Of a DNA stretch of 34,955 nt, positions 1-34,955 are shown one piece after another. A program made the translations under genes and the position numbers. Location of the stretch: contig JBFLXS010000007.1 in the NCBI GenBank assembly GCA_040755795.1, positions 1 to 34,955 on the forward strand. The letters are read 5' to 3'. The notes under the pieces are model-generated. The model made no database searches and was not told the origin of the DNA. It saw only the letters and a list, made by a program, of their open reading frames with translations. The stretch's first letter is position 1. Every line of letters begins with the position of its first letter. The DNA is from a bacterium. GTDB taxonomy: Bacteria > UBA9089 > CG2-30-40-21 > SBAY01.

Positions 1-105
1 ATTGATGGTGGTTGGCAACAACGAACTCCGGCAATGGCTGCTGGTCTAACCGACCACGTTTGGAGTATAGAGGAATGGCTTACCTATCCGGTTAGAGGAA
101 GTTAG
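1..105 (+). pseudogene. C-terminal tail of a transposase-like protein (cut by window edge)
   Basis: The frame starting at base 1 is open for 34 codons and stops at 103-105. It reads [21 protein letters not shown], then a short tail. The [12 protein letters not shown] signature resembles the extreme C-terminus of transposases of the DDE type; this comes from memory, and the IS family was not established. It lies tail-to-tail with the radical SAM gene and overlaps its last codons, suggesting that an insertion element landed at that gene's 3' end. Only the end is visible, so whether the element is intact cannot be judged. Confidence 0.45.
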
Positions 106-1402
106 CTAATTTCGGACACCACCGAAATTTGCGGTGTTCATCTGACAAATATGTCAGGTTAACATGGTCATAATCATAATTTGACCAATCCTCAAGGCGC
201 TGTGGAAATTCATTTCCCATTTCCTTGCATCGTTCAAACAAATCAGTACCAGGCATAGGAACAAATAGGGACAACTTGTATAGTTTTGCCTGTGGATTTT
301 CTTCTCGCAGTCGAACCATAAGTTCAAGAGTTTGTTCAACCTCTAACCGTGTCTCACCTGGTAATCCTGCCATGAAACTGTATACCGGGATAATCCCGGC
401 ATCACGCAAGTTTCTATTGATTTCCAACACCTGTTCTACCTTAATGTCTTTGTATATGCTGTTGAGGACCCGGTCAGAGCCAGATTCAACCCCTACGAAG
501 ATTTGTTCTACACCCGCCCGACGCATCAGTTGAAGAAATTCTGATGAACTTCTGTGCAGAAAGTCAACTCGACAGTTGGCATTGTAAATGTGAACTCCCA
601 AACCACTTTCAATAAGCATTTTAAAAATTTGTTCTACTCGATGACGGCTACCAAAGAAGTTATCATCCAGAAGGAAAATACCGCCGGCATTATAATTTTT
701 CACTAAAGTGGTAATCTGTTCCATTACTTTCTCAGGAGACATACCACGCCAGGAACACTGATAGAATTTTGTATTATAACAATATGCACAACGAAACCTG
801 CAGCCTCGGCTGGTAATAACTGGCAAACTGGCTCTCTTGATTCGTAACGGCTGTGTTTGATAACTGCTCAAGTCTAACAGGTCATAAGGTAAAGGAGGCA
901 ATTGCTCAAGGTCATACAGAGGAGGAGAATTGGTGGAAACTATTTTCCCATTTTTGCGGTAGCAAATTCCTGGCACATTAGACCATTCTTTTCTTTCCTC
1001 CAAAGCCTTGATTAATTCAGAAAAAGATATTTCTCCTTCTCCAACACAGGCAATATCTACCATCTCGGATTGGACTATTTGTTCCGGTAGCAAACTGGGA
1101 TGAACTCCACCCCAGACAATAGGGAGCTCTGGTGCCATTTTTCTAACGGCTTGAGCTATCTCCATAGCGTGTTCAATTTGTGGGCCGGTCATAGTGGTAA
1201 TACCAACCGCCAAAGTCTGAGGTTTGCTCACGGCGCGACGCAATGCGTCACGCCATCCCGCTTCTTTTCGTTGGTCAATGATGGTTACAGAATGCCCCTT
1301 TTGAACAAGTGGTGCAGATACATAGAGTAAACCCAATGGTAAAATTTGCTCACTGGGTTTATTGTAACCTGTATGAGGAAAAAGTAAAACTATGTGCCCC
1401 AA
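92..1402 (-). CDS. B12-binding-domain radical SAM protein
   Basis: About 436 residues from the preferred TTG start at 1402. An N-terminal cobalamin-binding-like domain contains the [11 protein letters not shown] stretch and a GEGE motif. It is followed by a radical SAM core with the cluster-binding motif CRFRCAYC (cysteines about 201, 205, 208), which binds 4Fe-4S and S-adenosylmethionine. The family includes methyltransferases, cyclases and many enzymes of unknown substrate; the position at the end of a polysaccharide operon suggests surface-glycan or lipid modification, which is inference. The frame is open up to a GTG at 1495, but those 31 codons consist of repeat sequence (an inverted-repeat arm at 1468-1496). 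TTG at 1402 is preceded by AGGAG with 6-nt spacing. The last ~10 codons run into transposase-end sequence, so the native C-terminus is probably lost. Confidence 0.8.
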
Positions 1403-1467
1403 TTCTTTCTCCTGAAAATACCTTTTCGATTTTGGATTGAAAAGACAACCCTCCCTAATCCAAAATT

Positions 1468-1689
1468 CCCCCTTACTAAACTTATCCTTACCCACATCTT
1501 TTACTGGACAATGTTATTAACTATGCATTCATTCACAATTCACCATTCACAATTTTTTCCCTAAATTCCCTTAATAATGGTGAATGGTGAATTGTGAATT
1601 GTCAATTGTCAATTATTAAAACCCCTTTCTTCTCACGCTTCACGGTGTCCACTAAAACTTGTGGGTAAGGATAAGCTTACTAAAGGGGG
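1468..1689. repeat. Inverted repeat pair enclosing a heptad palindrome
   Basis: Arms at 1468-1496 and 1660-1689 are complementary: TGTGGGTAAGGATAAG is identical in both (reading outward on opposite strands), followed by a diverged stretch ending in five G. Inside lies a second palindrome, 1529-1615. Its right arm is five perfect heptads (GGTGAAT twice, TGTGAAT, TGTCAAT twice) and its left arm is complementary ATTCACA-type heptads. This fills the first half of the 500-bp gap upstream of the radical SAM gene. No gene is seen here. Confidence 0.75.
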
Positions 1690-1780
1690 TTAGGGGGTTG
1701 TTATATCCCTTTCCCCTGCTCAAATATGTATTTTCATCCCCCTTTGTGTCCACGCCGTGGACATGTGTGGTTTCCCCTGA

Positions 1781-1867
1781 AAATAGGAAGTAGAGAGTAG
1801 AAAGTAGAAAGTAAGGAAAACAAGATTCTTCTCTCTCTACTCTCTACCATCTACTCTCTACTATTTT
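1781..1867. repeat. Heptad palindrome, GTAGAGA/GTAGAAA type
   Basis: The left arm has tandem heptads GTAGAGA, GTAGAAA, GTAGAAA (1790-1810). The right arm has TCTCTAC-type heptads ending in TATTTTC. The boundaries read GAAAATAG and CTATTTTC, as in the copy at 13389. It occupies the rest of the gap between the radical SAM gene and the O-antigen ligase gene. A small hairpin, GTCCAC-GCC-GTGGAC, lies just upstream at 1748-1762. Confidence 0.75.
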
Positions 1868-1907
1868 CATCCTCCTTGCAGAGGAAACCATAGAGATATT
1901 TTTAAAA

Positions 1908-3386
1908 TTATTTCTTCTCTGTATCTCTGTGTCTCTGCGGGTTATCACTTTCTTGCTTTTGATTCCAGAAATGAATGGCAAAAAGTAAGGCTGCAAGTGT
2001 CCAAAAAACACGCACGGTAACATTTACTCGCAAGTTCCAGTCCACCAATCCCTGAACTAATATTGCGATGAAGCCCGCAAGAAGACCCACATTAATTGCA
2101 TTCAACAGATTATCTTTACCTTTAAGGTTTAAAATTCCTACCCTGATGACCATAAAACAGATAGATAAAAACAATAGGAATCCAAAGATACCCTGTTCGG
2201 CGAAAATCAACAGGTAGATATTATGAACTGGTGGGTTCATTTCCCCCCACGGTATACCGGAATAGTCATAATCCGGCATTACAAAGGTAAAAGAATTTAA
2301 ACCTGTGCCCAGCCAAAAATTCGATTGTATCATCCGCCAGGCAATGTACATACATTCAATCCGGGAATCAACTGATGCTGGGTCGCTAAGGATAAACTTC
2401 TGGATTATAGTCCCTGAAAATAAAGATCCAAGGACCAATACAAAACATAAGATAAATATCCCTGCGATAATTCTCTGGCGACTTATTGTTGGATGTAAGA
2501 ACAATATTACCATAACAGCGATTGCGAAGCTAATCCAACCACCACGAGAAAGCGTTAATATGAGTGCCACTTCTCCAAATACCAAAATAGCTATACATAG
2601 TGCCTTGTACCAAATCGAGATTTGGACAAATATCAGGGTAAGTGCCAGAGGAAGTAACATTACAAGATATCCGGCAAATAGATTTGGATGACCTAACATC
2701 GCCCCGATCCTGCTGGCGCTTCTCATTCCCAGTTCTTCGGTAAACATCTCGGGTGCCTGACCCAATCGTTCAAGATTAAGATTCAACCCAGTAAAATATT
2801 GTAACAGTCCATATATTATCTGCAAAAATACACCAATCATCAATGACACGACAACCAATTTTATCTGCTTACGGGTTTTTCCATAATTGACAAGACATAT
2901 AAAAAGTAACAACATTTTTGTCATACAAATAATTTCATAAGCGGCCATGGTCCGGTAGGGGGAAAAAATTATGCTCCCAAGTCCCAAAATGATGAGCAAT
3001 AACCAAAATATTGCTACCGCAGGTATTTGAATTGATAACCGTCTGGTGATAAAATCTTTAATCAAATATGCATACAATATGACGAGAAACAAATCTGTTG
3101 CCTCGATACGCAATGCCCATTCTCCACCAAAGTGAGGGTAAGATTTCAAGTATTTAGCCAAATTCAATGGGAGAAACAGGATTAGCCCACTGAGAAAACA
3201 AACTTGGGGGTTCCCCGAAAGTATGACGATTATAAAAATGAATAAACTTGATAAAACAGAATAACTGATAATTGGAGTGTTTTCAAAAACAACAATTAAT
3301 GTCATGAATCCTAGAATAGAAAAAAGAAGAATTAGAATTAAATTGCCTGCAATTTTATGAGAATATTGTGCCTGGAGATGATTCAT
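1908..3386 (-). CDS. O-antigen ligase / Wzy-type polymerase family membrane protein
   Basis: 492 residues, strongly hydrophobic throughout, with roughly ten to twelve predicted membrane segments. Family signatures (Wzy_C/RfaL-like) are HPNLFAGYLVMLLPL, LTLSRGGWISF, and late in the protein VHNIYLLIFAEQGIFGFLLF. Members act in the inner membrane, polymerising or ligating undecaprenyl-linked glycans on the periplasmic face. It starts ~15 nt after the co-polymerase stop, as expected for a Wzx/Wzy-type or ABC-linked export operon, although no flippase is visible here. The last ~12 residues (NPQRHRDTEKK) are encoded by a CTCTGTGTCTCTGCG-type repeat and are probably not native. Polymerase versus ligase cannot be decided from sequence. 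Confidence 0.8.
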   Translation of the reverse strand: MNHLQAQYSHKIAGNLILILLFSILGFMTLIVVFENTPIISYSVLSSLFIFIIVILSGNPQVCFLSGLILFLPLNLAKYLKSYPHFGGEWALRIEATDLFLVILYAYLIKDFITRRLSIQIPAVAIFWLLLIILGLGSIIFSPYRTMAAYEIICMTKMLLLFICLVNYGKTRKQIKLVVVSLMIGVFLQIIYGLLQYFTGLNLNLERLGQAPEMFTEELGMRSASRIGAMLGHPNLFAGYLVMLLPLALTLIFVQISIWYKALCIAILVFGEVALILTLSRGGWISFAIAVMVILFLHPTISRQRIIAGIFILCFVLVLGSLFSGTIIQKFILSDPASVDSRIECMYIAWRMIQSNFWLGTGLNSFTFVMPDYDYSGIPWGEMNPPVHNIYLLIFAEQGIFGFLLFLSICFMVIRVGILNLKGKDNLLNAINVGLLAGFIAILVQGLVDWNLRVNVTVRVFWTLAALLFAIHFWNQKQESDNPQRHRDTEKK

Positions 3387-3400
3387 AAAACCTATTTTCC

Positions 3401-5629
3401 TTACCTTGAAACAATTATCAACCCCATTTTACGGAGATTGCATTTATTCAGTATGTTTCTATAAGATTTGATTTCTGACCACTGGCTTACCTTCGACATC
3501 ACCAGAAGCATTGTGCAATCCACAATTGATGGGAAGGCAAATGCTGATGGGTCTTCCATCACAGAATCCGAACTCAGCAGAACAACATCAAATTGTTCCT
3601 GCAATTGGGTTAGTTTTTCCTTCAGTTGATTTGATGTCATCAGATGGGTCATTCCATAATTGCTCTTGCCGGCAGGCAAGAAAAATACTTTGGGATAGTC
3701 AGTTAGGTGAATGAGTGAATCAGTTAATGGCTGGGTTCCATCAAGCATATTCAAGAAGCCCGGCGAGGAAGAAATTTTAAATTCTTTACTCAATAGATTG
3801 TCTCTAAAGAATGCATCTATAATCAGCACCTTGCGATTTTGATCTATAGCAAGAAACTCAGCCAGTTCTAATGCAAACTGACTTGTTACTTCTGGCAAGT
3901 AAGGACATGAAAGCATCAGGCAATACCCTCGTTCAGAGCCACCAAGTTCGAAGTGCAACTGCATGGCTAACTTGTGATATGATTTGTTGTATTGGTTATT
4001 TTTCTTATATCGGCTCTCAGACCACCCTGATAGCCAACCCTTTTTTTGTTCAGGGGTGAATTGGGAAGGTGTTTTATTCCTATGTATGCCCAGATGAACA
4101 TTTCCATATACTGGAATATCCAGGATATGTCCAACATCATCTTCACTGTAAATAGTTTCATTAAAATAGTTAGCAATGAAGCCGGCAATGATGCCTAATA
4201 GTATTCCTATCAGCACGGCTATAAACAAATACAGTTTTACCTTTGGCCGTATAGGTCTCTCCGGTATCTGGGCTGTTTCGATAAGTTTCAAACTTGCAGT
4301 TTTCTCTGATTCGGTAACTGCGGAGATAAAAGCCTGTCGCTGTTTACTAAGTAAAGTCCGATATTCCGTATCTGCCAGAACAAGTTCTCTGGTGAGTCTC
4401 TGCAAGACACGCTGTTTGAAAGGCAAGTCTTTCAGACTATTTTTATATTGATTTACAATCTCCTGAATTTCGGTTTCCCCTGCTCGAAGTTGAGCCAATT
4501 GAACCAGAAGGTTAGTGCGCTCAGCACGTAAGCTGGACCAGATTGGATTGGATTTCTCTATTTTACCGCTAATGACCATTTCTTCCGACTCTTTAAGCAT
4601 ATCCTTCAACCTGCTAATATTACTTTTTAATTCCTCGACTTCCTGAGAATCCTCTGTATATCTATTCTGCATTTGAATCAACATCATTTCATAGTTTAGC
4701 AGATTTGCCTTCATCTTGCTGTGAATTTCGTTGAGACTCAGAGACCGAGAATCAATCTCCATTTGTCCTTCATTTTGAAGTAAATGCTCTATCTCCGCCA
4801 GCCGTGCTTCTAATCCCTCGATGGATGCCCTGGTGGTTAGTAATTCTGCCTCCTGGTCAGTTAATATCTTGACATCACTATGCTCTTTTTCGAACTCAAA
4901 TTTGATATTGTTCTTAACAACATAATCCTCTAATTCTTTTTCTATCTTTTCCAATTTTTCGTGGGCTCTTTTCACCTGTGTATTCAGGATATTGGCGGCA
5001 GATATCGCTTCCTCTTCGTGTTGTTGTCTCCTATATTGGAGATATACCTTAGTGAGTTCATTAGCGATTTCCGCCACTCTCTTGCCAGGAGCAAGAACAC
5101 TAATCTCGGCTACATTAGAGTTGCCAATGGCACGAACATTGATGCCCTTCTGGAAATCAAAGATAGTTTTTGCTAATTCTATTTCTTGCGGTGTAAGATT
5201 AAATGGACTTTTCTCGGGTGGAAAGAAAAAATTCTTAATGCGTTTATACTTCCGTCCAATCCATGAACGACTCCACATATCGGTGATGTGGCGCATCAAT
5301 GGGTGATAGACATCGTCATACTTAAGATTAAGGTTCTCTACAACTTTTTTCACCACCGGCCCAAGTTTGGCCATTTCTGCCTCGGTTTTAGCCTCTTCTG
5401 CCTTGCGAAAAATATTCCACTGCCCATAGAATTGATCTTTAATTTCATCTTTTTCCTTCTCGACCAAAATCTTAACCGAAGCTTTATAGACCCACGGAAA
5501 TAGTTGAATGTAAAGCAGAGTTAGAGCCACCGTAAATAGACATGTGCCCAGCACAATCCATTTGTACCGAATGGTAATATTCCAAATTGTGTTTATTGAC
5601 CGACGGACATCAAAGGAATCAATTTCCAT
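3401..5629 (-). CDS. Wzz/Wzc-like polysaccharide co-polymerase with degenerate BY-kinase domain
   Basis: 742 residues. An N-terminal Wzz domain has a first membrane helix at about residues 25-45, followed by long charged periplasmic coiled-coil segments (about 190-450) and a second helix (LYLFIAVLIGILLGIIAGFI). The cytoplasmic part from about residue 550 matches a bacterial tyrosine kinase (BY-kinase) fold. The A' region KVLIIDAFFRDN aligns with the usual VLLIDADLR, and FDVVLLSSDSVMEDPSA with the Walker B region. The P-loop that should read GEGKST is replaced by LPEVTSQ (about 579-585), and there is no C-terminal tyrosine cluster. ATP hydrolysis and autophosphorylation therefore look lost, while chain-length control through the Wzz part is probably kept. 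The stop of the upstream Wza-like gene overlaps its ribosome binding site GAGGAG. Confidence 0.85.
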   Translation of the reverse strand: MEIDSFDVRRSINTIWNITIRYKWIVLGTCLFTVALTLLYIQLFPWVYKASVKILVEKEKDEIKDQFYGQWNIFRKAEEAKTEAEMAKLGPVVKKVVENLNLKYDDVYHPLMRHITDMWSRSWIGRKYKRIKNFFFPPEKSPFNLTPQEIELAKTIFDFQKGINVRAIGNSNVAEISVLAPGKRVAEIANELTKVYLQYRRQQHEEEAISAANILNTQVKRAHEKLEKIEKELEDYVVKNNIKFEFEKEHSDVKILTDQEAELLTTRASIEGLEARLAEIEHLLQNEGQMEIDSRSLSLNEIHSKMKANLLNYEMMLIQMQNRYTEDSQEVEELKSNISRLKDMLKESEEMVISGKIEKSNPIWSSLRAERTNLLVQLAQLRAGETEIQEIVNQYKNSLKDLPFKQRVLQRLTRELVLADTEYRTLLSKQRQAFISAVTESEKTASLKLIETAQIPERPIRPKVKLYLFIAVLIGILLGIIAGFIANYFNETIYSEDDVGHILDIPVYGNVHLGIHRNKTPSQFTPEQKKGWLSGWSESRYKKNNQYNKSYHKLAMQLHFELGGSERGYCLMLSCPYLPEVTSQFALELAEFLAIDQNRKVLIIDAFFRDNLLSKEFKISSSPGFLNMLDGTQPLTDSLIHLTDYPKVFFLPAGKSNYGMTHLMTSNQLKEKLTQLQEQFDVVLLSSDSVMEDPSAFAFPSIVDCTMLLVMSKVSQWSEIKSYRNILNKCNLRKMGLIIVSR

Positions 5630-5632
5630 AAT

Positions 5633-6403
5633 TTACTCCTCTTCTCCCAAAATTTCTATTAACCGTAATGTGGTCAGGATATCAATAGCTCCTATAAGGA
5701 TTTTGTTTATATGCTGTTCGATAAATATATCTACACGGGCAATGAAGGTCTTTGGAACGAAGATTATATCATCCGCCTGCAAGGGGACATTGTGCAAAGT
5801 TATGTATGAAGCACTCTGACCTTTCAACTGCAAATTAACGCGGGTGGCGGTGAGGTAATTATCTTCGGTAACTCGAATGATTATGACGCTGTTTCGTTTC
5901 GCCTCGTTGGTGAAGCCACCGGCACGAGTTACTGCCTGAAAAGCCGTGGCGGCATCATGGACAGATACGACTGACGGAGTAGTAACCTCGCCGATAACAT
6001 ATATCACCGGCGGCTGAAATTTTGTTACAATTACTGTTACTTCCGGCTCTTTCAAACGGTGTGAAAACATCTCGGTTAACTTTTTATCCAATTCCCCGGG
6101 CGTTAAACCGGCTGCCTTAACATCGTCAAGGATAGGTAGAGATATGTAACCGTCAGGTCTGATGGTGCATACACGGGTTATCTCAGGATGCTTAAGTAAG
6201 ACTACTTCAACAATGTCCTCCGGGACAAGAACATATTCTTTATGAAACCGTGTCGTAGCCACCGCGATTTCAGGCAAAACCGACATACGAATTTCATCAC
6301 CTTTACTAATCTTCGCTGACCGATTAGTGGTTACGCATCCCTGTGTCAGTAGCATAATTGTAAAAATTACTATAACTTTAAATAATCTTTCCGTCTTTTT
6401 CAT
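5633..6403 (-). CDS. Wza-like polysaccharide export lipoprotein (Poly_export/SLBB)
   Basis: 256 residues from the ATG at 6403. It begins MKKTERLFKVIVIFTIMLLTQGC: basic residues, a hydrophobic stretch and a lipobox-like LTQGC, so lipidation at that cysteine is expected. A Poly_export domain follows (EYVLVPEDIVEVVLLKHPEITRVCTIRPDGYISLPILDDVKAAGLTP in outline), then an SLBB domain (PPVIYVIGEVTTPSVVSV, AVTRAGG). Such proteins form the outer-membrane or periplasmic exit channel and pair with Wzz/Wzc proteins; the next gene downstream is exactly that partner. The frame is open to a TTG at 6481, but the extra residues would precede the signal peptide and lie in sequence that once encoded the end of the glycosyltransferase. 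The short length fits a minimal Wza-type exporter. Confidence 0.85.
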   Translation of the reverse strand: MKKTERLFKVIVIFTIMLLTQGCVTTNRSAKISKGDEIRMSVLPEIAVATTRFHKEYVLVPEDIVEVVLLKHPEITRVCTIRPDGYISLPILDDVKAAGLTPGELDKKLTEMFSHRLKEPEVTVIVTKFQPPVIYVIGEVTTPSVVSVHDAATAFQAVTRAGGFTNEAKRNSVIIIRVTEDNYLTATRVNLQLKGQSASYITLHNVPLQADDIIFVPKTFIARVDIFIEQHINKILIGAIDILTTLRLIEILGEEE

Positions 6404-6490
6404 AATCTTAATTCGTAGGTATTTAGTCTCTAATAAAAGGGAAAAACTGGAGAAACACTCATGCCCCTGCATTTTTAGCAACCGTTACTT

Positions 6491-6737
6491 GTAACCGTTC
6501 AGGTAATCCTTTACCGCAGAGACGCAGAGAAACAGAGAGGAAAATATCTTTTTTTTTTCGTGTTTTTTGCGTTTTTCGGTGTTTAAAAAGGCTTAAAAAC
6601 AGTTAGTCGAAAGTCCGTATTAAAAGATTAATAACCAACGAAAGACCCGAAATGTACAAAAAAAGGAAATCTCTGTCTCTGGTGAATAGATTTTAATTTT
6701 TTCTCTGCGTCTCTGTGTCTCTGCGGTGAACAGTTAC
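6491..6737. mobile_element. MITE copy 1 (GTAACCGTTCAG family), 8-bp TSD CGTTACTT
   Basis: 247 bp. The left end is GTAACCGTTCAGG and the right end, read inward, GTAACTGTTCACC. Perfect direct duplications CGTTACTT flank it at 6483-6490 and 6738-6745. Subterminal arms are complementary ACCGCAGAGACGCAGAG / CTCTGTGTCTCTGCGGT words. No ORF inside. It inserted into the 3' end of the glycosyltransferase gene and supplies its present stop codon. Confidence 0.9.
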
Positions 6738-7874
6738 CGTTACTTTTTCCAATGTTTTTTCCAATTCCTTGCCAAATCTTTCCCATGAGTAATTTTTCTG
6801 CATCATTTCTTGAGCACGATATCCACGGCGTTGTGCTTCTTCTGGATTAGAAATGACATCCAACATTACCTCTTCTAATGCCTTTGCATCTGCTGGCGGC
6901 ACAAGGTATCCTGTCTCTCCATCCTGAAGTATTTCTGATATGTTTCCAACCCGTGTTGCTATAATCGGCTTACCAACAGAACAAGCCAGTGGTAACACTG
7001 CACTCTGGTATAAATAGGTATATGGTAACACAACTACATCACTGGCAATTAAAAAGTCTTCTGCTACCTCTTCTGACACAAGTTCTGAACGAAATAGTAC
7101 TCGCTGACCAATCCCAAGTCTTTTCACCTGCTCAAAATACGGCTTCAGACTCACCTTCCACGGCCGACCTATGACCAATAGTCGAGCCTTTGGCTCTTGA
7201 ACTAATACCCCAGCAAAGGCATCTAACAAATATTTCAAACCCTTATTTTTCTTAATCTGTCCAAAACAAAGTATAATTGGTTCATCTATCTGTAACCCCA
7301 ATTTTTCTCGCGATATAATTTGGTCTTTGCGACAAAAAGTTTTCTTACCCTCATTCATTCCCAAAAATACTACCTGAATTTTGGACAAAGGAATTCCAAA
7401 ATTAGAAATAAGCTGATTTTTGCCGTATTCGCTGAATGCCAAAATTACCGTAGCGTTATTATATATCTTGTGATAAGAATGACAATATTCTTTATTAGAA
7501 GACAACGGCAATATATCATGGGCTCCAAGTATAGTAGGAATACCATGATTCCGCAAATTTCGGATAAATAGATTATCCAGAGTAATTTGCAAGATGTAGT
7601 AATAAATTACCACATCCGGCTGAAAGCGACAAATTTGCCTCCAAACTCTTATTAAAGAACGGACATAGTTGATTCCTTTCAGTACAAAATTATAATTCCC
7701 AACTATGCCCTTAAAAGGGGTAATTTGCTCAAATTCAGACTCCGCATTTAGAAATGGATATTTCTCGTTTGTAGCCAAAATAACCTTGTGTCCCTTTTGG
7801 GCTAAATAACGACAAATCTCCTTGTCGTGCAAACCAAGAATATGTCCAATAGGATCTGCAAAAAATATTTTCAT
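6693..7874 (-). CDS. GT4-family glycosyltransferase with MITE-altered C-terminus
   Basis: 393 residues with two Rossmann domains (GT-B fold). The C-terminal half has the GT4 pattern: IILCFGQIKKNKGLKYLLDAF, then SDVVVLPYTYLYQSAVLPLACSVGKPIIATRVG and SEILQDGETGYLVPPAD, the sugar-nucleotide binding region with the EX7E-like spacing. It transfers a sugar to a lipid-linked or growing glycan at the cytoplasmic membrane face; donor and acceptor are unknown. It sits between the initiating transferase and the export genes. The final residues VTVHRRDTETQRKN are encoded by a MITE. Removing the MITE and one target duplication restores an ending LEKVTVAKNAGA followed by TGA, slightly overlapping the next gene's upstream region. 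Confidence 0.85.
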   Translation of the reverse strand: MKIFFADPIGHILGLHDKEICRYLAQKGHKVILATNEKYPFLNAESEFEQITPFKGIVGNYNFVLKGINYVRSLIRVWRQICRFQPDVVIYYYILQITLDNLFIRNLRNHGIPTILGAHDILPLSSNKEYCHSYHKIYNNATVILAFSEYGKNQLISNFGIPLSKIQVVFLGMNEGKKTFCRKDQIISREKLGLQIDEPIILCFGQIKKNKGLKYLLDAFAGVLVQEPKARLLVIGRPWKVSLKPYFEQVKRLGIGQRVLFRSELVSEEVAEDFLIASDVVVLPYTYLYQSAVLPLACSVGKPIIATRVGNISEILQDGETGYLVPPADAKALEEVMLDVISNPEEAQRRGYRAQEMMQKNYSWERFGKELEKTLEKVTVTVHRRDTETQRKN

Positions 7875-7921
7875 CTTATATCTTTTACTCTTAAATCAAA
7901 GATTAGAATGCAAAAGTAGTG

Positions 7922-8566
7922 CTATACACCTTGACCAGCCATAACTGCCCATATAGTCCGAATTAGTATTTTAAAATCCAGCCACAAAGAATAGTTGTCA
8001 ATATATTCCAAATCCATACGCATCCATTCTTTAAAGCTAATCTTATTTCTACCGCTTACCTGCCATATACAGGTTAGCCCGGGTTTCATGCTCAATCTAC
8101 GATATTGATATGAGTCGTATTTCTCCACCTCTTCAGGTAGAGGAGGACGGGGACCAACTATACTCATTTCCCCCTTGAGAACATTGAAAAATTGTGGCAA
8201 TTCATCAAGACTGTATTTTCTTAAGAAACGACCAAATTTGGTAATTCGTGGGTCATTGCGGATTTTAAATACAGGCCCATCCATTTCATTCAAATGTTTC
8301 AGAGAATTCTTCTTTTTCTCTGCATTGATAACCATAGTGCGAAATTTGTAGAAGCAGAATTGGCGACCATTAAGTCCAACGCGGGTTTGTCGGAAAAGAA
8401 CGGATTCTCCCTTGCGAGAGGTCAATTTGATAATAAGAATTATCGGCAGCATCAGAACCGGACCCAGTACCAACAGTGCCAACAATGCACCTACCCGGTC
8501 AAAGACACTTTTCACAAAAAGTGCCATATTTTTCTCTTCAGAAATAGAGGGAAAAGCAAATTCCAT
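7922..8566 (-). CDS. Polyprenyl-phosphate glycosylphosphotransferase (initiating sugar transferase)
   Basis: 214 residues, the short form with only the catalytic domain. One N-terminal membrane-associated helix (about 17-45, FDRVGALLALLVLGPVLMLPIILIIKL) is followed by the family core: RQTRVGLNGRQFCFYKFRTM, DPRITKFGRFLRKYSLDELPQFFNVLKGEMSIVGPRP, and KPGLTCIWQVSGRNKISF. It moves a sugar-1-phosphate from a nucleotide sugar to undecaprenyl phosphate, the first step of glycan assembly. It is the first gene of its operon, ~110 nt after a consensus promoter start. A second possible start is Met14 (8527), preceded by GAAGAG; the ATG at 8566 has GGGAGG 12 nt upstream. It lacks the N-terminal CoA-binding/4-helix part of WbaP-type proteins. 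Confidence 0.9.
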   Translation of the reverse strand: MEFAFPSISEEKNMALFVKSVFDRVGALLALLVLGPVLMLPIILIIKLTSRKGESVLFRQTRVGLNGRQFCFYKFRTMVINAEKKKNSLKHLNEMDGPVFKIRNDPRITKFGRFLRKYSLDELPQFFNVLKGEMSIVGPRPPLPEEVEKYDSYQYRRLSMKPGLTCIWQVSGRNKISFKEWMRMDLEYIDNYSLWLDFKILIRTIWAVMAGQGV

Positions 8567-8680
8567 TTTTAAAATTAACCTCCCGCATTTCTTCCTGATA
8601 TCTCTCTAATTCCCCTCCCTCTAACATACACTGAGATATTTGTAACCCTATTTCGCAAGTCGAATTTTTTTACTAACTTA

Positions 8681-8709
8681 AGTATAATACAGATGTTATA
8701 TTATGTCAA
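8681..8709 (-). promoter_or_regulatory. Sigma70-type promoter for the polysaccharide operon
   Basis: On the minus strand, -35 TTGACA (8709-8704), a 17-nt spacer and -10 TATACT (8686-8681) predict a start near 8674. That gives a ~108-nt leader before the sugar transferase. It is the only near-consensus promoter I see for this operon. Confidence 0.75.
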
Positions 8710-8720
8710 GAAAATTTTTT

Positions 8721-8754
8721 AGGCTGAAGTTTTGAATGTTGTTTCTTTCAGCCT
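8721..8754. repeat. Small inverted repeat between divergent promoters
   Basis: AGGCTGAA (8721-8728) and TTCAGCCT (8747-8754) form an 8-bp stem with an 18-nt loop. It lies upstream of both divergent promoters. No T-tract follows on either strand, so it does not look like a terminator. A regulator site is possible but unproven. Confidence 0.45.
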
Positions 8755-8842
8755 ATAACCTATTTTCATCGCTCTATCCTCCACAGGTTAATGTTCGTTC
8801 CCCCAAATAACTAACCCATTACTTAATCCTAAAAAAATCTTC

Positions 8843-8871
8843 TTGACTTTTATTTTATTTTGTGATATATT
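8843..8871 (+). promoter_or_regulatory. Sigma70-type promoter for the SAP-domain gene
   Basis: -35 TTGACT (8843-8848), 17-nt spacer, -10 TATATT (8866-8871). The start would fall near 8878, directly before the AGGAGG ribosome binding site at 8881-8886, so the leader would be very short. Confidence 0.7.
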
Positions 8872-8893
8872 ATATTTTGCAGGAGGTGAGAAA

Positions 8894-9085
8894 ATGAATA
8901 TCAATGATATTAAGGCAAAGGCTAAAGAAGTTGGGGTCAAAGCAGGTAAAATGAATAAAGGTGACCTGATTCGAGCCATCCAATCTACCGAAGGGAATTT
9001 CCCATGTTTTGAAACAGCGACAGATTATTGTGACCAGAATAATTGTGCCTGGATGGAAGATTGCCTATCCAATAAGAACAATTAG
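8894..9085 (+). CDS. Small SAP-domain-like protein with four-cysteine tail
   Basis: 63 residues. The ATG at 8894 is preceded by AGGAGGTG at ideal spacing; an upstream TTG in the same frame is inside the promoter and is rejected. Residues 1-33 (INDIKAKAKEVGVKAGKMNKGDLIRAIQ) look like a SAP/Rho-N type helix-extension-helix that usually binds nucleic acid. The tail holds C38, C46, C51 and C57 (spacing x7, x4, x5), which could bind a metal or Fe-S cluster. Small proteins with this layout are, from memory, found in several anaerobic bacteria and have no assigned function. It has its own promoter and is transcribed toward the ATP-grasp gene. Confidence 0.8.
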   Translation: MNINDIKAKAKEVGVKAGKMNKGDLIRAIQSTEGNFPCFETATDYCDQNNCAWMEDCLSNKNN

Positions 9086-9091
9086 GAAGTA

Positions 9092-9210
9092 TTCAGCCAT
9101 CAGGTAAAAGAAGGTTAATGCGATGGTTAATCTTAAGTGGAAGGAATTAAAGGTTCAACGGTAACTAATCCTTTTTGTTCAACCTTAATCTTCTTCAACT
9201 GATGGCTGAA
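9092..9210. repeat. Long imperfect inverted repeat between SAP and ATP-grasp genes
   Basis: TTCAGCCATCAG (9092-9103) is perfectly complementary to CTGATGGCTGAA (9199-9210). Pairing continues inward imperfectly through GAAG/TTAA words to about 27 bp per arm. It resembles the MITE family only in the TATTCAGCCA-like end and has no clear target duplication. It may be a decayed insertion. Confidence 0.6.
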
Positions 9211-9250
9211 ACTAACACCTGAACCCTGACAAAAGACGAGGAGATATTTC

Positions 9251-10192
9251 ATGCCTTTTACTATTCTTCGCACTGGTGTTGGTTCATCACCATCAATATC
9301 CACCATTAAAACACTTCAAAAATTAGGTGTAAGAGTTATAGGTGTTGATAGTCATCCGTTATCTATTGGTTTTTATTTTGCCAATGTTGGATATTGCATC
9401 CCAAAGGCAGATGCACCTGATTATATTTCTACCTTAATAAAAATTTGTACCAAAGAAAAAGTGAATGCTATCTTACCCGCTGTAGATGAAGAATTAGTAG
9501 TTTTATCGAGGCATAAAGAGGAATTTGAAAAAAAGGGTATTTTGCTTGCGGTGGCAGAAAAGGAAGTAATTGAAATCTGCTTTGATAAATTAAAAACTTA
9601 CAACTTTTTTCTTCAGAATAACATTTCGACCCCTTCTACTTTTGATGCCTTAAAGATTAATTTAAAAGAAATAATCTATCCCAGTATTATCAAACCCCGC
9701 TTTGGTCGCGGAGAGCGCGATGTCTATAAAATTAATAACCAAAGAGAGTTTAAATTTTTTAGGCAGTATGTTAAAAAGCCTTTAGTTCAGGATTATATTG
9801 AAGGACAGGAATATACGATTGATATTCTGGCTGATTTTAATAGTAAGGTTTTATGTCTCGTGCCGCGAAAAAGACTTCAAGTTGAATCAGGTATCTCAAT
9901 TAAAGGAATAACAACTTATAAAAAAGAAATAATTGATAGTTGCCTTGATATTGTCCAAAAATTAGGCATAATTGGACCGGCTAATATTCAATGTTTTATT
10001 GATAAAAACAATACCTTACTTTTTACTGAAATTAATCCAAGATTGGGAGGAGGAGTGGCACTTTCAGTCGCCGCTGGCTCAAATATTCTGGCAAATTTAG
10101 TCAGGTTACTTAAAGGTAAATCAGTAAAATCTTGCCTTGACTTCCAGAAAGATTTATTAATGTTACGATATTGGGAAGAAAAATTTATGTAA
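9251..10192 (+). CDS. ATP-grasp family carboxylate-amine ligase-like protein
   Basis: 313 residues. The N-terminal pre-ATP-grasp Rossmann part (about 1-95) contains NAILPAVDEELVVLSRHKEEF. The ATP-grasp core follows: DKLKTYNFFLQNNISTP, a nucleotide-binding lysine/glycine-loop region PSIIKPRFGRGERDV, the EGQEYTIDIL strand, and the metal-binding end FTEINPRLGGGVALS (Glu and Asn bind Mg). The layout is like the PylC/CarB-type group that joins a carboxylate to an amine through an acyl-phosphate. The substrate is unknown. It starts after GAGGAG at good spacing. The stop TAA is formed by the first bases of a repeat arm (GTAAG) abutting the gene. Confidence 0.8.
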   Translation: MPFTILRTGVGSSPSISTIKTLQKLGVRVIGVDSHPLSIGFYFANVGYCIPKADAPDYISTLIKICTKEKVNAILPAVDEELVVLSRHKEEFEKKGILLAVAEKEVIEICFDKLKTYNFFLQNNISTPSTFDALKINLKEIIYPSIIKPRFGRGERDVYKINNQREFKFFRQYVKKPLVQDYIEGQEYTIDILADFNSKVLCLVPRKRLQVESGISIKGITTYKKEIIDSCLDIVQKLGIIGPANIQCFIDKNNTLLFTEINPRLGGGVALSVAAGSNILANLVRLLKGKSVKSCLDFQKDLLMLRYWEEKFM

Positions 10193-10234
10193 GTATTTAG
10201 CCACAGATGAACACGGATAAAACACGGATTTTTT
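10189..10234. repeat. Solo MITE-like left arm, split by MITE copy 2
   Basis: It begins GTAAGTATTTAGCCACAG and continues with ACACGG words, matching the arms of the element at 10778-10984. No matching right end is close by. It could pair with the right end at 10984, making a 796-bp composite. MITE copy 2 is inserted into its inner edge at GATTTTTT. Confidence 0.6.
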
Positions 10235-10470
10235 GTAAGCGTTCAGCCACAGAGGCACAGAGTTCACAGAGAATTAAGTAAATTAACCACAAATGGATAC
10301 GAATTAACCTCTGACATCCCATAAATGTAGTGCGAACCTTTAAGTTCGCCTTTTGGCTTGCCAGAAGCGAAGATAACGCACTACAAATCTTTTTGTATTT
10401 GTGTTCATTCGTGATTATATATTCCCTCTGTGTTCTCTGTGACTCTGTGGCTATATCCCTGAACGGTTAC
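10235..10470. mobile_element. MITE copy 2, 8-bp TSD GATTTTTT
   Basis: 236 bp. Left end GTAAGCGTTCAGCC; right end read inward GTAACCGTTCAGGG. Perfect 8-bp duplications GATTTTTT lie at 10227-10234 and 10471-10478. Subterminal complementary words are CACAGAG / CTCTGTG. It contains another palindromic insertion with ends TGTAGTGCG (10326-10334) and CGCACTACA (10377-10385). No coding capacity. Confidence 0.9.
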
Positions 10471-10524
10471 GATTTTTTCGACCGGTGAAATAGGTTTTAA
10501 AGAAAAAGCAAAAAACCTCCGATT

Positions 10525-10614
10525 TTTAACACTGAAAGTGTTAAATTTCAAATAACCGTAGATGCAATCTACGGAAAGAAACTCTTGCTTGGTAATCGAC
10601 CCTGAAAGGGTCGA
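10525..10614. repeat. Array of three tight hairpins with 3-nt loops (REP-like)
   Basis: Three perfect stems follow one another. TTTAACACT-GAA-AGTGTTAAA is at 10525-10545, CCGTAGAT-GCA-ATCTACGG at 10556-10574, and TCGACCCT-GAA-AGGGTCGA at 10596-10614. A decayed fourth lies near 10636-10660. Stems of 8-9 bp with GAA or GCA loops resemble REP-type elements mobilised by RAYT transposases; no such transposase is in the window. Confidence 0.7.
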
Positions 10615-10777
10615 ATTTTATCCATCGTTTGAAATTCAACCCTTTCAGGTTTGATAAAAAAGATAGACTTATTTCACATATCGGATTTTTTTAATAGACT
10701 GCAACAAAATTACTTTTCAAGTTGGTAGTCTCCAAAATGAACGCACATATCAGGCTGATAAGAATTAAAATAATATG

Positions 10778-10984
10778 GTAACTATTCAGCCACAGATGGA
10801 CACGGATGAAACACGGAAAATCCCACTACAGCGTATTTGCCTGCAATTAGGGTTGTAGGGACAACCCCCTTGTGGTTGTCCGCCTCCGGAACGGACAGGG
10901 ACAAACCCTGTCCTTACACTTCCGTCTTCTGTCCTCTTTTATTTATCCGTGCTAATCCGTGTTAATCTGTGGCTAAATAGTTAC
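10778..10984. mobile_element. MITE-like element (GTAACTATTCAGCCACAG ends)
   Basis: 207 bp. Left arm GTAACTATTCAGCCACAG and right arm read inward GTAACTATTTAGCCACAG, both followed by ACACGG words. The flanking octamers do not match, so it is old or chimeric. The right terminus supplies the TAA stop of the glycoside hydrolase gene. It carries an internal hairpin GGACAGGG-ACAAA-CCCTGTCC (10893-10913). Confidence 0.7.
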
Positions 10985-12282
10985 TCGTGTCTTACTTTAT
11001 CCATCTTCCCTTTTTTCGTTTTCCCACTTTCAGAAATAGTGGATGATTGGTGGGATATTTCACATTTATCCTGGGAGGTTAAAGTTGGCTGAAGGGTAAA
11101 GGTATTTGGAAGAGAGTAAGATAATGGTAAATTAACAGGTAAAGGTGAGGATTCCACAAATAGTTTTGGTAAGATCTGGTTTTTGACAAATCTGATGTTA
11201 TCCTCTGTCAATAAGGCATTTTGGGTATATTTACATCCTGGATTCCAGAGTAGCCATTCATCTACTCCGTGAGCATAGACCGCATTGATTTGGTCTCTGA
11301 CTTCTTTTGCCCCATAGGTGTATTCAAGTGAAAAATCCTGGAGCCAGGGTCGAATTTTACAGTTTGTCTCTTTAATCTGTTGATTTGCATCTTTTATACT
11401 TAAGAAAATAGTTTTATAAGGTTGCGAATCAGGGTTAGATATGCCATAAGAGCCTTTGGCATAGTGAGAAGGATAGACCATTGGTGAGATAAAATCTACA
11501 TATTCAGCTATCTGCTTAAATTTCTGACCTATGCCAATCCCATTTTTGCAAAGCGTAGTTAAACCAAAAACATCTATGGATAAAAATGCAGCTGCGCCGA
11601 GTGTTTGTTTAGCAAATTTGATAAATTCAATAATGGTATCTGCCTGTTTTTGCGTAGAATGTTCCTCGCCATACCAACAATTACTTATCAAGCCATCTGA
11701 CGGGAATCTGACATAATCGAACTGAATTTCATCAAAACCTCTTTTAACTGCATCCAGAGCAATATCAAGATTATATTTCCAGACCTCTTTTAGATAAGGA
11801 TTGACCCAACTTTGACCTTTATCGTCGCGCCAAACCTTACCTGATTTATCCATAACCGCTAAATATGGTTTTTTGGTTGCCAGATAATTATCTTTGAATA
11901 CAGTAATTCTGGCAATTTTGTAGAGGCCGTATTCATCACATAAAGCGATAATTTCATCAATATTTTTAATTCGTCTCTTAACAGCCTTAATTTCTTTTGC
12001 CAATGGCACATCTACATCGTAGGCAATAATTCCATCTACTTCTTTAATGTCAATTACTACGGTATTAAGTTCAGTTTCATTGATTAAATTGAGGGTTTTT
12101 TGAAAGAGGTTTTTATTCCCTGCAACCCAACTGGTAATATGGATTCCTTTGACTTTAAATGGTGACGAGATTGCAGTAGGTGAGCCTGGCGAGGTAAATT
12201 GTGCCTCACTGTTTATAGGGCAGAAAGAATATATAATGCCAATAAGGAATAAGATTAGTTTATTCTTCTTGTTTAAATTCAT
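10981..12282 (-). CDS. Secreted putative glycoside hydrolase (DUF4015 family)
   Basis: 433 residues from the ATG at 12282; the frame is open to 12318, but those 12 codons precede the signal peptide. The N-terminus KKNKLILFLIGIIYSFCPINSEAQ is a signal sequence. The body matches the DUF4015 TIM-barrel: VKGIHITSWVAGN at the start, NTVVIDIKEVDG, IARITVFKDNYLA, WVNPYLKEVWKYNLDIALDAVKRGFDEIQFDYVRFPSDG, SIDVFGLTT, DFISPMVYPSHYA. Acidic residues in FDYVRFPSDG and near ISPMVYP are typical of the catalytic region. Its substrate is unknown; a peptidoglycan or surface-glycan role is inferred from its place at the end of the dcw cluster. The C-terminal tail is Pro/Ser-rich. It overlaps the pilT end by 23 nt. 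Confidence 0.85.
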   Translation of the reverse strand: MNLNKKNKLILFLIGIIYSFCPINSEAQFTSPGSPTAISSPFKVKGIHITSWVAGNKNLFQKTLNLINETELNTVVIDIKEVDGIIAYDVDVPLAKEIKAVKRRIKNIDEIIALCDEYGLYKIARITVFKDNYLATKKPYLAVMDKSGKVWRDDKGQSWVNPYLKEVWKYNLDIALDAVKRGFDEIQFDYVRFPSDGLISNCWYGEEHSTQKQADTIIEFIKFAKQTLGAAAFLSIDVFGLTTLCKNGIGIGQKFKQIAEYVDFISPMVYPSHYAKGSYGISNPDSQPYKTIFLSIKDANQQIKETNCKIRPWLQDFSLEYTYGAKEVRDQINAVYAHGVDEWLLWNPGCKYTQNALLTEDNIRFVKNQILPKLFVESSPLPVNLPLSYSLPNTFTLQPTLTSQDKCEISHQSSTISESGKTKKGKMDKVRHE

Positions 12283-13381
12283 AGACTTCAGTTCCACCAG
12301 CATAAATTCCACGAACATTCAATCTAAACTCTTCAGGATTACTGGAGGCATCGAGTGCATCTTCAAAGGTAACTAAACCATTTTGATAAAGGTAGACTAA
12401 TGATTGGTTAAATGATTGCATCCCATAAAATTTTCCGCCAGTAATAGCTGATGAAATTTGAGGCGTTTTTCCTTCTTCGATTAATTTTCGCACTAACGGT
12501 GTCACGGTCAAAATTTCCACAGCCGGCACCCGACCATGACCATCCGCTCGGGGTAATAATCGTAGAGAAACTATGCCTTTCAAGACAAGTGAGAGCTGCA
12601 TCCGCACCTGGTTATGTTGATAAGGTGGGAAGAAATTAATTATTCGTTCTACTGTTTGCGGGGCATCAATTGTGTGCATTGTCGTTAACACTAAATGTCC
12701 GGTTTCTGCGGCAGACAAGCACGCTGAGAGACTTTCTATATCACGCATTTCACCTATCAGTATCACATCTGGATTTTGACGAACAATGTGTTTTAGTGCC
12801 TCGGCAAAGGAAAGGGTATCCATTTCTACTTCTCGTTGTTCAATAACCGATTCCCGATCTCGATGTAGAAATTCAATTGGGTCTTCCACCGTAACGACAT
12901 GAGCCCGCCGAGTAGAATTTATGTGGTCAAGCATTGCGGCTAAAGTTGTAGATTTACCTGAACCCGTCGCCCCGGTAACGACAATTAGTCCCCTTGGGAT
13001 ACTGGCTAAATCCCGAATTACCTCAGGCAAATATAACTCTTCAAAACCCGGTATCTCAAAAGGAATCATTCTAAAAACAAGTGCTGTGGTATTTCTTTGA
13101 CAAAACATATTACATCTAAATCTACCAATCCCGGAGGCACTATAGGCTAAATCCAATTCATAACTTTCTTCAAATTTCCGTTTTTGGTCATCATTCATAA
13201 TCGAATAGGCTAATTCCGAGGTTTCTGCTGGTGAAAGTCTGGGAAATACATCCACTTTATTATCTTGCATCATATAGGTTAATTTACCATCTATCCGCAG
13301 GACCGGTGGACTACCTACTTTAAGATACATATCTGAGGCTTTTTCATTTACCATTTTTCGTAAATATTCATTAACATGCAT
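12260..13381 (-). CDS. pilT: Type IV pilus retraction ATPase PilT
   Basis: 373 residues, normal for PilT. The N-terminal PAS-like half holds the ASDMYLKVGSPPVLRIDGKL signature. Walker A GATGSGKST lies at 137-145. The Asp box (THE/VEDPIEFLH region), Walker B PDVILIGEMRD and His box HLVLTTMHTIDA are all present. A C-terminal KGIVSLRLLPRADGHGRVPAVEIL and LVRKLIEEGK stretch corresponds to the PilT tail motif. It forms a hexamer at the inner membrane that depolymerises pilin. No other pilus gene is in the window; the gene sits between ftsZ and the glycoside hydrolase. It starts at an ATG after CAGAAGAAG, immediately next to a heptad palindrome. Confidence 0.93.
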   Translation of the reverse strand: MHVNEYLRKMVNEKASDMYLKVGSPPVLRIDGKLTYMMQDNKVDVFPRLSPAETSELAYSIMNDDQKRKFEESYELDLAYSASGIGRFRCNMFCQRNTTALVFRMIPFEIPGFEELYLPEVIRDLASIPRGLIVVTGATGSGKSTTLAAMLDHINSTRRAHVVTVEDPIEFLHRDRESVIEQREVEMDTLSFAEALKHIVRQNPDVILIGEMRDIESLSACLSAAETGHLVLTTMHTIDAPQTVERIINFFPPYQHNQVRMQLSLVLKGIVSLRLLPRADGHGRVPAVEILTVTPLVRKLIEEGKTPQISSAITGGKFYGMQSFNQSLVYLYQNGLVTFEDALDASSNPEEFRLNVRGIYAGGTEVYEFKQEE

Positions 13382-13388
13382 CTTCTTC

Positions 13389-13466
13389 TGAAAATAGTAG
13401 TCAGTAGTTAGTAGTCAGTAGTCAGTAATTACTGTCCACTGGTTACTGGTCACTAATCACTATTTT
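13389..13466. repeat. Heptad palindrome, AGTAGTC type
   Basis: Left arm: AGTAGTC, AGTAGTT, AGTAGTC, AGTAGTC, AGTAATT (13396-13430), each 7 nt. Right arm: ACTGTCC, ACTGGTT, ACTGGTC, ACTAATC, ACTATTT. Ends are GAAAATAG and CTATTTTT. A second short copy starts with GAAAATAG at 13479. It lies directly upstream of the pilT ribosome binding site. Confidence 0.8.
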
Positions 13467-13568
13467 TATCTCCTTTCGAAAATAGTAGTTAGTAGTCAGA
13501 TTAAGAAATATTCTGTCTACTATACTTTAGAGAGGCATATTTTGTGATTTCCTGTTACTATCAACTCA

Positions 13569-13663
13569 GGTTATCGGTTATCAGTTATCGGTTATCAGGT
13601 TATCGGTAAAGAGCAAGCAGTAGCCTGCTATCTCAAATTACCGATTACCTGATTACCGATTAC
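13569..13663. repeat. Heptad palindrome, GGTTATC type
   Basis: The left arm has GGTTATC, GGTTATC, AGTTATC, GGTTATC and one 8-nt unit; the right arm has ATTACCG/ATTACCTG units. Together with the repeat at 13389-13466 it fills most of the 328-nt gap between ftsZ and pilT, in which I see no gene and no clear promoter. Confidence 0.75.
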
Positions 13664-13709
13664 TTTAAATAATCACAATTTATACCCCACTGAAGTATAT
13701 CTACTTAAT

Positions 13710-14861
13710 TTAATCTGCCTGTCTTCTTAAGAAAGTAGGGATTTCGAAGAGGTCGCTATTATAAACATTAATTCTTTCCTGGATTGCTTCCTGTTGTTTT
13801 TCATATTCGGCTTTTTTAAATGTTTTTTCTCCTTTGAAACTTTCCATATCTATTGTTTTCGCCTGTGATTGTGGCACTCGTTCTATTTTTGGAATTGTTT
13901 TCCCAAATCCAGTGGCAATGACTGTAATTTTTATTTCACCCTGAATCGCTTCAGAAGTAACCGCACCAAAGATAATATTTGCATTTCTATCTGCCTTTTC
14001 TGTAATAAAAGTAGCGGCTTCATCTATTTCGGATAAAAGCATATCTGTTCCACCAGTAATATTTATCAATATTCCTTGAGCACCCTCAATAGATGCTTCT
14101 TCTAACAAGGGGGATGAAACGGCGTGTTGAGCGGCATGTAGGGCTCGATTTTCACCGGTGCCGACTCCAATGCCCATCAGTGCATTTCCTTTAGAAGACA
14201 TAATTGTCCGCACATCGGCAAAATCAAGATTAATTATTCCCGGGATAGTAATTAAATCTGATATTCCTTGAATAGCCTGTCTTAAGACATTATCTGCGAC
14301 TTTAAAGGCATCCAGGATAGTTGTATTTTTTTCAACAACACCTAATAATTTCTGATTGGGAATGGTAATAAGTGTATCAACCTTATCAACGAGTTCTGCT
14401 AAACCTAATTCACCCTGCTGGATGCGTTTTTGTCCCTCAAATAAAAATGGTTTAGTTACAACGGCAACAGTAAGAGCACCTGATTCCCGTGCAATTTCCG
14501 CAATAATTGGTGCGGCTCCTGTGCCTGTTCCACCACCCATACCCGCGGTGATAAATATCATATCTGACCCGGCTAATGCTTCCTGGAGTGTTTCTCTATC
14601 TTCTTGTGCGGCTCGCTGTCCTATTTCTGGATTAGACCCAGCACCTAACCCTTTGGTCAATTTACCACCAATCTGTATTTTGTATGGGACAATTGATGTT
14701 TTTAGCGCCTGGGCATCCGTATTAGTCACTATAAATTCAATACAACTATTGCTCATTCGATTAGCAAACATACCATTAACCGCATTACTTCCCCCTCCGC
14801 CGACACCAATTACTTTAATCTTCGTTGGTGATGTTACATCATTTTCAAATTCAAAACCCAT
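13710..14861 (-). CDS. ftsZ: Cell division GTPase FtsZ
   Basis: 383 residues. The tubulin signature GGGTGTG is at 109-115. The N-terminal [11 protein letters not shown], the NTD motif (TNTDAQAL), and the T7 synergy loop [11 protein letters not shown] with its catalytic aspartate are all present. The conserved C-terminal peptide [13 protein letters not shown], which binds FtsA and ZipA-like partners, is intact after a short linker. It polymerises at midcell to form the Z ring. It is the last classical dcw gene here, downstream of ftsA. Start ATG with an AAGGGGG ribosome binding site. Confidence 0.97.
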
Positions 14862-14882
14862 GAATTTTTACCCCCTTGTGTT

Positions 14883-14960
14883 TGGTAACTGGTAATTAGT
14901 TACCAATTACCAGTTACCAGTTAACCGATTAGTTAGTTTATAATTTCGTGAAGCCCTATT
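14883..14960. repeat. Heptad palindrome GGTAACT with conserved tail (copy A)
   Basis: Units GGTAACT, GGTAATT, AGTTACC, AATTACC, AGTTACC form a hairpin. It is followed by a conserved tail (AACCGATTA, then AATTTCGTGAAGCCCTATT). It lies between ftsA and ftsZ, a few bases from the ftsZ ribosome binding site. A second inverted repeat (TTTTGGATTTTAGATT type, about 14964-15011) adjoins it and supplies the TAG stop of ftsA. Confidence 0.8.
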
Positions 14961-15005
14961 AATTTTGGATTTTAGATTGGGAAAAGATTTCCATCAATCC
15001 AAAAT

Positions 15006-16235
15006 CTAAAAGAATTCTCCAACCCATTCTTTCATTCGATTCAGAACTCTTTGAAAGGCATTTCTTCCACCCAATTTAGTTTTCTTGCCTTCTAATTTAT
15101 GCATCATACCATAAGTTACCAGTCCGACACCCGTTGAGTATAGTGGTGAATTAACCACATCGACTAAACCACTTACTCCCCGTGGGTAACCAATTCTAAC
15201 GGGTAAATCAAATACCCGTTCGGCTAATGCGGCTGTGCCTTCTAACATCGAAGCGCCACCTGTTAAAACAACCCCTGAAGTAACTAAATTTTCATAGCCA
15301 GTCATTCTTATTTCTTGATTTATCAAGCTGAAGATTTCTTCCATTCGTGGTTCAATAATCTCAGCTAATACCTGTCGCGGCAAAGTTCTTTCTTTGTATT
15401 CTCCTACTGATGGAATACCAATCGTCTCACCATTTTTAATTAAAGAACCCATACAACAGCCATAATTTATTTTAATCTTCTCTGCCTCAACAATTGGTGT
15501 TCGTAATCCAACAGATATATCTTTCGTCACATTATCTCCACCAATAGATAAAACCCCTGTGTGCCAGATACTTCCATCAATGAAAATAACAATATCGGTC
15601 GTTCCACCACCAATATCTACCAGAACAATACCTAAATCTTTTTCATCTTCAGTTAAAACTGCATAGGCATCAGCTAAAGGTTCAAGGACAATATCATCCA
15701 CCTCAAAGCCGGCTCGATTAACACATTTGATAATATTTTGAGCCGAGGTGACGGCGCCGGTAACAATATGAATTTCTACTTCTAATCGAACTCCAGACAT
15801 TCCAACGGGTTCTTTTATTCCATCCTGACCGTCGATAATAAATTGTTGTGGTAAAACATGAATTACTTCGCGGTCAAGTGGGATAGATACGGCTTTGGCG
15901 GCATCTATGACGCGTTCGACATCTGCCTGAGTTACCTCGCGACCCCTTGAAATAGCAATGACACCATGACTATTCATCCCTTTTATATGCCCACCGGCAA
16001 TACCAGCAAATACCGATGATACCTCTACACCGGCCATAAGTTCGGCTTCACTGACCGCATTCTCAATAGATTTAACCGTAGAATCAATATTTACAACTAC
16101 CCCTTTTCGTAATCCATGAGAAGGACTGGTGCCCACTCCGATTACTTCCACCCTATCTTCATCAATCTCTCCTATAACGGCACAAACCTTTGTTGTCCCT
16201 ATATCCAATCCAACGATTATATCTTCTTTTGCCAT
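15006..16235 (-). CDS. ftsA: Cell division protein FtsA
   Basis: 409 residues, usual length. It belongs to the actin/Hsp70 superfamily: phosphate-1 loop IIVGLDIGTTKVCAVIGE at the N-terminus, phosphate-2 VLVDIGGGTTDIVIF, adenosine motif VVLTGGASMLEG. The SHS2 (1C) domain is between about 85 and 165. The C-terminal KEWVGEFF resembles the amphipathic membrane-targeting helix. It anchors FtsZ filaments to the membrane and recruits later divisome proteins. Start ATG after AAGGAGAT. The last codons and stop lie in an intergenic repeat arm, so the exact tail may be altered. Confidence 0.96.
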   Translation of the reverse strand: MAKEDIIVGLDIGTTKVCAVIGEIDEDRVEVIGVGTSPSHGLRKGVVVNIDSTVKSIENAVSEAELMAGVEVSSVFAGIAGGHIKGMNSHGVIAISRGREVTQADVERVIDAAKAVSIPLDREVIHVLPQQFIIDGQDGIKEPVGMSGVRLEVEIHIVTGAVTSAQNIIKCVNRAGFEVDDIVLEPLADAYAVLTEDEKDLGIVLVDIGGGTTDIVIFIDGSIWHTGVLSIGGDNVTKDISVGLRTPIVEAEKIKINYGCCMGSLIKNGETIGIPSVGEYKERTLPRQVLAEIIEPRMEEIFSLINQEIRMTGYENLVTSGVVLTGGASMLEGTAALAERVFDLPVRIGYPRGVSGLVDVVNSPLYSTGVGLVTYGMMHKLEGKKTKLGGRNAFQRVLNRMKEWVGEFF

Positions 16236-16254
16236 TTAATATCTCCTTATTTTT

Positions 16255-16330
16255 GGTAATTGGTAACTGGTGAATGGTAATTAGTTAGCAAGTACCCGCT
16301 ACTTACTTTTAATTTCGTAAAATCCTATTT
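16255..16330. repeat. Heptad palindrome GGTAATT with tail (copy B)
   Basis: Units GGTAATT, GGTAACT, GGTGAAT, GGTAATT, AGTTAGC, then a diverged arm and the tail AATTTCGTAAAATCCTATT. It is the most diverged copy of the family. It lies directly upstream of the ftsA ribosome binding site. Confidence 0.7.
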
Positions 16331-16430
16331 ATTCTGGCAGTCCAAATACCTTTACTTGCTGATTATTTCTATCTACTACATAGATATTGCCCTTATTGTC
16401 GCAGAGAATACCTGCTGGTTTATTCAACCT
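16329..16430 (-). pseudogene. Relic of an NHL-repeat (beta-propeller) protein
   Basis: Between ftsQ and ftsA, a minus-strand frame reads LNKPAGILCDNKGNIYVVDR followed by NNQQVKVFGLPE and a stop at 16329-16331. This is one NHL repeat (P.GI..D..GNIYVVDR.N..V.VF). A stop lies two codons upstream, so it is an isolated fragment of about 34 codons with no start. It is probably debris from a larger NHL gene rather than a working peptide. Confidence 0.6.
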
Positions 16431-16474
16431 ATTTTATTGTATCATAAAACTACCCATTTTGTCAATTTTTTTTA

Positions 16475-17326
16475 TTAGATTTTTTCTCTATCTTTAACAA
16501 TAATATTATCAAATCTTAAATCAATATATTCTGGATATTCTGATTTTTCCCGGTAGTAGTCCAAAATTATTTTTAATTCCTTTAATCTTTCAACTAATCT
16601 TTTTGGTTCTAATTGATGTCCCAGATGTATTTTTGTCTCGTCAAATTTTGTAATGAGTAATATATCATATTGATGGGCAATATCAATGCACAAAAGATCA
16701 GGTAGTAATTCAATTTCGTGTTCTTTTATTTGTGAAATAACTAATAAGGCATCAGTTAATTCTTTATTCGTAAGCGGTATGCCTGTTTTTAAAGTTCTAA
16801 TGCCTGTGATAACAGGTAATTCTTGTTCATTTTCCATTTTAAAAGCAATAAGGTTTTTGTCAATTCCAAATACCCGCGAATCAATTAATATCTTTGCTAC
16901 TGGCTTTCGTGGTTTAACTTTAATCACTATGTCTTTTGGAAATTTTCGCTGAATAACGATATATTCTATCTTAGGATTTTTTAATAATGTATTTTTTAAA
17001 TCTGTAAATTTTATCTTAAATATACTTGGCTCGACACTCGAATAATTCTTTAGGCAAAACTCTTTAAATGTCTTCAAAATCTCTTCTTCTTCGATTATCC
17101 CCTTATTTTCTAAAATAATAATTGGTTTTTTAACTTGAAATTTATGAGAACTCATCAGGAAAAATGGTAATTGGATAATTTGCCAGAGAATAACTATGAC
17201 TAAAATTAAGATAGATAACTTGATAAATCTTTTAAGGTATGTTTTAATGAGTCTCTTTCGTCCCTTTTTGCTTCGCCATTTATCTTTTCTGCCACTTAGT
17301 TGTTGGGCTAAACCTTTGTGTTTCAT
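16475..17326 (-). CDS. ftsQ: Cell division protein FtsQ (POTRA domain)
   Basis: 283 residues. A very basic cytoplasmic N-terminus (1-30) is followed by one membrane helix (about 33-56, FIKLSILILVIVILWQIIQLPFFLM), then a periplasmic POTRA-like domain and the FtsQ domain with PKIEYIVIQRKFPKDIVIKVKPRKPVAKI, the standard 'P.v....v.r.fP.ti.i.v.Er.PvA' pattern with Lys in place of the usual Glu. Near the end, YIDLRFDNIIVK matches the FtsQ/DivIB ending. It links FtsL/FtsB to the rest of the divisome. Strong ribosome binding site GGAGGAATGGAG. Position between ddl and ftsA is classical. Confidence 0.9.
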   Translation of the reverse strand: MKHKGLAQQLSGRKDKWRSKKGRKRLIKTYLKRFIKLSILILVIVILWQIIQLPFFLMSSHKFQVKKPIIILENKGIIEEEEILKTFKEFCLKNYSSVEPSIFKIKFTDLKNTLLKNPKIEYIVIQRKFPKDIVIKVKPRKPVAKILIDSRVFGIDKNLIAFKMENEQELPVITGIRTLKTGIPLTNKELTDALLVISQIKEHEIELLPDLLCIDIAHQYDILLITKFDETKIHLGHQLEPKRLVERLKELKIILDYYREKSEYPEYIDLRFDNIIVKDREKI

Positions 17327-17356
17327 TTCTCCATTCCTCCATTCCTCCTTCCTTTT

Positions 17357-17444
17357 GGTAAATGGTAACTGGTGAATGGTAATTAGTTACCAATTACCAA
17401 TTACCAATTAACCGATTATTTACTTTTAATTTCGTGAAGCCCTA
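17357..17444. repeat. Heptad palindrome GGTAAAT with tail (copy C), coding the ddl end
   Basis: Units GGTAAAT, GGTAACT, GGTGAAT, GGTAATT, AGTTACC, AATTACC, AATTACC, then AACCGATTA and the tail AATTTCGTGAAGCCCTA. The tail part, read on the minus strand, encodes the last nine residues and the stop of ddl. Confidence 0.8.
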
Positions 17445-18405
17445 ATTTTTTAGGAATAATACTTGAATAAAGCATTTTCAGTATCAGTTCATCATAACTA
17501 ATCCCAACTGCCTTCGCACACGCGGGCAGGTCAGATAAATCCGTTAATCCTGGAATAGTATTAACATCATGCACATAAGGGATACCAATTTTATCTACGA
17601 TTATATCTACCCGTGAAAATCCATGGCAGTTGAGGGCTAAATGTGCCTTTAAAGCCGTCTCTTGAGTTTTACGATAAATATCCTCTGGTAATCTTGCTGG
17701 AATAACGAATTGTGTCATTCCTTGAGTATATTTTGCGTGATAATCATAGAATTCATTTTTTGCCACTAATTCTAAAATAGGTAATGCCTGAATATCATTT
17801 CCACACCCTAATATTCCCACAGTTACCTCTGTGCCGTCAATGAATTCTTCGATAAAGGCATTATTAAATTCTAGCATTATGCCTTCAATAACCTTAAGTA
17901 AATCTTTTCTTTTTTTAACAATCGTTACCCCAATACTTGAACCTTCTGATATTGGCTTTGCTACGACTGGCAGGTCAAAATCTCTTAATACCTGTTCACA
18001 TTGACCAGTTAACTCATTTACGGAATTAAAAACATAATATTTAGGTGTGGGAATATCACAGGCATTAAATATTCTCTTTGAGGCGACCTTATCCATACCT
18101 AATGCAGAAGCCAATACTCCAGAACCAGTATAAGGTATGTCAAGTAATTCCAGTAATCCCTGAACACACCCGTCTTCTCCGTAGCGACCGTGAAGGGCAA
18201 TAAAGGATACATCTATATTCTGGAGTTTATCCAGAAAATCTTTTTCTGCCGGGTCTATGGCTACCGCGACAAGTCCTTGTTTTTGAAGTGAAGATAAGAC
18301 TTTATTCCCGGAACGAAATGACACCTCCCGCTCACGACTCTTACCACCCAACAAAACCCCTATCTTTTTATCTAAAAAGTGTTCTTTCATTTCTACCATT
18401 TCCAT
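17416..18405 (-). CDS. ddl: D-alanine--D-alanine ligase
   Basis: 329 residues, ATP-grasp enzyme joining two D-Ala for the pentapeptide terminus. Motifs: GVLLGGKSREREVSFRSG at the start, HGRYGEDGCVQGLLELLDIPYTGSG, GMDKVASK, EEFIDGTEVTVGIL, FYDYHAKY, and the Mg-binding end HDVNTIPGLTDLSDLP. In that last motif Asp replaces the Glu usual in the E-x-N pair, still able to bind metal. ATG overlaps the murB stop (TAATG), so translation is probably coupled; Met3 and Met6 are alternative starts. The terminal residues LGLHEIKSK are encoded by an intergenic repeat. Confidence 0.94.
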   Translation of the reverse strand: MEMVEMKEHFLDKKIGVLLGGKSREREVSFRSGNKVLSSLQKQGLVAVAIDPAEKDFLDKLQNIDVSFIALHGRYGEDGCVQGLLELLDIPYTGSGVLASALGMDKVASKRIFNACDIPTPKYYVFNSVNELTGQCEQVLRDFDLPVVAKPISEGSSIGVTIVKKRKDLLKVIEGIMLEFNNAFIEEFIDGTEVTVGILGCGNDIQALPILELVAKNEFYDYHAKYTQGMTQFVIPARLPEDIYRKTQETALKAHLALNCHGFSRVDIIVDKIGIPYVHDVNTIPGLTDLSDLPACAKAVGISYDELILKMLYSSIIPKKLGLHEIKSK

Positions 18406-19277
18406 TAAATAATAATAATTTCTTCTTCCAGTCCAATGCCAAATTTATCAAAGACACTTTTTTTTATCTTTGTAATTAAATTTAATATATCCATTGCGGT
18501 TGCCGTGCCATCATTCAGGATGAAATTAGCGTGTTTATTGGAAATATAGGCACCGCCTATTCTTAATCCTTTTAATCCTACATCATCAATTAGTTTTCCG
18601 GCAAAATTTCCTGGTGGATTTTTAAAGATACACCCGGCACTTCTATAACCTTGAGGCTGAGTATCTTTTCTTTTTTGCTTATAATCTTGCAAAACAGTGG
18701 TTATGTGCGAGATTTCGGCTTTTTTTAATAAAATTTCTACCTCTAAAATAACATATTTCCTTAAATTGCTATTTCGGTAGGAAAAACCGCATTCTTTATG
18801 AGATAATTTATTATCGAGTATTTTAACGAAACTAACACAGTCACCAATGGATTTTTCCTGTATTCCTGCATTGCCTATCACGGCACCGCCAATAGTTCCC
18901 GGGATGCCAACTGCAAATTCTAACCCACTCAATCCTCTTTTACAAGTTAGATTAACTAATTTTGGTAGTTCAACTCCTGCACCAGTAATTATCCTGCCGT
19001 TGTCAAGCCATCTTATCTTTTTAAATTCATCCACTAATTTAATAACGACCCCGCGAATTCCCTTATCCGTGACTAAAACATTTGAACCTCCACCTAAAAC
19101 GAAAAACGGTGTCTTAAATTGAGCACACAGGCTTACTACCTGTTTTAATTCCCCCTCATTACCAACCTCTACGAATATATCGGCTAAACCACCGACTTTA
19201 AAATAGGTATGGCAGCTCATTGGCTCGTTAAGTTTAACTTTATTTGTTATTTTCTGAAGTTCTAAAACTAAATTCAT
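18405..19277 (-). CDS. murB: UDP-N-acetylenolpyruvoylglucosamine reductase
   Basis: 290 residues, a type II-sized MurB (no long insertion). FAD-binding motifs: CHTYFKVGGLADIFVEV, FFVLGGGSNVLVTDKGIRGVVI, GLEFAVGIPGTIGGAVIGNAG. The substrate tyrosine/arginine motif is FSYRNSNL. The proton-donor motif reads SAGCIFKNPPG, with Cys where many MurBs have Ser; Cys is also seen in the family. The end AGKLIDDVGLKGLRIGGAYISNKHANFI matches type II enzymes. It reduces enolpyruvyl-UDP-GlcNAc to UDP-MurNAc with NADPH. Confidence 0.96.
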   Translation of the reverse strand: MNLVLELQKITNKVKLNEPMSCHTYFKVGGLADIFVEVGNEGELKQVVSLCAQFKTPFFVLGGGSNVLVTDKGIRGVVIKLVDEFKKIRWLDNGRIITGAGVELPKLVNLTCKRGLSGLEFAVGIPGTIGGAVIGNAGIQEKSIGDCVSFVKILDNKLSHKECGFSYRNSNLRKYVILEVEILLKKAEISHITTVLQDYKQKRKDTQPQGYRSAGCIFKNPPGNFAGKLIDDVGLKGLRIGGAYISNKHANFILNDGTATAMDILNLITKIKKSVFDKFGIGLEEEIIII

Positions 19278-19324
19278 ATTTAATACTTGCCAATTTGATA
19301 AACTTGCAGGTCTTTCCTGAAAAT

Positions 19325-19618
19325 CGGGACTCGGGACTCGGGGTTCGGGATTCGGGAAGGCTGGTAGCCGCAGGCTTCAGCCTGATTTCACCTGAACCAT
19401 CAAACCATCAAACCCATTTTCATCTTCGTTTGTGCTCACTCCCTGTGGGCATGAGCGTTCTCCTGAAAATATCCGCAAGATTTTACCGCAGAGGATACAG
19501 ATTTTTAATTTTTTATCTCCCACGCTGGCGGGATTAAGGGGTTAAGGAATTCTTTTATTCCCGAGTCCCGAGCCCCGAGTCCCGAGTCCCGAGCCCCGAG
19601 TCCCGAGCCCCGAGTCCC
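19325..19618. repeat. GC-rich heptad inverted repeat CGGGACT ... CCCGAGT
   Basis: The left block 19325-19356 is CGGGACT, CGGGACT, CGGGGTT, CGGGATT, CGGG. The right block 19560-19618 is eight perfect heptads alternating CCCGAGT and CCCGAGC plus CCC, ending exactly at the murC stop codon. The blocks are complementary and enclose ~200 nt with a small hairpin CAGGCT-TC-AGCCTG (19371-19384). It fills the 340-nt gap between murC and murB; no gene is seen there. Much more GC-rich than its surroundings. Confidence 0.85.
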
Positions 19619-21025
19619 TTAATTTTCACCCCCTTTGTGTGCCGCAAGGACAGAGCTGTTTCTATATATTTCTATGATTTCTGTTCCTATCTTCCAAACA
19701 TCGCCTGCACCGAGAGTGACAACAACATCATCTGGTTTTGCCACATCCAGTAAAAACTCGATTACCTCTGGAAATGAATTAATAAACATCACCTCTGGAT
19801 AGTCTTGTTTAACCAAACTCTCAACGATTAAAGATGAATCCACACCTGGAATTGGTTTTTCGCCTGCGGGATAAATTGGCGTAACAATGACCACACTTGC
19901 GTCATTAAATGCCTGACCAAATTCCTGGGCTAATGCCTTTGTTCGTGTGTAGCGATGTGGTTGAAATACGGCAATAATTCGTTTTGGTTTTTTATGTTTA
20001 ATTGTGGCTAAAGTTGCTTTTATCTCTGTTGGATGATGGGCATAATCATCGATGATGGTAATTCCATTAACCACCCCTTTAATCTCAAGTCGGCGATGCA
20101 CCCCACCATAACTACTTAAGGCATCCTTGATAACAGATAAATCAATTCCTAATTCCAAACCCACAGCTACGGCGGCTAATGAATTACTCAAATAATGCAC
20201 TCCAGGAATATTAACCCTGATTTTAGTTAATTTTTTATCATTTATCACTAATGTATATTCTGAATAAGAACCGTTAAGCACTACTTCGGTGGCTTTAATC
20301 TGTGCCTCCTGACTCAAACCATAGGATGTCCATTTCCTTTCTATTTTTTCCATTATATCATGGAGATTTGGACAATCCAGACAAAAGATTACCCGTCCAT
20401 AAAACGGCACTTTGTTCATAAATGTAAGAAATGCAAGTTTAATTTCATCTAAATTCTTATAAAAATCAAGGTGTTCACGGTCAATATTAGTTACAACAGA
20501 GATGATGGGCGAAAGTTTTAAGAAACTTCCATCACTTTCATCTGTTTCTGCAACCATATATTCAGAATTACCCAATCGGGCATTACTTCCAATATCGTTA
20601 AATCTGCCGCCAACGACAACAGTTGGGTCGAATTCAGCTTTAGTTAAAATTAATGAAATCATTGAAGTTGTGGTTGTTTTGCCATGTGCGCCGGCAATGG
20701 CAATCCCATATTTAAGCCGCATCAACTCGGCAAGCATCTCCGCACGAGGGATAACTGGTATTCGCTTAGATTTAGCATACGCTACTTCCACATTATCCTC
20801 ACTAACCGCAGAAGAATAAACTACAACATCTACATCTTTAATATTATTAGCATTATGTCCATAATATATTTTTCCACCTAACATTTCAAGCCTTTTTGTG
20901 GTATCACCGGGATGAATATCTGACCCACTTACCTGGCATTTCAGATTTAACAACACCTCAGCAATACCACTCATACCACTACCACCGATACCAATTAAAT
21001 GTATATGTTGGCCTTGTTTAAACAT
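19619..21025 (-). CDS. murC: UDP-N-acetylmuramate--L-alanine ligase
   Basis: 468 residues from the ATG at 21025, which has AAAGAGG upstream and gives the standard N-terminus MFKQGQHIHLIGIGGSGMSGIAEVLL; the frame is open 14 codons further, overlapping the ATPase gene. ATP-binding loop GAHGKTTTTSMISLIL, then SDGSFLKLSPIISVVTNIDREHLDFY, GVHRRLEIKGVVNGITIIDDYAHHPTEIKATL and IAVFQPHRYTRTKAL are Mur-ligase signatures. It adds L-Ala to UDP-MurNAc. The stop codon abuts the CCCGAGT repeat. Confidence 0.97.
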   Translation of the reverse strand: MFKQGQHIHLIGIGGSGMSGIAEVLLNLKCQVSGSDIHPGDTTKRLEMLGGKIYYGHNANNIKDVDVVVYSSAVSEDNVEVAYAKSKRIPVIPRAEMLAELMRLKYGIAIAGAHGKTTTTSMISLILTKAEFDPTVVVGGRFNDIGSNARLGNSEYMVAETDESDGSFLKLSPIISVVTNIDREHLDFYKNLDEIKLAFLTFMNKVPFYGRVIFCLDCPNLHDIMEKIERKWTSYGLSQEAQIKATEVVLNGSYSEYTLVINDKKLTKIRVNIPGVHYLSNSLAAVAVGLELGIDLSVIKDALSSYGGVHRRLEIKGVVNGITIIDDYAHHPTEIKATLATIKHKKPKRIIAVFQPHRYTRTKALAQEFGQAFNDASVVIVTPIYPAGEKPIPGVDSSLIVESLVKQDYPEVMFINSFPEVIEFLLDVAKPDDVVVTLGAGDVWKIGTEIIEIYRNSSVLAAHKGGEN

Positions 21026-21056
21026 CCTTGCTACCTCTTTTGTGTAAAAATATTTC

Positions 21057-22184
21057 TTATATAACAATTTCTTTTACAAATGATTTAATATATTCTTTAA
21101 ATAAAGGGTCGCTTAATTCATATTGACCTTTATCTATTTTTTTCAAATAGCCTAACATTTCTAATTGAGATGTAATGTAATAAATCTGTTGTCGTTCTAA
21201 GTGGCGCAAATTATATGGGTTAGAATTACCTGAGGCGATAAAGCGGATTACTTCTAAAAAATTCTTCTTTGTTTTAAGTTTCTCCCATATTTGTTCAAAA
21301 TATACTCTTTCAGTATTCAATGCTTCCTGGATGGCAATATCAATATCTTCTTTATTGATTGTTTGCCCATTTCTTAATAAGTAAATATTTTGGCAGAGTA
21401 ATTGAGTATAGTAAGGATGTCCCCAAACCCTATCAATTATCTCACCAGCGAGTTCATCGGAGATAATGATATTTTCCTGGGAAAACTTAGATATAATATA
21501 CTTAACTAAAGGTGCTTTAGGAAGTAAATCTAAATGGATAACTCGAGCAAATCTGAAAAATGCAGATTTAGAATTAGAGAATAAGTTAATCATAATACTT
21601 TCTTGACTTCCAGAGAAAACATAGACTACCTTTTCTTGCATTTGAAGTATTGCCCGCATCCTCTTTATTAACATCTCTCCATTTAGTTTAACTAAATCCC
21701 CAAATTCATCATAGACCATTAATAAATTAACATTATTTTTACTTGCATAATCTTCTGGAAATTGTAATGCCTCATCAAGTAACATTAATTCGTCTATCTT
21801 AGTTTCTCCGAATTTTAATATAAACTCGAAATCTTCGATTATCTGTTTAAATTCTATTCGCTTCATCCATTGACTTAATCCTTCTTTAATTGTTTTAACA
21901 AACTGACTAATTTTTTTATTTTCTATAACCGTATCTACAATCTTTTCAGCAAGTTCCTGTTTAGATATGACTCTAAATATATCTACATACCCACAAAGAT
22001 ATTTTTCTTGTTTTATCCTCTGGATAACTTCTAAGACTAAAGATGTCTTTCCATATCTTCGAGGAGCAATAATCGCAACACTTTGTCCAATTTTAAGCAA
22101 TTGACAAATTTTTTCAATCTCTTTTTCACGACCGATTAAGTCATCTCCCCTAACCGGAATACCCACAGGGAAAAGTCTCTTCAT
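21057..22184 (-). CDS. AAA/STAND-type ATPase with C-terminal winged helix, inserted in the dcw cluster
   Basis: 375 residues of the archaeal-type ATPase_2 kind. LIGREKEIEKICQLLKIG leads into Walker A PRRYGKTSL (41-49). Walker B LLMVYDE is at 154-160, and a sensor-like FSGSQES follows. The lid region contains GHPYYTQLLCQNIYLL, typical of this family. The C-terminal part (about 300-375) looks like a winged helix (RQQIYYITSQLEMLGYLKKI). Such proteins are usually stand-alone genes linked to mobile DNA or signalling, with no known cell-wall role. It replaces the usual direct murG-murC junction, is co-directional with good AAGGAG spacing, and its stop lies inside the open frame upstream of murC. 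Function unknown. Confidence 0.8.
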   Translation of the reverse strand: MKRLFPVGIPVRGDDLIGREKEIEKICQLLKIGQSVAIIAPRRYGKTSLVLEVIQRIKQEKYLCGYVDIFRVISKQELAEKIVDTVIENKKISQFVKTIKEGLSQWMKRIEFKQIIEDFEFILKFGETKIDELMLLDEALQFPEDYASKNNVNLLMVYDEFGDLVKLNGEMLIKRMRAILQMQEKVVYVFSGSQESIMINLFSNSKSAFFRFARVIHLDLLPKAPLVKYIISKFSQENIIISDELAGEIIDRVWGHPYYTQLLCQNIYLLRNGQTINKEDIDIAIQEALNTERVYFEQIWEKLKTKKNFLEVIRFIASGNSNPYNLRHLERQQIYYITSQLEMLGYLKKIDKGQYELSDPLFKEYIKSFVKEIVI

Positions 22185-22202
22185 CCTACACTCCTTTCTT
22201 CT

Positions 22203-22532
22203 GGTAATTGGTAACTGGTGAATGGTAATTAGTTACCAGTTACCATTTAACCGATTACTTACTTTGTAAGCGTTCAGGTGGTGTAACAAAAGGAGATGTG
22301 GAGATTAAGGAGATAGGGAGATATTATTAAAAAAATTGAAAATTAATAGAAACTAATAGAAATTTATGGAAATTTGTTGTTTTCCACAATCAATTTCTAC
22401 CTATTTCTATAAATTTCAATCTATTTCTATTATCTTATCTCCATATCACTCTTATCTCCTTATCCCCTTTCGGACACTTTTGATATATAGCCTGGACGGT
22501 TACCTTACTTTATAATTTCGTGAAGCCCTATT
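22203..22532. repeat. Heptad palindrome with tail (copy D), split by MITE copy 3
   Basis: GGTAATT, GGTAACT, GGTGAAT, GGTAATT, AGTTACC, AGTTACC, then AACCGATTA. After the MITE the copy resumes with the tail AATTTCGTGAAGCCCTATT (22514-22532). Without the MITE it is the same length as copies A and C, which shows that the heptad family was present before the MITE arrived. Confidence 0.85.
22266..22503. mobile_element. MITE copy 3, 8-bp TSD CTTACTTT
   Basis: 238 bp. Left end GTAAGCGTTCAGG; right end read inward GTAACCGTCCAGG. Perfect duplications CTTACTTT at 22258-22265 and 22504-22511. The interior has complementary GGAGAT / ATCTCC word arms, unlike copies 1 and 2. No ORF. Confidence 0.92.
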
Positions 22533-22580
22533 AAGTAATATTCTACAAACAGAACACATCGACGAGGTTAATCTTTCTAT

Positions 22581-23654
22581 TTAATTTCGAGAAACCCTAT
22601 TTAAGGAATAAATAATATTAACCACATTTTGAGATGCATCTGCCGTTTTAAGCGGCTGATAATTTTCAGCCATTATTTTGAGTTTATCACGATTTTCGAT
22701 TAATTCAATAATAATCTTGCCTATATTTTCAGATGATAGTTCTCTATCTTTTATCATTATTGCCGTTCCTTTTTCCACCAGAGGTCTGGCGTTATATTCC
22801 TGATGGTTATCTGTGGCATAGGGATATGGGATTAAAATTGCTGGCAAATTACAAGCAATAATTTCCGCGATGGTTGTTGCTCCGGCTCGACAGATAACCA
22901 AATCTGCCACTTGATACGCTACGGGTAAATCATAAAAAAACTTTTCAACGACTATTTTTACTTTTGATTTTGTTTCCTTTATGAATTGATAATCTTCCTC
23001 CCCGGTTGCCCAAATTATTTGTATTTTATCATCCGGGAGAAGATTTAGTGTTTGTTTCATCACCTCATTAATTTTATGTGCCCCTTTGCTTCCGCCAAAG
23101 ACAAGCAAGGTAAATTTATCTCCACTTATCTCAAATCTCTTTAGTGCCTCCTGTCTATTTATCTGTCCAATCTGTAATCTAACTGGATTGCCTGTTAGCA
23201 CGGTTTTTTTCGCGGGTAGAAATCGATTAGAATCGGCAAAACTAATGGCTATTTTATCGACAAATTTAGCCAGCAAGCGAGTGGCTTTACCAGGAATAAA
23301 ATTTTGCTCATGAATAACGGTTTTAATCTTAAATAAGACTGCTCCTAAAACTACCGGAACTGAGGCATAACCTCCCATTCCCAGAACAATATCTGGTTTA
23401 AACTCTATAATATACCTTATCCCGACCAAAAAGGTTTTTATTAGTTTAATGAAAAACTTAATTTTATTTTTTACGGTCCAGCCTTCGACATCAAGCCCTT
23501 TAAATTTAAACCCTTGTTTTTGGATGACATCTGACTCAATCCCTTTTGTGGTACCTATAAATAAAATCTCGGTTTCTTGTTTTAATCTCTCGGCAATTGC
23601 CAGAGCCGGGTAGATATGTCCTAATGTCCCGCCGCCTGTAATTATAATCCGCAT
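22581..23654 (-). CDS. murG: UDP-GlcNAc:lipid I GlcNAc transferase MurG
   Basis: 357 residues, GT28 family. N-terminal glycine loop GGGTLGHIYPALAIAE, second loop VLGMGGYASVPVVLGA, HEQNFIPGKATRLLA, third loop FGGSKGAHKINE, and the donor-binding region CRAGATTIAEIIACNLPAILIPYPYATDNHQEYNA are all present. It makes lipid II at the cytoplasmic membrane face. The last residues NRVSRN and the stop are encoded by a solo copy of the conserved tail (TTAATTTCGAGAAACCCTATT-like, 22581-22602) of the heptad repeat family. Confidence 0.96.
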   Translation of the reverse strand: MRIIITGGGTLGHIYPALAIAERLKQETEILFIGTTKGIESDVIQKQGFKFKGLDVEGWTVKNKIKFFIKLIKTFLVGIRYIIEFKPDIVLGMGGYASVPVVLGAVLFKIKTVIHEQNFIPGKATRLLAKFVDKIAISFADSNRFLPAKKTVLTGNPVRLQIGQINRQEALKRFEISGDKFTLLVFGGSKGAHKINEVMKQTLNLLPDDKIQIIWATGEEDYQFIKETKSKVKIVVEKFFYDLPVAYQVADLVICRAGATTIAEIIACNLPAILIPYPYATDNHQEYNARPLVEKGTAIMIKDRELSSENIGKIIIELIENRDKLKIMAENYQPLKTADASQNVVNIIYSLNRVSRN

Positions 23655-23675
23655 TTTACCCTATGCCTCTTCTAC

Positions 23676-24800
23676 CTACTGATGCAATCTACTGGTAAAT
23701 GATTGTTGTAACGAATACTTAGCGATATTTAAAATAATTCCTACTCCAATCATATTAATAAGTAAAGATGAACCGCCAAAACTAATAAAAGGTAATGGCA
23801 TTCCTGTTGTTGGAACTACGCCTGTAACGACACCGATATTGAGAAGTGATTGCAGGATAATTAAAGCCGTTATCCCAAATGCCAATAATGAACCATAAGC
23901 ATCTGCGGCTAAAAGACTAATTTTTAATCCCGCAAAGGCAAATAGTACAAATAGAATGATAACAAAGGCTGTTAGTAAAAATCCACCTTCTTCGCCGATG
24001 ACCGCAAAGATGAAATCTGTGGATGATTGAGGCAAGTAAAATAATTTTAACTTACCTTCACCTAATCCCTGTCCATATAGTCCTCCAGAACCTAAGGCAA
24101 TTAATGACTGAATAATGTGGTAACCTTTATGCTCGGGGTCTGCCCAGGGGTTTAAAAATACCATTAATCTTCTGGCTCGATATGGAGCACATTGAATTAA
24201 AAAATAAACTGTTGGAATAGCCAATAATACCAGCGCTATTAAATATTGCATCCTACACCCGCCGACAAATAAAATAGCCATTGTCGCCATACCTAAAAGA
24301 ACAACCATTCCCAGATGAGGTTGTTTTAATAGAATTACGGAAACAAGTCCTAAAAGTAACAAAGGGGGCAGAAATCCTTTAAAAAGCCCCTGAAATTCTT
24401 TTCCTCGACGAACTATAAAATCAGTCAAATAAATGATAAAGATAATTCTCATTAATTCTGATGGTTGAAAACTTATAAACCATATTTTTAGCCATCTTGT
24501 TGCCCCACTTATCTCATATCCTATTCCAGGGATGATAGTCAGGCTAATTAAACATACCCCAAAAAGAAACAATTGCCAACTTTTCTCTTGTAACTTATGA
24601 TAATTAAATTTCCAGGCACAAAAAAGTCCAATTAGCCCCATTGTCACCCAGATAAGTTGTCTTTTAAAAAAATAATATGTGTCACCAGTATGTTGTTTAG
24701 CAAAGATAGCACTGGAACTATAAATCATCAACACACCAATCCCCACCAGGGTAATCGTGATTAAAAATAATGCAATATCCACTCGTGATTTTGACGCCAT
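23676..24800 (-). CDS. ftsW: Septal lipid II polymerase FtsW (SEDS family)
   Basis: 374 residues with about ten membrane helices. Signatures: MIYSSSAIFA near the N-terminus, ISGATRWLKIWFISFQPSELMRI, KQPHLGMVVLLG, GHGLGEG-equivalent YGQGLGEGKLKLFYLPQSSTDFIFAVIGEEGG, and NIGVVTGVVPTTGMPLPFISFGGSSLL. SEDS proteins polymerise glycan with a partner class B PBP; that partner (FtsI) is not encoded in this cluster. Classical position between murD and murG. Strong AAGGAGG ribosome binding site. Confidence 0.95.
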   Translation of the reverse strand: MASKSRVDIALFLITITLVGIGVLMIYSSSAIFAKQHTGDTYYFFKRQLIWVTMGLIGLFCAWKFNYHKLQEKSWQLFLFGVCLISLTIIPGIGYEISGATRWLKIWFISFQPSELMRIIFIIYLTDFIVRRGKEFQGLFKGFLPPLLLLGLVSVILLKQPHLGMVVLLGMATMAILFVGGCRMQYLIALVLLAIPTVYFLIQCAPYRARRLMVFLNPWADPEHKGYHIIQSLIALGSGGLYGQGLGEGKLKLFYLPQSSTDFIFAVIGEEGGFLLTAFVIILFVLFAFAGLKISLLAADAYGSLLAFGITALIILQSLLNIGVVTGVVPTTGMPLPFISFGGSSLLINMIGVGIILNIAKYSLQQSFTSRLHQ

Positions 24801-24825
24801 ATAATCCTCCTTGAGTGATTAGTAG

Positions 24826-26193
24826 TCAGTGAACAGTTTTACTTCCTATTCTTGCTACTTCTTCCTTGAATACTCGCCCTCTTTCTTCATAGTTTTTAAA
24901 CATATCATAACTTGAGCAGGCGGGTGAAAAAAGGATAGTATCCTTTGGTTTAGATAGTTTATATGCTAATTCAACTGCCTCGTGTAAATTCTGGACTTTA
25001 AAGATATTATCAAAATGGACACCTTGAGCGATTTTATCCTTTGCTTCACCCAACAAAATCAATGTCTTTACTTTTGCTGATAACAAAGGGTCTAGTCGGC
25101 TATAGTCACATCCTTTGCTTCGACCACCAGCAATTAAAATAATTGGTTTATTAAAACTTTGCAAGGCAACAATGACTGAATCAACATTGGTTGCCTTTGA
25201 ATCATTAATAAACCGTATGCCGTTAATACAAGCCACCTCTTCTATGCGGTGTTCGACCCCTTTAAATTCTCTTAATGTCTTTCTGACCACCTCTAAATTA
25301 ATTTTAAGAATAGCACTTACTCCCAGAGCCGATAGGACATTCTGGAGATTGTGAGGTCCGATTAAGGCTATATCTTGAGTTTTGCATATCTCATTTTCTT
25401 CTCCTTCAAATCGGCTAACAATCTGATTTCCTTTTAGAAAGATACCGTTTTCAAAGTCTTTTTTAATCAGACTGAAAAAAATTGGTTTAGCCTTAGATTG
25501 TTGACTTACCTCCATAATACTTGAATCATCTGCATTTAGAACCATAAAATCATCTTTAGTTTGATTCTCAAAGATTCTTGCTTTTATTTTCAAGTAATCA
25601 TTCAGGTCTTTATGTCTATCAAGGTGGTCTGGGGTAAAATTTAAAAAAACACTGATATTGGGTCTAAAATCTTTTATGGTTTCTAATTGAAAACTGCTTA
25701 TTTCTACAACCACAAGATAATCTTTGTCAATTTTATCTATTGCCTCGGATAATGGATAACCGATATTGCCGGCGACGGTAACTTTTTGGTCAGCCGTTTT
25801 TAAGATTTCGCCAATTAATGTTGTAGTCGTTGTTTTGCCATTTGTCCCGGTAACCGCAATCACCCGATTTTGTGGTAAAAATTGATAGGCTAATTCCATT
25901 TCTGAGATAATCGGGATACCCAATTTTTTCGCCTTTTGTAAAAATGGAATCTCTACAGGAACTCCTGGACTGACAACGATTAATTCACAGTGGGGTAAAA
26001 AGTCTTCCTTATGTTCGTCTGTTTCTATTTCTATGTCTAAATTTTTTAATTGAGTAATTTCGTTTTGCAATTGTGAGGCTGGTTTTGAGTCAGAGATTTT
26101 TACCTTTGCCCCATATTTAAGTAACAATTTAGCCGCTGACAAACCGCTTCTCGCCATGCCAACAATAATTATTCTTTTATCTTTAATATTCAT
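24826..26193 (-). CDS. murD: UDP-MurNAc-L-Ala--D-Glu ligase
   Basis: 455 residues from the ATG at 26193 (MNIKDKRIIIVGMARSGLSAAKLLLKYGA, the standard MurD opening). An upstream GTG in frame lies in MITE sequence and is rejected. ATP loop AVTGTNGKTTTTTLIGEIL, FLNFTPDHLDRH, EGVEHRIEEV-type FKGVEHRIEEVACINGIRFINDSKATN, ILIAGGRSKGCDY, and the ending LFSPACSSYDMFKNYEERGRVFKEEV all match. It adds D-Glu to the stem peptide. The stop and last residues fall in a heptad arm (AGTGATT, AGTAGTC, AGTGAAC; 24814-24834). The ribosome binding site is weak, perhaps because the MITE lies just upstream. Confidence 0.96.
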   Translation of the reverse strand: MNIKDKRIIIVGMARSGLSAAKLLLKYGAKVKISDSKPASQLQNEITQLKNLDIEIETDEHKEDFLPHCELIVVSPGVPVEIPFLQKAKKLGIPIISEMELAYQFLPQNRVIAVTGTNGKTTTTTLIGEILKTADQKVTVAGNIGYPLSEAIDKIDKDYLVVVEISSFQLETIKDFRPNISVFLNFTPDHLDRHKDLNDYLKIKARIFENQTKDDFMVLNADDSSIMEVSQQSKAKPIFFSLIKKDFENGIFLKGNQIVSRFEGEENEICKTQDIALIGPHNLQNVLSALGVSAILKINLEVVRKTLREFKGVEHRIEEVACINGIRFINDSKATNVDSVIVALQSFNKPIILIAGGRSKGCDYSRLDPLLSAKVKTLILLGEAKDKIAQGVHFDNIFKVQNLHEAVELAYKLSKPKDTILFSPACSSYDMFKNYEERGRVFKEEVARIGSKTVH

Positions 26194-26207
26194 TTTCGTT
26201 CTTTTCT

Positions 26208-26394
26208 TGCAACCGTTCACCGCACAGACACAGAGACGCAGAGAAGAAAATTAAAAACTATTTACCAGATGCTTCATTCCATTCCTGATTTTCATCATGA
26301 TTGCACCAATAATCTTTTCTGTTATCTGATTTATTTCTATATCTTCTCTGTAAACTCTTACGTCTCTGCGGTAAATTACCACCTAAACGGTTAC
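26208..26394. mobile_element. MITE-like element between mraY and murD, TSD decayed
   Basis: About 187 bp with ends GCAACCGTTCACCG and, read inward from the right, GTAACCGTTTAGG. Subterminal ACCGCA/CAGAGACGCAGAG words are complementary. Flanking octamers match at only 5 of 8 positions, so it is older or rearranged. Its right end touches the mraY stop codon and its left end is 15 nt from the murD start. Confidence 0.75.
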
Positions 26395-26396
26395 CC

Positions 26397-27494
26397 TTAC
26401 CTTAATTTCAAGGTACTTAAACTTAACAAGGTAAATATCCCGGCAATAATCCAGAATCTCACAATAATCTTTGGTTCACTCCAGCCTTTTTTCTCGAAGT
26501 GATGATGTAGAGGCGCCATATTGAATATTCGGCGTTTAGTCAATTTCATCGAACCAACTTGAAGAATAACCGATAAAGCCTCAATCACAAATAATCCGCC
26601 GATGATTACTAATAATAATTCATTTTTAATCAAGACAGCCGCTGTCCCAAGTATACCACCCAGAGCCAATGAGCCGGTATCGCCCATAAATACCTCTGCA
26701 GGATAGGCATTGTACCACAAAAAACCAATGGATGCTCCAATCAAGGCGGCAAGATAAATAGTTATCTCTCCTGCACCACTGACATAGATTATCTTTAGAT
26801 AATGGGCGAATTTAAAGTGCCCGGCAAAATATGAGGCACCGACAAAACCAATTGCCGCAAATATTACCGCACCAATCGCCAGTCCATCCAGACCATCGGT
26901 TAGATTAACCGCATTGGAAGTGCCAACTATGACCAAAATGACAAATGGAATATAAAACCAACTTATATCTACCGGTGCTCCTTTAAAAAAAGGAATAGAA
27001 AGGGAAGTCCCATACTGCGAATGTATCGGATGATAGCACAGATAAATTGCCAACATAGATGCCAGGATAACCTGACCACTAAATTTATACTTAGCGACTA
27101 AACCTTCAGACCTTTGTTTGACTAATTTCAGGTAATCATCTATAAATCCAATTAGACCTAAACCTACGGTCATTTCTATAATTATCCAGGTAAATCGAAT
27201 ATCAAACCGCAACCAGAGAATTGAAGATACAACTAACGCAATTAGAATGATTATCCCTCCCATAGTTGGGGTTTCAGCCTTATGAATATGATTTTGGAGG
27301 TATTCTTTGCGAATGACTTGCTTAATATGTTTTTGCTTTAATTTTTTGATAATAAATGGAGCGATAATTAAAGATATGACTAACGCCGTGATAGCGGCAT
27401 AAGCCGCCCGGAAGGTAATATATTTAAAAACCCTGAAGATGGAAAAACAAGTCTCTGGTTCGTATAACCATTCATAAAATATATGATAAAGCAT
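26397..27494 (-). CDS. mraY: Phospho-MurNAc-pentapeptide translocase MraY
   Basis: 365 residues, about ten membrane helices. Signatures: KAETPTMGGIIILIALV, GFIDDYLKL with the catalytic DD pair, NLTDGLDGLAIG, FMGDTGSLALGG, and the HHHFEKKGWSEPKIIVRFW histidine loop. It transfers phospho-MurNAc-pentapeptide to undecaprenyl phosphate, making lipid I. Classical position between murF and murD. AGGAGGGG ribosome binding site. Confidence 0.97.
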   Translation of the reverse strand: MLYHIFYEWLYEPETCFSIFRVFKYITFRAAYAAITALVISLIIAPFIIKKLKQKHIKQVIRKEYLQNHIHKAETPTMGGIIILIALVVSSILWLRFDIRFTWIIIEMTVGLGLIGFIDDYLKLVKQRSEGLVAKYKFSGQVILASMLAIYLCYHPIHSQYGTSLSIPFFKGAPVDISWFYIPFVILVIVGTSNAVNLTDGLDGLAIGAVIFAAIGFVGASYFAGHFKFAHYLKIIYVSGAGEITIYLAALIGASIGFLWYNAYPAEVFMGDTGSLALGGILGTAAVLIKNELLLVIIGGLFVIEALSVILQVGSMKLTKRRIFNMAPLHHHFEKKGWSEPKIIVRFWIIAGIFTLLSLSTLKLR

Positions 27495-27514
27495 TTTTTC
27501 CCCTCCTTTTGTTT

Positions 27515-27555
27515 GGTAACTGGTAATTGGTAACTGGTAATTGGTAATTAGTTAC
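27515..27555. repeat. Heptad array GGTAACT/GGTAATT (copy E), holds murF stop
   Basis: GGTAACT, GGTAATT, GGTAACT, GGTAATT, GGTAATT, AGTTACC. It lacks the conserved tail seen in copies A-D. The murF reading frame enters it, giving the last residues GN and the TAA stop. Confidence 0.8.
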
Positions 27556-28897
27556 CTAATCCTTCTACCACTTCCTCTAATTTCATTCTCCTTGACCCTT
27601 TCACCAGAATAATATCTTCTAACTGAATGAGTTTTTTTAATTTAGAGATTATCTCATCATTAGAACCACATTTATAAACCTCTACCCCTCTTCTACAAGC
27701 CTCATCAGCAGATAAAGAGGCATTGTCTCCAATTGTAAATAAAATATTAATCCCATAATTGGCAATTTCTTTTCCTGTTGTTTGATGAAAAGATTGACTT
27801 AAGTCGCCCAGTTCCAACATATCACCCATAACCAGAATCTTTCGACCATCAGTTTGAATTTGACTTAATGTTTCAAGAGCACATTTCATTGAAGTGGGAT
27901 TGGCATTATAGGCATCATTAATAATTTTTGTCCCGCCTGGTAAAGAACTTAATTCCATTCGACCATAAGGTGTTTTTAACTCACCATATCCTTTTTCAAT
28001 CTCTTCAAAAGTCAATCCGAGGGCATAAGCAATCGCCGTTGCCGCTAAAATATTATAAACATTATGTCTTCCTAAAATAGGGATTGAGAGATGATAACGA
28101 TTATTCAAAGTGAACTCGACTCCATTCATATTCTGATGCAGATTCTGGGCAGTAATATCCGCTTCATTATGAATACCATAGGTAATTAATTTGCCATTAA
28201 ATTTTATTTTACTCAGATATACATCATCACGATTTAAAATAGCGATACCAGCAGGCTCTAAAATTTTCATTTTTTCGCTGGCGATATTTTCCTTTGTTTT
28301 CAGATAACCGATGTGAGATTCGCCAATATTGGTAATCAGAGCAACCGTCTGGTTAGCAATTTCTGAGAGATATTTTATCTCACCGGGATGATTCATACCT
28401 ATTTCCAGAATCGCGGCCTGGGTCGTCTTATTTAGTTCAAACAGGGTTAATGGAACTCCAATAGCATTATTAAAACTACTTTTGCTTCTCAGGGTATTAA
28501 TTTTTTTTGCAAGAAGTGTGACTGCCATTTCCTTAGTCGTGGTTTTACCATTACTGCCGGTAATGGCGACTACTGGTATTTTGAATTTCTGGCGATAATA
28601 AGCGGCTATTTTCCCCAGAGCAACTAATGTGTCGGTTACCTTGATAATGGTAATCGGTAATCGGTAATCGGTAATCGGTATCTCTTTAGATATTATTAAG
28701 CCACTGGCTTGTTTTTGCATCACCTCCTCAATAAAATTATGTCCATCAAACTTATCCCCTTTAAGGGCAATGAATAGGTCACCTTCACTGATTTGTCTTG
28801 AATCCGTAGAAATATCAGGAATCCAGGTATCTTTATTCCCTGAAAGTAATTTACCTTTTGTTACTTGTAATATCTCATCTACCTTGATTGGTTCCAT
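27548..28897 (-). CDS. murF: UDP-MurNAc-tripeptide--D-Ala-D-Ala ligase, with in-frame heptad insert
   Basis: 449 residues. N-terminal domain STDSRQISEGDLFIALKGDKFDGHNFIEE, ATP loop AITGSNGKTTTKEMAVTLL, NAIGVPLTLFEL, LEIGMNHPGEI, NIGESHIGYL, IINDAYNANPTSMKCALETL and VMGDMLELG are all MurF signatures. It adds D-Ala-D-Ala to complete the pentapeptide. Between the N-terminal domain strands (about residues 74-84) there is PITDYRLPIT, encoded by four tandem GGTAATC heptads (28649-28680). Since 7 is not a multiple of 3, the array reads as a heptapeptide PITDYRL that begins to repeat. It sits in a surface loop before IIKVTDTLVALG, so the enzyme is probably active. Confidence 0.95.
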   Translation of the reverse strand: MEPIKVDEILQVTKGKLLSGNKDTWIPDISTDSRQISEGDLFIALKGDKFDGHNFIEEVMQKQASGLIISKEIPITDYRLPITIIKVTDTLVALGKIAAYYRQKFKIPVVAITGSNGKTTTKEMAVTLLAKKINTLRSKSSFNNAIGVPLTLFELNKTTQAAILEIGMNHPGEIKYLSEIANQTVALITNIGESHIGYLKTKENIASEKMKILEPAGIAILNRDDVYLSKIKFNGKLITYGIHNEADITAQNLHQNMNGVEFTLNNRYHLSIPILGRHNVYNILAATAIAYALGLTFEEIEKGYGELKTPYGRMELSSLPGGTKIINDAYNANPTSMKCALETLSQIQTDGRKILVMGDMLELGDLSQSFHQTTGKEIANYGINILFTIGDNASLSADEACRRGVEVYKCGSNDEIISKLKKLIQLEDIILVKGSRRMKLEEVVEGLGN

Positions 28898-28911
28898 TCA
28901 ATACCTTTTTT

Positions 28912-28967
28912 CCCAAAATAGTAGAAAGTAGAGAGTAGAAAGAAAGAATCTCTCTACCCTCTACTAT
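28912..28967. repeat. Heptad palindrome GTAGAAA type at murE end
   Basis: Left arm GTAGAAA, GTAGAGA, GTAGAAA (28921-28941), right arm CTCTCTACC and CTCTACTAT. The boundary AAAATAG matches the copies at 1781 and 13389. It overlaps the murE stop and lies just upstream of the murF ribosome binding site. Confidence 0.75.
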
Positions 28968-30423
28968 AAACTATTTACTAAAAAAGTTTCTACTATTTCT
29001 CTATCATCAAAATGTATTGTTTTATCTTTAAATATCTGGTAAGTCTCATGTCCTTTACCAGCAATGAGTATCAGGTCTCCTTGTTTTGCGTAATCTAATG
29101 CCTTAGTGATGGCTTGATTTCGGTCGATTACCACTTCGTATGCCTTACCTCCAATTCCTGCCTTAATTTCTTTAATAATCGCCTCCGGGTCTTCATTTCT
29201 TGGATTATCACTGGTAATTATCGTCCAATTACTCAGGTCTGTGGCGATTTTACCCATTTGTGGTCTTTTCTCTCTATCTCTATCTCCGCCACAACCAAAA
29301 ATAGTAATAATTCTTTTTGGATTAAGTCTTTTAGCTGATAATATCACATTTTGTAATCCGTCCGGGGTATGGGCATAATCAATGACTACGGTAAAATCCT
29401 GTCCTTTTTCAACCAATTCAAATCTGCCTCTAACTCCAGATAAACTCTCAACGCCTTGTTTAATGGTTTGAATGTCTATTCCCTCAACTAACCCATATCC
29501 AATAGCCGCTAAGGCATTATAAACATTATACCCTCCTACTAACTTTAAATTTATCTGACTCGCCGTCCGTTTTAGTTCTGGATAGTAAAAAAAAAAGAGG
29601 TATTTTTCTTTGTTGACATAACCTTTTCGGCATAGATTTGTGCCTTATCAGATAATCCATAGGTAATTGTTTTGGCACAGGTATTGGCGATAATCTCCTG
29701 GCTGTGGGCGTCGTCTAAATTAATTATTGCTATCCCTTGAGGCTTTAATTCTTTAAATAATTTTATTTTCGCGGTTAAATAATTATCCATAGTCTTATGG
29801 AAATCTAAGTGGTCTTGGGTGAGATTAGTAAAGATAGCATAATCGAAGTCACAATTTGCGGTTCGAGAAAGGGCTAAGGCATGAGAGGAAACTTCCATAA
29901 CGACATGAGTTGCGGCATTTTCTACTGCCTGGCAGAACATTTGTTGTAATTCTAATGCCTCTGGAGTAGTCTGTCCTGCAGGAATTTCTAATTCGCCTAT
30001 TTTATAACTAATCGTCGAAAAACGAGCCGGTTTATAGCCTGCAGTTTTTAAAAGGGATTCAATAAGATAAGCAATGGTGGTTTTACCATTAGTTCCAGTA
30101 ATACCAATTAATTGAAATTTTGAAGACGGAGAATCATAGAAGGTATCTGCGATTATGGAAGTTGCCTGGCGAGTATCCGTGACTTTGATATAAGTTACCG
30201 CGGATAAAATCGGAACATCCTCACATACCAGAATGGCTTTTGCCCCTTTTCCAATGGCTTCCTCAATATAATTATGCCCATCAACCCGAAACCCTTTTAT
30301 ACAGATAAATAAAGACCCAAAAACTACATTTTTCGAAGAAGTGGTAAGGTGGGTTATTTCAACATCTTTATTGCCAATAATTTGCTTTTCTTTTAATTTA
30401 GAGACTAACTTTTGTAAATTCAT
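28964..30423 (-). CDS. murE: UDP-MurNAc-L-Ala-D-Glu--meso-DAP ligase, split by frameshift at a T10 run
   Basis: As sequenced, the frame from 30423 stops at 29572-29574. A run of ten T (minus strand; 29587-29596) precedes the stop. A -1 shift, or one extra T, restores an unbroken ~486-residue MurE: the joined frame continues YYPELKRTASQINLKLVGGYNVYNALAAIG and on to DYAHTPDGL. Motifs: ITGTNGKTTIAYLIESLL, TTPEAL, EVSSHALALSRT, FTNLTQDHLDFH, and DNPRNEDP (about residues 390-400), the DNPR signature of meso-DAP-adding enzymes. GKGHETYQ near the end is also typical. It adds meso-DAP to the stem peptide. Loss would be lethal, so the cause is either a sequence error or slippage during transcription or translation. 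Ribosome binding site: a G-rich stretch 7 nt upstream. Confidence 0.9.
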
Positions 30424-30463
30424 TAATTCCCCCCAGATTTTTTACCAATACTTCACTACTCCA

Positions 30464-30922
30464 TTACTCCACTCTCCTTTTACTCCACGCCTCGGCTTTG
30501 TTAAGTTTGAAAAAGTTTATTCCGAATTTAAAAAGATTAATCGGTTTATTTTCAACTAAATACTGAGGTTGTGGTAAACAGACAATTTTAACCTCATCCG
30601 GGATAGTTAATCCCATCTGTCTTGCCATATTATCAATTCTGTCCGGCGAACGCAAACTTGAAATATCGACTAAAAGCATCCTTTGGAAATTCTCTAATTG
30701 ATGCACTTTATTTTGAAGCAGAGATATGGTATAACCCATTGAGGTAATATGAATTTGGGTAAATACCCACATAAATCCGACTATAAATATTCCTATAATT
30801 GTCGATAAATAACTCCTGACAACTTTTTTTATTTCAGCTTTACGATGCCTTCCAAGTAGAACTATCAATTTATCCCCCTTCTTCTGAAACATATGCCAAT
30901 AGGCTATTGCAATATCAGTCAT
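30464..30922 (-). CDS. ftsL: FtsL-like division protein
   Basis: 152 residues. Basic cytoplasmic N-terminus, one membrane helix (about 38-58, SYLSTIIGIFIVGFMWVFTQIHI), then a coiled coil (60-90, ISLLQNKVHQLENFQRMLLVDI) and RIDNMARQMGLTIPDEVKIV, which fits the FtsL ending. Sequence is poorly conserved in this family, so the call rests on topology and position after rsmH. It would form a complex with FtsQ and FtsB. The next gene is murE only 40 nt on: no ftsI lies between. GGGAGGG ribosome binding site. Confidence 0.75.
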   Translation of the reverse strand: MTDIAIAYWHMFQKKGDKLIVLLGRHRKAEIKKVVRSYLSTIIGIFIVGFMWVFTQIHITSMGYTISLLQNKVHQLENFQRMLLVDISSLRSPDRIDNMARQMGLTIPDEVKIVCLPQPQYLVENKPINLFKFGINFFKLNKAEAWSKRRVE

Positions 30923-30941
30923 TTTTTCCCTCCCTTTTTTT

Positions 30942-31020
30942 GGTAATTGGTAACTGGTAATTGGTAACTGGTAACTGGTAACTGGTAATTAGTTAGCAAT
31001 TAACCGATTAGTTGCTTTTA
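30942..31020. repeat. Heptad array GGTAATT/GGTAACT (copy F)
   Basis: Seven successive GGTAAYT units, then AGTTAGC, AATTAACC and the ACCGATTAGTTG part of the conserved tail. It is the longest one-sided array of this family. It lies between rsmH and the ftsL ribosome binding site. Confidence 0.8.
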
Positions 31021-31065
31021 TCGTCCTTAATTTTAATATCGACATAAATGGTGTATAACTAAAGA

Positions 31066-31944
31066 CTAAGTTTTTTCGATTACCCTGAGTTTTGCACTTC
31101 TTGCTCGCGGATTAACTTTTCTCTCCTCGTAAGTTGGTCTAATTGGACTTTTAGTTATAATTTTAGCTAATCCTTCCTTTGCCCATTTACGAAATTTGTG
31201 TTTCACAAGACGGTCTTCAAGTGAATGAAATGAAATAACTAAAAGTCTTCCGCCTGTTTTTAATAATAATATCGCCTTATCTAATGATTCATCCAGGACA
31301 TCTAATTCCTGATTAACCGCTATTCTTAATGCTTGAAATACCTTTGTTGCTGGATGAATATTTTTATATCCGATAATCGGTTCAATGACCTTGATTAGTT
31401 CAAATGTTGTGTGGATTGGTCTGTTTTTAACAATTGCCTGAGCTATTTTCTCTGCCCGATGTTCCTCACCATATTTTAATATAATCTCTTTTAATTGATT
31501 TACCGACAGGGAATTAACTAAATCTTTAGCCGTAACCTTATTTCTTAAATCTAACCGCATATCTAAATCCGCATCAAATCTAAAACTAAACCCGCGTGTT
31601 TTTGACTCAAAATGAACTGAACTTACACCTAAATCATATAAAATACCATTAACAGAATCAATAGAGGCAGAAGCTCCCCCCCTTATTAAAATGGAATTGG
31701 CTAAAATCTCTTTTATGTTTTTAAAATTATCGTGAACAAAAATAATATTCTTCGGACCTAATCTCTTCTTAGCTATCTCCAAAATCTCCCCATCCTGCTC
31801 AATACCTATAATCTTACCACCCTTTTGTAAAATCGCCTCTGAGTGTCCTCCTTCACCTAAGGTGCAATCGATATAAATACCATCAGGTTTAACTTGTAGA
31901 TATTCTAATATCTCATTTAATAATACAGGGATATGAGTATTCAC
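31066..31944 (-). CDS. rsmH: 16S rRNA m4C1402 methyltransferase RsmH
   Basis: 292 residues, formerly MraW. It opens THIPVLLNEILEYL, then the SAM loop YIDCTLGEGGHSEAIL and IGIEQDGEILEIAKKRL. Mid-region LYDLGVSSVHFESKTRGFSFRFDADLDMRLD and the end LVISFHSLEDRLVKHKFR, then the PIRPTYEERKVNPRARSAKLRVIEK tail, are diagnostic. It methylates N4 of C1402 in the ribosomal P site. GTG start with a weak ribosome binding site. Second gene of the cluster. Confidence 0.96.
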   Translation of the reverse strand: MNTHIPVLLNEILEYLQVKPDGIYIDCTLGEGGHSEAILQKGGKIIGIEQDGEILEIAKKRLGPKNIIFVHDNFKNIKEILANSILIRGGASASIDSVNGILYDLGVSSVHFESKTRGFSFRFDADLDMRLDLRNKVTAKDLVNSLSVNQLKEIILKYGEEHRAEKIAQAIVKNRPIHTTFELIKVIEPIIGYKNIHPATKVFQALRIAVNQELDVLDESLDKAILLLKTGGRLLVISFHSLEDRLVKHKFRKWAKEGLAKIITKSPIRPTYEERKVNPRARSAKLRVIEKT

Positions 31945-31950
31945 TCTTTT

Positions 31951-32008
31951 AGTAGCGAGTAGTGAGTAACGAGTATCTAGGGAAATATATATTTCCCTTA
32001 CTACTGGC
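31951..32008. repeat. Heptad palindrome AGTAGCG type with 18-bp perfect centre
   Basis: Left units AGTAGCG, AGTAGTG, AGTAACG, AGTATCT. The centre is a perfect palindrome GGGAAATATATATTTCCC (31980-31997). The right arm is a looser complement. It is in the mraZ-rsmH gap, followed by a further AGTAGTGAG fragment near 32052. Confidence 0.75.
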
Positions 32009-32092
32009 TACTCACTTCTCGCCATCTCCTTATCCCCTCCCAGTTTCTATTAGTAGTGAGTCGTGGCTATATATTCTTCCCTCACTACTTTC

Positions 32093-32533
32093 TTAAATTC
32101 CCAGGTCTAAATTTTCGACATTTTCTTCATAAGTTTGCGAGATAGATTTGTAATGTTCTATCCAGACATCTTTATCCCATATCTCCATTTTTTCTATAAG
32201 TCCAATAATAATTATTTCTTTGGTTAAATTAGCCAGCTGGCGAAGTTTTGGAGGAATATTAAGCCTTCCTTGCTCATCTATTGAACATTCCATAGCATCT
32301 GCACAAAATTTACGAATAAAATTCCGCACCTCTTTCTTGCCCGTAGGTATTTCTTTAATCTTTTCTAATGTCTTAAACCATTCATCCGGAGGATAAGCCG
32401 ATAAACAATTTCCCACTCCAGAAGTAATAATTATCTTCTTTATTCCCTTTTCCTCCAGCACCCGCCGATATGAAGCCGGCATAATCACCCGACCTTTTTC
32501 ATCTATGGTATGAGAATATTCCCCGACGAACAT
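32093..32533 (-). CDS. mraZ: Transcriptional regulator MraZ
   Basis: 146 residues from the ATG at 32533 (MFVGEYSHTIDEKGRVIMPASYR, the standard opening). A GTG six codons upstream is in frame, but that codon is part of the GGAGG ribosome binding site. Two SpoVT/AbrB-like repeats each carry the DNA-binding DExGR motif (DEKGRV and DEQGRLNIPPKLRQLA). MraZ forms a ring and represses its own operon by binding TGGGN-type repeats upstream. First gene of the dcw cluster. Confidence 0.95.
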   Translation of the reverse strand: MFVGEYSHTIDEKGRVIMPASYRRVLEEKGIKKIIITSGVGNCLSAYPPDEWFKTLEKIKEIPTGKKEVRNFIRKFCADAMECSIDEQGRLNIPPKLRQLANLTKEIIIIGLIEKMEIWDKDVWIEHYKSISQTYEENVENLDLGI

Positions 32534-32535
32534 TT

Positions 32536-32560
32536 TCCCATTTTCCTCCACTTTGTTCCA
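32536..32560 (-). promoter_or_regulatory. Predicted MraZ operator: three TGG boxes, 10-nt period
   Basis: On the minus strand TGGAA (32560-32556), TGGAG (32550-32546) and TGGGA (32540-32536) are exactly 10 nt apart. In other bacteria MraZ binds TGGGN boxes separated by 5 nt, just downstream of the mraZ promoter. The middle box also reads AAAGTGG, like the mollicute MraZ box. It overlaps the ribosome binding site. Confidence 0.7.
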
Positions 32561-32572
32561 ATGTCTTACTAT

Positions 32573-32600
32573 TTTATACCTACGCGTAGATTTTTGTCAA
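32573..32600 (-). promoter_or_regulatory. Promoter of the dcw cluster with palindromic spacer
   Basis: -35 TTGACA (32600-32595), 16-nt spacer, -10 TATAAA (32578-32573), predicted start near 32566. The spacer contains a perfect 10-bp palindrome CTACGCGTAG (32580-32589), a possible second operator. Confidence 0.75.
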
Positions 32601-32731
32601 GTGTTTTTTTAAAATTTTTTTAATTTTTTTTAACACCATAAAATAATGTGTATCCGAAGTTAATCCCCTACAATATCCAGTGGCTATGTAAAGAGAAAAA
32701 TGGGGTTTGAGGGAAAAGTGCAAATTTTTAA

Positions 32732-32761
32732 TTGACATTTTAGTTATAAATAGGATATAAT
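32732..32761 (+). promoter_or_regulatory. Sigma70-type promoter of aroA
   Basis: Perfect hexamers TTGACA (32732-32737) and TATAAT (32756-32761) with an 18-nt spacer. The start would be near 32768, giving a leader of ~38 nt. Confidence 0.85.
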
Positions 32762-32805
32762 ACAGTAAAGAGTGAATTGTGACCACTTTCACTGAGTGAG
32801 GATTT

Positions 32806-34101
32806 ATGGAATATTTAGAGATTACACCGACAAATAAATTAAGAGGAACAATTACCGTTCCTGGAGACAAGTCTATTTCCCATCGGGCAGTGATGCTTGG
32901 TGCTCTGGCTCAAGGCAAGACTACGGTTGAAGGTTTTTTGTTAGGAGAGGATTGTTTAAATACCATTAAGGCATTTCAATCACTCGGCATAGAGATAGAA
33001 AGAGATAATGCCTGTTTAACTATTTTGGGTCAGGGACTAAATGGTTTACAAAAACCCGGTGGGTTAATTGATGTTGGTAATTCAGGAACAACAATGAGAT
33101 TACTCCTGGGGGTATTGGCAGGGCAGAGATTTGATAGTTGTCTGAGTGGTGATGAATCGATAAAAAGGCGGCCGATGCGTCGTGTGATTGAACCACTGTC
33201 ACAAATGGGAGCAAAAATTGAGGCAAAAGAAGGCAATTTTGCACCACTGACAATTTTTGGGAATCCGGGACTTAAGCCAATTCGGTATCTTTTACCTATT
33301 GCCTCGGCTCAGGTAAAATCTGCTATTTTGTTAGCCGGGCTTTTTACCGACGGCGTTACGACGGTCATAGAACCAATGTCCTCACGCGACCATACCGAGC
33401 GGATGTTAAATTTCTTTGGGGCACAAATTATAAAAGATGATTTCAGTATTTCTATTACAGGTAATGTTCCGTTAAGAGGTGAAAGGCAGATTAAAATACC
33501 CGGTGATATTTCATCAGCGGCATTTTTTATCGTTGCGGCTTGTTTAGTTAAAGATGCAAAGATAAGACTTTTGAATCTCGGCATTAATCCTACTCGAATA
33601 GGGATAATCGATGTCTTAAAAAAAATGGGCGCTAATATCACCATTGAAAATCAAGAACTGGTCTGTGGTGAACCTGTAGCAAATATTCTTGTTAAATCAA
33701 GTTCCTTGAAAGCCACTTCAATTGCCGGAGCAATGATTCCAAAATTAATTGATGAACTCCCTATTCTAACTGTCGCAAGTTGTTTAGCCACTGGTAGAAC
33801 TGAAATTCGGGAGGCAAAAGAATTACGAGTCAAAGAAACAGACCGAATAAAGTCTATGACCACTGAATTAAATAAAATGGGAGCAAAGGTTATTGAGGTA
33901 GAAGATGGATTAATCATTGAGGGTGTCCAGAGACTCACTGGAGCAGAGGTAGAATCTTATGGCGACCATCGCACCGCAATGTCCTTAGCCATCGCCGGCT
34001 TAGTTGCTCATGGCAAAACTAAAATCAATAATATAGATTGTATCCAGACATCATTTCCGGAATTTGAGCAGATATTGAAACAAGTAGTGCCCTGTCGTTG
34101 A
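32806..34101 (+). CDS. aroA: 3-phosphoshikimate 1-carboxyvinyltransferase (EPSP synthase)
   Basis: 431 residues, usual length. Substrate motifs: PGDKSISHR (Lys22, Ser23, Arg27), GNSGTTMRLLLG, RRPMRRVIEPL, SAQVKSAILLAG, then SRDHTERML, PGDISSAAFF, IDELPILTVASCLATG with the catalytic Asp/Glu region, RVKETDRI and SYGDHRTAMSLAIAG. It joins shikimate-3-phosphate and PEP in aromatic amino acid synthesis. It diverges from mraZ and has its own strong promoter; start ATG after GTGAGG. No intrinsic terminator is evident after the stop. Confidence 0.97.
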   Translation: MEYLEITPTNKLRGTITVPGDKSISHRAVMLGALAQGKTTVEGFLLGEDCLNTIKAFQSLGIEIERDNACLTILGQGLNGLQKPGGLIDVGNSGTTMRLLLGVLAGQRFDSCLSGDESIKRRPMRRVIEPLSQMGAKIEAKEGNFAPLTIFGNPGLKPIRYLLPIASAQVKSAILLAGLFTDGVTTVIEPMSSRDHTERMLNFFGAQIIKDDFSISITGNVPLRGERQIKIPGDISSAAFFIVAACLVKDAKIRLLNLGINPTRIGIIDVLKKMGANITIENQELVCGEPVANILVKSSSLKATSIAGAMIPKLIDELPILTVASCLATGRTEIREAKELRVKETDRIKSMTTELNKMGAKVIEVEDGLIIEGVQRLTGAEVESYGDHRTAMSLAIAGLVAHGKTKINNIDCIQTSFPEFEQILKQVVPCR

Positions 34102-34171
34102 TAATTAGCCTGGAAACCTGGGGGCCAGACCTCTGTATATATCTGCGAGGAAAAATCTTGCGTCCCATTAT

Positions 34172-34695
34172 CTGTGATTCAAACAGTAAACTATAGACAT
34201 CAGACCTCAGACTAAAGCGGGCAGAAATTGCAGAAGAATGAAGGCTTGAGAGACCTGCCTATACTTCTGCTGGAAGAGTTGAAAGAGTAGAAAGAGTTGG
34301 AGTAAGGGTTCAGGTAGAATAAAAATAAGGAGAAAGGGAGAAGATGGAAAAGTGGAGATAAGAGTGGATAAAGAAATAGGGTTACTGGTAAATTTCGCAG
34401 ACTCCAGGATTGATGTCCGAAAGGTGGAGCAAGAAAAAGTTTGAGCCATTTCTCCAATTCTCCCTTTTCCCCATTTCTCCTTGTTTACACTTCTAATGTA
34501 TAGCCCTGAACGGTTACGAGTTGGAAGTGTTGGATGAGTTGAAGGAGTTTCTTCACCGACACTGTCACTACCATAGATAAGGCTTAGGAAAAATTCACGG
34601 AGTGAAGTTTTGAGGATGATTTCCCAAATGTCACTAATTTCCTACATAAATAGAGTCTATAGTCTTGTGTCTGATGTCCAATGTCTGAATCACAG
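34172..34695. repeat. Heptad inverted repeat (GACATCA words), split by MITE copy 4
   Basis: Outer arms CTGTGATTCAAACA (34172-34185) and TGTCTGAATCACAG (34682-34695) are complementary with one mismatch. Inside are GACATCA, GACCTCA heptads on the left and AGTCTAT, AGTCTTG, TGTCTGA, TGTCCAA, TGTCTGA heptads on the right. It accounts for most of the 650-nt gap after aroA. The bases 34102-34171 show nothing recognisable. Confidence 0.75.
34302..34517. mobile_element. MITE copy 4, 8-bp TSD GAGTTGGA
   Basis: 216 bp. Left end GTAAGGGTTCAGG; right end read inward GTAACCGTTCAGGG. Perfect duplications GAGTTGGA at 34294-34301 and 34518-34525. Interior arms are complementary GGAGAAAGGGAGAA / TTCTCCAATTCTCCC words. 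No convincing ORF. Confidence 0.92.
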
Positions 34696-34712
34696 GACAG
34701 GAGAAAATTTTA

Positions 34713-34741
34713 TTGACATAAGATAAATTTTTTGGTAGAAT
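34713..34741 (+). promoter_or_regulatory. Sigma70-type promoter for the small terminal ORF
   Basis: -35 TTGACA (34713-34718), 17-nt spacer, -10 TAGAAT (34736-34741). The start would be near 34748, within a few bases of the ATG at 34751. Confidence 0.65.
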
Positions 34742-34750
34742 ATTTCTATA

Positions 34751-34933
34751 ATGAGCAGTTCTAAAATACTTCCAGGCAGAGATTCAAATACTCAAGGCGT
34801 AGAATATCTTGAAATAATAATCACTAAGGAAGGTAATCTACAAATTTTGCCAATGAGTAAAAATACACTTCCTTTTTTAGAAAACCTCCTTTTTCCGCAA
34901 GAGGTTAAAAATAAAAATATTTTGTGTGGGTAA
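34751..34933 (+). CDS. Small hypothetical protein, possibly leaderless
   Basis: 60 residues, not recognised. The middle EYLEIIITKEGNLQILPMS looks like two beta strands with a turn, followed by an amphipathic segment LPFLENLLFPQE. No ribosome binding site precedes the ATG, and the predicted transcript start is only ~3 nt upstream, so it would be leaderless. A longer gene or the next ORF may continue beyond the window (an ATG lies at 34938). It could be spurious, but the close, good promoter argues for a real gene. Confidence 0.45.
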   Translation: MSSSKILPGRDSNTQGVEYLEIIITKEGNLQILPMSKNTLPFLENLLFPQEVKNKNILCG

Positions 34934-34955
34934 AAAAATGTTTCGCACTCCATGT

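Follow-up and report, generated by a model that had tools for sequence, protein, structure and literature searches.

A conserved MraZ operator of three 10-nt phased boxes precedes the dcw cluster of an uncultivated bacterial lineage

Genes and promoter at the mraZ locus

The window, i.e. the whole stretch of 34,955 nucleotides that was analysed, harbors on its minus strand a dcw cluster headed by mraZ (Table 1). Downstream of mraZ and in the same direction follow rsmH, an ftsL-like gene, murE (split), the gene of a murF-type ligase, mraY, murD, ftsW, murG, an ORF encoding an AAA-type ATPase, murC, murB, ddl, an ftsQ-like gene, ftsA and ftsZ. mraZ is single-copy in the 4.7-Mb genome and its product scores 135 bits against TIGR00242 (curated cut-off 98). 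Pfam MraZ matches two stretches of the chain, corresponding to the two SpoVT/AbrB-like repeats of the family, and both D-x-x-x-R type motifs are retained (DEKGR and DEQGR). The protein is similar to the solved MraZ chains 1n0e and 9qlg, and by analogy to these relatives it probably forms a ring-shaped oligomer.

Table 1. Coordinates of features at the mraZ promoter and in the dcw cluster
Feature	Position	Strand	Remarks
-35 element TTGACA of mraZ	32595..32600	-	from sequence; invariant across genus, family and order
-10 element TAAAAT of mraZ	32571..32576	-	spacer 18 nt; aligns with TAATAT of the sister genus
Palindrome CTACGCGTAG	32581..32590		perfect, 10 bp; in the -35/-10 spacer of mraZ
MraZ box 1 TGGAA	32556..32560	-	7-mer ACATTGG, two mismatches to AAAGTGG; 5.4 bits, weakest
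MraZ box 2 TGGAG	32546..32550	-	7-mer AAAGTGG, exact consensus; 11.6 bits
MraZ box 3 TGGGA	32536..32540	-	7-mer AAAATGG, one mismatch to AAAGTGG; 10.3 bits
Shine-Dalgarno GGAGG	32545..32549	-	from sequence; 11 nt before the mraZ ATG
mraZ	32093..32533	-	ATG 32533-32531; 146 aa; TIGR00242
mraZ-rsmH gap	31945..32092		148 nt
Inverted repeat in the gap	31955..32022		near-perfect, 34-nt arms; RNA fold z -7.1; GTG start of rsmH ~11 nt further on
Co-directional dcw genes downstream of mraZ	13710..31944	-	
ftsL-like ORF to murE	30423..30464		ftsI absent
murE, two ORFs	28964..30423		single frameshift near a T-rich run
ATPase_2/AAA-type ORF	21057..22184		375 aa; between murG and murC
aroA	32806..34101		divergent
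aroA promoter TTGACA-18-TATAAT	32732..32761		perfect; ~170 nt upstream of the MraZ boxes

The mraZ promoter is a strong one of the sigma-70 type (score 11/12), and an alternative -10 element, TATAAA with a 16-nt spacer, overlaps TAAAAT. The predicted transcription start is located about 31 nt before mraZ, placing the boxes at about +4 to +28. Along the minus strand TAAAAT is followed by 10 nt, TGGAACAAAG, TGGAGGAAAA and TGGGAAA ATG, so that the box region reads TGGAA-CAAAG-TGGAG-GAAAA-TGGGA-AA-ATG. The sequence-only reading had placed three TGG boxes in 10-nt phase between the -10 element and the mraZ start, overlapping the ribosome binding site, and these positions proved exact: the TGG starts at 32560, 32550 and 32540 follow each other in steps of precisely 10 nt, and the GGAGG lies within box 2 plus the adjoining 3′ base. 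The locus thus combines the features of known MraZ operators, namely at least three direct repeats with a 10-nt period, an AAAGTGG-like 7-mer, a box position downstream of the -10 element near the predicted start site, and a cognate mraZ gene directly downstream that heads the dcw cluster.

As to the box sequences, the earlier claim that one box fits the mollicute form holds for box 2, which is exactly AAAGTGG; a small correction concerns the TGGGN form. The MraZ boxes of E. coli are strictly TGGGN; unlike these, the host boxes, to which binding of MraZ is predicted, read TGGAA, TGGAG and TGGGA, and box 3 is the only one to fit the strict form.

A GTG at 32551 lies in frame and would, if used as the mraZ start, put boxes 2 and 3 within the coding region. 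It was rejected because it is not conserved as a start: the sister genus has this GTG in a different frame, and its ATG is immediately preceded by a TAG stop. The palindrome in the promoter spacer has one base changed in the same-genus genome and is absent from the sister genus.

Three further observations concern the cluster itself. murE is broken where KKNTSFFFTIQN runs into a stop in one frame while FFFYYPELKRTASQINLKLVGGYN continues in another, which may reflect a sequencing error, a true break or slippage. Transpeptidase-domain matches in the genome are found only on other contigs (C44, C64 and C66); the 598-aa protein of C44 could be FtsI or PBP2, since it contains both a PBP_dimer and a Transpeptidase domain. 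The AAA-type ORF weakly matches a family of anti-phage proteins.

Phase and sequence of the boxes compared with chance

TGG might arise accidentally in a leader that is rich in A and carries a Shine-Dalgarno GGAGG, and the Shine-Dalgarno sequence does account for part of box 2. The pattern TGGN7TGGN7TGG occurs twice in the window versus 0.22 expected, the second copy being located inside ftsW; the bare triple is therefore modest evidence, and its count was rejected as proof. With four A positions added, the triple occurs a single time in the 4.7-Mb genome, at the mraZ site. As this core pattern was derived from that very site, more weight is carried by a phase test and by a box model.

The phase test comprised the mraZ upstream regions of 49 genomes, 18 of the host phylum and 31 others. 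TGG pairs 10 nt apart were found 83 times, versus 3.3±1.8 (maximum 9) in dinucleotide shuffles, and are thus 25 times over chance before mraZ across phyla. Distances of 9 and 12 nt occurred three times and twice, respectively, which is background, and a distance of 11 nt eight times. No 10-nt TGG phase was detected on the opposite strand of the same 49 regions. At least two in-phase boxes are present in 43 of the 49 genomes and at least three in 28, compared to 0.06 genomes expected by shuffling. The identification of the site as an MraZ operator, as proposed from the sequence, is strongly supported by these counts.

The box model is a position model built from 76 boxes of other phyla only, in which the TGG core is fixed by construction while the A-tract and the G are not. 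It yields AAAGTGGGAA, with the consensus AAAG TGG GAA. Applied to the window, it gives the mraZ site 27.2 bits, the highest score among 69,852 triple positions; the best unrelated place reaches 13.3 bits. Of the 76 boxes of the other phyla, 32 have a G directly after TGG, and the strict TGGGN form consequently does not define the MraZ-box family.

An accidental origin is refuted by the phase test, and both the top rank of the site in a model built independently from other phyla and the conservation of the boxes in the same-genus genome speak against it as well; it retains next to no probability.

A search of the genome allowing three mismatches to the consensus triple did not reveal a wider MraZ regulon. 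The one additional match, on contig C175, has a middle box that is not in register; three matches came from the reversed control of the same search.

Conservation of the operator in relatives

In the same-genus genome (G001) all three boxes are kept, and within them only the final base of box 1 differs (TGGAA to TGGAG). The sister genus (G002 and G003), whose MraZ is 79-80% identical, retains the promoter together with boxes 2 and 3, while box 1 is replaced by ATCCA or TCCCA and a TGG box is present at the -10 element instead. TGGAGG, comprising box 2 and the ribosome site, is invariant in the family and the order. The earlier proposal had been to look for a conserved 10-nt phase of TGG before mraZ in relatives, and such a phase is present in G001 and in the 49-genome test. 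It had further held that loss of the boxes in close relatives under retention of the promoter would speak against an operator; box 1 has indeed been lost in this manner in the sister genus, whereas boxes 2 and 3 stay there and all three stay in G001.

Across the phylum the box offsets from the -35 element recur at 18, 28, 38-39, 48-49 and 58-59 nt, the -10 element falling between the first and the second of these slots. The boxes of the window lie 40, 50 and 60 nt from the -35 element and occupy slots 3 to 5, which are shifted because the promoter spacer is 1 nt longer; slots 1 and 2 contain AGG and TAG. In family f2 the boxes at the -10 element are kept, and farther downstream the steps become less regular (9-11, then 14, then 7-8 nt; three of four genomes). 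Since the boxes of the relatives keep their offsets from the -35 element despite box losses, the operator can be described as a conserved lattice in which individual boxes appear and disappear. Tentatively, and with somewhat more doubt than confidence, the phylum may be described as sharing about five promoter-locked slots in which boxes are lost and regained in phase, the operator of the host genus having moved from the -10 element towards the leader and ribosome site under an unmoved promoter. If this description holds, one MraZ ring could repress via different sets of contacts.

Control of the dcw cluster by MraZ

What the sequences establish directly is the presence of the boxes, their 10-nt phase, the geometry of the promoter, a cognate mraZ gene and conservation across phyla. 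On these grounds the site is very probably a canonical MraZ operator of the dcw promoter, bound by MraZ in order to limit MraZ itself and the genes downstream. Against this assignment stand the weakness of box 1 and its loss in the sister genus, as well as the two of three boxes that are not strictly TGGGN.

In E. coli, according to PMC7761207 and PMC8475190, MraZ binds repeats downstream of the -10 element and represses its own cluster. The host site resembles E. coli Pmra (Eraso et al. 2014, cited in PMC7761207 and PMC8475190) in its repeated boxes downstream of the -10 element before mraZ and in having mraZ at the head of the dcw cluster. The transcription start is located 38 bp before mraZ in E. 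coli (PMC7761207) and about 31 (predicted) in the host, and the host boxes differ from Pmra in overlapping the ribosome site. In Burkholderia cenocepacia purified MraZ binds a fragment with four 7-nt repeats separated by 3-nt spacers, which as in E. coli lie downstream of the -10 element, over the start site (PMC7761207). PmraBc and the host site share the 10-nt period and this location; B. cenocepacia, however, has four repeats and a start 100 bp before mraZ, whereas the host has three repeats and a short leader. In Mycoplasma genitalium AAAGTG[T/G] repeats are found only before mraZ (PMC8475190). Host box 2, AAAGTGG, agrees with the mollicute site AAAGTG[T/G] (Fisunov et al. 2016, cited in PMC8475190), while boxes 1 and 3 deviate from it, and common to mollicutes and the host is that box repeats occur in the genome only at the mraZ promoter.

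By position of the boxes and by analogy to E. coli, autorepression of the dcw cluster is plausible. An MraZ ring, produced from the first gene of the cluster, would bind the three boxes on one face of the DNA, as their 10-nt step suggests, occupy the transcription unit from about +4 to about +28 and hinder RNA polymerase in opening or leaving the promoter. With the polymerase hindered at the promoter, MraZ would limit its own synthesis as well as that of the division and cell-wall genes downstream. We infer the binding of MraZ, the geometry of the ring on the host DNA and repression rather than activation, the latter being favored by the placement of the boxes at the predicted +4 to +28.

The sign of control is nevertheless not certain, since PMC7761207 mentions an activating role of MraZ in some mycoplasmas. 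As has been reported for Mycoplasma gallisepticum, the same operator might accordingly serve to activate the cluster, and boxes alone leave the sign undefined. This appears improbable at the host promoter, where the boxes are positioned downstream of the -10 element over the start site and a bound ring should block polymerase; moreover, with 11/12 the promoter is already so near to consensus that no activator should be needed. For mollicutes both signs have been reported, and deletion of mraZ in M. genitalium, which raises the expression of mraW, MG_223 and ftsZ, indicates repression (PMC8475190).

Still less credit can be given to an additional block of early translation, which the sequence-only reading had considered possible and which did not find support. 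Such a block would act on the transcribed boxes, of which box 2 holds the ribosome binding site, and the GGAGG in and beside box 2 fits it. Yet MraZ is a double-stranded DNA binder and is not known to bind RNA. In 16 of 37 genomes no more than 25 nt separate the last box from the start, and in the others the distance is larger, mostly 30-60 nt; given this variation, the overlap of box and ribosome site seems to reflect a compact leader rather than a mechanism. Furthermore, no RNA structure beyond chance was detected in the mraZ leader (z -0.41).

A reach of the operator over the dcw cluster is plausible because the genes from mraZ through ftsZ share one direction, and no terminator-like site was found between mraZ and rsmH. 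The gap between these two genes contains a large hairpin, formed by the inverted repeat, which lacks a U tract and might loosen the link between mraZ and the genes behind it. In G001 and G003 the gap holds different, unrelated repeat-like DNA in which the contigs end, and in family f2 it measures about 30 nt. Small repeats seem to have inserted here repeatedly.

The host site is a real, conserved and ordinary MraZ operator of a well-known kind, which leaves the existing knowledge of MraZ unchanged. Through it, one of the most widespread autoregulatory sites of bacteria is extended to a further, uncultivated lineage, and the comparison across phyla cleanly measures how MraZ boxes are phased (10 nt) and what their consensus is (AAAGTGGGAA), showing as well at which places an individual box may drop out.
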